Origin: Alligator mississippiensis
Taxonomy: Eukaryota; Chordata; Crocodylia; Alligatoridae
Reading direction: 5' to 3'
Assembly: GCF_030867095.1 (NCBI RefSeq)
Contig: NC_081828.1
Span: 218,395,978 to 218,459,977 of the forward strand
DNA: 64,000 bases
Below, piece after piece: positions 1 to 64,000 of this stretch. Below the pieces are notes generated by a model that did no database searches, was not told the origin of the DNA, and worked only from the letters and a program-made list of their open reading frames with translations. Numbering within the stretch: the first letter of the stretch is position 1; each line of letters starts with the position of its first letter. The translations under genes and the position numbers were made by a program.

Positions 1-399
1 GAGGCCTGGGCTGCCTCGTGCAGCACCAGGCTCGGCCCACTCCCGGACCTCCATGCAGCGCTTTCTGCACCGAGCTCCCAGCCTCGCTCCGGGCTTGGTG
101 CCCAAGCGCTCCAAACATCCTGCTCTGTGCACCGGCCTGTGCGCCGTGTCTCTGGCCGCACGCCAGAGGTTGCAGACCTGAGCTGCTTCACGCAGCTCCC
201 AGGGTCTGGACACTGTGAGCCGTGCTGCACACTGAGAGCTTGACCGCTGGAGCTGTCCACCATTCCCCGCTGATGGAAGTCTTCAGGGGCATTTCCAGGC
301 TGCTGCTTCACCCTGCCGAGCAGCTCTCCTCAGCTCTTCTAAGCCCCGCTCTTCTCTCTTCTCCATCCCCGATGTGCTTCCCTCATGTCGGGCACGCAG
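1..399. other. No gene recognised
   Basis: This stretch is GC-rich and has open frames on both strands, but none resembles a known protein. It would lie just downstream of the minus-strand promoter-like layout at 402-546, so a leftward transcript cannot be excluded. Confidence 0.4.
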
Positions 400-401
400 C
401 T

Positions 402-546
402 CCTTTTATATGCTCCAGGGCTCCACCCCTGAAGTCTTCTGACCTGACAGTGTCGCAGTCTTCAATCAGGTCCAGCGTGAGCTCAGAAAGGGGCGTGAAT
501 TCACTCCTCTTGCAGCCTCCTGATTGGTGGATGGGCTCCGCCAATC
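402..546 (-). promoter_or_regulatory. Promoter-like TATA box plus paired CCAAT boxes, pointing left
   Basis: Read on the minus strand, CATATAAAAGG (402-412) is a good TATA box. About 110-135 bases upstream of it lie two CCAAT-type boxes facing each other, seen on the plus strand as TGATTGGTGG (521-530) and CCAATCA (541-547). That is a classic NF-Y plus TATA arrangement. No convincing coding product follows to the left, so this may belong to a lost gene, a non-coding transcript or a transposon. The function is inferred from spacing alone. Confidence 0.35.
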
Positions 547-654
547 AAAACATGATGCGCGCGTATTCGGAAACTCCCCTCTGCCCGCCCTCGTGGAGAA
601 AGGACACTACACACCCGGCGTGGAGGAGACAGTGGTCCGCGATGTCGCCATTTC

Positions 655-1085
655 CCCTCTTATATTAGCGGACGCTGCCTCCCCCCTAAAGCCCTGGCTC
701 ATGAAGCCTTATGGAGGGAGCGTCACCGACCCGCAGAAGCTGGTTTTTAACAACCGCCCGCGCAGTTGCAGGATGGCTGTGGAAGGCGCGTTTGGCTGAC
801 TGAAAGGACGATGGAGGGTGCTTACGTGCTGGCTCGAGATGGAGCAAGAAAATATAATGGCCTTTATTGTGGCAGCTTGTGCGCTGCACAATGTCTGTGA
901 CAGCTGCGGAGAGGTTTGCAAGGACTCGTGGGAAGAAGAAGCGTGACGGGCAGTGGACAGACAACGGACGTGGGGCAGCAGCACGGGGGCCGAGGAGATA
1001 TCCTCGAGGAGAGGCTGGTCGGGCAGCCCTTGTCTGGCAGGATGCATTGCTGACAACAACCCCTAATGCTTTGTTCTAAAATAAA
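655..1085 (+). mobile_element. PIF/Harbinger DNA transposon, transposase C-terminal remnant
   Basis: The translated frame reads LADAASPLKPWLMKPYGG, then NRPRSCRMAVEGAFG, then LKGRWRVL and AACALHNVC. These are the familiar blocks of Harbinger/HARBI1-type DDE transposases: the second Asp in the GDsAYPL-like block, and the catalytic Glu in the VEnAFGxLK block, both still present. The copy is not functional. It lacks the N-terminal half, and a TGA stop interrupts the frame directly after VEGAFG, with further stops downstream. An AATAAA lies just past the end at about 1080. Terminal inverted repeats and the partner MYB-like gene were not found. Confidence 0.8.
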
Positions 1086-2264
1086 TTCATTTATTTTACA
1101 TTTTAAATCTGTGCTGTCTACAGGGGCGTGCGGTGTTGCAGACGGGGGGCAGAAGGGAGGACGGTCAGGGGAAGGGGAGGAAACTGGACTGGGCTGGGGG
1201 CTTGCTGCTTCCAGACTGAGTGCTTTGGGGGAGGCACCGTCACCCACGTCTGAATGAGCCCCCCGCCCCGTGGGTGAGATGGATAGCTATTATAGCTCGG
1301 GGGCACCAAGCTGAACAGCATGCCGCATTTTGAAAAACATTCCAAAAACATGTATAAAACAATTCACAACAGCTCCGAAAGCCGTACGTGGCACTACACA
1401 AACAGACTGACAGTGCACCTGGGCAGGGCACGGGAGGGTTGAAATGGGAGCCCCCATCGGAAACTGTACGAATGAGCTCAGGCATGCTGGGAAATGTAGT
1501 AAAAAACAAACAAACAGAAAAAAAAGCCAGAAGAGCTCGTCACCAGCAACATGGACAGCAATCGCCAATCCCCGAGGCGGCAACAAACACCCACCCCCTC
1601 ACTACTGTTATGATACCATAGCCCCCTGTTACTCTTATAACGGTTATCATAGCAGCTATAGTTAATTAAAGAAAAAACCTCCCATATATTTGTAGCATGG
1701 TGGGATGGGCAGGGAAAGGAACGGGAGGGGAGGATTCACGCGGCTTGTCTTTGGGATTGGCATGGGGTCTTTGGGATCGCGTACTGACGGAGAGAGACCA
1801 GACCGACCTTGCATAGGCGGGTGCAAGGGACAAGGATTTTGGGGTGACCGTGCCCGGGGGAGACTCCCATGGAGAGTCCGGGGGCGAGGACGGGGAAAGA
1901 CTGCACAGTTATGGTGCGGTGGTTTCTGTAGCATGCAAGGGGGTGATGCAGCTGCTTCGTGTCCTGTTCATTTTTGGGGATCCTATTTATGCCTGGCTGG
2001 ACTTGGGGCTCTGGCGTGGGACTCACCCTTGCACACCTGGGGCTGGTGTGAAGCACTGTAGCTGTTCTGACAGTGCACGCTGCCGTGAAAGGAGCCTGTG
2101 TACGCCTGGGAGGAAGCGTGCAGGGAGGTCATGGCAGAGCTGTCCTAGGGGACCCCCCCCAGCTGTGTCCATGATCCCAGACCACCTTTGTCCTGGAGGC
2201 TGTCACTCAAACCAGAGGACCTGGGTGTTAGCCACACCCTGTACTCAGTTTAATGCCCCTCAGG
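1086..2264. other. Non-coding stretch, mostly unassigned
   Basis: No recognisable protein or repeat family is seen apart from the regulatory-type site at 1481-1500. The 3' flank of the Harbinger remnant probably extends some way into this stretch. Confidence 0.4.
1481..1500 (-). promoter_or_regulatory. ZNF143/Staf (SBS2-type) binding site
   Basis: On the minus strand the 20 bases read ACTACATTTCCCAGCATGCC, matching the long ZNF143/THAP11 consensus ACTACAnTTCCCAGCATGCC. A match this long is rarely accidental, and in vertebrates the motif marks promoters and chromatin loop anchors. No gene start is visible beside it, so it may be an orphan promoter, a loop anchor or part of a repeat. Confidence 0.6.
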
Positions 2265-2440
2265 GGTGCTGGATGTTGCCTCCAGCCCAGGCTGGGGATG
2301 GGGCTGTGCCGATGCTCCTACTGGGACTTATACCCAGAGGGTCCTGGATAGATGGTCCTGCACCTCTACTCAGGGTCAGGCCAACGCTGCATTTGGGATC
2401 AGGAAGGTATTTGATCTCAAGGGGCATCTGGTCCAATGCC
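2265..2440 (+). mobile_element. CR1-like repeat fragment (family seen also at 26,950, 28,565 and 48,110)
   Basis: The text from GCCCAGGCTGGGGATGGGGC through the CTCAGGGTCAGGCCAA block matches the middle of the repeats at 28,565-29,015 and 48,110-48,545 in this window. The 3' end is missing. Confidence 0.6.
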
Positions 2441-2739
2441 TAAGAAGATCAGCACTGCCACTGACTGGGTCAGACCATAGGGTCATCTTGCCCAGTGTCC
2501 CGTGTCACGCTGTCCGGCGTGCTCTGCTTGGTGTCCCCCCCTGGGTGCACTCGCTCTGAGCCCGTGACCCTCACTCCTGTCCCTGTTTTGTCTTTGAGTT
2601 GTCCCAAGAAATCAGTCATGTGCCTTTAGTAGCCCCCATCACCAAGGGGGCCTTATATTTCGACCTGGTGGTCTTTGGCCCACTATCCAGAGTGGCAGAG
2701 CAACAGGCCTGGGTTACACAGGGGCTGGAAAGGTGACTG

Positions 2740-3190
2740 ATCGGGGTCTGAGCAAGGTTTTCCCCCGTTCCTCTCTGCCTTGCAGCCTCCAGCATTTCAG
2801 GTCCAGGCAGTTCGGACTCAGAGGCCGTGCCCCTCGCTCCCTGCTCAATAGCGACCGATGTCCCTTTCCTCCAAGGATGCATCTCTGATGAACAAACGCT
2901 TGCAAAGAAGAACTTTTGCAGCTATTTAAGTTGGTCTAATAAATGATATAGGATTTACCCAAAGAACCTTGCCTGCTTATGTCTGGCTACAACCTATACT
3001 TCCGATCCTGGTTTGAATCTGGCTAAGCTGCCAGCTTCCACCACCTCCGGTGGCAGCAAGCTCCACACATTAATGCCACGCGGGTGACAGCGTACTTCCT
3101 GGTGCCAGTTTTAAATTGCCGGCCTGCTTGTTTCGTGCTGTGACCCCTCTTTTTTGTCTGGCAAGAGTCAGGCAATCATAATCACTCTCT
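2740..3190 (-). mobile_element. Old CR1 LINE 3' portion
   Basis: This diverged CR1-type 3' region lies in minus orientation and is alignable by eye to 41,430-42,120 and 48,845-49,260. Shared blocks include a Leu/Ala-rich CCTCCAGCATTTCAGGTCC segment and the TGTGACCCCTCTTTTTTGTC segment. No reading frame remains. Confidence 0.55.
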
Positions 3191-3575
3191 TCTTTATCAT
3201 CTGGGCTGATTTAGTTTGGAGAAGAAACGACCGAGGGGGATTGAATAGCAGCCTTCACCTCCCTGCAGGGGGGCTGCAAAGAGGATGGAGCTGGGCTGTT
3301 CTCAGTGGGGGCAGATGACAGGACAAGGAGCAATGGGCTCAAGCTGCAGCAAGGGAAGTTGAGGTTGGATATTAGGAAAAACTTTCTCCCTAGGAGAGTG
3401 AAACACTGGAACAAGTTACTGAGAGAGGTGGTGGACTCTCCATCCTTGGAGGCTTGAAGACCCCGGTAGACAAAGCCTTGGCTGGGATGATGTAGCTGGG
3501 GCTGGTCCTGCTTGGAGCATGGCTTGGGTTAGATGCGACTCCTGAGGTCCCTTCCCACCCTCATTTTCTATCATC
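3190..3575 (+). mobile_element. CR1 LINE 3' end
   Basis: This is a 5'-truncated CR1 tail in plus orientation. Characteristic text includes GGGCTCAAGCTGCAGCAAGG, TTGAGGTTGGATATTAGGAA and the terminal GAGGTCCCTTCCCACCCTCA followed by TTTTCTAT. The same subfamily recurs at 24,740, 34,555 and, inverted, at 36,138 and 42,812. Confidence 0.85.
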
Positions 3576-5277
3576 TGTGCTTCTTTATTCTCCAGCCTCC
3601 AGTGCAGGAGATCCCAGCACTGCACTGCTGCTGCCTCCCTGCTCTGATATCAAGGACGTTTCCCCCAAGATCTCTTTCCTGTCTTATGAAGAAGCAAGCC
3701 AATCGTCTGCATGGCCCGGGGGGCTCGGATTCCTTCCAGTGACCTGATTTTTATTAATATGCACCACTGCACCCTGTGCGCTTGTCGAGCTCGCTGGCCC
3801 ACACTGGGTCTTCTGCCTCCTGCACATGCAGGAGCCCCGTCCCCTGCCTTCACCTGGGGCCGGGGAAAGGTGCATGCGTGCCATGTTTTGGGCACTGGGC
3901 CTGGTCGTTTGTGCTGCTTTAAGAGTAATTAGATGCGTTATTTTGGCTGGTGGGTCACATATCAGCTCCTCACTGTCCCGGAGTGCCCCTTGATCCCCTT
4001 TCCAACCTGCTGCTCTGCTGTCTGCTCCCTGCCTGATCTGCCGCTCTACTTTCTGCTCCCTGCCCTATCTGTCTCTGTGTCCCAGCAAGGATGGGGCGTC
4101 CCGCTCACACTTCATGGGGGGCAGGGGCGGTTACTGCAGGTCGGTGGTGGTGCGGGGGACGACAACAAGACAATCCCGAAAACAGACCCACCTTCCCCTG
4201 CTCCTGCCTCGAGGGTCTTGCCCCAGCCCGGGGAGGAGGGGGAGACTCGGACAATGGATGCTCTGTCATCCGAGACCCAAAGCATCCCAACCCTTCCCCC
4301 ATCCTGTCCAGTGCTTCCAGAGAGGAGATATATCATGAGGATGGGGAGGGTCCCTCCGGCAGGCATTTGGCTGGCTGCCCGGGAAGCCTGATAAGCCTGG
4401 AGGAGAGCAAGGGGGTGCAGGGGGAGGGTCCCGGTCCAGGGGTACCCACGCCCTGTTCCCAAGCCAGGCCTAGCTCCTCTGGGCAGAAGGCCCCAGCCCA
4501 GCTTCATCATCGCCCCCTCCCACAAATCCTGGGCAGCGATGCATGAACACCCCCTCCCCGCTTCCTGCCCTGCCCAGCTGCTCCTTCCAAAGGTATTTTT
4601 CTCTCTCCCTTAGGGAAACTTTCCATTGCTCTGTCAAAGGGGGTTGCACAGAGGAGTTTGTTTCAGAGCTGTAGCAAGGGGGGTGGACACAGGAGGGGGC
4701 TGGGGGAGGGCCCCCTGCCTCCCAGCTTCTTCCACACCCTCTTCTCCACCCTCCCCAAACAGGCTGGGGGGAGTGGGGGTGTCAGAGGAACCAAGACTGA
4801 GCTGGGTCATCTCCACCCAGCCCCCTCCCAGCAGGTCAGGACCCCTGGCAGGAGCTGGGGGCAGCAGCCCTGCCAGAGGGATGCAGGGACAGCAAAGGCT
4901 GCGAAGTCTGGCTTTACTAGCCACTAGCCCCCACGCTTCATCTCATGTCCATGTCCCTGGGCCCCCATGCTGATGAGCGTCGAGGCCCATGCCCTCTCCC
5001 AGTGGTGCTTTGCAAAGTCCTTGTCCCCAGCCTGGCGGCTGATCTCCACACCTCCCCTGTGTCTGCGGCCCAGGGACCTACTGGAGTTTCATTAAACATT
5101 TTATTACAGCTCAGGTACAGGAGCATGGAGGCTGCTGGCTGTTTGAATGGTTTAACACCAGGTTTTTGGGCTGTTTGCAAAGAGAAAGGTGTCCGGAGAC
5201 TTCCTCACCTACAATCCCCTCCTGCCCCATCAGCAGGAGCATTTGAGTTGTGGAGTAGCGAGTACGCAGGATTGTTT
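3576..5277. other. Unique-looking non-coding DNA
   Basis: No gene or repeat family was recognised. Around 3990-4080 a short CTGCTCCCTGCC-rich patch resembles the degenerate edge of the intron minisatellite near 50,300. Confidence 0.4.
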
Positions 5278-5395
5278 TCATAGTCTCATCATTTCTAGGG
5301 CCGGAAGGGACCTGAGCAGATCATCAAGTCCGACCCCCTGCCCCAATGGGGGTCATAATACCCCAGCCAGATATCCGCTTTGGGATGGGCAGTAA
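5278..5395 (-). mobile_element. CR1 LINE 3' tail fragment
   Basis: This is the minus-strand 3' end of a CR1, with the GGGCCGGAAGGGACCTGAGC block followed by CAAGTCCGACCCCCTGCCCC. Only about 120 bases remain. Confidence 0.8.
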
Positions 5396-5742
5396 GGCAA
5401 AGGGTGGCTGACAGCTGAATTCTTGGCTGGAGAATAAAAGACCAGCCTACAGGGGCTTTACCAAGAGACATGTGTTTTTTTCTGATGTCTTTACTAGACC
5501 AGCTGTATCATTGGGACGTGTTGAACAAGTTTTTTGGGGGTCACCTTGTGCCCAAAAGCTGGTCTAGCAGCTTTCCCAACTATGTAGTCAGTCCAATAAT
5601 AGGTAGCACAACCCCCACTCCCGCTCCTTTCTTGTCTTAGGAACGTTTTCTGGACCGTCACGGCTCCAACCCTGCTGCAAAGACCTCTTAATCCATGCTG
5701 TAAGGTCCTGAGGCTGGGGTCCAAGAAGGAGACATGTCCTAG

Positions 5743-5855
5743 GGCAGTGATTTTCTACCTTTATAGACTCAACTCCGCCTTGGAAAATGCCAGCTCTCAG
5801 CTTTCATGTCTTTCTTGACTATGGAAAAATACTAGAGCAATTCTTGTATGCAGAG
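5743..5855. mobile_element. hAT-like MITE, left-end piece
   Basis: It opens with CAGTGATTTTCTACC, close to the hAT/Charlie terminal repeat CAGTGGTTCTCAACC. It continues with GACTATGGAAAAATACTAGA, which matches GACTCCGGAAAAATGATAGA at 15,348. It appears to be one end of the family whose opposite end is at 15,344-15,566. Confidence 0.45.
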
Positions 5856-7149
5856 CTCTGCCCAGGTGCCTTCTGTGGCTTGCACCTTGGAGGGGGCTGC
5901 AGGGGTCTGCCTCTCCCCCGAGTCTCCCCTGAGTCTCTTCCCCTGGCTTTATCGGTGCTCAAACCTGCTCTTGAGAAGCTGGAGTGTCTGGGGGAAGAGG
6001 AAGAAAACTGCACACTTTCACCATGCACCCAGTGGGTGCTCTGTGGTGGCTGCAAGGCAACGGCAGGTGTTACCTGGGTTACAGGTGAGCGGGTGGGCTG
6101 GCCACTGATAACAGAGGTGGGAGACAGCACGGTATAGGTACTGTCCCATAATACTGCCTGGGGAGATGGTGTGGGAGAGGGAGGGGGGCAGCCTGCAGAC
6201 TGGTAGCAAGCCTTTCTGGCTTTACTGGGCTCTTCAGTTTTCCCTCCAGTCCGTACCCCACATTTATATACGTCTTATTCTAACCACTGTTCTCTGGTTG
6301 GTTTATTTAAATGTCTTTCTTTCCCTGAGGCTTTGGGAACTGGATGGCACCAGTTTTCGGTGGCCTTGGAAGGTGCCAGTGAGCTGGGAGTTATTGTTGT
6401 GAAAATTGCAGTTCTGGAAGGGAGGATTTCTTATCTCCTTTCTTCACCACCTGGGAATGCTGCTTGTCCCCATCCTGTTTCCTTTTCATTTTGGCTTCTG
6501 ACCTTCAGAGACAAGGCTGCTTTTTTTTTACAGCTTATCTATGACACTGAGCACAACTATCTGCACCAAAGAAAAGTTGCATCTAATTCCTTGGGTTAAC
6601 ATTAAGGGCGACCTAAGTTAAAACCAGAATGTGCTGTGATAGGTTATCTGTCTTAAGGCCTTGTATAATGTCTTCTCTCAGGCTTCTTGCTCTGTTTAAT
6701 TTGATCTCAGTACTGGTTTTGCTGGACATATTGATTGCTTTCTTTGCTTCGCTGACCGGGCTAAGGGGCAATGTCCGCAGAGGGTCCCTCTGCAGTCACT
6801 CAGAAACAGGCTTTGGTGGTGGTGGTGGTACGAGGGCGGTCTATGAAGTGGAAAGGGTGGAGATCTTGATGAAATGGTGGCTTCGCCTCTTTGCACAAAG
6901 CACAGTCTTCTGGTGCACCCGTAACCCAGGAGCAGTAGAGAGAAGGTGGGTGGAGGGAAAGCTCCCTTGTATTGAGACGCAAGGCACTGTGGGATGCTGC
7001 TGGGCTCGCTGTTCCTCCACCGTGTATTCGGAGAGCAGATACACACACGTTTGTCACAAGTGAACTTACTACCTGTTTTTTCAGGGGTATCTTTACTCTT
7101 GATTTCAGAGTACCACATAGTAGGGCTCTGCTTTTCGTGTCCGCTTGGA
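5856..7149. other. Unassigned non-coding DNA
   Basis: No gene or repeat family was recognised. The stretch contains only a short GGT run near 6820 and scattered short open frames without known motifs. Confidence 0.35.
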
Positions 7150-7460
7150 CTTTTCTATATAGTCGAATCACAGAGAAGAGGGGCTGGAAGGGACATTGGG
7201 AGGTCACACATCTCATCCAACCCCCTGCCCGAGGCAGGATTTTCCCTATTCAAACCATCCCATACAAATCCATCACCTAAATTCCTAGTAAAACTCCTGT
7301 CAACCCTGACACAATACCAGACATCGCACCTGTCCCTGCCGCAGGGAAAGCAGGGAGGTCGCGATGGCCAAGGTCCTGCTTCTGTAAAAGGTTGTTCGTA
7401 CCCGCGTAAGAGATCTCAGGCAGATCCCAGATTTTACTATATACAAAACCCGGGGTTAGG
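7150..7460 (-). mobile_element. CR1-like repeat, 3' portion
   Basis: This is a minus-orientation copy of the family also at 20,135 and within the inverted arm at 35,270. Shared blocks are GGGGCTGGAAGGGACATTGG, CCAACCCCCTGCCCGAGGCA and CAGGGAAAGCAGGG. It is non-coding. Confidence 0.75.
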
Positions 7461-7489
7461 AATGGGTTGCTATAATTACCAACAGTGGC

Positions 7490-7705
7490 CAAGTGCGTGT
7501 GCATGTGTCGGATGTTTGGGTGTGTGTGCACGTGTGTGTATGTATGTGTGTGTGTGTGCATGCACATGCCCTAGATACCTGGGTTCTGCATTTGTGTAGG
7601 TGTGTGCATGTCCCGGGTGCCCAGATTCTGTGTGTGTGCGTGTTTGTGTGTCCCAGATGCCTGGGTCCTATGTGTGTGTGCATGTGCAAGTGTCCCAGAT
7701 GCCCG
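7490..7705 (+). repeat. GT-rich minisatellite
   Basis: Three to four diverged units of roughly 60-65 bases alternate GTGTGTGCATG-type runs with a CCCAGATGCCTGGGT-like core. Copies of the core are at about 7568, 7612, 7650 and 7693. The reading frames across it are repeat artefacts. Confidence 0.7.
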
Positions 7706-8224
7706 TATGATGACCTATGACGAATCCTCTGTCTGGACCCTTTCCCTCGTCTGGGACCAGAGCCGTGCAGCTGCTCACAACCCGGCACTGATGGACGTAC
7801 ACTGCAACCCCTTCCCGGGTTGGGCTGGTCACGGTCCATTGCGTGAGGAGCAGATTACAGCTCTGCCCCGGGCCCTGGCCTCATGCATCACCCCCCCACG
7901 ATCCCAATCCTGGCTCTGTGCCCTTCCCCATCGACCTGTACTGCTCCCAGATGCTGCTCTTTACCCGCATGCAGCCCCACCCGATCTGCCCAGCCAAGTG
8001 CACCCTGCTTGTGGGGGCCATTTCGGGAGTTTCGGCAGAGGGGAGGGGAGTGCTGACCCCTAAACTCCTAAGTGTCCCTCCAGCCCAAATAATTACCCAC
8101 CCCTGCTCTAGAGATACCTGGTTTACTGATTTCCCTCTACAGCTTCCACTTCTACCTCTGTTGGACACAGGGCTGGGCCAATGCACGCAGACCCTTGGTC
8201 TGACCTATAGGGCACTTCTTGTGT

Positions 8225-8366
8225 TTGATATGCTTATTAGTGGTACACCAATCTGATTGCCTTCCCCAAGAGTACACCCCAACCTACCTAGGGGTCACAT
8301 TCGACCACTCCCTCACCTAAAAACATCACATCCATGAAGTCTGTTGTGCTCCTGTATGGACCAGAG
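8225..8366 (+). mobile_element. Short LINE reverse-transcriptase remnant (non-CR1)
   Basis: One frame reads EYTPTYLGVTFDHSLT followed by a stop, then KHHIHEV. A little further on CCAPVWTR resembles the block that normally lies several dozen residues downstream (EYCAPVW). The pair of motifs is typical of RTE/Jockey-type LINE proteins, so this looks like an old copy with an internal deletion. It abuts the 3' end of the CR1 that begins at 8367. Confidence 0.45.
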
Positions 8367-11290
8367 GTTTCATAGTTTCATAGTGCTTGGGGTCAGAAGG
8401 GACCTAAACAGATCATCAGGTCCGACCGTAAAGTAATGTCTCCTGATGTCCAGCCTGAACCTGCTCTCTAACAACTTGTGGCTGTTATTCCTTGTCATCC
8501 CAGGTGGTGCTCGGGGGAACAGAGCCTCCCCTAATCCCCGCTGGTCCCCCCGGTGAGTTTGTAAACGGCCACTAGATCCCCCCTCAGCCTTCTCTTGTGG
8601 AGGCTGAACAGGTTCAGGTCTTGTCACCTCTCCTCGTAGGGCCTGCCCTGCTGATCCCTGACCATGTGAGTGGTCCTCCTCTGGACCCTCTCCATGCTGC
8701 CCACATCCCTCCTGAAATGCGGTGCCCAGAACTGGACACAGTACTCCAACAGTGGCCTGACCAGTGTCGCGTAGAGGGGGAGGATCACCTCCTTGGCCCT
8801 GCTCGAGATGCACCTGTGGACGCACGACAAGGTGCGGTTGGCCATCCTGACCCCTTCCTCGCAATGGCAGCTCATGTCCATCCTGGAGTCAGCAATGACT
8901 CCAAGATCTATTTCTGCACCGTGTTGACAAGAAGGGTGTCCCAGTCCATAGGTGTGCTGCTGGTTCCTTCTCCCCAGATGCAGCACCTTGCACTTGTCTG
9001 TGTTGAACTCCATCCTATTCTCATCTGCCACCTCTGTAACCTGTCTAGATCTAGCTGGATTCGGTCCCTCCCCTCCAGTGTGCCCACCTCACCCCACAAC
9101 TTGGTGTTGTCAGTGAATTTGGACAGCGTGCTTTCCGCCCCGACATCCAGATCACTGATGAAGATGTTGAACAGCACAGGCCCCAGGACCGGGTCCTGGG
9201 GGACTCCACTGCCCACATCCCTCCAGGCTGAAAACGACCCGTCCACCACCACTCTCTCAGTGCGACCATCTAGCCAATTTGCCACCCATCTGACTGTGTG
9301 GGCATCAATGTCGCAGTCACCAAGGTTTTTTAAGACAAGGTGGTGGGAAACCATGTCAAAGGCCTTCTTAAAGTCCAGGAAGATGCCATCCACCCCGACA
9401 CCCTCGTCCAGGGACTTTGTGACCTGATCATAAAAAGAAACCAGGTTAGTCAGGCAGGACCTGCCCTCGGTGAACCCATGTTGGTTGCCCCTGAGCATTA
9501 CCTCCCCTGCTCGGCCTTTGCAGACGTGCTCCTGGATAATTTTCTCAAACGTCTTCCCAAGGACCAACGTGAGACTGACTGGCCTATAATTGCCGGGGTC
9601 CTTCTTTCTCCCCTTCTTGTAAATGGGGACCACACTGGCCCTTTTCCAATCCTCTGGGACCTAGTCAGTGCCCCACGAGTGCTTGTAGAGTCGTGCCAGG
9701 GGCCCCACTATGACCCCCACCAATTCCCTCAGCACCCTTGGGTGAAGAGCATCTGGACCTACTGATTTAAACATGTCGAGCCCCTCCAAAAGTTCCCTAA
9801 CTAGGTCGTCCCTGACCCCAGGCATGGCGGTGCCTCCCCTGGGTCCGTCCGTAATCCTAGTGGGGGAAATGTCTGGTCCCTGTTCAGGAATATGGAGGCA
9901 AAAAATTCATTAAAGAGGTCAGCTTTTTCATTTGCTGCAATCACCAGATTGCCAAACCTGTAGGGCCCCACATTACCCGGTGCCTTCTTCTTACTTCCTA
10001 TGTATTTGAAAAAGGACTTTTTGTTATCCCTATTTGTGGTCACTAGCCCTGGCTCCATCTCTGCCTTGGCCTTCCTAACAGCCTCCCAGCAGTCCCGAGC
10101 AATGGAGGAGTAATCCTCCTTGGTGATAGCCCCTTGCTTCCACTGTTTGTACATCTCCTTTTTTGCCCTCAGGCATCCCTGGATGCCTTTGCTGAGCCGT
10201 GGGGGCTCTTTAGCCCTCCTGCCCTTCTTGGTGTGCATTGGGTCTGACTCCCTTTGAGCTCGGAGGATCGTCTCCTTGAGGAACAACCACCTGTCTCGGA
10301 CTCCCATCTCATTGAGGCTCCAAGACCCCAATGCCTCTCCTACTAATCTTCTTAGCTCATTGAAGTCGGCCCTCCTGAAACCCAGGGCTGCTGCCTTGCT
10401 GCTTGCTTTCACCACCCTGTGCTGGGTGGTGAATCCCAGCAGGTGATGATCGCTGTCGTCCAGGTGGTCGAGCACCTGCAGAGCCCTCACCAGGTCGTCG
10501 CTTGTGCCAGGACCAGGTCCAACAAGGCATCTCCCCTGGTGGGGCTGTGCACCTCCTGGGTTAGGTGGAGGTCCTGTATCTCGGCTAGGAACCTACGTGA
10601 GCGGTCGGACCCAGCTGACTGCTCCTCCCAGCAGATATCTGGGTACTTTAGGTCACCCATAATGACCACGTCCCTTGACTTAACTGCATCCACGAGCTGA
10701 CCTGTGAATTCCCGGTCCAGCTTGTCCCCTGGCAAGGTGGTCTGTAGTAGACACCCACTATCAAGTCCCTTTCCCCACAACCCCCTTGTATTCTTACCCA
10801 GAGAGCTTCATTTTGCCCCTTCTCTGATCCCATCCTGATCATTGAGGACATGTATTGCTCTTTGATGTATAGCGCTACACCCCCCGCCTCTTTTCCCTGC
10901 TCTGTCTCGCCTGTACAGCCTGTAGCCCTCGATGTCCGCTGCCCAGGCGTGGGTAGGAATCCCACCAGGTTTCCGTGAGCCCCACCAGGCCTGGGTTTTT
11001 GCTAGCCAGCAGGAGGGCGATTTCCTCCAGCTTATTCCTCATGCTTCGAGCATTTGGTCTCGTGGCGCCGTCCGTGTCTGCTCACTGGAAGGATAGAAGA
11101 AAAAACCACCTGTGCCTCGTCTCCTTGAGCTTTGCCCCAGAGCCTTGTGGTCTCTCATGACGCGGTCCGGGTTGCCCCTGGCTGTGTCATTCGTACCCAC
11201 ATGGATGAGGACCATGGGGTAATGATCAGAGAGTTGGATGAGGTCCCCAATTTGATGCCCGATAAGTTTGATCAATCATGGAAAGGGCGA
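8367..11290 (-). mobile_element. Nearly full-length CR1 LINE
   Basis: Read on the minus strand from 11,290 down to 8367, the order is as follows. First comes an ORF1 esterase remnant with VLIHVGTNDTARG (about 11,190). Next is an EEP endonuclease with GGVALYIKE and VGVYYRPP (about 10,900-10,750) and VVIMGDLKYPDICWE (about 10,660), where the usual GDFN has become GDLK. Then follow a linker region (10,490-9801), a reverse transcriptase with YRPVSLT, NQHGF and GVPQ (9800-8908), and the C-terminal [12 protein letters not shown] block. The active-site FADD reads FTDN, so this copy is catalytically dead, and several frameshifts divide the protein. The 3' end carries ACTATGA-type octamers. Confidence 0.9.
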
Positions 11291-13079
11291 GCTAGCTATG
11301 ACAGGCCCGGGGTGGGGACAGAGTCCGCCCGAGAACAGGGGGTCCTGGCTCCCAGAGTGCTGCCAGCGTCGCTCCCCACCCACCCAGCTGGCTTTCAATC
11401 AAAATGACCACGCACCTGGCTCTTGCCTCATGCATGGTTTGGGCACCCGTCCCTATCCCAGCCGTGGCGGTGTCCCGGGGAAGGCATGCTTCAACACGCG
11501 TCGTTAGAGGGCTGTGAGCAGCCCCCCATGCATGCTTGCTCCTGCCGTGCCGCCACCGTGCAGCACTGCAGACGGGCCCCTGCTCACACATGCAACCACC
11601 ACGGCCGGGCGGGGGGAAAGTTGGGGAACCCCAGACCCAGGCCCTCTTCATTGCCCTCCAAAGCAGCAGGGAAGGGCAATTCCTTTTGCAACTCCCTCCC
11701 CTTAGCCAGGCCTGGAAATCCCATAGCAAGTGGCCCCGGGGGCTTTGATCCTCTCTGCTGGACCAGAACAGGGCTCGCTGTGATCCTAGCCCATCCTCAC
11801 GAAGGGCACCAAGGTATTCGGGACCGTGAGGAGCCTCTCTGTTTGGGGCTGGATTTGATGATGCCTCTGGAGCAGCTCGGACTGCGGGGTACGTTGGGCA
11901 ATGCCCCCCCCAGCACACACACTGCATCTAGGGACACTTAATGTCTTGGTCCCATGAGACAGGAGGGGTAGGAGCATGGGAAAGGCGGGAGGGGGCATCT
12001 TTCCTGCACTGCAACCAAAAATCAACCTCCTCAGCTCTTCCTGATCCCTCCTCCCTCCTTGATAAGGGCAAAGGTAAAAGCTTTTCATCTCCAGCTTGTT
12101 TCCCTGCAAGTCAAGGCCAGGGCAGTGCTGGAGAGAAACTCCTCTAAGGGCTTCTGGAGAAGATAGGGGATGGGGTGGGTCCTCCGCCTGTAATGGGTGG
12201 GTGGGTGGGAGGTGGGTGTTGATGGTGTTTCATTAGGGCACTGTGCAGAAGGGGGTGGCGGACCCCCAGTGCAAGACCATCCCCTACCACTGCCCCCTTA
12301 GCCCTGCTCTCCTGGGGGCTTATCCAGGCAGCCAGACAAGCCGAGGAAGGCCAGCCTACCTGCAGTGTGCAGCGGCGAGGGGCTGGTTAACCCACCCCTC
12401 CATGAACCAGGGTGAGAGGAGAGAGGGCCCAAAACCCGTGGCCTGGTAATTGCAGGGGAGATCACAGGGAGCTCCTGGAGCCTGGTGGGTGTCAGATCCC
12501 AGCCAAGGATATCCTTTGTTGCCATGATTGCCCCCTCCGCGCCCACCTTGAAAAGCCTCCCTGGGGAAGGGGGCACGAGGCAGGGATGCCCAGGTCAGCC
12601 CCTAGCCGAGAGCGGGAGGCAGGTTTCAGGGTCCCCCGAGAGGCAGTGTTAGCAGCACCCGAAGCACAAACAGCAAGGGCACTTGCCGTGTGTGTGCACA
12701 CGCATGCATGTGTGTGCATTGTGAACCATAGCATCCCAGCAATGGTGCCCTGGTGCTTCCTGGTGTAGCAAAGACCAGCCCCCACCCCCTGTCTCTTGTC
12801 AGGAAGCCCCTCCTTAGGAAATCCTGCCCCCACTTTTCTCAGCTCTCTTTATCATGAAGCAAAGCAATAAATTTGTCCAATATATATGTTATAAAATAAG
12901 TTGTTTATATTATTATAATAGGCCTTTGATAAGTATTTGATAAGATATTATTATTTCCTTTTAGATTATATTTTAGACCATATTCATAGGCTGAGACCTG
13001 GGTGCTGCGTGTGTGTGTGCATGTGCATGTTGGTGACTGCGCGGTCATCCTGGTGAGGAGCAGGCAACGGTGTCCCAAT
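11291..13079. other. Unassigned non-coding DNA
   Basis: No gene or repeat family was recognised except a simple GT run near 12,690 and the AT-rich tract described separately. Several long open frames exist on both strands but show no domain and reflect high GC content. Confidence 0.35.
12850..12985. repeat. AT-rich tract
   Basis: This short island is dominated by A and T, with ATATAT and TTATTATAA runs, in otherwise GC-rich surroundings. It is non-coding. Confidence 0.6.
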
Positions 13080-13650
13080 GGGGTCAGTGCTCAGTTCGGT
13101 ACTTTTCAACATCTTTATTAATGATTTGGACGGGGGATGAAGAGCTCACTGGCCACGTTTGTGGATGACACCAAGTTATGGGGAAGCGTGATCATGCTTG
13201 AAGATAGGTTACAGATACAGGCGGACCTAGACAGGCTGGCAAGTCAGGCGGATGGGAACCAGATGAAGTTCAACTTGGAGAAATGTAAAGTGCTCCAACT
13301 CGGGATGAGCAACCCCCAATACACCTACAGGCTTGGCCACACCACACTGACCAGCACCACGAATGAGAGGGACCTGGGGGTAATAACAGACCACAGGATC
13401 AACACGATCCGACAGCATGATGCTGTAGCCAACGGGGCAAATAATACTCTGGCATGCATCAATTGATGCGTTTCCAGCAAAACCGAGGAGGCGATTCTTC
13501 CCCTGTAGTCTGCACTGGTGAGACCAAGCTGGGGCGCTGCGTCCAGGTCTGGGCACCGCACTTCAACGAGGATGTGGACAAGCTTGGTGCAGGGGGCTGG
13601 ACCCGATGATCTTCTGAAGTCCCTTTTGGCCTTACAAGCTATGCATCTAT
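13080..13650 (+). mobile_element. LINE (CR1-type) reverse-transcriptase C-terminal fragment and 3' end
   Basis: The frame contains FVDDTKLWGSV (the FADD active-site block), then MKFNLEKCKVLQLG, ERDLGVITD and NNTLACIN. This order is the thumb and C-terminal part of CR1-type polymerases. The frame is broken before the 3' end near 13,650. The copy is more diverged than those at 21,630 and 51,826. Confidence 0.8.
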
Positions 13651-15107
13651 GAATATTGACTTCATTTCTATGTTCTGTTTTATTATGCATGTCTGTATTT
13701 TATTGTTCACATATTCCCTCTACACTTTTGCCATAGCATCCTGTGTCTCACATTTTATTTACGCTTTACATTTTATTTTATACTCTACCTTAGCTAATAA
13801 CCTTGTAATATTGAAACTGTAGTGAACTGCAAGTATGTATGAGTCAGTAGGTAATTGATTGACAAGCAGGGAATGCAAAGCAAGAGCCTCTGGCTATTAA
13901 TTGCCTAGCCAGAGGAATTCACCATTACAAAACTCCATTGGACAAGCCATTGTAAGCTAATCAAGCCAAGGAACTGAGTCCTGGAACCTGCAAGGACACA
14001 GCCATCGAGTCCGTCAAGTTGAGGGTGGATTCCCAAAACTGCACCATCGGGAGGGACCCCCAAGGACTGTGACTGACCGCCGTCACACGCTACTCAAGAC
14101 CCACGTTGGACAGTGACCGCCAGACTGGGCAGCCACGATGATGCTGGGGATGTTCATCTTGGAGTCAGTAATGATAATGCATCATCGTGGTCATTTAGGA
14201 GCTGTGCTGACAAGACCTCCTCTCCTCGTGGCTCCCAGGGCTAGACCACCTGCCCAGCTCAGACCCTGGCCCCCTCTGGTCAGGTGAGTCTCTAACCAGC
14301 CCCTATGCCACCTGCCTCTCAGGTAGCTTCTCCCCTTAAAATGGCAGGTGCAATGACACCACAGTGCCCTGCAACATCAACCTATATCCAAATTGCCCTA
14401 GAGCCAAGCAAAAGGGTTACAACCGAGTGAGCAAAGCAGCTTCAGTGCCATGCACCACATTATACTATCACCAGGAGGGGATCAGCACTTAAGTGGTGTT
14501 TGGCGGCAATAAACGAATATAGCGGGGGCAGTTCAGAGTTCCCGGGGGCACTAGAGGAGATGAGAGGGCCAGAGATCAAAGAGAGAAGAAAAAGGAGCTC
14601 CTTGAAGCCAAAGGAGCACTGCAGCCTAAGGACGGACTGATCGGGTGATAGTATAACTGTGGCGGGACAGGATACCGAGAGGTGAGAGACGTGGGACACT
14701 TACCTTTGTTGTCTTTGGACCCAGGGTCGACCCCAGAGAGAGGGATGCAAATGCCTGGAAGAAAAAGGAGGAAACAAAGTCAGACAATGAGTCCTTAGAT
14801 GATTTGCCGCAGGGCAGGGGAGATGAAGGATCGGTTTAGTTACAAGCCAACAGTTTGCCAGATTTCATGGGGAGCACTAAAATCAAATGAATTCACTTTT
14901 ACTTTCATAGTCAAGTGGTTAATGACATAATTTCTCGTTGGGGAAATAACTACATTATCTTTACATCACACAAGGCATGGCAGGATAACCCCAAAGAGAA
15001 GTCATTCTTTGATCAACCCCGACCTGGCCACAGAGAGCCTTGCACAAGTGTAACCACACTGGGTGGCCGTGATGCCCCTAGAGCCCCCTCATTGCCTTAA
15101 GGGCTAA
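13651..15107. other. Unassigned, relatively AT-rich non-coding DNA
   Basis: No gene or known repeat family was recognised. The base composition from about 13,650 to 15,000 is visibly more A/T-rich than its flanks, which would fit an unidentified old insertion. Confidence 0.3.
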
Positions 15108-15343
15108 TTGCTTTTACTCCAATCCTGGGGAAACTGTTTGAGAAGATTATCAAGGAGCACAGCTGTGATGGGCCGGCATCGGGGATGATGCTCACGGTTT
15201 CATTAGGGGCACGTCCTGTCAGACCAACCTGATTGCCTTCTACAATCAGGTCACAAAAGCATTGGATGCAGGTGTCGCCGTGGATGTAGTCTTTCTGGAC
15301 TTCAGCACGGCCTTTGACACTGTCTCCCACCCCATCCTCATTT
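15108..15343 (+). mobile_element. CR1 reverse-transcriptase fragment
   Basis: The frame shows GFIRGTSCQTNLIAFYNQVT and then [20 protein letters not shown], the CR1 palm-domain blocks including the first catalytic Asp (FLDF). Both ends are cut off, and the 3' side runs directly into an hAT-like piece at 15,344. Confidence 0.85.
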
Positions 15344-15566
15344 TTTGACTCCGGAAAAATGATAGAGCCATTCTTGTGTTGTAAAGAACTCAGAAAGCCC
15401 GCAGCAAGGCTGAGTGTTTCCAATTCCTAGATGAATCCTCGGGGTTTATCTTGCGCATCGTGTTTGCACACCTCATGGGGCTAATGTTGTGTTTCATCCT
15501 GCAGTACCCTTGAAAGGATCTCTAGGCACCCCAGGGGGTTGTGTCCTCCGGTTGAGAATCACTGCA
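15344..15566. mobile_element. hAT-like MITE, right-end piece
   Basis: It ends with GGTTGAGAATCACTG, the reverse complement of a Charlie-type hAT terminus, preceded by GGCACCCCAGGGGGTTGTG, a segment usual next to such termini. It shares GGAAAAATGATAGAGC with the left-end piece at 5743-5855. Confidence 0.5.
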
Positions 15567-17780
15567 AGGTTTCATTACGAAGTCCAGCGTCTTTGCATGG
15601 TTGGCAGCTTTGAAGGCTTGTGCAAAGGGCTCGGGGTGGTGCAGTGCAGGGCACAGGCATGACTAGCAGTTTTGGTGCCCTGAGCAGGAAAGCTGGTTCT
15701 GCTACCGATGTGGGGCTGCCTTTCTGGAACAATGATGCCCCTTGGGAAATCTGCCCAGGGTGACCGGTTCTCTCATGTGTAACCTCGACTGCTTTTGGTC
15801 TCTGAGGGTGCTTGTACACGCTGTGTATTGTTTAGGTTGAGCATTCTCCAGCACCGTGCAGACTCTCCCACGAACTAGAGCAGGGTAGCAGTAGTCTTAG
15901 CACAGTTGGGTTCAGGCAACAATGGGGCAAGAGGCTTGGGGCTGGCGGGGTGCAGCAGGCCTCTGGATCTCGGCCTCCTCCCAGAGCGCTGCACCCGGCT
16001 CCGACGGGACGCACAGCTCCTTGCGCTCTCCAGTGAGTGTGCTCTGGCTTTGGAGCATCAGAGCAGCCTCCTGGGCAATAAAGGGGCAGCTCCGGATGGA
16101 AGGAGCTCGGGGCCGGCCCTGTCCAGTTGCACAGGGCTCCCTAGGGTGGAATATGGGCCCAGTCATTCCCACCACTATGATAAAGGGGTAGGGGGATGAA
16201 AACTCATTTGAAGCCAAATTAAAGTCTAAGCTAAACCAAATGGTTCAGCCAGGTACAGCCATTACACTTATTGCACGGTAGTGCCCAGAAGGCGCTCTGC
16301 AGCTGTGACTGGTAGGCAGTCAGGGCACAGAGCGCCATAAACATGGCAGATCCTGCTCTAAGATAACCCTGGATGGATGCGCGATCGGACTTCAGCGCTG
16401 TAGGTCCTCCCTCCGGTTAGCATGGCTCCACGCGAACAAAGAAAACGGCTCATTGCTGAATTCCTCTTATTGGCATGGGTGGAGGTGAGCTAGTGCCGAA
16501 TGTGGGTCTGCTGCTATTTTAGGCTCAGAGAAACTAGGACCCCTTCTGCTCACAGTTAGCTAGTCTTAAGGACTAATTCATCTGCACTGATTTCTGGCCA
16601 TGGGCAAGTTCCCTTATGGATGTGAGGCTTTTGACATAACCTCGAGTTTAACTCCTGGCTATTTAACAAGGCTCAGCATGGCAGCAAGGTAAATTTGGTG
16701 ATGAAAATGTCTTGTAAACTCAGTCTCTACCAAGGTATTTAGTAGTTCTGTAACACTCACACATTGTATTGTGCTGTTCAAACGCTGTTACAGAGCCCTG
16801 GGGTAGATGGGAACCCTGACTCTTATTACTATAACAAATATACTTGAACATGCCCAAGTCATAGAAAACGAGGGTTGAAGGGAGCTCAGGTCTCTTTGTC
16901 CGGCGTTCTGCCCCACAGCCGGAGGTGGCATTGACACCGCTTTCTCTTCATCCGTCTGTAACCATAAAATGCGCAGGAAAAAAAGGATGATAGAAAAGTC
17001 CACCAGCCCGAGTGTGTGCACATAAGGTTTTGCATAACGACCCAATGGTGAGCACTTTGTTATGCAAATAGCCTGCCAGTAGCAGTAGAAATCACTGTGG
17101 CAAAGATAATAAATATACAAGTGACAAAAGTCATAGAAAGTTTGGGAACAAAGAGCCACTGGACTGTCCCCTAACTGTCCCGACAGGACAGGGAGCAAGA
17201 CTGGCTTTGCAGGTGGGGGTCATTGTGGCTGCTCTGCTGTGGGATTGTCCGGGGCCCGGGGCAGCAGGACATCCACGGGCACATATCAGAGATGGCATTT
17301 GGTTTGCGGGGTGTGGGAAGCGCTGCTTTTCTTTCCCTCCAGACTCTGGGCTGAAGGGGAAGAACCGCAGCACCAGGTACAGAGAGACAGAGCTGCTGAT
17401 TTCCTCCGGGCCTGGAGGGTTCCTGATGCCCTCGCTGCACGCAGGAGTGGACTTTGCTTGTTGCCGCAGGACGGTGCGGGGGCCGGTGGGATAAATGGGT
17501 CACTACGGGAAGGAGGGCAGGTCTGGCAGGCTTGGGGCACCCCTAGCTGTGTGGATGGGGTGGCCAGGGATGCCTCCCCCCACGCACACCTTGGCTCTCG
17601 CTCTCCCTTCAAGCATCCCTTGCAGGCGACAGGACCAGGGCTGGCTGCGCTGTGAGTCCGACCCCACAGTGCAGCAGCACTGGAGCCCTTGCAGGCAAGC
17701 GAGCTCCTGCCTGTGGCTAGGCACAGCCGTGCCTGGGGAAGGGGAGGCAGGCGGCCTGCTTCCCTCGCTGGTAGGGAGCC
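15567..17780. other. Unassigned non-coding DNA upstream of KRBA1
   Basis: No gene or repeat family is recognised. The GC content rises from about 17,200 towards the KRBA1 start. Confidence 0.35.
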
Positions 17781-17789
17781 GGCGTGCAG

Positions 17790-18060
17790 GCTGCCGGGGG
17801 CTGTAGTCCCCCCTTGCTGGATGCCAGCTGGCTCCACGCGGAGGGAACTACAGCTCCCAGACGCGCCGTGCTGGAGGGTCGTGGGGCCCAGGTTTGAAGC
17901 ACTGAGCAAGTGAGCGCGGGCTGCTGTCTCTCCGCTCGCAGCGGCTCCATCCCCGCAGAGGTGCCGTGCACAGAGGCGAGGGGAGGGCGAGCAGAGCCCT
18001 CCCTGCCCAGGCGGCGAGCAGGACACGAGGGTCTGCCTGGCTCTCACCTGGGAAAGCAAC
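17790..18060 (+). promoter_or_regulatory. KRBA1: Likely KRBA1 promoter and 5' leader
   Basis: This GC-rich stretch lies directly upstream of the start codon at 18,061. It contains ACTACAGCTCCCAG (17,847-17,860), a good ZNF143/THAP11-type promoter motif, and the oppositely oriented core CTGTAGT at 17,801-17,807. No TATA box is evident. The transcription start is inferred to lie between about 17,870 and 18,050. Confidence 0.5.
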
Positions 18061-18087
18061 ATGTCTGACAGGACGGATGCTGCCCAG
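18061..18087 (+). CDS. KRBA1: KRBA1 exon 1 (start exon)
   Basis: ATG opens a nine-codon exon (MSDRTDAAQ) that ends CAG before GTAAGG, in phase 0. The next exon begins in phase 0 with the KRAB box. The layout matches the start exon of the downstream zinc-finger gene at 49,507. Confidence 0.75.
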
Positions 18088-21000
18088 GTAAGGATGGGCT
18101 GGGGGGTCAGCAAGGGCCTGTTTGCACTGAACGCCCCGGGAGGAGTTCATCTGAATTCACTTTGAAGCGGGGTAGCAAACCCGGCGCGAACAGGCAGGGC
18201 GCTGGCCTCCCTCCGGCTCAGCTGCCTTGGCTTCGGAGGCCAACTGGGATGCCTTGAACTGGAGGAGCGGGGGTCTGATGCAGTCACGGTCTTGTCTTCC
18301 AGATCAGTCGGGACCTGAGAGTCCCGGCGAGGCTGGAGACGGGCTGCGAGGTGCTGCCGGGGCATATGAGATGGGTCTTGTCCAGCCCTGGGGTTTGTGT
18401 CTTTGAATTTGAGCTTCCCCAGCAAGAGCGGATAGGACCCTGGTCACTTCTTGCCCACCTGCCTGGCTGTCAGCCCTGCGGTGGCTGGAGCTAGATGGGC
18501 AGGGACAGAGACAGGGCTCGGCGTGTGCATGGCTTGAGGGCTCTCCCGAGGGGTGGAGAGGCCGAGTGCCCTGGAGTTGATCAGGATAGAGGGGTCCTGG
18601 CCAGGTCTTCCTCAAGGAGAGGGCTTGCCTGGACCGTCCACGGGGCAGCTAGGAGCTGAGCACGTTTCGGTAGCAGGTGCCAACCTGTGCCAGGCTGGGC
18701 ACAGGGCTCCCTTGCGAAGTCTGGTCCTGGGCGACCCGCTGGCTTTTACCCCGGATTTGTCCTTTGCTGCAGAACTTCCTTTGCAGAAAGCCTTTCCTCT
18801 CCCATTAAGCGACTGCCCAGGGGACTGTGATTAGAGCTAATTAGCCCTGCCTGGTAGGATCTCGTGGGGGCTCGTGGGTTGTGTTGTGCAGCTTCTAATG
18901 GCATGTCGGAGGGGACACAGCTGTGTGAATGGCTCATGCTGAATCCGGCGGATGCCCCAAAGGGCCCACGAAACAGCCCATCTGCACGCCGTGCCCGGGA
19001 CAGCCCTGCTCCGCGAGCAGCGAGGAACTCAACTGAAGCAAATGTCGTTTTGCCGGCGCCTGTGGACCCCGGCAGGGGAAGGTGCATAGTGTTGGGACGC
19101 TGAGTCTCCATCGGGCAGGACTTCCTCCGTCTCCCCAGTATGGCATCAAGCACCGTGCAACCCCCAGGGCCCCTAAGTGCCTCCCCGCAGCTTTCCTGGG
19201 CTATCCACGTGGCAGCCAGGAGCTGAGTGCATTTCGGTAGCAGGTGCCAACCTGTGCCTGCAGTTTGCACCGTGCTGGGGGTGCCCAGCTCTCCTGAGCG
19301 CATGAAGAGGCTGCAGAGAGGCCCCCGGGAAGCTTAGAGGAAACGCTGCTGGCAGGACCCGTGGGATCTTTTTTGCACCTTGGCAAGCGGGTGACGCCGC
19401 GCTGACTCCCTGCATCGGTCCTTTCTCACCCTTGTATGGCTGCATAAATAAATGCGACGCAGCGAAGGCTGGCAGCAGCTGCAGGTCCTGGCGCAAAGCC
19501 TGCGGGCTATTCACAGCTGACAGGTGCCAGCGCCTGTTCAGAGGCTAGCAGAGACCGACCTTTTCAGAGGCTTTGCCTAAGTGAGGCGTGAGCTGGGTGT
19601 CCTCCCCAGCCCCCCCAGCTCGGTCGCCCTGCACGTGTCCTGCCTCCCCCGTCCCCTCTGCCGGGGCAGCCGCGCCCTGTCCCTGCGCCCAGCTGGACCC
19701 TGCATGGAGGGGCACGATGACCGGTATCTCTGGGAGCACCCGGCACCCCCGGGTTTTGCCACACCACGTGGCCCCGTTTCAGCTACCCAGGGTCCCTGGA
19801 AGATTGCCTGTGTGGCTACGTCACAGGAAGACCGAGCTGCAATGGGGGTTGACCCTCACACGCCTCTTGCATTGGTGGTTTTCCCCAGACTCAGGCAGGG
19901 GCTGCGAGGATCTCACCATGCTGGTGGGAGACGACCTGTCCCCGCTGCTCCGTCCCTGTTGGTCTCTGCAGTCTCCCCATGGGCTGCGAGCAAGGGACAG
20001 CCTGATGCCATCTGGACCTGTGCGCTCATCGGGCACTCATCGGGTGCTCGGATCATCACCCCGGCTGAGCGTGCACTGGTCTCCCCATGCAGGCAAGCCG
20101 CGGGGCGATGAGGATTTTTACCTGGACAGAGACGTGGGGCTGGCAGGGAGCTCCAGAGGTCCCATCTAGTCCAACCCCTGCCCCAGGCAGGTTCAGCCCT
20201 GTGCAAATCAGCCCAGACAAACCCCGTGTCTGTCCACCGAGCAGCACGCCCCAGTCACTCCTGACACACCGGGCATCACCCCGAACCTGCCCCAGGGAAA
20301 GCAGGGGGTTGCAGCTACCGATGTCTTGTTGCTCTAAGGGGTGTTAACGGATGTCCAAGAGACCCCAGGCTGAGGCCGTGTCCCCGCTGCAGAGGAAGGC
20401 GTTGTGCCCCCACGGATGTGTGAGTGGGCAGTGCCAGGCTGGGGGTATGCAAACATGCCACGACTGTGCCAGGCCTTGGGGAGAGCTGGCTTGGAGCAGG
20501 GGGCATGAGGCAGCTGGGACAAGGGATGGTTGTACCGAGTCTGGGCTCGGTGGGGATCTGCACATGCAGTCTCTTTGCATGGGAATTGCACTCATATGGA
20601 GGGGTCTGTCTCTATGCTCAGCTGCCTGGGACTCAGCTGAGTGCCTGCAGGAAGCACTGCCGGAGCCCCCCATTGCTCCCCAATGCTTGTCTTGCTCCCC
20701 ATGCCGTCCTTGCCTCGTGGCTTGTAGGCACTGTCTGCTCTGTGCAGCTCCCGCGCATCCGCTGCGGCTCCGTGGGCACTGGGGCTCAGCTGCAAGGCCA
20801 TGCACCTTCTGGGACAGCCCTTCCCCAAGGTGAGAGCCCCCCTGCTCTGAACCAGACCCATTTTGCAAGCGGATGCTGTGATGCGGTTGCCCGTGAAAGC
20901 CAGCCCTGGACAGCCCTTCCCAGTCCTACGGCCTTGCAAGTCGCTACTTGCCCCTGCTGGAGATGCGCCCATTTGTTGTGCAACAAAGACTCTCCAAACG

Positions 21001-24000
21001 CTCCTCAGCGCCGAGATGTAAAGCAGCTAAATCCTCAAATAATAAATGATAGCCAGGGGCAGGCATTACAGGTTTAACAGGTTATAGGTTATGGGTGCAT
21101 ACCAGGCAGATGGCTCCGGCCAGCGCCCGCTGCCCCTTGCATGCTAGACAGACTCCTGGTCTGACCCTGTGTTGCGTGCTCTGGGGGCCTGGGCTCTTTG
21201 CTCCGTTGCAGCCAGGTCTGGCGTGCCCAGATGCTGTGGCAATGGGCACCCCCACTGAGGCTGCTGCTTGGCTCTTTCAGTCCATACTTCTGTGCGTTGG
21301 GCTGGGGGTTTCTGCTCTTTATGTCAAATCGGCTCTGGGGATGCAGGTATAGGAAAAGCCCAGCTGCTCGTGAGCGTGCAGCACCTGATTCCCGTGACCC
21401 CAGGTGGCGCGGCACACGCGGCCGTGCAGTAGAAATGGTCTCTGGGGCCTGTCAGGCATGCACACCTCTTCCTCTCTCCCTTCCTGGCTGGGCTGGGTGC
21501 TGGACATAGAGGCTGCCAGAGGGGCAGGGAGAGGGCTTGGGCTGGCAGAGTTGATTTCCATCCTGCTGCTTTGCCCCTTCTTTGTAGCAGACAGGTGAGG
21601 GGTCTCCTAGGACCCTGGGAGCTGGGCCACAGCATGGAGCTATTTGAACCTCTGTTCAAGTCAGCTGGTCCTGACGACCTGTGCCCCAGGGTGCCGAGGG
21701 ACTTGGCACAGGTCATTGTGGGACCCCTGGCACGGCTTTACGAGCACTCGCGGTGCTCTGGCGTGGTGCCGGAGGACTGGAAAAGGACCAATGTGGTCCC
21801 TAGTTTCAAAAAAGGGAGGAAGGAGGACCCAGGAAACTACAGGCCCATTAGTCTTACCTCGGTCCTGGGGAAGCTCTTTGAGAAAATTATCCAGGTGCAC
21901 ATCTGCAAGAGGCCAGTATGGGGGATGATGCTTAGGGGCAACCAACATGGGTTCATTCGAGGCAGGTGCTGTCAGACCGACCTGGTGCCTTCTACGACCA
22001 GGTCACAACATCCTTGGACACAGGGGTAGCAGTGGACGTAGTCTTTCTGAACTTTAGGAAGGCCTTCGACACTGTCTCTCACCCCAGTCTCATTAAAAAA
22101 TTAGGAGATTGTGGTGTCGACACCTACACAGTCAGATGGGTCACTAATTGGCTGGAGGGCCATGCCGAAAGAGTGGTGGTGGACAGGTCATTTTTGACCT
22201 GGAGGGATGTGGGCAGTGGGGTCCCCCAGGGCTCGGTCCTTGGACCTGCGCTGTTCAACATCTTCATTGGTGACTTGGACAAGGGGGTGAAAAGCACCTT
22301 CTTCAAATTCGCAGACAACACTAAGATGTGGGGGGAAGTGGGCATGCTGGAAGGGAGGAATAGGCTGCAATCGGATCTGGACAGGTTACAGGGGTGGGCG
22401 GATGAGAACGGGATGGGTTCAACACTGACAAGTGCAAGGTGCTGCACCTGGGGGGGAAGAGCCAGCAGCAGACCGACACGCTGGGGAACTCCCTTCTCGT
22501 CAGTGCAGAGGCAGAAAAGGATCTTGGAGTCATTATTGATGCCAAAACGAACATGGGCCAACAGTGTGGGGACACGGTCAGGAAGGCCAACCGCACCTTG
22601 TCGTGCATCCACAGATACATCTCGAGCAGGTCCAGGCAGGTGATCCTCCCCCTCTACGCGACACTGGTCAGGCCGCAGCTGGAGTACTGCGTCCAGTTCT
22701 GGGTGATGCACCTCTGGAGAGGGTCCAGAGGAGGCCACCCGCATGGTCAGGGGCAGCAGGGCAGGCCCTATGAGGAGAGGCGACGGGACCTGACCCTGTT
22801 CAGCCTCCACAAGAGAAGGCTGAGGGGGGATCTAGTGGCCATTTACAAGCTAGTCAGAGGGGACCAGCAGGCATTGGGGGAGTCCCTGTTCCCCCAAGCA
22901 CTACTGGGGGTAACAAGGAATAATGGCCATAAGTTGATGGAGAGTAGATTCAGACTAGACATCAGGAGGTGCTACGTCACAGTCAGGGCGGCTAGGATCT
23001 GGAACCAACTTCCAAGAGAAGTGGTGCTGGCTCCTACCCGGCGGGGGGTCTTCAAAAGGAGGCGAGATAATCACCTTGCTGGGGTCATTTGGCCCCAGCA
23101 TCCTTTCCTGCCACATCAGGGGGTCGGACGTGATGATCTGCTTCTGACCCTACAAACTATGAAACTATGAGACCGGAGTGCCAGCAGGTGGGTGGCAAAT
23201 GACGGCCGTGTCTCAGGGAACAGGGATAAAAGCACAGGGCGCGAGCGGCGCTGCTCCCCGGAGGGTGTCTGCACCCCATGCCCTGGCCCCAGCCCGTGTC
23301 TCCCCCAGGCGCTGGTGACGTTCGAGGACGTAGCGGTGCGGTTCTCGGCCGAGGAGTGGGCCACGCTGGCAGGCTGGCAGCAGGCGCTGCACAAGGAGGT
23401 GATGGAGGAGACCGCCCGGCTGCTGCTCTCGCTAGGTGAGGCGCGTACGGTCCCTGGCTGGGGGACCCAGCACCCGGCTAACCCTTCCCCGTGTTACAGC
23501 GTGCAGGTCCCCTCTGGGTTCAGAGCGGTGCTAAAACTGGGCCCGGCAACACCTGGTTTTCCGCAGCCTGTGTGGACGAGGCTGGTCTGTCCCTGTCGGT
23601 GCCGCGAGCAAACCACGCTTAGACTGTCTGATCATAGACTTTGCTCTGCCGCGTGTGGTCGGGTACAAAGAATAGGTGTCACGTCCGTCCTCTGCAACAT
23701 TGACTCCCTGCCGCTCCCATTCCCTAGCTGATGAGTCCCTGGCCAGCCCGGCTCTAGCCATCGGGCTGGGCGAGACTCACCGTGCCCCGTCTGTCCTGTT
23801 CCCACCAGGTCAGTCCGTCCCTGCCCTGGCTCTCCTGTCCTTGACTGACCATCAGGAAGCGGCGGGGAGGCTGTTTGCCCGTGACGCCGTGGGGAGAGAC
23901 CTCAGTGGCGATGGAGGTAAGTGAGTCCTGCCCTTACTGGGGCAAGAACCCCCCCCAGGGCTCCCCGCAGCTGCAGGCAACGCTGGTTAATTCGCCAGGC

Positions 24001-27000
24001 CAAAGGGGAAGCTACTAATGGGGGAACGTGCAGGAGCGACCAATTATCAGGTGCTGCTAAGGGGGGCTGTGCTGCCTGGAGATCAAATGAAACCACAGCA
24101 GGAGATTATCCCACAGGCCAATTAACTGGAGTTTGCTGCATCATTGCACCTCTCCGAGGCCGAGGATTTAGGCAGATCATTGGGCGAGTGCCTGTGATAT
24201 CACGTTGCATCACATCCGGCCACACATGATGCCCAATCTGAGCTCCTGGTCCACGGATGAGGTTTCCTGGGGGGCTTTTGGCACAAGGGTGGGATGAAGG
24301 GGAGGCCACAGGGTCTGTAGCAAGAGGCTGCAGCTGCTCCAGCCTCGTGCTCCTGCTCTGGCTGGGAGCATGACAGTCTGCTTGGGGGGCAGACCACAAC
24401 CAGCACCCAGGGACCCCAGTCTTCTGCAGCCCAAGGACAAGGTTCCCCCTGGGTGAAAGTTGCTATGGGACTGGTCTCACTCCCGCTGCCTCCATGCGCT
24501 GCTCTGGTAGCATGTAGGGACCATTAACAACCAGCAGGCATTGGGGTGAGCTCCCCAATGCAGGTACAACATTTCCCTTGCAAACCCTGGCGTAGCTGGG
24601 AGGTTGGGGGTGGGAGGAGGCAAACCCATGGCTCCTGGTGCTTAGAGGACAGGAGTGAGGCAGCGTCTCAACCTGCAACAGGAGCGAGAGCAGCCCTGAC
24701 TCTAGAGGATGCCGAGATGCAGCAAAGCTGAGCATCCTGGGATGCATGAGTGGGAGCTTTGCCAGATGGAGGGCAGCGATTCTCCCCCTCTATTCAGCAC
24801 TGGGGAGGCAACATCTGGAGTCCTGTGTCCAGTTTTGGGCCCCCACTACAGAAAGGATGTGGACACATTGGAGAGAGTCCAGTGGAGGGCAACAAAGTGA
24901 TTGGGGAGCTGGGGGACAGGACTGGTGAGGAGCGGCTGAGGGAATTGGGCTGATTTAGTCTGCAGAAGAGGAGACCGAAGGGGATTGAGGAGCAGCCTTC
25001 ACCTCCCTGCAGGGGGGCTGCACAGAGGATGGAGCTGGGCTGGTCTCAGTGGGGGCAGATGACAGCACAAGGAGCAATGGGCTCAAGCTGCAGCAAGGGA
25101 AGTTGAGGTTGGATATTAGGAAAAAACTTTCTCTCAAGGAGGATGGTACAACACTGGAATAGGGTACACAGAGAGGTGGTAGGGTCTTCATCCTTGGAGG
25201 TGTTTAAGACCTGGGCAGACAAAGCCTTGGCTGGGATGACGTTGTTGGAGCTGGTCATGCTTGGAGCAGGGGTTGGACTAGATGTGACCTCCTGAGAGCC
25301 CTTCCACCGTCACTGTCAGTGATTCGAGGAAGTTTCATGTCCAGCGTCCTCCTCCTCTTGCTGGCGCAGATCCACCCAGCAAGCGGGGGCGATGGCTCTG
25401 CTGCCTTTGGGGTTCCCTCCGGGCAGTGGGAACCCCCTGTTCCCTTGTAAAGCGGAGTGGGGGTCCATGAAATCACAACCATGCATGAAGGCCCCTTGCC
25501 TTTGCAGGAGAAGAACGGGCTTTCCCAGGGGATTACCCAGACGCAGATGTGCCCTGGGACCTGGGGCAGGTGGAGGAGGACGGGTCCCCCCCCGGCACCC
25601 AGGAAGGTAGGAAGTTTCCAGGTGTGGGACAGATCCAGCAGTGGATGGGTCACCACGTGGGGCTTCCCATGACCTTCCCCATGTCTCACGCAGGGGAGCC
25701 GCAGGGCAGCCTGCATCTCAGCGCCCTGATGAAGCTGGTGAAGGAGATCCCCGAGTTCCTCTTCGGGACCTCCAAGGCCCCCGCAGACCCAGCCGAGGCT
25801 GCCGGGAGCAGCGATGCCGCGACGAGCACTGAGCCTGCTGGCGGTAAGAGCATGCTGCCAACCCAGCCGCGTTGCAGAAGCCTCTGGCCAGGCTGGTTCT
25901 TGCATCCCCTGGCGAGCCCCGGGTCAGGCTGACGGGATGCATGCACCAGCTGAGCCAGCGCTCAGCCGCGAGCCCAGGCTGACCCTGGCCGTGTTTGTGC
26001 AGTAAAAACAGAGGAGCCCCCTGAGACCCCTCACCCCCCTGGCCTGGAGAGCGGGGCAATGGATGTGGCTCTCAGCTGGCCCAGCCACCCAGATACCCCC
26101 GCCAGCTCCGTGTCCACCAGCAGCGCAGAAGGCAACGAGCGGGGATCTCCCCCGGGGAGCCTGTATGCAGGTGAGTCATGGGAGCACTAGTCGGGGTGAT
26201 GGTCTGGGGCACAAGGGGCTAAGAGCTGCTGGGGTAGCTTGGCACGTGCCAGGCATGATACCGTCTCGGGCATCTGAAGGGCAGTGGAAAGGTTTAGACT
26301 TGAGGATGTGGGCGTAAGGTCATGATGCTGGTGTGAAGGTGGAGTGGCAGACAACACAAACCCCTACCCCAGGGTAACTCTTCCTAGTTTGGTGGCAAAT
26401 TACCCTGGGAGAAATGGAGAGAAACCTCTGCGGGGGCAAGTCACACTGGCTGATAGGGTCCAGATGTCAGTGACTGTGGGGTAAATACATGCATGTGCAC
26501 ACCCGGAGATAATCTACCCCTGTTGGGTTGCATCCATCTACATCTCTGGAGGACCACACCGATGCCATGAGAGGGCTCAGCCCATGAGGTTTCCCACGGG
26601 ACCCAAACTGCCCCACGGTCCCCACTGTCTGGGACATTCAGTGGGGTTTACTGGAGGAGACCAGCTCTCAACTGAACTTAATTGGCTCCAGGCCCATCTC
26701 CTTGCCCCGTCCTGCTTATGCCTCCACACCTGCTAATATTGATCTCAATGTGGACCTAGACATACCGATGGAGAACAGCCCTCTCCAGGGTCTGCTGAAC
26801 TGCCTGAAGGAGATACCCACCCACCTCAGTGACATGCAGGGAGACAGGGGACAGACGAGGCTGGAGATGGAGACAAGGGCCTGGCAAGCCACCGGTGAGC
26901 TCAAGGGTGTTTCTACCACGCTGTACAAGACAGGCAGTGTCTCACGGGGTGTGGGATGCTTGTCCCCCTGTTCGGGGTCAGACTGACACCACATTTAGGG

Positions 27001-30000
27001 GCAGGAAGGAATTTTACCCCCTGGTCAGACTGGTCTGGACTATGCTCTGTAGCAGGGGCATGGCCTCTGCCTGGGTATTGCCAACCTTTTTATAGAGGCA
27101 GGACCTTGGCTGCCGCAGTCGCCCTGCTTTCCCCGTGGCAGGTTCGGGTGTGCTGCCCGGTGCTGTGTTAGGGTTGACGGTCGTCTTATGCAGCATTTAG
27201 ATGATGGTTTGTCTGGGTTTATGCAGCATTTAGATGATGTTACAGCTCTTCCCCTACCATCCATGGGCGGATGGGCATGCCCACAATAACCACTACATAT
27301 ATATTGCCATACTATGTTCTTCCCATGCTATGTCCCCCGCAGTGCTTGACTCGGTGCAGGTGAGGTCTCAGAGGGCAGCCCTGGGGCACAGGACATGGTT
27401 TCAGACATGCCACTAATTAGGAAATTAGCTAGGAACAAACTCTGTGTGTCCTGCTGGAGGATGAGCCACTGACCCCCTGCCCCGGCACTGTCCAGGGAGC
27501 AATGACAGCTGCAGGACGGGGGCTGATCCATGGCCTGTATCAGCCGTGAAGACTGAGGTGATGGCAGAGAGCTCCCCACTCCAAAGTCTGGAGAACTGTT
27601 TGAGGGACCTGGCTGCTGCGGAGAGGCCCAGTCATCCTGGCACACCTGAGAGCAGCCCCTGCAATGGCAGCTCCAGGCAGGAGCAGGAGCAGGTGCAGGT
27701 GCAGAGGAGCCTGGAGCTGAGGGCGGGGAGATGCCCCAGTGAAGGTATGGTACACCTGGGCAGAGCTGGGCCTGGCCCGTCTCCCGCTGGAGGCAGGGGG
27801 ATGGCTCCTCTGGACCTTGGGGACCCTGGGGCTGGAGGCAGTTTGCACAGCTCTGCAATCACGGCATGGTGCCCGGGGTGGGGATCATCTTGGAGTAAAC
27901 ACCGTAGAGGCTGACAATGGATGTTCCTTTGCAACGCCGGTTTCTGCTCCAGAGCTGGCCCATCTGTTCCTGCATCTCAGGCATTTGCCAAGCGTCTGGA
28001 AGCTGGAGAGTTGTGTCAGGAGACTGGAGGGTGTCATGGCATCAGAGGGGGTGGCACAAAGCCCTTGGCGTGAGATTCGGTTTGTGCCCCATGCCCAGCC
28101 CAGCAGTTTTCCCTCACCATGATGCCAGTCACAGCAGGTTTCCTCTGTCCATGCCCTGAGTGCCACCTGCGTTCTGGGGGCCGCAGGATGAATTGCACCC
28201 CTGAAAAGCCTCCCCTTGAAGCCTCAGCCCCTGTGGGGTTTGCAGTGCTGTAAGGAGGCATTGAAACCCCCAAATGTGTCTGTTCCAGTGCAAGCTGCGG
28301 CAGGCACCCCTGATACCATGAGTGACCAACCCGGAGACAGACAGGGTCGTCCCAGCTCATCCAGCAGTGCGGAGGGAGAGAGGGAGCAGAGGGGGCTGCC
28401 ACGATGCCAGGAAGGTGGGCTGCAACTCTTGCATCCGCACCCTTTGCGGGCACGAAAACAAGGGTTGTGGCTGCCAGGCTGGGGGAGGCTGGATTGGAGG
28501 TGTCGGAGGCCCCAGAAGAGCCCCAGGATGTGGGAGGGATGTGGGGGGATCCCTTGGTAGCAGCCCAGGCTAGGGTGGCGACTGGGCTCTGCCAATGCTT
28601 CTGCTGGCACCAGGCTGCAGGGTCCCGGCGAGAGGGTCTTGCCCCTGCGCTCAGGGGCAGACTGATGCTGCATTGGGGGCAAGAAGGGATTTTACCCCCT
28701 GGTCAGACCGGTGCAGGCTAGCGGGGGGTTGCTTTCCCCTGTAGCAGGGGCACAGCTTTGGCTTGGGATCTCTCAAGCCTATATTAACAAACTTTTATAG
28801 AAGTCGGATGTTGGCTGCCACGGTCCTCCTTCTTCTCCTGGGGCAGGTTCGGGTGTGATGCCTGGTGTTGTGTCAGGGTTGGCGGTAGTTTAACCAAGAG
28901 TTTAGAGGATGGGTTTGTGTGGGCTGGTTTGGGGATCCTGCCTCAGGCTGGGGTTGGACTCGGTGTGACCTCTGGAGCTCCCTTTCAGCCCCACTTCTCT
29001 AGGATTTCTCTGATTTCTCTACGATCAGACAGGGCTGCCTTTCAGGGCCGGGCATAAGCTCTCAGCTGCGTGGGTCTTCGGGGTTGGGAGCACATGAGGA
29101 GGGGACAAGGATGTGGGACCCGGTCTCTCTGCTGCCGGGTGCTGGTGACGGAGCCACCCGCCTCGGTGGGCTCTGCAGATCACGCCGGGACTGTGTTTGT
29201 GTGTGCCCAGCAGCTGTGCCGGCTGAGGAGAGCCCCTTGCAAGGCCTGCTCAACTGCCTGAAGGAAATCCTCGTCCGTGCGCCCCGGTGTCCCCCCTCGC
29301 CGCCCAGCAGGGCAGTCAGTGGCAGGGCTCCAGGGGAGAGCCTCCCATCCCTTCATGGTGAGTGCATGGCACCTTATTATTAGGATGTGGACTTGCCATC
29401 CTTGGAGGTGTTTAAGACAAAGCCTTGGTGGGATGATGCAGTTGGGGCTGGTCCTGCTTGGAGCAGGGGTTGGATTGGATATGACCTCCTGAGGTCCCAT
29501 CCAACCCAAATTTTCTATGAGTCTATGATTTTCTATTCTGTTTAAGAACAAAGCAGAACCAAATAGTACTGCTGGAACACACACTCACTCGCTAGATTAT
29601 ACATGAAGTTTAAAAAACACACCACAAACTAGGCAACAAAATAGTCCAAACAGCCCAAAGATATTGTGTCATTAGTCCCAGAGTCGTTAGTTCAATGCGC
29701 ACCTCCTGCTTGGATTCATTAAAACATCTAGCCTCTGTGTGCGTCTTGACGGTGCCTCCAATCCTTCCGGGCCAGTCATTTTTACACCTGAGCTAGTATC
29801 CCCCCAGCTTCGCTCAGTCTGCAGGGCTGTGAATCACATGTCTTCCCATGGGAGCAGCCTGAGTCTTTTACATCACGGCTTCATCTCTTTCCTCTGCCCT
29901 TCGCTGGGTCCCGCGACCTCCTCTCTCCTCTTTTTCTGTGACCATTTTGGTTCACACAGTGGGCTTAAACCAGAGCACGTATTTCACCCGGGGTCGCGCT

Positions 30001-33000
30001 GTGGCTGGATCTGCTGTTTCCCAGCCCCGAGGAAGGGCATGCCTCATCTGAGCTATCTCCCAGCTGCACAGTTGTCCCAATGAGGCTGAACAAACCCTGC
30101 CTGTGGCCCAGGTGAATGCTGAGCAAGGTGGGAATACACCCTTGCTCTGAGCCTGCTTTGCTGCTGGACCTGATTCTGCCTTTTTTCTTGCAGTGAAGAC
30201 AGAAGCAGCCTTGGGAGCTCCCCACGGCCCCGGGAGCCACCGGGCCCTGGCATCCTGCAGCACCTCCACGGGCCGGGCAGCAGGACAGCGGTGCCTGGAG
30301 ACCCTGGGCAGGAGCTGCTGGGGGGAAGGTGAGTCTGGGGCTGGCTGGAAATATGCCAACCACAGGAGTTTCCGCTGGAAAATCCCCCATTGCCCAAACC
30401 GAGATACCACGGTAGTGCACCCCGGTTCCTACACCCTTCTGTTGGGAGGCAGGTGGGTTTGTACCTGCTCGCCCAGCCTCCTGGGTCCCTGCAGTGAAGC
30501 CGGGGAGCCCGGAGCTGGGCTGGGCAGGGGACATCCCTGTCTGCCCTGACTCGGGGGTCTCCCAGCCTTGCTGACCTCAGAGCGGGGCAGGGAAGCCGCA
30601 TTGGGGTGCCGCTGTCCTCAGGGGCCCAGGGGCAGAGGAGACCGTGCCCTGGGTGCTGTCCTGGCTGTCTCCACCATGCAGGGGCAGGGCTGAGGGTCCG
30701 GCTTGTTCCCAGGTGCAGTGAAGACCGAAGGCAGCGCAGCGCATTCCCCGCCCCGGGGCCCGTCCAGCGGCTGGACAGAAGCACGTCGGCTTGGTGAGCC
30801 CACGCAGCCATGGGGAGGAGAGGAGCCGGGAAGGGGCGTCATTGCGGGGTTGTGGCAAGGAGGGATTCCCCCGCAGGCAGGGAAGAGGGACGGGGCCACA
30901 GCCAGGCTCACCCAGCCAGGCCTGGCTTCCAATATGGGTGGAGCGTGGGGCCAGGCTCTCATCTAGCAGGTCTCCAGGGCCTGTGAAGGGGTGAGGGCAG
31001 CAGCGACGGTGGGAGATGCGCTGAGTGGGACCATGCAGAGTTCAGGCGGTGCCTGGGGCTAGCGGGAATGCAGCCAGGACCGACTGCCCAGGGCAGGGGC
31101 CACCTGGCACCCACCCCCCAGCCTCTGTCTGGCCCCCCCAGACTCACCATCTCCTGCCCCCAGCACCTCTACCCTGCCCTGAGCTCCTGGCCAGGCCTGG
31201 ACCCAGGCAGGGGACGGTATCCACAGATCAAACAACCCCGCAGCAGCAAACGGGGCTTGGGCTGGGACAGCTGAACTCAGAAGGAGACTTGCAGGTCCCC
31301 CCCATTAGCACAAGTGCAGCCCGTGGACCTGTGCCAGTCGTGGGCTGGTCACTGGCTTGCAGGGAGCAAAGCCCTTTGCATGGAAGTCTGCAGGCATTTG
31401 GACGTGCCCTTGCCCACTCACACCCATTCACCACGGTGGTGCAGCCCGGAGAGCCTGCCGATAGCAACCTGAGCCATAGAGCTTGGGAGTCCCATCTGCT
31501 GATATTATGCCCATTGCTTCTGTAGTGAAAACAGAGGCCGGGACGGAGGATGCCACCTGGCAGAGCCGGCTGCAATGCTCGGAGCATGCGGCTGCATGCA
31601 GGCCCTGTGCCCCCAGTGCCCTGCCTGGCCCTGTCTCTCCCCACAGCCCGGATGGGGACAAGGCACTGTGGAGGGTGCCACTGGGGCCCTGGCACTTGTA
31701 CCCTCAAGGTAGGGATGGTGCTGGCTCACGGGGGCAGTCCTGGGTGCCATGGGGTTGTAGCAGTGAGGATGTGGGGTCAAGCGTGACCCCTGGAGAAGAT
31801 GGGCTGGAGCCTGGGGGCATCCCTGAGGACATGCTGTGTGTTGGGGGCTCCGGACAGGTGGGCGGACACGCCAGACCTACGCTGGGATCTGTGCTATTTC
31901 TGAAGCAGAGCCGACTCCGGGGACCAGCCCTCTCCATGGCCTGGTGAACTGCCTGAAGGAAATACCCGTCCCCAGCGCCAGTCTGTCCAGCCTGGCCGGA
32001 GCTGAGGCAACACCGATGAGAGCATGGCCTGGAGAGGGTGAGTCCCAGTGTGTGCACAGCTCTGTCCCTACCAGGGCCGTGGGCACCCGTGCACAGACAC
32101 ACACGGCCTCTTGGGATTGTGATCTGCACACACGTGGCTTCCCAGCACTGCGGTGCAGTAACCCGCTATTGTAGGGGTCTTGCCTTGTGCAGGGCTGACA
32201 CACTCAGGTGCAAGGGAGAGGTGCTAACCACACAGCCCCTGCTAACCTGTGGCTTCAGCACCTACTACCCTTCACTAGTTGCTTCTCCAGGCAGCCCAAC
32301 TCAGAAGCGTGGCCTTCCCCTCCTGCTTGGTGTCCTCCCGGGGCCATGGTGCTTCTCCCAACTCGCCTTCCCCTTGCTCACCTCTCCTGGGTGCTTGGGT
32401 GGCCGTCCCCTGACGTGTACAAAGTCACTGGGGAGGGGGCTGGTGAGGCCCTGGGGTCACGCACTGTGGTTCATGCCTTATCCCCCCACAGCCAGCCCCT
32501 CACCTCCAAATGGAGTGAGCGTGGCTTCACAGGCAGGGATGCTTGGCTGTGACAAGCTGGCGGGTCACTGGATGCAGTGGTATAAATGTTACGTCTGTTC
32601 ATGCCTGTGTTTCTTGGAGGTTTCCGGGGCTCAGAGCCTCGGAGAAGCCCTGGCTGCCTCCAGAGCTTGGGTCTGTGCTTTGTGTGAGCAGACGTCAGTG
32701 CTGAGAGCTCGCCGCTGCGGGGCCTGGAGAACTGCCTGAAGGACATCCCCATCGCCCAGCCGCGCCAGGTCCACCTGCCGGTCTGCCTCCCCTGCGGCAG
32801 CCCCTTGCAGCGGCCTCCCGGGATGGCGTGGAGGTCACTGGGAGAAGGTCAGTGGCACTGCTACAGCAATGCCAGTCAGCTAAAGCACTGGGGCTTTAAC
32901 CCTGGAGAAGCCAGGGCTGCAAGCACCACGGCTTTGCTCCACTTCTATGGTTATAGGAGCATGCTGAGATAACCCTCACATCCTGACAACTTCCACCGTA

Positions 33001-36000
33001 TCACTGGACACAAGGCTATGAATGTTATGTCTGTCCATGCTCGCATTTCCGTCTCCCAGCCGGGAAGCAGGGCACCAATCTGAGAGGTGGCACCGCAGTG
33101 TTTTGGGATAAATCCGGCTAGACTTGCAGGCAGTCCCCCAGCTGCCCCGTTAGCTCTCCCATAAAGGTAAAACTACCCAAGGCAAGGGCTGGTTAGCAGA
33201 GAGGCAGAGGCCTGATCTGATCCTGCCCATGGAAATTGTAGCATTGCCCCCGCTGCACCGACCCCAGGCTCCGTGAGCTGAAACGGGAGCAGTGAGACCC
33301 CGGCTGTACGCGGCGAGTGTACCTTGGCCCCAGGTCCATTTGGGCTGGTGAGGAGACACAAGGAGAATGACCCTCCGCTGAAGCAGGGGAGCCGTTGGGT
33401 TTTGGGTCTGGCTTCCGTGGGGGCAAAACCCAGTGGTGTCTAGCATGCAGCTCTGTGGGCGAGATTATGTGCCATGGGGTCTGCAATCGCAGGGACCTGC
33501 AGGGCATGGTAGTGGCTTTGCCTTAGGCTGGAGAAATGCTGGCCTCTATAACTAGCCAGGCACACGATTCCCCGTGGGGTTTTGCCCAACCCAATACGGT
33601 TAGCCCTAGTGTAGGATGGCAGCTGGGGGTATCTGTGGGAGATACCCTCCGTGGAGAAGTTTTCCAGAGAAGGTATCTGAATTAGACCGGCTTCATGCAG
33701 CATTCCCACCTGTCTTCCAGCCGGGGGTGAGGAGTGGGTCCATCCAGAGCTGGTCTCTTCAGAGCAAAGGGTTTTGGTTATCCCTGAGGTCACCTCAGCA
33801 GAGTGACACAAGAGCTGAACTCGGGTTCAGCATCCCTGGGTCTGTGGCTGCAGGGACTGGACTAGGAGCAACCGCTTCCAGCTGCAGCAGGGGAAACTGA
33901 GGCTGGAGATGAGGAGCTTCCTGACTCAGAGCAGGGTCCTGCCTGGAGGAGTTATGAAGTCTCCATCCTTGGAAGTTTTCAAGAGCAGGTTGGACAGACA
34001 CAGGGATCTGCCGTGAGCAAAGCGGGGACCGGGTGCCCTCCTGAGGTCCCTTCCAGCCCGATTTCCTATGATCCTAGGCTCCTGCCAGGCAAACAGAGTG
34101 GATAGGCAGAGACAGGCTCTCCCCGCTGCCTTGACAGTGTGATGCCGGGGGAAATGGAGCTGAGGCAGGCTTTCGTGTGCTGTGAGTTGCTGGCTTCACC
34201 TGTGCTCTTCATACAGACCTCGGTGCCGAGACCTCCCCGCTCCAGGGCCTGGAGAACTGTCTGAAGGAAATCCCCGTGGCTGTCCACAGCCGATGCGTCA
34301 CTCCCGCCAGCAGATCCTCGGTAGGCAGCACGCCGGAGGGACACAGGGGGCCTGAGCTGGCCACGCGGCCCCTGAAAGCTGAAGGTACGAGAAGACATTG
34401 AGCGGGGTCAGCTTGGCGATGCTGGGCATCCCCAGACAGCTGCAGTACAGCCTGGTGGGGGGTCTTTGGTATGAGCTTTGCTGGCCCTTGTGCACTGGCT
34501 GTCAATGAATGTCAAGTGGGTTTTCACTAAGGGGCCTAGCCACCACCACCACCTGAAGGGGAGAGGTTGAGAGGACTGGGCTGATTGAGTCTGCAGAAGA
34601 GAAGACCGAGGTGGGATTGAACAGCAGCCTTCACCTCCCTGCAGGGGGTTGCAAAGAGGATGGATCTGGGCTGGTCTCAGTGGCGGATGACAGGACAAGG
34701 AGCAATGGGCTCAAGCTGCAGCAAGGCAAGTTGAGGTTGGACATTAGGAAAAACTCTCACTGGGAGGGTGGTGAAGCACTGGCACCGGCTCCCGGAGAGG
34801 TGGTAATTGATTCACCCCATGCAGTCCACTCCTGCAGTCAGGTCCCTGGAAGGTGACTTGCCATGGCAAGACAGCCATGGGCAGAGAGCAATATCCGACT
34901 CTACAAGACACGTGAGAGCTGATGTGGAGACATGCACTCACCATGAAGGGATGGGAGGCTCTCCCCTGGAGCCCTGCCGCTGGCTGCCCTGCTGGGCGGC
35001 GAGGGGGGACGCCGGGGTGCACGGACGAGGATTTCCTTCAGGCAGTTGAGCAGGCCTTGCAAGGGGCTCTCCTCGGCCGGCACAGCAGCTGGGCACACAC
35101 AAACACAGTCCCGGCGTGATCTGCAGAGCCCACCGAGGCGGGTGGCTCTGTCACCAGCACCCGGCAGCAGAGAGACCGGGTCCCACATCCTTGTCCCCTC
35201 CTCGTGTGCTCCCAACCCCGAAGACCCACGCAGCTGAGAGCTTATGCCCGGCCCTGAAAGGCAGCCCTGTCTAATCATAGAGAAATCAGAGAAATCCTAG
35301 AGAAGTGGGGCTGAAAGGGAGCTCCAGAGGTCACACCGAGTCCAGCCCCAGCCTGAGGCAGGATCCCCAAACCAGCCCACACAAACCCATCCTCTAAACT
35401 CTTGGTTAAACTACCGCCAACCCTGACACAACACCAGGCATCACACCCGAACCTGCCCCAGGAGAAGAAGGAGGGCTGCGTCAGCCAACATCCAACTTCT
35501 ATAAAAGTTTGTTAATATAGGCTCGAGAGATCCCAAGCCAAAGCTGTGCCCCTGCTACAGGGGAAAGCAACCCCCCGCTAGCCTGCACCGGTCTGACCAG
35601 GGGGTAAAATCCCTTCCTGCCCCCAGTGCAGCATCGGTCTGCCCCTGAGCGCAGGGGCAAGACCCTCTCGCCGGGACCCTGCAGCCTGGTGCCAGCAGAA
35701 GCATTGGCAGAGCCCAGTCGCCACCCCAGCCTGGGCTGCTACCAAGGGATCCCCCCACATCCCTCCCACATCCTGGGGCTCTTCTGGGGCCTCCGACACC
35801 TCCAATCCAGCCTCCCCCAGCCTGGCAGCCACAACCCTTGTTTTCGTGCCCACAAAGGGTGCAGATGCAAGAGTTGCAGCCCACCTTCCTGGCATCGTGG
35901 CAGCCCCCTCTGCTCCCTGTCTCCCTCCGCACTGCTGGATGAGCTGGGAGGTCCCTGGAAAGACTGTGGGGCCAGGGTCAGATGAGACCCTTTAGCAAGG

Positions 36001-39000
36001 ACCCAATAGGCCACAGAAAAGGAAATGTCCTCTTCTCCACAACGTGGATCCCACCCCACTGTGGGTGCTGGATGGTTGGACTGTGGGTGGGACGCCACTG
36101 CTGCCACCCGGGCTGCTCCTGTCCATGGGCCGTGGTGGGAGTCATAGACATATACACAATGAGGGCTGGAAGGGACCTCCGGAGGTCACATCTAGACCAA
36201 CCCCCTGCTCCAAGCAGCACCAGCCCCAACTACATCATCCCAGCCAGGGCTTTGTCAAGCCAGGTCTTCAAAACCTCCAAGGATGGAGACTGCACCACCT
36301 CTCTGGGTAACCTGTTCCAGTGCTTTACTACCCTCATCATGAACAAGTTTTTCCTAATATTCAATCTCAACTTCCCTTGCTGTGACTGGAGCTCATTGCT
36401 CCTTGTCCTGTCATCTGAAGACAGTCCAGGTCCATCCTCCTTTGCACCCCACTTCAGGGAGGTGAAGGCTGCTATTCAATCCCCCTCGGTCTTCCCTTCT
36501 GCAGACTAAATAAGCCCATTTCCCTCAGCCTCTCCTCACCAGTCATGTCTCCCAGCACCCGAATCATTTTCATTGCCCTCCACTGGACTCTCTCCAATGT
36601 GACCACATCCTTTCTGTAGTGGGGGGGCCCACAGCTGGACACAGGACTCCGTGTCCCTGGTCGAGCAGGGGCAACAGCCCCACAGGCCTCCCAGCTCTCC
36701 CAGCCTTGCACTGATGTCGATTTTGTTGCTTTAGTTAAGATCGAAGCTCTTCCAGAGAGTTCCCGTCTCCACGGCCCGGGGAGCTCTGAGAAAGAAGTGC
36801 CGCATTATCCCAGCAAGCCGGCTTCCTGCAGTGTGGAAGGAGACCTGGGGCTGAGGCCAGCGGATGCTGGAGCCTGGCACTCGTACGTGGACGGTGAGTC
36901 CCTGACCCTTGCAGCTGGGTTTAACTCTGTGCTGAGGATGATGCATCAGTTCAAGCGCGTGCAGGTGGACGGCTGTGTTGTGCTGGGCAGCGCTGGGGTC
37001 CAAAGCACACCATGTCCTTCATTTTGCCCTTGGCCAGGCACACGCACACTCACTCCAGCTCCCTGCTTGTACCTCCTTCCCTGCTAGCCTCTAGAAAGAG
37101 CCCAGATCTTCCTTCTAGAGGGTGAAGGGCAATGAGGTGGTGCAGCAGGGCTCGGGTGTGGAAGGAGCTCCTTCAAAGTGCCCGGGGACCAGGCAGGGGA
37201 GGCGCTGGGGCTCAGCTGCCCCGCTTAGTGCATTATGTGTGGCTGACCTAGTTACGCAGGCTGAAGGCCATCCCGGCCATGTGTCTGTCCGGTGGCTCCC
37301 GAGCATGCCCTTTGGGCAGCCTGTTCCCGTCCGTGCTGGACCACACTCACAGCACATCTCGAACTTAAATTCCTCTGCTGCAGCTCGAGGCCGTTGCTGC
37401 TAGTCCAGTCCCCTACGGCCACAGAGAAAAGCCCATCTCCATCCTCTGCGTCATCACTCTTCGGGGAGTTGCAGACTATTATCAACTCCCCCCCAAGTCT
37501 TCTTTTCTCTTCTCCAGATTAAATAACCCAAGCTCTCGCAGCCTGTCCTCATCAATCTCGCCTCTCGGGCCCCTAATCATCTATGTTGCTCTGAGCTGGA
37601 AGAATAGGTCCGCGTCCTTCGTGAAGCGTGGGGCCCGGGACGGTGGCTCTGCGCTCCCAGCCTGCAGTACAGGGGCCCGGGGCAGCTGCTCTTCCATGTT
37701 TCCCTGTCCTCTGCCTTTCTCTGGTATCAGGCCATCAAAGCAGCAGCTGCTCGCTGCTATCAGCGAGGCATGCCAGTCCGAACAGAGCAGGGAACAAAAG
37801 GTCCTTGCAATGCTCACAGCGGTCGTGCCTTTCTCAGCACCTCCCAAGAGTCTGGATCTGACCCTGCCCTGCTCCGCTCCAGATTGCCTCCGGCTTCCTC
37901 TCTCCAGCTGTTCGGCTCCGCTCTTCTTGGCTCTCCAGCAGGGCTGAGCGCATGTCCTTAGGATACACGGGATAGATGCTGCCATGGGCAGACCTACGAT
38001 TTGCAAAGGGGGGCATCCCACATAGCTCAGCACATATTTTTGTCCAGGTACAAAGGAACTAGAAGCTTTGCTAATAGGCTGGGGGCCTAGGGAGGGATTT
38101 TCCAGTTTAAGATTGAAGCAAAAACCAATGTTGCAATGAGTTAAAAACTGCCTGCAGGGCTGAGAAAGGGGAGCTACCAGGAGCAACAAACAGATGGCAA
38201 CTTTGCAAAGCGAAGGCTAGCTTGATTAGCAGACTATCAAGACCATGTGCGTTGCTCCAAAGGGCGTATTCCCCCTCCTGTAACGGCAGTGCAGGTGTCT
38301 CCTGTTAGGTAGGCTGGAGGACACTCATCCCCGTGTCTTCTGGCCCCGTCCCCAGTGGTGGCAGAGTCTCATTTCCCTTCCTCGCATGGCTGGAGAGCAG
38401 GCCGGCGAGGCTGGGGTACTTCAGGGGGCCTGGCGAGATGCAAGGGAAGCTCAGAGGTGCAAGGCGGGGGCTGACTCATCTCTGGCTAAAGCAGGAGCAG
38501 CCACGGAGGACACGCCACCGCTCCGGGGCCTGGAGAACTGCCTCAAGGACATCCCTGTGCCTCGGCCCAGATGTCCCAATGCAGCAGCTGGCCCCTTACG
38601 AGCCAGCCTGGCCCAGGCGGACGTGGAGCAGCGGAGGGCAGCGCCGTGGCCCTGGGGAGCGAGTGCAGGAGGTAGGATGGGGGGATGGATGGGCATTGGG
38701 GATGCGGATGTGTTTGTGGGGGAGACCGGGGCTGAGGGGAGCAGGGAGGGATGGGGCGAGAGGCCTGGGGGACCTTAGTGCCCCCTATTTAATTTTGCAA
38801 TTTAATCTTGCAACTATTTAATAATGCAACTCCCCCAGCCCAGGCGGCCTCTCCCATCACCTGGGCTCCTCCCTGTGCCCTGGAGATGCACCGGCTTGGC
38901 CCTGACGCTGGGGGCTCTGGCCTTGCTCCCCCAGCAGCAGGGGATGAGTGTCCCCTGCTCCGCGGCCTGATAAGCAGCTGGACGGAGGTGCCTGTCTGCG

Positions 39001-42000
39001 GACCCAGCACCTCCAGCACCGCCTCCGCCGGCAGCACCGAGACGGAGCCCGACCCACGGAGCCCCGGGATCGGCATGTGGAGTCGGTGCCACAACGGTGA
39101 GCCAGAGCCAGGGTGGTGCAGCAGTCTCCTGCCATCCCTTCACACCGGTCGCTGTGTCCCGTGGCACGTGGCCACCTCTTCTCCCTCCACAGGCGCCAGC
39201 CCCCAGAGCTCCCCTCTGCAGGGGCTGCAGAACTGCCTGAGGGACCTCGCCGCCCCCGCGGGCTGCACCGCCAGCCCCCCGGCTGCGAACGGGCCTGCCG
39301 GCCGTGGGGTGCAGAGGAAGCCGAAGCCCTGGCTGTGCACGCTGGATGCTGCAGGTAGGAGGAGAGCAGGGGCTGCGCCTTCTCTGCATCCTTATCCTGT
39401 CTCAGGCTCCCTTGGTGGCTCTGCTCGGGGCTGCTGTAGGGACCAGGGGGGTCACAGGAGCGTGTTAACGAATGGGGCTCGGGTAGGACAGGGGGGCATC
39501 CGCTCCTCCTGCACCTGCCCCAGGGACTAGGGGCCAACGGGGCTGCACGGAAGGGGAAAAGTGGTGCATCTGCAGGGGCGGGGGTGGATGGAGCCTCTCC
39601 TGCCCCCGAGCCCAGGCTGGTTTTGTGCATCTTGTTTTACCGCAGACGCAGCCCCCAAGCACTCCCCCCTGCATGGCCTGGAAAACTGCCTCAGGGACCT
39701 TGTGAGCGAGGGACGGTCTGGCTCCAGCAACGGTGACGTGCCGAAGCCCGAGATGTGGGCTCCGCAGGAAGGTAAGGCCGAGGGGGTGTGCCATCGCACA
39801 CCCAGGTGCAGAGGGTGGGGTGACCCCGAATAGCAGGCCCAGCCTGGCTGCAATAGGAAGCTTATAAGGGGTAGGATGGCCCTAAGACCTCCCTGCATTA
39901 TTCAGTGTCCGGTTCCACGGCTCTGATTTCTGGAGGGCTTGGGGAGACCCTGAAGGATGCTCTGGAGCTAGAGCCGCAGCAGCAGCACGTGGTCCGCTTG
40001 GAAGTGCGCATGTCGCAGCGCTGCAGAGAGCGGACCAGGAGAGGCTGAGATCACTAGGAACATTTAGCTCGGAGACAAAGCAATTAAGCGGGGACATGAC
40101 AGCAGTCCTCAAGTACCGGACTGGCTGCCTTAGAGAAGAGGGGGAACAACCACTCTCCCTTGCTGCAGAGAGCCGGACCCGTAGCAATGGCTGCAAATAG
40201 CAGCAGTGTGCATTTAGCTTAGATCTTCCTTGCTGCCAGGGGAGCAGTGGGATCTCTTGCCCTGGAGGTTTCCCCGAGGAGGCTGGAGAAGCCCGGCTGG
40301 GGATGGTTTGGGAGCAGCATCCTGCATCCATGCAGGGCTTGGACCAGGCGAGCTGCGAGGTCCCTCCCAGCCCTGTGGCTCTAGGGAGCGCAGGGACCCG
40401 GTCTGACTCCACTGGGCGCCCAGAGTGGTGCCAGCCATGAGGCCCAGACCCCATCGTGTTTTGCATTCATTGCAGCCTCGGGCAGCGTGTGCACTCGCAG
40501 CACATGGAGCTGTTTGGGGGAGACACCTGTGAGCAACTTGGGACACGCGGACCCTCCGGCCAGCCGCTGGTGCTGCGGGGCAGGGGGCCGGAGGGGTGGG
40601 CACAGCCAGCCCTGCCCCTGCAGCCTCCCCCTTCATGTCTCTGTTGCAGAGATCGGGTACGAGATGGCAGCTGGCAGCCCCTGCCCTGGCCCAGAGGGAC
40701 CTCCCACCGCCAGCCCCGCACGCCGTGAGGCACCATCCAGCCCTGCGCAGGGGGAAGAGGATACCTCCACGAGGGGCACAGTGGCTCGGGGTGAGTGGGG
40801 CTGGCCAGCCCTCGTCTCCCAGCATGAGGGAACCTCCCATGAATCCCGTTCCCACCGCCCCAGTGGGAGCTGCCACACAGCAGCCTCTGACCTGGTTCCA
40901 GCAACCCTGGGAGCACGACGGCCCCGCAGAGCCCTCTCCCTGCATCCCCCGCTGCCCACACCAGCCACGGGACATGCACCCCTGAGCTGGGGAGCGACCA
41001 GCCTTGCCTGGTAGCAGCAAGCTTTGGAGCTGGTTTGTGTTTTGCTTAAAACAGAGGCAGCCGCAAGCAATGGCCCGAAGAGCTGGGTGGAGGACAGTGC
41101 TGTGCACAGCCCCCATTGCTCCAGCACGGAGGACCAGGAGCTGAGAAGGTTGGAGCTGGGAGCCGGGAGATGCTGCAGAGGAGGTGAGAGGAGGGGCTGG
41201 CTGCTGGAGGAGCCGGCTCCAGGCACCCAAGTGCAAGGCAGAGCAAGTGCTCAGGAGGGGCTTGGTGTCCGCACAGGGCACTAAAGGCCAAGGGGAGCTG
41301 CTGGCGCTCAGCCTGGGTGTAATTGGGGATGGGCAAGAGTCAGGGCATAAACTGTGGGGGTAGAGGGGTGAGGCGCAGCTGGCCTTGGCACTTGCAGAGC
41401 TTCCCTTAGCCACAGGCATCGTAACATCAGAGCTGCCACGTACTGGGTCAGACCCCAGTCTCCTGTGTCACACGCGGGCAGAGAGCGGAGGCTGGAAGGG
41501 AGAGTGACCTGGGCACGATCAGGGTTTCCCCCTCTTCCTCTCTCCCTTGCAGCCTTCAGCATTGAAGGTCCAGCAACTTGTGACGTAGAGGCTGTGCCCC
41601 CCACACCCGTGCTTAAATAGCTACCGATGCCCCTTTCCTCTAAAACGTGTCCAGTCCCTTTGTGAATCTGGCTGGACGCTCAGCTTCCAGCACATCTGGT
41701 GGAGATGAGTCCCCACTTGAAAGCGGTGCTGGGCGACCAAGAACTGCCTTGTGTTCATTTTAAACTGACGGCCTGATCCTTTAATTTTGTGCCCCCCTCC
41801 ATTCTTGTCTGGTGAGAGGCAGTCAGTAATAAATCCCTAGTGACTTTCTCTTCACCACTGAATACTTTGTAAACCCTTTTCTTGTCCTCCTGCCAGGCAC
41901 CTCTTACCTAAACTGACCAGCTCTGGCCTCGTTAGTCTCTTCTCCTAGGGAAGCCCCTCCATAGCCCTTGTCGTCCTTGCAGCCCTTTTCTGCACCTTCT

Positions 42001-45000
42001 TTAGCTCATCTCTCTCCTTTCTGAGGTGCGGGGACCAGAGCTGGGCACAGCGTTCAAGATGTGGATGCACCGTGGATTTACAAGGGGGCATGATGATACT
42101 TTCAGCATTTGCTCAAGCACAAGACTTAGCCTGGGGCATTAGAGGGGGGGTCTCAGGGATGACACATGGGATCTCTAGGGCTAGAAACTGGCCTGGGTGT
42201 TGTGGGGCTAGCAGAGGAAGGGGGGAAGCACCAGGGAGCCCTGGCATGCTGGGATGGAGCCGGGAGCCAAAGGTGGGGAGGTCCAGGACAAGATGGAGCA
42301 TGACCCCTCTCCTGGCCACGTGTAGATGATGGAGCAGTGATAGTCTTTGTCTCCGCAGAAGCGACGAGGGAGACCTCCCCACTCCATAGCTTGCTGGGCT
42401 GTCTCAAGGAGATCCGCACCGCGGGGCCATCTCCCTCCCACGCACCAGACAGCAGCTCATCTGCTCACGGCACCCGGTGCAACAGGGCCCAGGAGAGAAT
42501 GGGCAGCAGGGCCGGGACCCCGTCTGGCGAGGGTGAGCGGCTCTGATGCAGCTCAGGCTTTGGGATTGCCAGGAGAGTGGAGAGGCTGTGCCTCCGTGCC
42601 TGCACCAGGGACACGCTCCAGGCAGCACGCTGGCTGTCGGTGTGGGCCGGAGCCATAGGCAGGATGGGTGCGTGGGGTACATGCTGTAGGGATGCATGTG
42701 CCCTCAGCGGAGAGGAAGGTGGAAAAATGTGTGCAACCAAAGCAGGTTACAGCCCGAGGGAAGTGCTGGGTCTCCCCGAGCAGCCAGTTGCACCCTGTGC
42801 TCTGCTCCGAATCACAGGATCCTAGACACCGGGGGCTGGAAGGGACCGCAGGAGGGCACATCTAGTCCGACCCCCTGCTCCAAGCAGGACCAGCCCCAAC
42901 TACATCATCCCAGCCAGGGCTTTATTTATTGAGGTCTTCAAAAACCTCCAAGGATGGAGAGTCTACAACCTCTCCAAGTAGCCTGTTCCAGAGCTTTACT
43001 CCCCGCCTCATAAGGAAGTTTTTCCTACTATCCAACCTCAACTTCCCGTGCTGCAATGTGAGCCCATTGCTCCTTGTCCTGCCATCTGCCCGCACTGAGA
43101 ACAGTCCAGCTCCGTCCTCTTTGCAACCCCCCTGCAGGGAGATGAAGGCTGCTATTAAGCCCTCCCTTCAGTCTCCTTTTCTCTAGACTAAATCAGCCCA
43201 GTTCTCATAGTCTTTCCTCACAAGTCCTGTCCCACAGCCACCAAACCATTTTGCTGCCCTCTGTTGGACTCTCTCCAATGTGTCCACCTCCTTTCTGTCG
43301 TGGGGGGCCCACAACTGGACACCGGACTCCAGATGTGGCCTCTCCCGTGCTGAATAGAGGGGAAGGATCTGCTGGTAATGCTCCTCCCAGTGCAGCCCAG
43401 GATGCCGGTAGCCTTCTTGGCACCAAGGGCACACTGCTGGTTCATACCCATCTTATTGTCCACGGTCACCCCCAGGTCCTTTTTTGCAGAGCTGCTGCCC
43501 AGCACCTCAGCCCCCAAATTGTACTGATGCATGGGGTTGTTCTGTCCTAAGTGCAGGACTTTGCACTTGTCCTTATTGGACCTCGTGATACTTCTTTTGG
43601 TCCAATCTTCCAATTTGTTGAGAAGGGAGAGGATGCCAGCCCCAGGGGAGAGGCAGCCAGCGCAGAAACACTCATGACCAGAGCAGGAGCGGGAGCAGGG
43701 TTCCCATGTGGACCTGGCCCTCAGAGGATGTGGTTGCAAGTGGGTTTCTTGCCCTGGCGAGACCAGTGTCTGGACAAACAGGCTGAGATTTCCACCCAGG
43801 CTAGAGAAGAGTGGATGCCTTGCTGGCATTGCCCTGGCCAGGGGCTGGCACGGCCTGTCCGGCATGGGTCATCCTTGTCTAATTCTGCCTTGTCATATAT
43901 AATGTTGCCTGTCCCCACCAGAGACATGTCCATGGGGTAACCCCTGAGGATGTGTTCAAGGGAAGTGATTCTTCCCCTGTGTTTTCACTGGGGAGCCCCC
44001 CCCCCTAATGCTGGGCCCTGGATGATTTGGAAAGAATCCAGTTCAGAGTAACAAAAATTATTTGGGGCCTGGGAAGCAAGACTGATGAGGACAGGCTGAA
44101 GGGGTGATTTAGTCAGGAGAAGGGGAGAGTGAGGGGGGATTTGTAGTCTGCAAACCCCTGAAGGGCGGTGACGGAGATGGGCTTTTCTTTGTGGCTGTAG
44201 GGGACAGGACAAGGAGCAACGGCCTCAAGCTGCAGCAGGGGAAACTGAGGCTGGAGATGAGGAGGGACTTTCTGACCCTGAGGGTGGTCCAGCACTGAAA
44301 CAGGCTGCATGGAGCAGCTGTGGAGTCTCCATCCTAGGAAGTTTTCAAGAGCAGTTGGACAGACACTTGGTTGGGATGGTTTTGAGCAGGGGGCTGGATT
44401 AGATGTGATCCCCTGAGGTCCCTTCCAGCTGGATTTTCCTATGACCCTATGAGATTCCCTGCTCCGACCACCCCTACCCGCTCTGAGGGTAACCCAGTAC
44501 GGACGGCCAGGTTTCAGCCTGTGCATTTCCATGTGCCAGAGGACACTGGGCTTTCCCGGGAGCTCCCTGGGAACAGCATTGTTGGGTCCTTGGCAGAACA
44601 TTGCTATGTTTCCCAGTCACCCCCTTTCCCTGCAAAAAAGAGCAAACCTTTGGCCCAGGCAGACACTAGCTATTCAGGTGCCAGGACACCTCCTCCCCTG
44701 GACGCTGCCTTTGGTTGGACAGAAAACAGCGGTGTCCTCTAGACAAATGGTTTCCTGCAGGAATAAGGCTTCTTTGGATCCGGTGATGACTCGGTCGCGT
44801 AGCGCTCACGGGCAGGTGGGGCCTGTCTTTAATGTGGACTTTCTCTGCAGTCCTTCCATCAGAAGTGGGCCCTGCGGACGCCCCTCGCTACAGCGCAGCA
44901 TCCTGTGCCGAGAGACCACCTGGAAATGAAGCCGGTTGCTCTGACGCGCAATGCGGCATGTCTGCCGGCAGCGCTCAGGTCCGCGGGTGTCTCAGGAGAC

Positions 45001-46908
45001 CGGAGAAGGGCTCGAAGAGACCGCATCCTGCAGGTGAGGGCATCGCTTTGCTCCTGCAGCAGGTCTGAAACTGCACTTCTGTTTGAGTGCCTTGATTCTC
45101 CCCGGTGCTGAGCTCCCGGTGCCCGCGCCCTCTGAATCGGGCCTGCATTTAGGAGCCTGAGGGTATTGCTGTACTGCCCCTGTAGCCTGAACTCACCCCT
45201 AAACAAAGGTGTACACTTGTGCTAAGCAGGTTCTTGGCTTGTGATCTGCTCAGCTCTTGCAAACTCAGCCGAGGTTTGGCCCAGTCAGTTGGTGGGTGGG
45301 AGCCATTAAGGGAAAAGAGGAGTGAGTCCGTCCTGAGCTGCGGCCCCAGCACAGTGCTTGGAGATGCTTGGAGAGGTCAGATAGAAACTGAGACTCTGGT
45401 GCCGTTACTAAATCCCTGGGACTTGGTAGGAGTGGAGGTCAACAAGCCCCAAAGTCGATCATGACCCCTTGAAACAGGCCTCCAGGGACCCTGTTATGAT
45501 AAGAGGAAAAGTACAGCAGGGAAGGTCTGCAGTCGAGCGGGATGGCTACAGGAGAGGGAGCAGCTAGAGGAGGCTGAAGCAACGGGGGACAGGCCTGCAA
45601 GTCCCTGCTGGGGAGCTGGCTGCAGGGCAATAGCCAACAGGGAGGAGGCAACCCCAGGTCCAGTCCTTTGTACCTGCCTCTGCAGCATAGTTGTCTCTCA
45701 CCTCCTTTGCTGCCTGTCCTAACCGCTGCATGGTGGTGCTGGGTGATGTTAAATATTCACTGCCTGTCACCTGGGGCAGCGTCAGCATGGTGCAGACGGT
45801 GCTCGGGGTCCTCGTTGCTGTGTGGTGCTATCGGAGCGGGCAGGGGGCCTGAACTGACCCTTTGCCCTGCTCCCACTCTCTCCGGAGGTGCCACAGGGCA
45901 GCAGCAACGCAGGCAGCAATTTCTGGTTGTGCGGGGCTGGGACGGACAGCACGGGAGACATGCCGATGGTCGTGGCTTTGCTGTGCATGCTCAGAGCTTC
46001 CTGTTCTCTGCCTTGCAGCCCAGGGGGATGCTGCTCGGCTCCCGAGGTCCAGCTCCCGCGGTCCTGATGCCTCTGAGCAGCAGACGGAGGCAGAGTGGGA
46101 CACGTCCCCCAAGAAGCAGTGCCCCACCGCAGCCCCCAGCGAGTCCTGCAGCTGCGAGAGCCACACGCCGCAGGTCTTCCAGGTGGAAACCGGTCACTTC
46201 CAAGCCGTCCTCTCGGAGAAGCTGGACCGAATCTCCGAGGATGTCGCCACCCTCTGCAGGGATGTCTCGAGCATGCGGCGCCGCATGGCGCGGCTGGAGC
46301 AGGAGGCGCGGGGCTGGGCCCGGGAGGCCACCGCCCTCCGGAAAGGCAGCCAGGGCCTGAGCAAGACCCTCAGGCGGCTGGAGCACCGCTGTCGCGCGCT
46401 GGAGACCCGCGCCCGGCGCAACAACCTGAGGCTGCTGGGGCTGCCCGAGGGCACGGAGGGTGGGGATGCCATTGCCTTCCTACAGACGGCCTTGCCCGGG
46501 ATGCTTGGGCTGCCCGCTGATGTCCCGGCCCTGGAGATCGAGAGCGCGCGCCGCGTGCCTGGGGGGACGCGCTGCGACCCCGCTGCCACCGCCCGGCCCC
46601 GGGCGCTCGTGTTCCGGCTGCTGCGCTTGGCGGACAAGGCGGCCGTCCTGCGGGCAGTGAGGAAGCGCGTGGAGCCGCTGGTCTGGGGCGGCACACGGGT
46701 GGCCATCTTCCCCGACGTCTGTCCCAAGCTGTCCCGGAGGAGGAGAGCCCGGCACACGGCTGGCGGGCACATCTGGCGGGCGGCAGAGCTCCGTGTCAGC
46801 CCTCGGCCCTCCGGCTGCCCACGAGGACGGCGGGAGCTGCTGCCTGGCCCCATGGCGGGCACCTGGGACAGAGAGGAGAGGGAGGGCAGGGACCCGTCTG
46901 GGCACTGA
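18061..46908 (+). CDS. KRBA1: KRBA1 orthologue: KRAB-A protein with KRBA1 repeats and C-terminal L1-ORF1p-like domain (26 coding exons)
   Basis: Exons: 18061-18087, 23309-23435, 23809-23916, 25508-25606, 25694-25843, 26003-26170, 26760-26894, 27544-27744, 28289-28414, 29214-29357, 30194-30328, 30713-30793, 31526-31708, 31909-32037, 32692-32847, 34217-34384, 36735-36893, 38495-38671, 38935-39096, 39193-39354, 39646-39771, 40650-40790, 41055-41183, 42359-42532, 44851-45033 and 46019-46908. They total 4440 nt and 1479 residues without an internal stop. KRBA1 is a nuclear KRAB protein without zinc fingers, and its biochemical role is poorly known. Identity rests on the KRAB exon, the LHLSALMKLVKEIPEFLFG block (exon 5), which closely matches mammalian KRBA1 from memory, and the repeated SPLxGLxNCLKEIP exons. 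Every intron after the first is phase 1. Human KRBA1 is shorter (about 1000 residues) and, as remembered, lacks the C-terminal RNA-binding-like domain. Some exons may be missed or alternative. Confidence 0.88.
20135..20330 (-). mobile_element. CR1-like repeat, 3' portion, in KRBA1 intron 1
   Basis: This minus-orientation copy shows GGGCTGGCAGGGAGCTCCAG, CCAACCCCTGCCCCAGGCAG and ACCTGCCCCAGGGAAAGCAG, matching the repeat in both inverted-repeat arms. Confidence 0.75.
21630..23172 (+). mobile_element. CR1 LINE, 5'-truncated, in KRBA1 intron 1
   Basis: Plus-strand frames give [67 protein letters not shown] and GVPQGSVLGPALFNIFIGDL. These are followed by FADNTKMWGEVG, where the active-site FADD reads FADN, and by the C-terminal block through VVLAPTRRGVFKRR. 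At least two frameshifts separate these frames. The 3' end has ACTATGAAACTATGA octamers at 23,157-23,170. The subfamily is the same as the minus-strand copy at 8367-11290. Confidence 0.9.
23309..23435 (+). CDS. KRBA1: KRBA1 exon 2: KRAB-A box
   Basis: The exon is 127 nt, phase 0 in and phase 1 out. It reads [20 protein letters not shown], then AGWQQALHKEVMEETARLLL, then SLG across the junction. The DV and EEW positions of KRAB-A are kept, but the MLE segment that contributes to TRIM28 binding reads MEE, so classical co-repressor binding may be weak. The acceptor is TCCCCCAG and the donor is GTGAGG. Confidence 0.92.
23809..23916 (+). CDS. KRBA1: KRBA1 exon 3
   Basis: The exon has 108 nt, phase 1 to phase 1, and encodes GQSVPALALLSLTDHQEAAG and so on. 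Its position after KRAB and its composition fit the LPLSAFLSPSEPG segment remembered for human KRBA1. Confidence 0.75.
23917..24739. other. KRBA1 intron 3, first part, no feature recognised
   Basis: Nothing recognisable was seen before the CR1 copy that begins about 24,740. Confidence 0.4.
24740..25325 (+). mobile_element. CR1 LINE 3' portion in KRBA1 intron 3
   Basis: The text includes ATTCTCCCCCTCTATTCAGC, TCCTGTGTCCAGTTTTGGGC and GGGCTCAAGCTGCAGCAAGG. It ends near GACTAGATGTGACCTCCTGA. This is the same subfamily as 3190-3575, with more of the polymerase C-terminal region kept. Confidence 0.85.
25508..25606 (+). CDS. KRBA1: KRBA1 exon 4
   Basis: The exon has 99 nt, phase 1 to phase 1, and reads EERAFPGDYPDADVPWDLG and so on. 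It is acidic and low in complexity. The acceptor is CTTTGCAG and the donor is GTAGGA. Confidence 0.7.
25694..25843 (+). CDS. KRBA1: KRBA1 exon 5: LVKEIPEFLFG block
   Basis: The 150-nt exon contains GSLHLSALMKLVKEIPEFLF, nearly the same as the remembered human segment SLHLTALVQLVKEIPEFLFG. It is the strongest single identifier of the gene and probably the founder form of the KRBA1 repeat. Confidence 0.93.
26003..26170 (+). CDS. KRBA1: KRBA1 exon 6
   Basis: The exon has 168 nt, phase 1 to phase 1. Immediately after the acceptor GTGCAG it encodes VKTEEPPETP, a PsiKxE SUMO-type motif, then a Ser/Pro-rich stretch ending SSAEGNERGSPPGSLYAG. Confidence 0.8.
26760..26894 (+). CDS. KRBA1: KRBA1 exon 7: KRBA1 repeat 1
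   Basis: The exon reads DIPMENSPLQGLLNCLKEIP and continues to WQATG, 135 nt, phase 1 to phase 1. The acceptor GACCTAG has a weak pyrimidine tract, so the 5' edge is less sure than the repeat itself. Confidence 0.8.
26950..27245 (+). mobile_element. CR1-like repeat fragment
   Basis: GGGGCAGGAAGGAATTTTAC, CCCCCTGGTCAGACTGG and GGCAGGTTCGGGTGTG match the repeat inside the inverted arms. A short direct duplication of TTATGCAGCATTTAGATGAT occurs at 27,188 and 27,221. Confidence 0.75.
27544..27744 (+). CDS. KRBA1: KRBA1 exon 8: KRBA1 repeat 2
   Basis: The 201-nt exon opens AVKTEVMAE and continues SSPLQSLENCLRDLAA, then a Gln/Glu run (QEQEQVQVQ). It carries both a SUMO-type motif and a repeat in one exon. 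The donor is GTATGG. Confidence 0.88.
28289..28414 (+). CDS. KRBA1: KRBA1 exon 9
   Basis: The 126-nt exon, phase 1 to phase 1, encodes VQAAAGTPDTMSDQPGDRQG and a SSSSSAEGEREQ stretch resembling exon 6. The left end of the 1019-base inverted-repeat arm (28,350) falls inside this exon. The donor GTGGGC is weaker than its neighbours. Confidence 0.6.
28565..29015 (+). mobile_element. CR1-like repeat within the left arm
   Basis: This is the fullest copy here of the repeat also found at 2265, 7150 (minus), 20,135 (minus), 26,950, 48,110 and 60,575 (minus). It starts CAGCCCAGGCTAGGGTGGCG and ends GGTTGGACTCGGTGTGACCT followed by an AGGATTTCTCTGATTTCTCT tail. Confidence 0.8.
29214..29357 (+). CDS. 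KRBA1: KRBA1 exon 10: KRBA1 repeat 3
   Basis: The 144-nt exon reads AVPAEESPLQGLLNCLKEIL, then VRAPRCPPSPPSRAVSG, to the donor GTGAGT. The acceptor is a CAGCAG pair (29,208-29,213), so an extra Ala can be included. A full inverted copy lies at about 34,942-35,085 on the minus strand within the same gene. Confidence 0.88.
29383..29535 (+). mobile_element. CR1 3' tail fragment
   Basis: The text runs from CCATCCTTGGAGGTGTTTAA to TGAGGTCCCATCCAACCCAA and TTTTCTATGAGTC. It begins only about 15 bases beyond the right boundary of the left arm. Confidence 0.8.
29536..30193. other. KRBA1 intron 10, no further feature recognised
   Basis: The stretch is moderately AT-rich and then pyrimidine-rich before the exon 11 acceptor TTTTTTCTTGCAG. 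Confidence 0.4.
30194..30328 (+). CDS. KRBA1: KRBA1 exon 11
   Basis: The exon has 135 nt, phase 1 to phase 1, and starts VKTEAALGAPHGPGS with a SUMO-type motif directly after a strong acceptor. It has no SPL repeat. Confidence 0.8.
30713..30793 (+). CDS. KRBA1: KRBA1 exon 12
   Basis: The exon is 81 nt if the acceptor TTCCCAG (30,712) is used, or 75 nt if the second acceptor GTGCAG (30,718) is used. Both keep phase 1. It encodes (GA)VKTEGSAAHSPPRGPSSGW. Confidence 0.72.
31526..31708 (+). CDS. KRBA1: KRBA1 exon 13
   Basis: The exon has 183 nt, phase 1 to phase 1, begins VKTEAGTEDATWQSR and ends WHLYPQ. The acceptor is TTCTGTAG and the donor is GTAGGG. Confidence 0.78.
31909..32037 (+). CDS. 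KRBA1: KRBA1 exon 14: KRBA1 repeat 4
   Basis: The exon reads EPTPGTSPLHGLVNCLKEIP and then VPSASLSSLAGAEATPM. The acceptor is an AAGCAG pair, so a start at 31,906 is also in frame. The length is 129 nt and the donor is GTGAGT. Confidence 0.88.
32692..32847 (+). CDS. KRBA1: KRBA1 exon 15: KRBA1 repeat 5
   Basis: The exon reads DVSAESSPLRGLENCLKDIP and then a Cys/Pro-rich tail with VCLPCGSP. The length is 156 nt, phase 1 to phase 1, and the donor is GTCAGT. Confidence 0.88.
32848..33844. other. KRBA1 intron 15, first part
   Basis: No supported exon or repeat is seen. A possible short exon after TTCCAG at 33,720 is listed among the rejections. Confidence 0.35.
33845..34075 (+). mobile_element. 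CR1 LINE 3' end
   Basis: The text includes AGCTGCAGCAGGGGAAACTG, AGGCTGGAGATGAGGAGC and CTGAGGTCCCTTCCAGCCCG, ending TTTCCTATGATCCTA. Related copies lie at 44,000 and 61,100. Confidence 0.85.
34217..34384 (+). CDS. KRBA1: KRBA1 exon 16: KRBA1 repeat 6
   Basis: The exon reads DLGAETSPLQGLENCLKEIP and then VAVHSRCVTPASRSS, ending RPLKAE(G). LKAE is a further PsiKxE-type site. The length is 168 nt and the donor is GTACGA. Confidence 0.9.
34555..34810 (+). mobile_element. CR1 LINE 3' portion, lacking the extreme end
   Basis: The text runs from GACTGGGCTGATTGAGTCTG through GGGCTCAAGCTGCAGCAAGG to AGCACTGGCACCGGCTCCCG. It sits about 120 bases outside the right inverted arm. Confidence 0.82.
34931..35949 (-). 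repeat. Inverted duplication, right arm (derived copy)
   Basis: This is the reverse complement of 28,350-29,368 over exactly 1019 bases. On the minus strand it carries an intact-looking copy of exon 10 (about 35,085 down to 34,942) with splice sites and open frame, and the 3' half of exon 9 (35,949-35,885). The exon copies are antisense to KRBA1 and cannot be spliced into its mRNA. They differ by two amino acids (Arg for Cys, Ala for Val). The spacer between the arms is 5562 bases. Confidence 0.97.
35270..35735 (-). mobile_element. CR1-like repeat within the right arm
   Basis: This is the counterpart of 28,565-29,015, carried along in the inverted duplication rather than inserted independently, since its flanks are duplicated too. 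Confidence 0.85.
36138..36715 (-). mobile_element. CR1 LINE 3' portion
   Basis: This minus-orientation copy has GAGGGCTGGAAGGGACCTCC, then CAACCCCCTGCTCCAAGCAG, then the polymerase C-terminal region up to AGCTGGACACAGGACTCCG. The 3' end faces left at 36,138. Confidence 0.88.
36735..36893 (+). CDS. KRBA1: KRBA1 exon 17: degenerate repeat
   Basis: The 159-nt exon begins VKIEALPESSRLHGPGSSEK and then EVPHYPSK. The SUMO-type motif is kept, while the SPLxGL block has decayed to SRLHGP, with loss of NCLK. Confidence 0.78.
37350..37640 (-). mobile_element. CR1 LINE internal fragment
   Basis: On the minus strand this matches the segment just upstream of a CR1 3' end, including plus-strand TTTTCTCTTCTCCAGATTAA, CAATCTCGCCTCTCGGGCCC and GCTCTGAGCTGGAAGAATAG. 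It lacks the terminal part. Confidence 0.7.
37641..38494. other. KRBA1 intron 17, distal part
   Basis: No feature was recognised apart from the exon 18 acceptor region. Confidence 0.35.
38495..38671 (+). CDS. KRBA1: KRBA1 exon 18: KRBA1 repeat 7
   Basis: The exon reads GAATEDTPPLRGLENCLKDI and then PVPRPRCPNAAAG, 177 nt. A second in-frame acceptor (GAGCAG at 38,500) would shorten it by two codons. The donor is GTAGGA. Confidence 0.86.
38935..39096 (+). CDS. KRBA1: KRBA1 exon 19: degenerate KRBA1 repeat 8
   Basis: The exon reads AAGDECPLLRGLISSWTEVP, a diverged repeat in which NCLKE became SSWTE. The acceptor is a CAGCAGCAG triplet following CTCCCCC. An upstream acceptor at 38,838 would give a 258-nt version that stays open and in phase. 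Confidence 0.75.
39193..39354 (+). CDS. KRBA1: KRBA1 exon 20: KRBA1 repeat 9
   Basis: The exon reads GASPQSSPLQGLQNCLRDLA and then a Cys/Pro/Ala-rich tail ending WLCTLDAA. The length is 162 nt, with acceptor CCTCCACAG and donor GTAGGA. Confidence 0.9.
39646..39771 (+). CDS. KRBA1: KRBA1 exon 21: KRBA1 repeat 10
   Basis: The exon reads DAAPKHSPLHGLENCLRDLV and then SEGRSGSSNGDVPKPEMW, 126 nt, with donor GTAAGG. Confidence 0.9.
40040..40385 (+). mobile_element. CR1 LINE 3' end
   Basis: The text includes AGAGGCTGAGATCACTAGGA, CAGAGAGCCGGACCCGTAGC and GAGGTCCCTCCCAGCCCTGT, ending at GGCTCTAGGG. It is diverged from the other copies. Confidence 0.7.
40650..40790 (+). CDS. KRBA1: KRBA1 exon 22
   Basis: The exon has 141 nt, phase 1 to phase 1, and reads EIGYEMAAGSPCPGPEGPPT and so on, with acceptor CTGTTGCAG and donor GTGAGT. 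The frame is also open upstream to a possible acceptor at 40,476 (TCATTGCAG), so a longer form is possible. Confidence 0.65.
41055..41183 (+). CDS. KRBA1: KRBA1 exon 23
   Basis: The exon has 129 nt, phase 1 to phase 1, and reads EAAASNGPKSWVEDSAVHSP and so on. The acceptor used is AAAACAG at 41,054. In sister exons the same bases encode the KTE of a VKTE motif, so the splice site here seems to have slipped downstream. Confidence 0.65.
41430..42120 (-). mobile_element. Old CR1 LINE 3' portion
   Basis: This diverged minus-orientation copy has GTGCCCCCCTCCATTCTTGT, GCAGCCCTTTTCTGCACCTT and GGGGACCAGAGCTGGGCACA. It belongs to the same old family as 2740-3190 and 48,845-49,260. Confidence 0.7.
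42359..42532 (+). CDS. KRBA1: KRBA1 exon 24: KRBA1 repeat 11
   Basis: The exon reads EATRETSPLHSLLGCLKEIR and then a Ser/Pro-rich tail. The length is 174 nt, with acceptor CTCCGCAG and donor GTGAGC. Confidence 0.86.
42812..43650 (-). mobile_element. CR1 LINE 3' portion, about 0.8 kb
   Basis: The 3' end is at 42,812, with GGGGGCTGGAAGGGACCGCA. Minus-strand frames include [25 protein letters not shown] and SGVQLWAP, the C-terminal part of the polymerase. It is a longer member of the subfamily at 36,138. Confidence 0.88.
44000..44455 (+). mobile_element. CR1 LINE 3' end
   Basis: The text includes AGGACAGGCTGAAGGGGTGA, AACGGCCTCAAGCTGCAGCA and GAGGTCCCTTCCAGCTGGAT, ending TTTTCCTATGACCCTATGA. 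It lies in KRBA1 intron 24. Confidence 0.88.
44851..45033 (+). CDS. KRBA1: KRBA1 exon 25
   Basis: The exon has 183 nt, phase 1 to phase 1, and reads VLPSEVGPADAPRYSAASCA and so on, ending in a basic stretch RRPEKGSKRPHP that could act as a nuclear localisation signal. The acceptor is TTCTCTGCAG and the donor is GTGAGG. Confidence 0.75.
45034..46018. other. KRBA1 intron 25
   Basis: No repeat or gene was recognised. Confidence 0.4.
46019..46908 (+). CDS. KRBA1: KRBA1 exon 26: coiled coil plus LINE-1 ORF1p-like domain, stop codon
   Basis: The 890-nt terminal exon encodes about 296 residues. A coiled coil (about residues 1239-1315 of the protein) starts near FQAVLSEKLDRISEDVATLC, which aligns by eye with AEKLDRLATALAGLAQEVAT remembered from human KRBA1. 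It is followed by RRNNLRLLGLPEG (46,414 on), then PALEIESARRVPGG, PRALVFRLLRLADKAAVLRA and GTRVAIFPDVCPKLSRRRRA. These are, in order, the signature blocks of the L1 ORF1p RRM (RRNNLRIxGLPEG, IERAHRV, RPIIVKFLxYxDKxxIL, VxFFPDFS). The C-terminal domain of ORF1p is lost after RRRRA and replaced by an unrelated basic tail. The frame is intact throughout. Confidence 0.88.
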
Positions 46909-47710
46909 ATGTGGACTCGGCCTCACTCGCTCAGCTTAGCCCCGCTTTGACGGGTGCCTCTGCTCTGCGGGGAGACGGCAGGCCTGGCCGGCAGGGCTTG
47001 GGGCGCACCAGCCCCAGAGTTTCAGCCTGCCGCCAGCGCTTCGATTCCCGGGTGCCTGGGCTCTGCCCCTGCAGCTCAGAGCCCCCTGCCACGTGCTCTC
47101 AGCAGCTTGGACACGGCGGTCTTGGGGTTATCAGGCAGATCGTGGTACTTGTGTGCCGATCTCTCATTCGTGAGCTGCTCAGGGGGTGGCCGTGAGCGCT
47201 GGTCTCGCCCTGGGGGTCGTGTCTGTCACCCTGACAAGCCCCCTCGTCCGCTGTCTCCTGCGTAGATCTCCACAGCTGCATTTTTCCACCATGGCCCCGT
47301 GACTTGGCTGCAATCCCTGACAGGGCCGTGGGGCCTCTCGTCTGCCCTGGGCAGGGCAGCGCCTGGAGCCTTTGGAGAAGGGGCTTAACCTCACACCTGC
47401 CTTTCAGCCTCCCTTCCCCCTACCCCGTCTTGCACCTTACTGCACCCAGCCCTGCTCTTACACCCGTCATCCCAGGGCGCACTCGGGCTCCGCACCCCTG
47501 CTCCTCCCCGCCCGTGCCCCGCGCTCTCCCGGGGGTTGCAGGTGTGGCTCCCCTGCAAGGAGCATGCAGCAGCGGGGAGCGGGGCTGTGCATCCTCAGGG
47601 ATCTCTGTGTCCGTGCTCTGTCCTGCTGGTGCCGGTGGCTGTCACTGCTCCCCCAGGCTCTCCGCACCTTGCATTGTTCAGCCACATTAAACCTTGGTTT
47701 GCAAAGCGGC
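46909..47710 (+). other. KRBA1: KRBA1 3' untranslated region
   Basis: This is about 800 bases between the stop codon and the poly(A) signal. No repeat is recognised inside it. Confidence 0.6.
47686..47691 (+). terminator. KRBA1: Poly(A) signal ATTAAA
   Basis: ATTAAA, the commonest variant signal, is followed within 30 bases by a T/G-rich stretch (CTTTGTCCTTTGTCTGTTCC) suited to cleavage-factor binding. It is the first good signal after the KRBA1 stop. Confidence 0.6.
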
Positions 47711-48109
47711 TTTGTCCTTTGTCTGTTCCCTGCCTGGTCTGAACGTCCTGCCCCCTGCTCTACAAGCTCAATAAGCCAGAAATTGTGCTCCGACACGGGG
47801 TAGTCCTAGCTGCTCCATTGACTCCAGGAGCGATGGGGAAATTCCCCAGGCAGCTCCGTGCCAGGAGGACCAGGACCCCTGATTCAAAAAGGGATCAGAC
47901 GTGCTTGGAGGAAAGGGACATCGGTCGCTATTGAGCAGGGAGTGGGGGGCACAGCCTCCAAATCAGAACTGGGGGAGAGCTCAGGGAGGGGGAAGCGGCT
48001 GAGACGGGCTCTCAGCAAAACGTTGCTGTTAGAGCAGGGGGCCGGTGTCGGGAGGGGGCTCTACACGGCAAGGAGAAGTTGGACAGCCCCTGGTTGGGAT
48101 GATCTCGGT

Positions 48110-48545
48110 GCAGGATGCCTGTGCTCTGCTATGGGGGTTTCTGCTACAATTATTCGGGTGTTTTTAAGGCTCCCTCAGAGGTGCTGTTGCAGCCAGGCTG
48201 GGGCTGTGCCAATGCCCCTGCTGGGATCAACCCCCCTGTGCTCAGGATCAGACCAATGTCATATTTGGGAGGAATTTTACCCCAGACTGGGGGGCTTGCC
48301 TTCCTCTGTAGCAAGGCACAACCTCCCTTGAGCGCATATTACCAACCTTTGACGGGCATTTTGGCAGCCGCGGCCCCTTGCTTTCCCTGGGGCACCGTCG
48401 GGTGTGATGTTGTGTCAGGATGACTGCTGAGAGGTTAGAGACTGGGTTTGTCTGGGCTGGTTTGGACAGGGCTGATCCTGCCTCAGGCAGGGGTTGGACT
48501 CGACGTGAACTCTGCAGGTCCCTGCCAGCCCCGCTGCCCTAGGGT
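48110..48545 (+). mobile_element. CR1-like repeat
   Basis: It starts near GGGGGTTTCTGCTACAATTA, includes GTTGCAGCCAGGCTGGGGCT, and ends GGGGTTGGACTCGACGTGAA before a CCCTAGGGTTTC tail. It belongs to the same family as in the inverted arms. Confidence 0.8.
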
Positions 48546-48844
48546 TTCAGGGCAGGGTGTCTGCAGCGCTTGGTGCCAGCACCCAGTGGGAGCACGGCCT
48601 GGCGCTTGCTCGTCCAGGCCTTTCAGACAGCCGTGGACTTGTGCCCTGCTCCTTCCACGCCGGGTGCTGGGAGAGAACCGGAGCTGATGGGCCGCTGGAC
48701 GTTTCCCCCCTGCTCCCCAGGCAGCTCCCACGCGCTGATGGTGCTAGCCTTTCCCACGCGTCCCCTTCGCCCTGAATCGTGCCCGCGAGCAAGCAGAGGC
48801 AGAGCCTGCACGGCCAGGGTAGCTCTTGCTGCCCCGGGGTGCGG

Positions 48845-49260
48845 AGCTAGGAGCCTGCGGGGGCCAGGGGATTTCCCGGGCCTCTCCCTTGCAGCCCCCA
48901 TCGTTGGAGGTGGAGGCAGGTCTGATGCAGAGGCCGTGCCCCTCGCCCCTGTGGTCCGAAGCTCCTGGTGCTGCTTTCCTCCAAGCACGCGTCTAATCCC
49001 CGTGTGAACGGCTGAACTCCCCGCTTCCCCCACATCTGGGGACGAGTCCCCACGTTAATGCCACGCCGGGGGACCAAGTGCTGCCTGGCGTTGGCTTTCA
49101 ACTGCCCGCCTGCGCCTTCTATGCGGTGACGCCTCGTTTTTTGTCGGGTGCCAACAATAAACCCCCGGGGACTTCTCCTGTCCGCCCCCCCACGGATCTC
49201 TTTCCACCCCCGCCTGGCCTTGCGAGTCTCTGCAGAGGGGAGCCCTCGTCTCTGCCCCGT
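48845..49260 (-). mobile_element. Old CR1 LINE 3' portion
   Basis: This minus-orientation copy is related to 2740-3190 and 41,430-42,120 through GAGGCCGTGCCCCTCGCCCC and GGACCAAGTGCTGCCTGGCG. It ends where the CpG island begins. Confidence 0.6.
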
Positions 49261-49264
49261 CTCT

Positions 49265-49600
49265 AGCCCCGCTCCCTGCGGGACCCGCACCCAGGGGGCA
49301 GCCGCCCGCGCACCCCCCGCCGCCGCCTTCGCCCCCGGCTGCAGCCCGGCTCCCCGGACCTGCCCGACAGCACGGAGCGCCGGCCCGGACCGAGCCGGGG
49401 CACGCGGCTTTGCACGGCCCCTGGGCACGCTCGTGTGCCCCGCCTCCGGCTCCCGGCAGGCCCCGCGCCCGGCTCGCGGGGCGTCGCTCCGGAGTCACTC
49501 CGCAGCATGGCCCGGCCCGGCCCGGCCCAGGTAGGAGTGCCGCCGCATCCCCGCGCCCGGCCGGTGCCAGGGGCCGCCCCGCAGGGGGCGCTGCCGCTCG
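49265..49600 (+). promoter_or_regulatory. CpG island promoter of the zinc-finger gene
   Basis: CpG is very dense here, in contrast to the surroundings, with a GC box CCCCGCC at about 49,438. The island spans the start exon at 49,507. It is a TATA-less housekeeping-type promoter by appearance. Confidence 0.75.
49507..49530 (+). CDS. Zinc-finger gene exon 1 (start exon)
   Basis: ATG opens MARPGPAQ, ending CAG before GTAGGA, phase 0, within the CpG island. It joins in frame to the KRAB exon and mirrors KRBA1 exon 1. Confidence 0.75.
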
Positions 49601-52600
49601 GCTTTCCGCTCCCTGTCCTGCCCTGACAATCCGCTCTCTGCTCCCTGCCTTCTCTCCCGCTCTGCTTTCTGCTCCCTACCTTCTCTCCCACTTTGTTTTC
49701 TGCTCCCTGCCCTGCCAGTCCGTTTTCTGCTCCCTGCCTTCTCTCCCACTCTGCTTTCCGCTCCCTGCCAGTCTGCTTTCTGCTCCTTGCCTTCTCTCCC
49801 ACTCTGCTTTCCGCTCCCTGCCAGTCTGCTTTCTGCTCCTTGCCTTCTCTCCCACTCTGCTTTCCGCTCCCTACCTTCTCTCCCACTTTGTTTTCTGCTC
49901 CCTGCCCTGCCAGTCCGTTTTCTGCTCCCTGCCTTCTCTCCCACTCTGCTTTCCGCTCCCTGCCAGTCTGCTTTCTGCTCCTTGCCTTCTCTCCCACTCT
50001 GCTTTCTGCTCCCTGCCAGTCTGCTTTCTGCTCCCTACCTTCTCTCCCACTCTGCTTTCCGCTCCCTGCCAGTCTGCTTTCTGCTCCCTACCTTCTCTCC
50101 CACTTTGTTTTCTGCTCCCTGCCCTGCCACTCTGCTTTCTGCTCCTTGCGTTCTCTCCCACTCTGCTTTCTGCTCCCTGCCTTCTCTCCCACTCTGCTTT
50201 CTGCTCCCTGCCCTGCCAGTCCTCTTTCTGCTCCCTGCCTTCTCTCCCACTCTGCTTTCTGCTCCCTGCCCTGCGCTCCTCTGCCTCCAGCAGAGCTTCC
50301 CTGTGCTCCTCTGCTGCTCTGCTTTTTGCTCCATGCTCCCTGCTGGATCTGCTGCTCTGCCCCCTCCCTGATGTGCCCCAGGCCAGCTGCCCCCGTCCCG
50401 TCCCGTCCCCATGCGCGGTGTGGAAGGGGATGGGGACAGGGACGGGGACGGCTGTTCGCCGCCTGTCTCTCCGCAGGGGTGTGTTCGGTTGTTGCCCTGG
50501 ATGGACGGCCCCGAGTGGACAGCCCGGCTGCACGCAGGAGGTTTCGCGCTGTCCTTGGTTTGAGGTCACAGACGCCGCCGTGGGCACTTCCCCAGGCTGC
50601 TGTGTTGGGGTGGGCACGGCCCCCAGCAGAGGTGGCGCAGTGGCGGGACGCGGGGTTTCCTGCAAGCGGATGATGTGCAGCCCCCAGCTCCCCATCCAGC
50701 CTGTTGTGTGCCGCTGATCATTTAACTCAGGGTCAGGGCTCAGAGGGCTGCTAATAAGAGTTGTATTGGTTTTCCTTCTAGCAGTTTAAATACTCCTCCC
50801 TTCTCCTCCCACCCCCTCCGAGCTCTTCAGATACCTGGAGTCTTCCCTGAAACGCCACGCGAATGGGACCGGGATTTCCAGAGGGGAGGGAGGGAAACCT
50901 CAGGATGCTCCAATCTGACTTGTGCATCTCCAGCCAGGGCACAGACCTACCTTCGTCCTCCGCTGCTCTGGCAAGGGCAGTGCCGTGATCCTCTGGGACA
51001 TGTGGAAAGCCCTCAGACAGCCTGAATGCTGGAGAGGAGTGTGGGCACCTCGCACCTCTCTGAGAGCCGTTGTGTGAGATCCCGGCCCTCTGGCAGAGTC
51101 CTGAGGTCTTTCCAGGAGTCTGGATTCACCTGCTTTTCTGGGCGCTCTGCAGGCAGCCAGGGCTGCAGAGATTTCATAGATTTCATAGACATTAGGGCCG
51201 GAAGAGACCTCGGAAGATCATCGAGTCCAGCCCCCCGCCCAAAGGGCAGGAAGTCAGCTGGGGTCATAGGATCCCAGCAAGATCCTATGAGATGCCCGGC
51301 ACTGAGTTGGCATCTTGCTTTCTTCTGCCTGGACTGACCCGTCCTTTCACAGGTTCATCAATGCTCGGGTCAGGAGGGACCTCGACAGATCATCCAGTCC
51401 GACCCCCTGCCTGGGCAGCAAAAAGGGCTGGGGTCAGATGCCCCCAGCCAGATGCATACCCAGCCTTCTCTTAGAGACCCCCAAGGAGGGGAGAGCACCA
51501 CCTCCCTTGGCAGCCCAGTCTAGATTTTGGCCACCCTTACCATGAAGAAGTTTTTCCTGATATCCAGCCTAAATCTGCTCTCTGTCAGTCTGTGATCATT
51601 GTTCCTTGTTACCCCAAGAGGCACCCTAGTGCATCTGTAGTCCCTTGCTGCATCCCCCTAATGAATTTGTAGGCAGCCACAAGATCACCTCTCAGCCTTC
51701 TCTTGAGGAGGCTGAAGAGGTCCAGGTCCCTCAGTCTCTCCTCGTTGGGCTTGTCCTGTAAGCCTCTGACCATATGAGCGGCCTCCTCTGGACCCTCTCG
51801 AGTCTATCCACATCCTTATTCGTAGATTCATAGATGTTAGGGTCGGAAGGGACCTCAATAGATCATCGAGTCCGACCCCCTGCATAGGCAGGAAAGAGTG
51901 CTGGGTCTAGATGACCCCAGCTAGATACTCATCTAACCTCCTCTTGAAGACCCCCAGGGTAGGGGAGAGCACCACCTCCCTTGGGAGCCCGTTCCAGACC
52001 TTGGCCACTCGAACCGTGAAGCAGTTCTTCCTAATGTCCAGTCTAAATCTGCTCTCTGCTAGCTTGTGGCCATTGTTTCTTGTAACCCCCGGGGGCGCCA
52101 TGGTGAATAAATCCTCACCAATTCCCTTCTGTGCCCCCGTGATGAACTTATAGGCAGCCACAAGGTCGCCTCTCAACCTTCTCTTGCGGAGGCTGAAAAG
52201 GTCCAGTTTCTCTAGTCTCTCCTCGTAGGGCTTGGTCTGCAGGCCCTTAACCATACGAGTGGCCCTTCTCTGGACCCTCTCCAGGTTATCCGCATGCCTC
52301 TTGAATTGCGACACCCAGAATTGCACGCAGTACTCCAACTGCGGTCTGACCAGCGCCCGATAGAGGGGAAGTATCACCTCCTTGGACCTATTCGTCATGC
52401 ATCTGCTGATGCACGATAAAGTGCGATTGGCTTTTTTGATGGCTTCGTCACACTGCCGGCTCATGTTCATCTTGGAGTCCACTAGGACTCCAAGATCCCT
52501 TTCCACCTCTGTGCCACCCAGCAGGTCATTCCCTAGGCTGTAGGTGTGCTGGACATTTTTCCTCCCTAGGTGCAGCACTTTGCATTTCTCCTTGTTGAAC

Positions 52601-55600
52601 TGCATCCTGTTGTTTTCTGCCCACTTGTCCAACCTATCCAGGTCTGCCTGCAGCTGTTCCCTGCCCTCCGGCGTGTCCACTTCTCCCCATAGCTTTGTGT
52701 CATCTGCAAACTTGGACAGAGTACATTTCACTCCCTCGTCCAAGTCACTGATGAAGATGTTGAAGCGTATTGGTCCCAGGACTGAGCCCTGCCCACTGGA
52801 CTGTGTAGTCATCCAAGTCACAGCCTCTTAACTTGTTCACCAGTATGGGGTGGGATACCGTATCAAAGGCCTTCCTGAAGTCTAAGTATACGACATCCAC
52901 CCCTCCTCCTGTGTCCAGGCGTTTCATAACCTGGTCATAAAAAGAGACTAGATTGGTCAGGCACGATCTGCGTGCCACGAACCTGTGCAGGTTCATGACC
53001 CTTCTTGAAGTGCAGTGCCCAAAACTGCACGCAGTCCTCCAACTGCGGTCTGACCAGTGCCTCATAGAGGGGAAGTGTCACCTCCTTGGATCTATTGGTC
53101 ACGCATCTGCTGATGCACGATAAAGTGCGGTTAGCTTTGCTGGTGATTTTGTCGCACCGATGACTTGTGTTCATCCTGGAGTCCACTAGGACTCCGAGAT
53201 CCCTTTCTGCATCTGTGCTGCTGAGAGGACCCTCAGCCAGTAGATGTGGGTCCCAGCCAGTGGGTGTGCTGGATATTTTTGCACCCTCGGTGCAGCACTC
53301 TGCACTTGTCCTTGTTGTGTTGCATCCTATCGTGTACTGTCCACTCTTCCAACCTGTCCAGGTCTGCCTGCAGTTGTTCCCTACCCTCTGGACTGTGCAC
53401 TTCACCCCACAATTTAGTATTGTCTGCAAACGTGGACAGAGTGCACGTCACCCCCACATCCAAGTCACTGATGAAGACATTGAAGAGTACAGGTCCGAGG
53501 ACTGAGCTCTGCAGGACTCCACTGCCCATGTCCTTCCAGGTCAATACCGACCTGTCTGCTACCACTCTTCTAGGTGCGACCCCCAAGTCAATTTGCCATC
53601 CACCAGACTGTGTGAAAATCTGTCACAGCCTCTTCATTTATTTATGAGAATGGGATGAGATACCGTATTGAAGGCCTTGCTAAAATCCAAGAAAACGACA
53701 CCCACCTTTCACACGCAGTTGAGTTACCATTTCCTTTTGCAGCTTGTTTGGGGTCTTGGCACTGGGGAGATTTGAGTCCAGTACCTCCTTGACACCAAGG
53801 GTGCTTCATCACTGATACCCCTGGACTAGGAGTCTCCTGCAGGCCCAGATTCTCCGTGGTGGGGTGGGCTGGAGACCCTACCCTTACCCCAGGGCATGGT
53901 GGAGGAGCAGTGCAAGGGGCATACAGCAGCCCTGTGCTGTGCCTGCCCCAGGGTCTTCCCCCCTTCAGGCAACTGCTGGGGCCGTTTACCCCTGTGGCTC
54001 TGTCTTGGCCCAAGCAGTCCAGAGCTTGCTGGCTGCAGGCTGCATTTAGTGCTGAGCTGATGCCGTTGAGATGTGCAAGTCTGCTGAGAATCACTGTGCA
54101 TCACACCGCCAGCCCGGGTTTAGCTGAGACTTCAGCGGTGCCTAGGACTTGGGCTTCCTTGCATGGGAGGGAGGGGGAATTTCCCCCAGCAAAAGCCGTT
54201 CCCTTGTTGGGACTGGACAGAGGGTGCTGACTGCTTGTGCTTGCAGGTGCCGGTGACCTTTGAGGACGTGGCCGTCTACTTTTTCCGGGAGGAGTGGGAC
54301 GTGTTTGCGGACTGGCAGAAGGCGCTCTACCGGGAAGTGATGATGGAGAACTACGGCACGCTGCTTTCTCTAGGTAAGGAGCCCTTTCTTTCTCTTGTTC
54401 AGGTCTCTGCTAACTATTTGCCCAGGAGTGTCTCTTGGTGGGTTGCAGTCCATCGATAAACCGCTATCCCCAGCAAAGGCAGGGACAGAGCTAAAGCCAG
54501 TAAAGTGTTTGCAATGAGCCCTTAGGAAATAGGAGTGAGGAGGTTACTGGTCTGAGCATCTGCAACCCCAGCACCATTTGGCAGTTTTGAGAACCAGACT
54601 CTGGGTCTCTGGGCCAGTTCCCAGAATAGATGGGTACTTTTGAAAATAACCCTCCTGGATGACTTTCTCCAGGTTGTGCAAATAGTCAGCAAAAGAGCAG
54701 GGAAGAAAACTCAGCTCCCCTGACTCTAAGGCCTGCCATTATGCCACCTTCTCTTAACGTTTGCACCCAATGCTGCAACCCCACGGTAAAGGTAGCAGCG
54801 CCTTGATGTGAAGCAGACCACGAAAAAAGGGAGCCAGACGTGAAGCTGAAAGGACCTTATATCGTTGTACAATCTGAGAGGTGCCCAGGCAAAGGGAAGG
54901 TCCACAGGAGCGTGCAGTAATTGAGTGTGTTTTTAAGGACATAGAAACACAAAGTAGTTTGTCACCAAAGCTGTGCCGGGGGTTCTTCGCTCTTATAGTC
55001 ACTGCTAGTAAAGTTGTCGGGGGTTATTTGTGCAACTATAGACAGAGCGAGGGCAGAGTTATGTCTGACAATAGCTGTGGTTGTGTAAGAGTGATGCTGT
55101 AGCCGCGATGGTGCAGAAATTATGTGAGAAGAAAGACTTTTTCTTAGGGTGAGCTGTTTTATTGGACTAGCTCTGTAGTTGGGATAAAGTTAGCCAGGCT
55201 TTTGCATGAAAGACATTCTTTGTCCAAAATGGAAGATGCCAAAATCCAGACAAATAGCTAAGAATTCTCTTACTGCTTGGGCCAGGTCCTGGACTTGGCA
55301 AAAGATTTGGCCACCCATGTAGCCAAGAGCTGGGGGTTCAGTTTGGGTCAGGAAGAGATGGCCTCCCTGCTCACTTCAAAAACCAACGTGTTAGACATGG
55401 CGCTTTGTCCCATGTGGCTTTCCTTGGTGTCGGGCCTCTTGGGTACGAGCAGACCCTTCTCTCAGCCATTCCCACCGCGCACTCTTCACGTTGTGCTCTT
55501 CTGATTGTCGTTCAAACCATGCCGCGGTCATTTTTGTTTCTCTTCTCTAAACTTCTTCCAGTTGGTAACCATCTTTCTGATAGCTGGAGCCAGAAGCAGA

Positions 55601-58600
55601 TGCAATTTTTTCCCCCCTCGAGGAAGGGAAAGAGCTTTGTACGCAGAGTTTGGTTAATCTCTTGGCACATCACTGCTCGGCAAATGTTTTGGTGGGACCT
55701 GCAAAAAAGCTCAGGTGCGATACAGAAAGAACGACTCACATTCACGTCCGGTGGTGAAAGCTCAGAGAGGTTGACTGTCTCGTAGGGCAGCAGCTCGCCT
55801 GTCTGTACAGCAGTCAGCCCAGCTCAGCGAAACTGCACAGACAGTGGTAAGCGATGCATTATGTGCATCCGACACCCCCTAAGTCACTACAAAGGGCGAG
55901 TCTCGCGCTGCCTGTGTTGATAACCTAGATGCCCCCGCCCCATGCCAGTGCTCATCTCTGCAAAGACGTCTCTCTTGACCCATCACTTTGCCAAGTACGG
56001 CCACTTGCAGCTCATCCCTTGCCCACTGCAGCTCCCGCCTGCCACGTTCAGGCGTTGAGAGCTCACTCCCTGCTGATTTGGGGCTTCTCCAGCTCACCTG
56101 CTGAGTACAGCTCCTCTCTCCTTGTCTCGACTTCCCCAGCAAGTTCTCACTTTTCACTCCTCAAGTTGTTCAGCTCCTGTGTCTTGCTGTGAAGCAGCGT
56201 TTTCACTTGATGCAGCTTTTATCTGGTCATCCAGCAGTCAGTGGAGCTTGCTACTCTCAAGGTCCTTAGCTTGACTATAGTTTAGTGTAACTACGGCTTA
56301 GCATGGCCAAAACTCCTACAGCACTATGGATTTACATGTGTGCAATAGATGATAAAACAGGGAGGCATTACCTTGCCCAGAACCTGTGGACTGGTGGGCA
56401 CGGCTGCTCTTTGCTAAGGCAGTGAGCAAGGCGTCACCATAGTCTTCACGTGGGACGTCTGTCCTTTTATGGCCACGATCCAGTCCCGAGGGATTAGGCC
56501 CAGCATGCACTTGGCTTAACCATCATCCAGGCATCGCAGCAGATGGGGAACTTCAAGGAGGATGTCGAGAGAGCTGTGGGACATGTCCAGGGAGCAGCTC
56601 CTTCTGCAAGCTTTCCAACCAACTACCCCGCAGATGGGTAAAGATGCCCAGCGCGGTGTCAGGGAGGACCTGCTGGCACTCACGAGCTGCGAAATCCAGA
56701 GGCGAGAAAGAGGAGACCTGTTGGCTACAGGCCCATCCTGATTAACAGAAGGCAGGAAGCCGCAATTAGAAGGAACAATAGGAGAGCGTGACAAATGGCA
56801 CCGGGAGGGGAGTAGATTGCAAGCCAGCAGCAGATCTCAGGTTTTTTTCTGGAGGAGAAATGGAAAGGAGTGCCGACACCCCTGGGTAGAAGTTATGAAA
56901 GATGGACAAATTGATGCGTGAAGAAATAACCTGTGTGGGGAATCCATGGTTGACAGGACAATAAGAGGGTTTTAAGTACTTTAGGATCAAGTGAAATCCC
57001 ATAGCCCTGTTCCTACATGGGGATGTTGCGATTGGAGATAATCATACAGAAAAGGCACAAGTGCTAAAGAGCTGTTTCTGTTCTGCGTTTGGAAAGGAGC
57101 TGGACCATGCATTTGTATCAGGTGAGGCTGGCGATGATCCTTCCAGCCTGTTGGCAATTAAACTAGCAGGGATACAGTCTTTTTGGTTTTTAGACTGGCA
57201 GACCCGGAGGGCGAGCACTCCTGAAAAGGCCAGGTGGGGGAATCCCTGCACCGCTGGTAACTCGTTTTTACTATATTGTGGAGCGCTGTGGCAAGATGAT
57301 TTAGGTCACTATAGATCAGTTATCTCGGCATCCATCCAAGGCAACACCATGGGAAGGCTGATAATGGGACTTACTAGGCAAAGGACAGGGATATACCATT
57401 AATGTTGCTCAGCTTGGTTTAGGGAAAACAGGGCTCATGAAAGCAAACTTGCTGTCATTTTTTTGGTGAGGTTACAGGCTTGCCCGCTAAAGGTGACTGC
57501 ATAGATATAAATCAAATGCCTTGCAGAAATCTGTCTGCATTGCAACTCTGATTAAAAAATTAGCCCTATGCAGTATCAGTCAACACACACTAGACAGGCA
57601 AAGGACCGGCTTGGTATTTCGAATAGGATTGTGCAGGGGCTGGTGTGATTTGACATGCTTCTCAGCCACCAGGCTGTAGATACCATTTGTGGAGGGTGGC
57701 AGGGGGGTAAAGGGCAGAGAAACAAAGCAATCACTTGGTAAGCAGGATCCATTCAAACAAAAGGCATCTTAACACAGCAGGATACAGGGCCCGACACTGA
57801 GGAATGAAGGAGACGGTGCCAAACCCGCAGACTGGCCTGGCAAGCAGATGGCACGGGAGAGACGTAGTGGTTGCAGCAGTTGCATGACTGAATGCGAGTC
57901 CACTGTGCTGCTGTAGTGGTGCGTGAGTGTTGGGGCGGCTGCTGTGATCCTTGGAGGTATAAACGGCGGGGACGTGAATCGGAGGAGATACGGCCTTGGT
58001 GAGACCGATATTGGAACATGCCGCACCCATGTCTGCTGTCCGCTTTTTATGAAAAATGACAGAGAAAGTGCAGAAGGCATTGAAAAGAGCTAGAGAAAAT
58101 ATTCAGAGGCTGGGAAAAAAATGCCCTGTGGCTCAGCATATTTGTCCAGCCCCCCGAAAAAACCAAGGGATGGTTAGATTTGCACTACGCAGGCACTAGC
58201 ATGGGGAGCACAGGCTTGTACCGGGGGAGCCTCTGCTCCTGTCGGCGAAGTGCAAACCAGGAAACTGGCTGGAAGCTGGAGTCGGGCACATTCGAATGAG
58301 GAACAAGGTGCGCATTTTGGAGACAAACTCCCAAGGGCAGTGGGGGAGTCTCCTTTTTCTGATGTCTTCGCTTGTCTGGAAGGTGTCTTGGGCAAGTTCA
58401 GGTTATCGGCCTTGGCACTGGTGAAATGGGATGAAATTCTCTGGCCTTTATCCCGTGGGGAGTCAGACGAGATGAGCTAAAAGCAGTCCCTTTTGGCGCT
58501 GATATCTGTGACCTGCATTAAACTTGCAATACACCATGAAGGTCATGGTTTTGAAAATAGTCCAAATCCCCTCTTGCCTCTTCTGCCTCTCTCCCTAAAG

Positions 58601-61600
58601 GTTCGAATAGCGGCAAAAGCTTTAGCCGATGAGCGTAAAGTAAATGTAAAGAGTAAAATAAAGCTTTAGCCGATGAGCCAGTTCAAAACAGAGGCCTCCT
58701 TTTTTGTCCGGGCAGCTGGCAGTCCCCTTGACCGCAAAAATCGGTGACTTCTAGGCTGGCGTCTTTGAAACAGCTGCTCCAGGGAAGCCTGGTTTCCTGC
58801 TGCAAAGAGTCCTTGGCTTACTTATTGTAACACAGCTCTCCAGCCTCCGTGCTTTACAGCGTTAGCTAATTCCCTTTGTGCCCAAGGGTGTTGAGAGACT
58901 GATGGAGGCCAGCGTGGGCATGCTGATGCTTTCCAGCTATTCTCACCTCTGTTTCCATGGTTATTTTTTACAGGGGCTTCCTTTGTTCCCAGCTGGCCAT
59001 GTTTCTCTGTTTTATTGATTTTTATTAAAGGTTTCCTGCAGACTTCCTCTCCTCGGGCGTAGTCCAGTCGTCCTCATCTGAAGGTGCTCTGTGCTTTTTG
59101 CACCGTGTCCTTGTCTCAGCTTTCTTCCCTGCGGTCCCCACACCTTGCACGGCACCGTTGCTGCTTGTAGCTCGTTTCTGCGCTGGGTGTCCTTGTGTGG
59201 TGGCATTGCACATGTGCTTTCTTTCCCAGAGCGGCTGGCTGGTTTGCATCTGTGCTCTCAGTCACTCCCTAACCCTAACCCTAATCTGCAGCACGTCTCT
59301 TGGAGAGCTAGAGGCTGTGCTGAAGAGGCTGAAGGACCGATTGCCACCATGGCCGAGTGACTTGTGCAGTGACCAGCCTCAATGTCTCCTTGTCTCCCCC
59401 CGCTAACAGGCTATGCAGGCCCGAAGCCTGACATCCTCTACCGGATGGAGCGGGGGGAAGAGCCGTGGGTCTGCACCCTGCAGAGCCCTGTGGTGTGGGA
59501 GAGCCCAGGCAGCCCCGCACCGGGTGAGTAGCAGCAGTGCCAATGCTCATGAAGAGCTGGAGGCTGGTCATGCTCCCCAGCTCCCCTTCTTTCCCCTACT
59601 TCCTGTGATGGGGTTGTTTTTCCCAGCAGGCTTGCCTGCCTCCCTTCCAGCACCAGGTCTTTCCCCTGAGGTTTCAGGTTCCCTGCAGACCCTGGTCACT
59701 GTGATGAAATGCATGAAATCGCCCCACTCGGTGCCCATCTTCCATCTCCCCTGGTTGCAATGTCCCTGCATGCTTGGAGCTGCAACGAGGGGGAGCTGCT
59801 ATGTTCAGCCTCCTCTTGCAGGGTGAAGGGGGGCTGCTAGCCGGGGTCCTTGCAAAGCTAACACACGCTCCACCCTTCGTGCAGTCCTGCTGGGCTCTTC
59901 CGGGGACTGCTCATGGCCCGTAGCAGGATGCCCGTCCTGTCCTGCTGTGCGCCCTGGTGTGACATCACTTGCGGGAGGGACGGGGAGCTCCCTCCGTCAG
60001 GTCCCACGGGGGGCGGAGGGGAGGCATTCCCCTTTCTGGAAAAGAGCCTCTGGTTTGTTTTCTCTGCAGGAGACCTTGGGGACAGGAGCGGATCAGAGAA
60101 GCAGTGCCATGATCCCTGGGCCAGCCCCCAGCCGTGCTCCGCGGTGTGGGAGAGCCCCGGGAGCCCGTGCTTAGGTGAGTGACAACGATAAATGATAAAT
60201 GAGCGCGGCCTTGTGCCACCCCACGCCCAGCGGTCTGTCTGCTCCTGGTCACGGCAGCGTTTGCAGAGGCAGTGCCTGGATCCCAGCCCAAGGCAGCTGG
60301 CTCCTTCGTTCCAGTGTCACTGCCTGGCCTGTCCTGTGAGCTGATGGAGCTTGAAGTGCACCCTGCCCTGGAGGTGTCTGTAGTCACCGTCTGGACAAGG
60401 GCTTCTTTCTGGCATATCCAGTATCCGTGTGGACCTGCAGACGACTGATGCATGGACAAAACCTCAGTGGGGACGGCGTTGGCCCTGGGGTAGGCAGGGG
60501 TCAGCTAAGAGCCTCGAACGGAGCCTGGTGGGGCCAGATCTGCTCTGGTGCGGTGTTTCTGCCCCTTGCTGCTGCAGTCCAAGCATCCCAAGCTGGCCGC
60601 TCCGCCGTGTCACCTGCTACAGAGGAGGGCAGACCCCCTGCCCCCAGCCTGCACTGGTCTGACCAGGGGGTAAAATCCCTTCCTGACCTCAAATATGGCA
60701 TTGGGGCAAATATGGCAAGACCCTGTAGCCAGGGGCCTCTGGGTTTGAGTCCCAGCAGGAGCATTGGCACAGCCCAGTCCCCATCCCCAGTCTGGGCAGC
60801 ACCCAGTGCCTCTGAGAGGGGCTTAATAAACCCCTGACGCCTGGAGCAATCAGAGGGGTGGGGGATCTCTCAGCTTGAGTCTGGTTCCCCCACCATTTCC
60901 TTGAGGAGCCAGACTGGGAACCTCACAGCACTTTCCTTCTCCTTCTCCGGGTAGAGGATGCCAATAAATCTGCCACCCGAAATGGCAGGGCTGAGCGAGG
61001 CTGCTGGTTAGAGTCCTTGCCCTTTTCCCACACTCCCCCACCCTGCCCCAGCACTCGGTGCTGTCCTGCTGTGTTTTCCCACAGACTGCCCACGCTGCCG
61101 GAAAGGCTGAAAGGGCTAGGGTTGTTCTGTCTGGAGAAGAGAAGACGGAGGGGGGATGTGATAAATGTCTGCAAATTTCTGAAGGGCGATGACAGAGGAC
61201 AGAGATGGGCTTTCCTCTGTGACTGTAGGGGACAGGACGAGGAGCGGTGGCCTTAAGCTGCAGCTGGGGAAGTTGAGGCTGGTGATGAGGAGGAACTTCC
61301 TGAGTCGGAGGGTGGCCCAGCCCTGGAGCAGGCTGCTTAGAGCAGCCGTGGGGTCTCCGTCCGTGGCAGTTTTCAAGAGCAGGTTAGCCATGGATGTTCC
61401 TGGACATGTCCCCCTGAGAGCCCTGCCAGCCTGACTTCCCTGTGATCCTATTATTTGCTTCTCACATTGTGAGTGCTGGGCAGAGCCCTTTCCCCTGTGC
61501 TGACAGACCAGTGTCATGGTGTCTGCGCAGGGGTGTGGAGCTACCCTGGCCAGGGGGAGAAGAGCGGTTTCCTCTCCTTGGGTAAGTGCATCTGGGTTGT

Positions 61601-62937
61601 TTCCCCCACAGGGGACAGGACCGGGTTGGAGGAGCAATGCCGTGGGCCCCAGCAGTGCTCTGTGGTGTGGGAGAGCCCATGCCTAGGTGAGTGACACTCT
61701 TGCACATGTCTGTGCGACAGAGGGAGGAGGTGGGGCTGCAAAACCCAAGCCCTTCTCCTCTCCCTGGAGCGAATGTGTTGTCTCCTGGGGCAAGGGTGTG
61801 GGGCCAGCTTGGCCCTGTGCTGCTGCTGAGGAATTTGGATGCTTTCCCAGGCAGTGACTTCTATTTTCTTCTGCAGCCGGCGGCTCCAGGAGCAAGTCTG
61901 AGGAGCAGCAGCAAGAGGAAGCTTCAAGGACCCTGCAGCTGCCCCAGATGTTTCTGGAGGGATGGGATGGGGGCACTGTCCCTAGCCCTGAGTTGCGGGG
62001 AGCCCCCATGAAAGTGTGCAAACGCCAGAGCCAGGGCAGCGAGCTAGCCCCTGCCCAGGGATGTCAGCGGTGCTTGGGGAAACTCCCAGGGCCTGGGAGC
62101 AGCCTGTGCCCTCGGTGCGAGCCAGAGGGCAGCGAGCCCATGGCAGAGAAGCCGCACCGGTGCCCAGAGTGCGGGAAGGGCTTCCGGCGGAAGCAGGACC
62201 TGACAAAGCACCAGCGCACGCACACCGGGGAGCGTCCGTACCCCTGTGCCGAATGTGCCAAGAGCTTCAGCCACGTCTCCAACCTCATCAAGCACCAGCG
62301 CATCCACACCGGCGAGCGCCCCTTTGCCTGTGACCTCTGTGGCCGCAGCTTTGCCCTCAAACAGGTGCTGGTGCGGCACCAGCGCATCCACACAGGTGAG
62401 CGCCCCTACGCCTGCTCCCAGTGCGACCGGCGCTTCAAGGACAAGCAGAAGCTGGTCATCCACCAGCGCATCCACACCGGCGAGCGGCCGTACGTGTGCT
62501 CTGACTGTGGGAAAAGCTTTGGGCAGAGCCAGCGGCTCAAGACGCACCAGCGGGTGCACACGGGGGAGAAGCCATATGTGTGCAGCCACTGTGGGAAGGG
62601 CTTCAGCCAGCTCTCCAACCTCTACACGCACTGGCGCACGCACACCGGTGAGCGCCCCTATGCTTGCACCCGCTGCGGGAAGAGCTTCGGCCTCAAGCAT
62701 GACCTGGCCAAGCACGAGCGTGTGCACACGGGCGAGAGGCCCTACCCGTGCCGAGACTGTGCCAAGAGCTTCAGCCAGAAGCAGGACCTCACCAAACACC
62801 AGCGCGTGCACACAGGCGAGAGGCCCTACCCCTGTGCCCAGTGCGGCAAGAGCTTCAGCAACATCTCCAACCTCATCGCCCACCAGAGGACACACACAGC
62901 GCCAAGGCTTCATGTGGCCCAGCCCAGCCGGGAGTGA
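49507..62937 (+). CDS. KRAB C2H2 zinc-finger protein with nine fingers (6 coding exons)
   Basis: Exons: 49507-49530, 54247-54373, 59410-59523, 60070-60174, 61612-61686 and 61877-62937. They total 1506 nt and 501 residues. It is a predicted nuclear, sequence-specific DNA-binding repressor. The KRAB-A box is canonical, with [20 protein letters not shown] and an MMENY segment. The following exon reads [20 protein letters not shown], which resembles the AISKPDILTRIERGEEPC segment of the human ZNF282/ZNF398/ZNF777 group in the 7q36 cluster beside KRBA1. The coiled-coil (DUF3669) N-terminus of those proteins is not seen here. Nine contiguous C2H2 fingers with TGERP linkers end 14 residues before the stop. 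One-to-one orthology is not claimed. Confidence 0.9.
49628..50290. repeat. Pyrimidine minisatellite in intron 1
   Basis: These are roughly 660 bases of tandem units built from CTGCTTTCTGCTCCCTGCC plus either TTCTCTCCCACT (about 31 bases) or AGT (about 22 bases). The strand is almost pure C/T with recurring single G. It begins about 100 bases after the start exon. Long open frames on both strands through it are artefacts of stop-free repeats. Confidence 0.93.
50291..51169. other. Intron 1 of the zinc-finger gene, unassigned
   Basis: After a degenerate edge of the minisatellite (to about 50,400), no feature is recognised. Confidence 0.4.
51170..51295 (-). mobile_element. CR1 3' tail (stack member 1)
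   Basis: GATTTCATAGACATTAGGGC, then CGGAAGAGACCTCGGAAGAT, mark a minus-strand 3' end. Only the extreme tail is present. Confidence 0.8.
51350..51823 (-). mobile_element. CR1 LINE 3' portion (stack member 2)
   Basis: The 3' end is at 51,350 with GCTCGGGTCAGGAGGGACCT. The copy continues through AAATCTGCTCTCTGTCAGTC and GAGGCTGAAGAGGTCCAGGT, and stops where member 3 begins. Confidence 0.88.
51826..52990 (-). mobile_element. Young CR1 LINE, 5'-truncated (stack member 3)
   Basis: The 3' end lies at 51,826 with GATTCATAGATGTTAGGGTC. The minus strand keeps an uninterrupted 304-codon frame (52,821-51,907) with [12 protein letters not shown] (here RFNIF), [12 protein letters not shown] with the catalytic FADD intact, [25 protein letters not shown] and [14 protein letters not shown]. 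It is the least decayed CR1 in the window. The palm-domain start continues to about 52,990. Confidence 0.92.
52991..53700 (-). mobile_element. Older CR1 LINE fragment (stack member 4)
   Basis: A second polymerase fragment in the same orientation repeats the blocks of member 3 ([37 protein letters not shown]-like with changes, [11 protein letters not shown]). FADD reads FADN, and the frame is split. Confidence 0.88.
53701..54246. other. Intron 1 of the zinc-finger gene, 3' end
   Basis: No feature is seen until the acceptor TGTGCTTGCAG at 54,236-54,246. Confidence 0.4.
54247..54373 (+). CDS. Zinc-finger gene exon 2: KRAB-A box
   Basis: The exon is 127 nt, phase 0 in and phase 1 out, reading [20 protein letters not shown], then [20 protein letters not shown], then SLG. 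All core KRAB-A positions are present, and the length is identical to the KRBA1 KRAB exon. Confidence 0.95.
54374..59409. other. Intron 2 of the zinc-finger gene
   Basis: About 5 kb contains no recognised repeat family or exon. It is less GC-rich than the flanks. A three-unit CCCTAA run occurs at 59,267-59,284. Confidence 0.4.
59267..59284. repeat. Short interstitial telomere-like repeat
   Basis: Three perfect CCCTAA units lie in intron 2. The run is too short to imply a fusion point. Confidence 0.6.
59410..59523 (+). CDS. Zinc-finger gene exon 3: KRAB-B-like segment and VWESP motif 1
   Basis: The exon has 114 nt, phase 1 to phase 1. It reads [20 protein letters not shown] and then [18 protein letters not shown]. 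The first half is the conserved segment that follows KRAB-A in the 7q36-type genes. Confidence 0.9.
60070..60174 (+). CDS. Zinc-finger gene exon 4: VWESP motif 2
   Basis: The exon has 105 nt, phase 1 to phase 1, and reads [20 protein letters not shown], then [15 protein letters not shown]. The acceptor is CTCTGCAG and the donor is GTGAGT. Confidence 0.85.
   Translation, partial: ETLGTGADQRSSAMIPGPAPSRAPRCGRAPGARA
60575..60790 (-). mobile_element. CR1-like repeat fragment
   Basis: In minus orientation this matches the inverted-arm repeat through CTGGTCTGACCAGGGGGTAA, AATCCCTTCCTGAC and CCAGCAGGAGCATTGGCACA. Confidence 0.8.
61100..61455 (+). mobile_element. CR1 LINE 3' end
   Basis: The text includes GGTTGTTCTGTCTGGAGAAG, TGCAAATTTCTGAAGGGCGA and GGTGATGAGGAGGAACTTCC, ending CCTGTGATCCTATT. 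It lies in intron 4. Confidence 0.88.
61612..61686 (+). CDS. Zinc-finger gene exon 5: VWESP motif 3
   Basis: The exon has 75 nt, phase 1 to phase 1, and reads [20 protein letters not shown] then ESPCLG. It is a shortened relative of exon 4, with shared GDR(S/T)G, (E)QC and CS(A/V)VWESP positions. Confidence 0.85.
   Translation, partial: GTGPGWRSNAVGPSSALWCGRAHA
61877..62937 (+). CDS. Zinc-finger gene exon 6: nine C2H2 fingers
   Basis: A 92-residue linker is followed by nine fingers at 62,155-62,895, each 28 residues with TGE(R/K)P linkers. The base-contact residues (-1, 2, 3, 6) read from finger 1 to 9 are RQDK, HSNK, LQVR, DQKI, QQRT, QSNT, LHDK, QQDK and NSNA. Fingers 1 and 8 share the helix KQDLTK, and fingers 2, 6 and 9 share SNL, which suggests finger duplication. 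The linker holds CQRC and CPRC pairs 11 residues apart (62,062-62,118). The stop is TGA at 62,935. Confidence 0.95.
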
Positions 62938-64000
62938 GGGCATCTGAGGGGTGGGTGTGCGTGGCATCTTAGGCATGGGTGTTGCGAGGAATGAGTGCCG
63001 CTTGCACGGAGAGCGTGTGATGTGGCTGCCTACAGGTCAAGAGGCCTCCGTCTGAGTCCCTCAGGGCACAGTCCTGTCTCCTGGCACGCTCTGTGCCCCT
63101 GTGCGTTATTACTGATGTGGTGGGGAAGGGAGGGCAAAACAGAGTCTCTCTGCCCCCGGATGCCCTGTGCTGTCTGCCCCTCGCTGGGGTCTTGTTCAGC
63201 AGCCCTGCGAAGTCCATTGCCCCAAGCTCTCGGGGTCAGATGCACACAGGTGCCCATGGGTCTGGGGGCCCAGAGTCCCACTGCTCTTGGTGTCTGAGCA
63301 CGAGGGACGCCAAGCTCGTTATAGGAAAGCAGAGATGAGCATGGGTAGAGGCACATGCTCTGAGGAGCTGGTTGGCACTGACTACAGCAACAGCCTCCCA
63401 GTTAAAAATGCCATAAACCAATCCCAGTGGGTTTCTCCGGGGTCCCCCAACTCTCAATTCACTGCAAGCTCTGGGTTTCTTCATGTTTAAAGCCCACAGG
63501 CCCAGGGGCCCAAGTCCCTGCACCCGCTTCGCCAAGGGGCCCAGCACTCAAGGTCCATAGGTCCTCTGAAGAGCTGGTCATGAATGGGTCAGCTACTCAG
63601 CTCCCACTTAGCTCTGGGACTGCTGCTCTCTGCCATGCCTCTGGTCTCAGAAGAGCTCAGGTGAGCAGAGCAGAGACGCTCATGTGTGTGACCCTCCCGT
63701 GGCAGGAAACTAGATGGCTGGAGCCTGACTGTGCCCAGAGTGGGATGCGAGACTCCACTCCCTGCAGAAACCAGACTGACAAATGTGGATGAACAAGCAT
63801 TCAGTGTGTTGCTCGACTGTCCTGGGCACACTGACCCCACGGCAGACGATGCACCATGTAACTTAAGACTAAGCTCTGTGGGGCATGAGGGTGTTGGAGC
63901 CCAGCCCAAGAGTCCCCATGTGCTGCTGTGATCTGAATGATTAATACTAATCATGGTAATGACCGCTGTGTTTGGACTGTGACTTGTGCCAAGAGAGTGC
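62938..64000 (+). other. 3' flank of the zinc-finger gene
   Basis: No canonical AATAAA or ATTAAA signal is seen in the first kilobase after the stop, so the 3' UTR may extend past the window. No other gene is recognised. Confidence 0.4.

Follow-up and report, generated by a model that had tools for sequence, protein, structure and literature searches.

The window analysed here, a stretch of 64,000 nucleotides of Alligator mississippiensis, holds a KRBA1 gene and, downstream of it, a KRAB zinc-finger gene (Table 1). That the former is a KRAB-bearing KRBA1 gene, as the initial annotation had it, is supported by its KRAB exon (62.7 bits against PF01352) and by PF15287, which was above its cut-off in five of the seven upstream exons tested, the KRAB exon not counted. 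The two exons missed by PF15287 were 25696-25842 and 44853-45032, and a Pfam search of the predicted penultimate exon gave no match. Read by eye, the KRAB domain carries MEE at the MLE position and, therefore, recruitment of TRIM28 is uncertain. Across 12 KRBA1 cores, the donor with the highest score was always of phase 1, and the top acceptor was so in eight; 11 rather than 12 of these cores are independent, because the frame of 44851-45033 was chosen by its continuity into the terminal exon.

Table 1. Features of the locus. Splice-site scores come from the simple matrix described in the text.
Feature	Position	Strand	Basis
KRAB-A exon of KRBA1	23309..23435	+	PF01352 E=2.4e-17; acceptor 3.0, phase-1 donor 5.3
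KRBA1 repeat exon, phase 1-1	27496..27744	+	PF15287 E=9.4e-9; splice sites
KRBA1 repeat exon, phase 1-1	31909..32037	+	PF15287 E=1.1e-10; splice sites
KRBA1 repeat exon, phase 1-1	32692..32847	+	home-made repeat profile 36.3 bits (built from seven repeats, this one included); splice sites
KRBA1 repeat exon, phase 1-1	34217..34384	+	PF15287 E=2.4e-10; splice sites
KRBA1 repeat exon, phase 1-1	38495..38671	+	same home-made profile 36.0 bits (this repeat also included); splice sites, though the acceptor at 38356 (phase 0) outscores the phase-1 one
KRBA1 repeat exon, phase 1-1	39193..39354	+	PF15287 E=1.3e-6; splice sites
KRBA1 repeat exon, phase 1-1	42359..42532	+	PF15287 E=5.5e-8; splice sites
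Predicted penultimate exon, phase 1-1	44851..45033	+	weak acceptor (score 0.4), donor score 7.0
Terminal exon ending in a stop codon (linker at the N-terminal side, then coil, L1-type RRM and basic tail)	46019..46908	+	frame, phase, homology, codon signature
Coiled coil, ten heptads	46201..46413	+	90% of a/d positions hydrophobic (A, C counted)
RhxxhE motif RMARLE	46282..46299	+	register g-a-d-e; aligns to R110-E115 of human ORF1p
Second RhxxhE motif RCRALE	46387..46404	+	register g-a-d-e; no human motif at the corresponding place
L1 ORF1p-type RRM segment	46414..46716	+	human residues about 154-252; sequence matches
Basic tail, replacing the ORF1p C-terminal domain	46717..46905	+	net charge +8; weaker codon signature
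Downstream KRAB zinc-finger gene	KRAB at 54247, fingers 61858-62937	+	

A single open frame spans 46019-46905 and is closed by a TGA at 46906-46908. The peptides named in the initial annotation, ESARRVP and VAIFPD among them, were found in this one frame in the order claimed, and the exon starts in phase 1, like the array upstream, so that its description as an L1-ORF1p-like terminal exon in phase with KRBA1 was confirmed by open frame, phase and ORF1p match. Phase-1 splicing from the donor after 45033 to the acceptor AG at 46017-46018 (score 5.2, on a simple matrix with frequencies entered by hand) reads the L1-like frame, and the exon is probably spliced in this way. Over 46075-46749, GC at the three codon positions of this frame is 0.70/0.56/0.90, the strongest periodicity among 15,198 window-frames once the zinc-finger exon is set aside, and after the stop the three values become nearly equal. 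The excess of GC3 over GC2 marks the frame as coding. On the opposing side, GC3 of the whole exon (0.86) exceeds the value obtained by pooling nine other KRBA1 exons (0.74). Codon periodicity is also seen in an ORF for a retroelement RT at 52.8 kb, and thus the codon signal alone is no proof of host selection.

The coil comprises 71 residues in ten unbroken heptads, its a/d hydrophobicity was reached by none of 5000 shuffles, and a single-sequence AlphaFold model supports it with a helix over residues 2-78. It carries two copies of the RhxxhE motif (described in PMC5940361), whereas among 20,000 shuffles at least one motif occurred in 18% and at least two in 1.5%; the published trimer pair of ORF1p, R117/E122, is not kept. 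The RRM segment is identical to ORF1p at 27 of 100 positions. The alignment shows ORF1p N157, R159, K137, R235 and R220, which we take to be a functional residue, as kept in the terminal exon, and R206/R210/R211 as not kept. Roles of N157/R159, K137/K140, R206/R210/R211 and R235 in ORF1p are described in PMC9839780.

In phmmer searches of the PDB, the whole terminal exon matched human LINE-1 ORF1p (2ykp) with E=5.5e-5, and the RRM segment alone reached E=0.066, ORF1p being the top three of the four sequences listed. The terminal exon also ranked first among 1594 ORF fragments of the window with both ORF1p queries (E=5.3e-6 versus 0.71 for the runner-up in the whole-exon comparison), and scored 23.8 bits versus 9.0 for the best of 10,000 segment shuffles. 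Coils inflate local scores, a caveat on the whole-exon match. The profile match to L1 ORF1p that had been proposed stood in the sequence search with the whole exon and not with the Pfam profile: PF02994 gave 13.3 bits on a terminal-exon fragment (cut-off 22.4; E=0.11), of six exon fragments that include the complete RRM it was listed for two, in neither case reaching the curated cut-off, and on the whole exon only sub-threshold families of coiled-coil type were listed.

Similarity to L1 ORF1p, together with loss of its C-terminal domain, would also be expected from a decayed LINE-1 ORF1 fossil lying open by chance behind a cryptic acceptor and forming no real exon. The open frame by itself is weak evidence, and 91 of 5000 Markov shuffles of this GC-rich stretch stay open. 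Nevertheless, the codon signature is limited to the frame, and when neutral decay was simulated at an assumed rate of indels, the frame survived in 11 of 400 runs at 5% divergence and in none of 400 at 10% or above. Furthermore, the DNA of the terminal exon has a single match, itself, in the 2.35-Gb genome, where PF02994 above its cut-off finds one fossil, AT-rich (GC 0.315) and broken by an internal stop; a recent L1 insertion is therefore unlikely. No trace of ORF2 was seen in the neighbourhood either, ten of 16 listed ORFs (at least 120 aa, 45578-49494) giving no Pfam match at E≤0.05. We consider a fossil unlikely, and the terminal exon has probably been under selection. Elsewhere in the same genome, a second long ORF, presumably UNC13C, has an ORF1p-like coil-RRM.

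It is quite improbable that the KRBA1 coil is followed by unrelated arginine-/leucine-rich sequence resembling ORF1p by convergence. The low RRM identity and the sub-threshold PF02994 score would agree with it, as would the structure predictions: AlphaFold without an alignment gave no confident RRM, and none of 116 Foldseek matches reached E≤0.001, and the best 50 of them did not include ORF1p. However, the RRM-only match exceeded all other ORFs among the 1594 of the window (E 0.0071 versus 1.7 for the next) and the best of 10,000 shuffles (14.0 versus 9.4 bits), and the coil-to-RRM junction and the functional residues align in order with ORF1p. Even less probable is a real exon of another transcript, either from an independent L1TD1-like gene or as exon 1 of the downstream zinc-finger gene on the same strand, which the promoter-like CpG observed/expected ratio (0.74 in the exon versus 0.40 in the window) and the N-terminal oligomerisation domain that precedes KRAB in the first exon of DUF3669-KRAB-ZNF genes (PMC6923878) would favour, but against which stand the first in-frame ATG, found only at 46273 within the coil, the weak internal donors (best 2.1 in the wrong phase and 0.5 in the right one, versus 3.6-7.5 in KRBA1) and the lack of a PF12417 match in Pfam searches of coil fragments.

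We therefore favour the reading that the segment is probably the terminal coding exon of KRBA1, encoding a domesticated, C-terminally shortened coil-RRM of LINE-1 ORF1p. Of the L1 nucleic-acid-binding module proposed earlier, homology of coil and RRM held; capture of the whole module is unsupported because the R206/R210/R211 cluster and the C-terminal domain, searched for by ORF1p match and by Pfam on fragments, are missing. In such a protein, the coil would make the KRAB/KRBA1-repeat protein a parallel trimer, with the L1-type RRM directly after it. This RRM may hold single-stranded RNA through the kept N157/R159, R220, R235 and the K137 equivalent, with binding expected to be weaker or of other specificity than that of ORF1p because of the same missing parts. 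A link to repression could then be provided by KRAB.

Among known systems, LINE-1 ORF1p (PF02994, 2ykp/2w7a) shares the coil running straight into the RRM, the RhxxhE motifs and N157/R159, R220 and R235, whereas here the sequence lies within a KRAB gene, nearby ORFs tested bear no ORF2 trace, and the C-terminal domain, R206/R210/R211 and R117/E122 are lost. L1TD1 is likewise a host gene derived from ORF1p with coil and RRM; it is described as of eutherian mammal origin, with two ORF1-derived regions and C-terminal domains kept (PMC4161310, PMC11925450), and, in human HAP1 cells, as a binder of L1 RNA that associates with ORF1p (PMC11925450). By contrast, the module here is one exon of KRBA1. 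KRABINER, which contains KRAB, resembles it in joining a regulatory host domain to a transposon-derived nucleic-acid-binding domain, which is a DNA-binding domain of a DNA transposon there and comes from a retrotransposon RNA-binding protein here. Host-transposase fusions that combine gene-regulatory host domains with such transposon-derived domains, KRABINER among them, are described in PMC12062965. Finally, the DUF3669-KRAB-ZNF proteins of amniotes, such as ZNF746 and ZNF777, have KRAB with an added oligomerisation domain (PMC6923878), which is N-terminal in them, whereas in KRBA1 this part would be played by the predicted coil of the terminal exon.

The predicted terminal exon of KRBA1 matched ORF1p, the RNA-binding protein of LINE-1, when its coil and RRM were compared together with the PDB by phmmer: human LINE-1 ORF1p (2ykp; E=5.5e-5, exon residues 83-235) was the sole PDB match of the exon with E<0.1. 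The RRM without the coil gave E=0.066, and ORF1p accounted for three of the four sequences listed. When a human ORF1p fragment was used as the query against all 1594 stop-to-stop ORF fragments of the window (25 aa or more), the exon ranked first, with E=5.3e-6 vs 0.71 for the next fragment, and it was again first in the RRM-only control on the same 1594 fragments (E=0.0071 vs 1.7). It also scored 23.8 bits against 9.0 for the best of 10,000 segment-wise shuffles (14.0 against 9.4 for the RRM only). Identity in the alignment with ORF1p was 27 of 100 positions in the RRM and 9 of 49 in the coil. The initial annotation had claimed an ORF1p-like RNA-binding domain at the end of KRBA1 and had named Transposase_22 (PF02994) as the family to check; here the profile stayed below its cut-off on the exon RRM (13.3 vs 22.4 bits, profile positions 1-83 of 98) and was listed for two of the six exon fragments holding the whole RRM, whereas the sequence match to 2ykp upheld the relationship. 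Pattern searches confirmed none of 27 stretches in viral contigs and none of 300 in genome contigs, and a degenerate signature pattern gave no matches in the viral contigs.

The gene is identified as KRBA1 because its phase-1 exons encode a KRAB box as well as KRBA1 repeats. PF15287 was above its cut-off in five of the seven exons tested besides the KRAB exon, and a profile made from seven KRBA1 repeats found 11 stretches of at least 11 bits in the window, 10 on the forward and 1 on the reverse strand. The best donor was in phase 1 for all 12 KRBA1 cores, one of which is the penultimate exon, its frame being set by its continuation into the terminal exon. In the whole assembly (2.35 Gb, 195 contigs), of which the window is C5:218395978-218459977, a PF15287 search that scored 102 candidates gave nine matches, all inside the window, so that KRBA1 appears to be single-copy at that sensitivity. 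An inverted repeat inside the gene takes in one KRBA1 repeat exon and its reversed copy, and represents either a recent inverted duplication or an assembly artefact.

The terminal exon follows the donor at 45033 through a phase 1 acceptor at 46019 scoring 5.2; higher scores were seen at 39193 (6.7), among the acceptors listed, and for another predicted exon (6.6). Its frame extends for 295 residues up to a TGA at 46906. As 91 of 5000 Markov-shuffled sequences keep the frame open too, an open frame says little by itself; the codon signature is stronger evidence. GC1/2/3 was 0.70/0.56/0.90 over 46075-46749. In a ranking of 15,198 window-frames from the two strands this signature comes directly behind the 62-kb zinc-finger exon; it weakens in the tail (0.69/0.71/0.81 at 46720-46905) and is gone past the exon stop (0.68/0.70/0.68 at 46900-47049). 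Since the retroelement RT ORF at 52.8 kb (RVT_1) shows codon periodicity too, this signal indicates coding sequence and not, by itself, a host gene. CpG observed/expected was 0.74 in the exon vs 0.40 across the window, which possibly reflects an unmethylated or promoter-like stretch.

Features of the KRBA1 region and its neighbours (window coordinates)
Feature	Position	Strand	Evidence
KRAB exon of KRBA1	23309-23435	+	PF01352 E=2.4e-17
Inverted repeat inside KRBA1	28342-29368 / 35957-34931	+ / -	1027 bp, 97.5% identity
Predicted exon preceding the terminal exon	44851-45033	+	
Predicted terminal exon of KRBA1	46019-46908	+	
Coil	46201-46413	+	
RRM segment	46414-46716	+	
Tail	46717-46905	+	
518-codon stop-to-stop frame	49161-50717	+	no Pfam match at E<=0.01
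RT remnant	51910-52827	-	RVT_1 E=2.3e-10
Second KRAB exon	54247-54373	+	PF01352 E=4.1e-21
Open frame, same strand as second KRAB	61858-62937	+	nine C2H2 finger matches

The possibility that the exon is an autonomous L1 copy was set aside on the basis of copy number, of composition and of the scanned ORFs, in which no trace of ORF2 appeared. The exon DNA had one match in the genome, in a single DNA search in which very common words were skipped, and 10 of the 16 ORFs listed near the exon, when scanned with Pfam, gave no domain at E<=0.05 and hence no sign of ORF2. Within this coverage, which is not exhaustive, the exon thus showed neither mark of a mobile copy, a downstream ORF2 or further genomic copies. 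When neutral evolution was simulated in a simple way under an assumed indel rate, such a frame was kept in 0 of 400 runs at a divergence of 10% or more and in 11 of 400 at 5%. The exon is unlikely to be a recent L1 insertion. A PF02994 search of the genome gave nothing at E<=0.001 (four candidates), and as the control genomes gave no match at that threshold either, this null result is not proof of absence. At E<=10 there were at least three matches, the loci L006, L007 and L008, and the exon itself was missing from these three, which marks the limit of that search. L006 reached 25.3 bits, above the cut-off, with an internal stop and a GC of 0.315 over the match and 0.39 over 822 bases, and L008 (18.4 bits, with a stop) was taken as noise.

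DUF3669 was rejected as the identity of the exon, PF12417 not being among the families listed for its coil fragments; a genome search with PF12417 retained 0 of 14 candidates at E<=0.001, and the control genomes likewise gave no match. The DUF3669 of ZNF746-type proteins is a coil whose last part resembles the beginning of the ORF1p RRM, and it may share the ORF1p origin of the exon. Splicing of the exon to the downstream KRAB is dismissed, as its internal donors are weak and the best one is in the wrong phase. That KRAB exon and the C2H2 frame are predicted to form an adjacent KRAB zinc-finger gene. Between KRBA1 and this gene lie the RT remnant, presumably CR1-like and with many partial relatives throughout the window, and the 518-codon frame, which is probably a GC-rich repeat, given the internal repeats in the reverse-strand frames of that stretch.

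Two RhxxhE motifs have been described in the ORF1p coil ahead of the RRM, where e and g' positions are linked by salt bridges (PMC5940361). The exon coil, which runs into the RRM, comprises ten heptads without a break; hydrophobic residues, A and C included, fill 90% of its a/d positions, a value reached in 0 of 5000 shuffles. It has two RhxxhE motifs, both in the g-a-d-e register against its heptad line, and among 20,000 shuffles at least one such motif occurred in 18% and at least two in 1.5%. One of them aligns with human ORF1p R110-E115 and the other falls where human ORF1p has none; the human R117/E122 motif, reported to act in trimerisation (PMC9839780), is not in place and reads E/A in the exon. 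AlphaFold run without an alignment gave the coil as a single helix (residues 2-78) and did not model the RRM (mean pLDDT 45.7, low confidence); nor did Foldseek yield a usable fold match, none of its 116 matches reaching E<=0.001. Residues N157/R159 of ORF1p have been linked to foci and retrotransposition, and K137/K140, R235, R206/R210/R211 and R261 to RNA binding (PMC9839780). N157, R159, K137 and R235 are retained in the exon, R155, R202, R215, R220 and R232 are likewise identical, and K140 is replaced by R, but the R206/R210/R211 cluster reads G/A/T. The C-terminal domain of ORF1p is also absent, with no Pfam family for 46402-46905 and the phmmer match stopping at residue 235; the RRM is followed instead by a basic tail (+8). 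The ORF1p-like end of KRBA1 thus held as a coil-RRM homology, and not for the C-terminal domain or the arginine cluster. On this comparison, KRBA1 would form a trimer through an ORF1p-type coil, and its terminal RRM would have altered RNA binding.

L007 sits inside a 996-codon open frame, L009:3425-6415 (C11, about 24.38 Mb), outside the window. Its coil-RRM region matched ORF1p (2ykp) with E=9.2e-6 and the full ORF with 4.1e-5; PF02994 scored 17.1 bits, again short of its cut-off and ranked after a coiled-coil family that was itself sub-threshold, and BLASTP against the KRBA1 exon gave E=0.003 with 21% identity. This ORF is presumably the long exon that encodes the N-terminal part of UNC13C (Munc13-3), in which case two or more host genes in this genome would carry ORF1p-like coil-RRM modules. 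Tentatively, as a reading that we hold to be rather improbable, the ORF1p coil-RRM may be a recurrently captured host module, of which this second host ORF has a diverged copy, making KRBA1 trimeric and RNA-binding, perhaps to transposon transcripts, or able to mix into ORF1p trimers. In the KRAB of KRBA1 the canonical MLE reads MEE (by eye), and retains the glutamate tied to TRIM28 complex formation (PMC6923878). Among the papers listed for KRBA1, none deals, by title or opening of its abstract, with the protein's domains or with LINE-1, and those listed for a KRAB-ORF1p fusion show no report of one there; one of them, judging by its title, concerns APOBEC3. A KRAB gene ending in the ORF1p coil-RRM would add a further case of domestication, one that arose through fusion rather than through conversion of a whole gene, and a silencing-type domain and a transposon RNA-binding domain would be joined in one protein.
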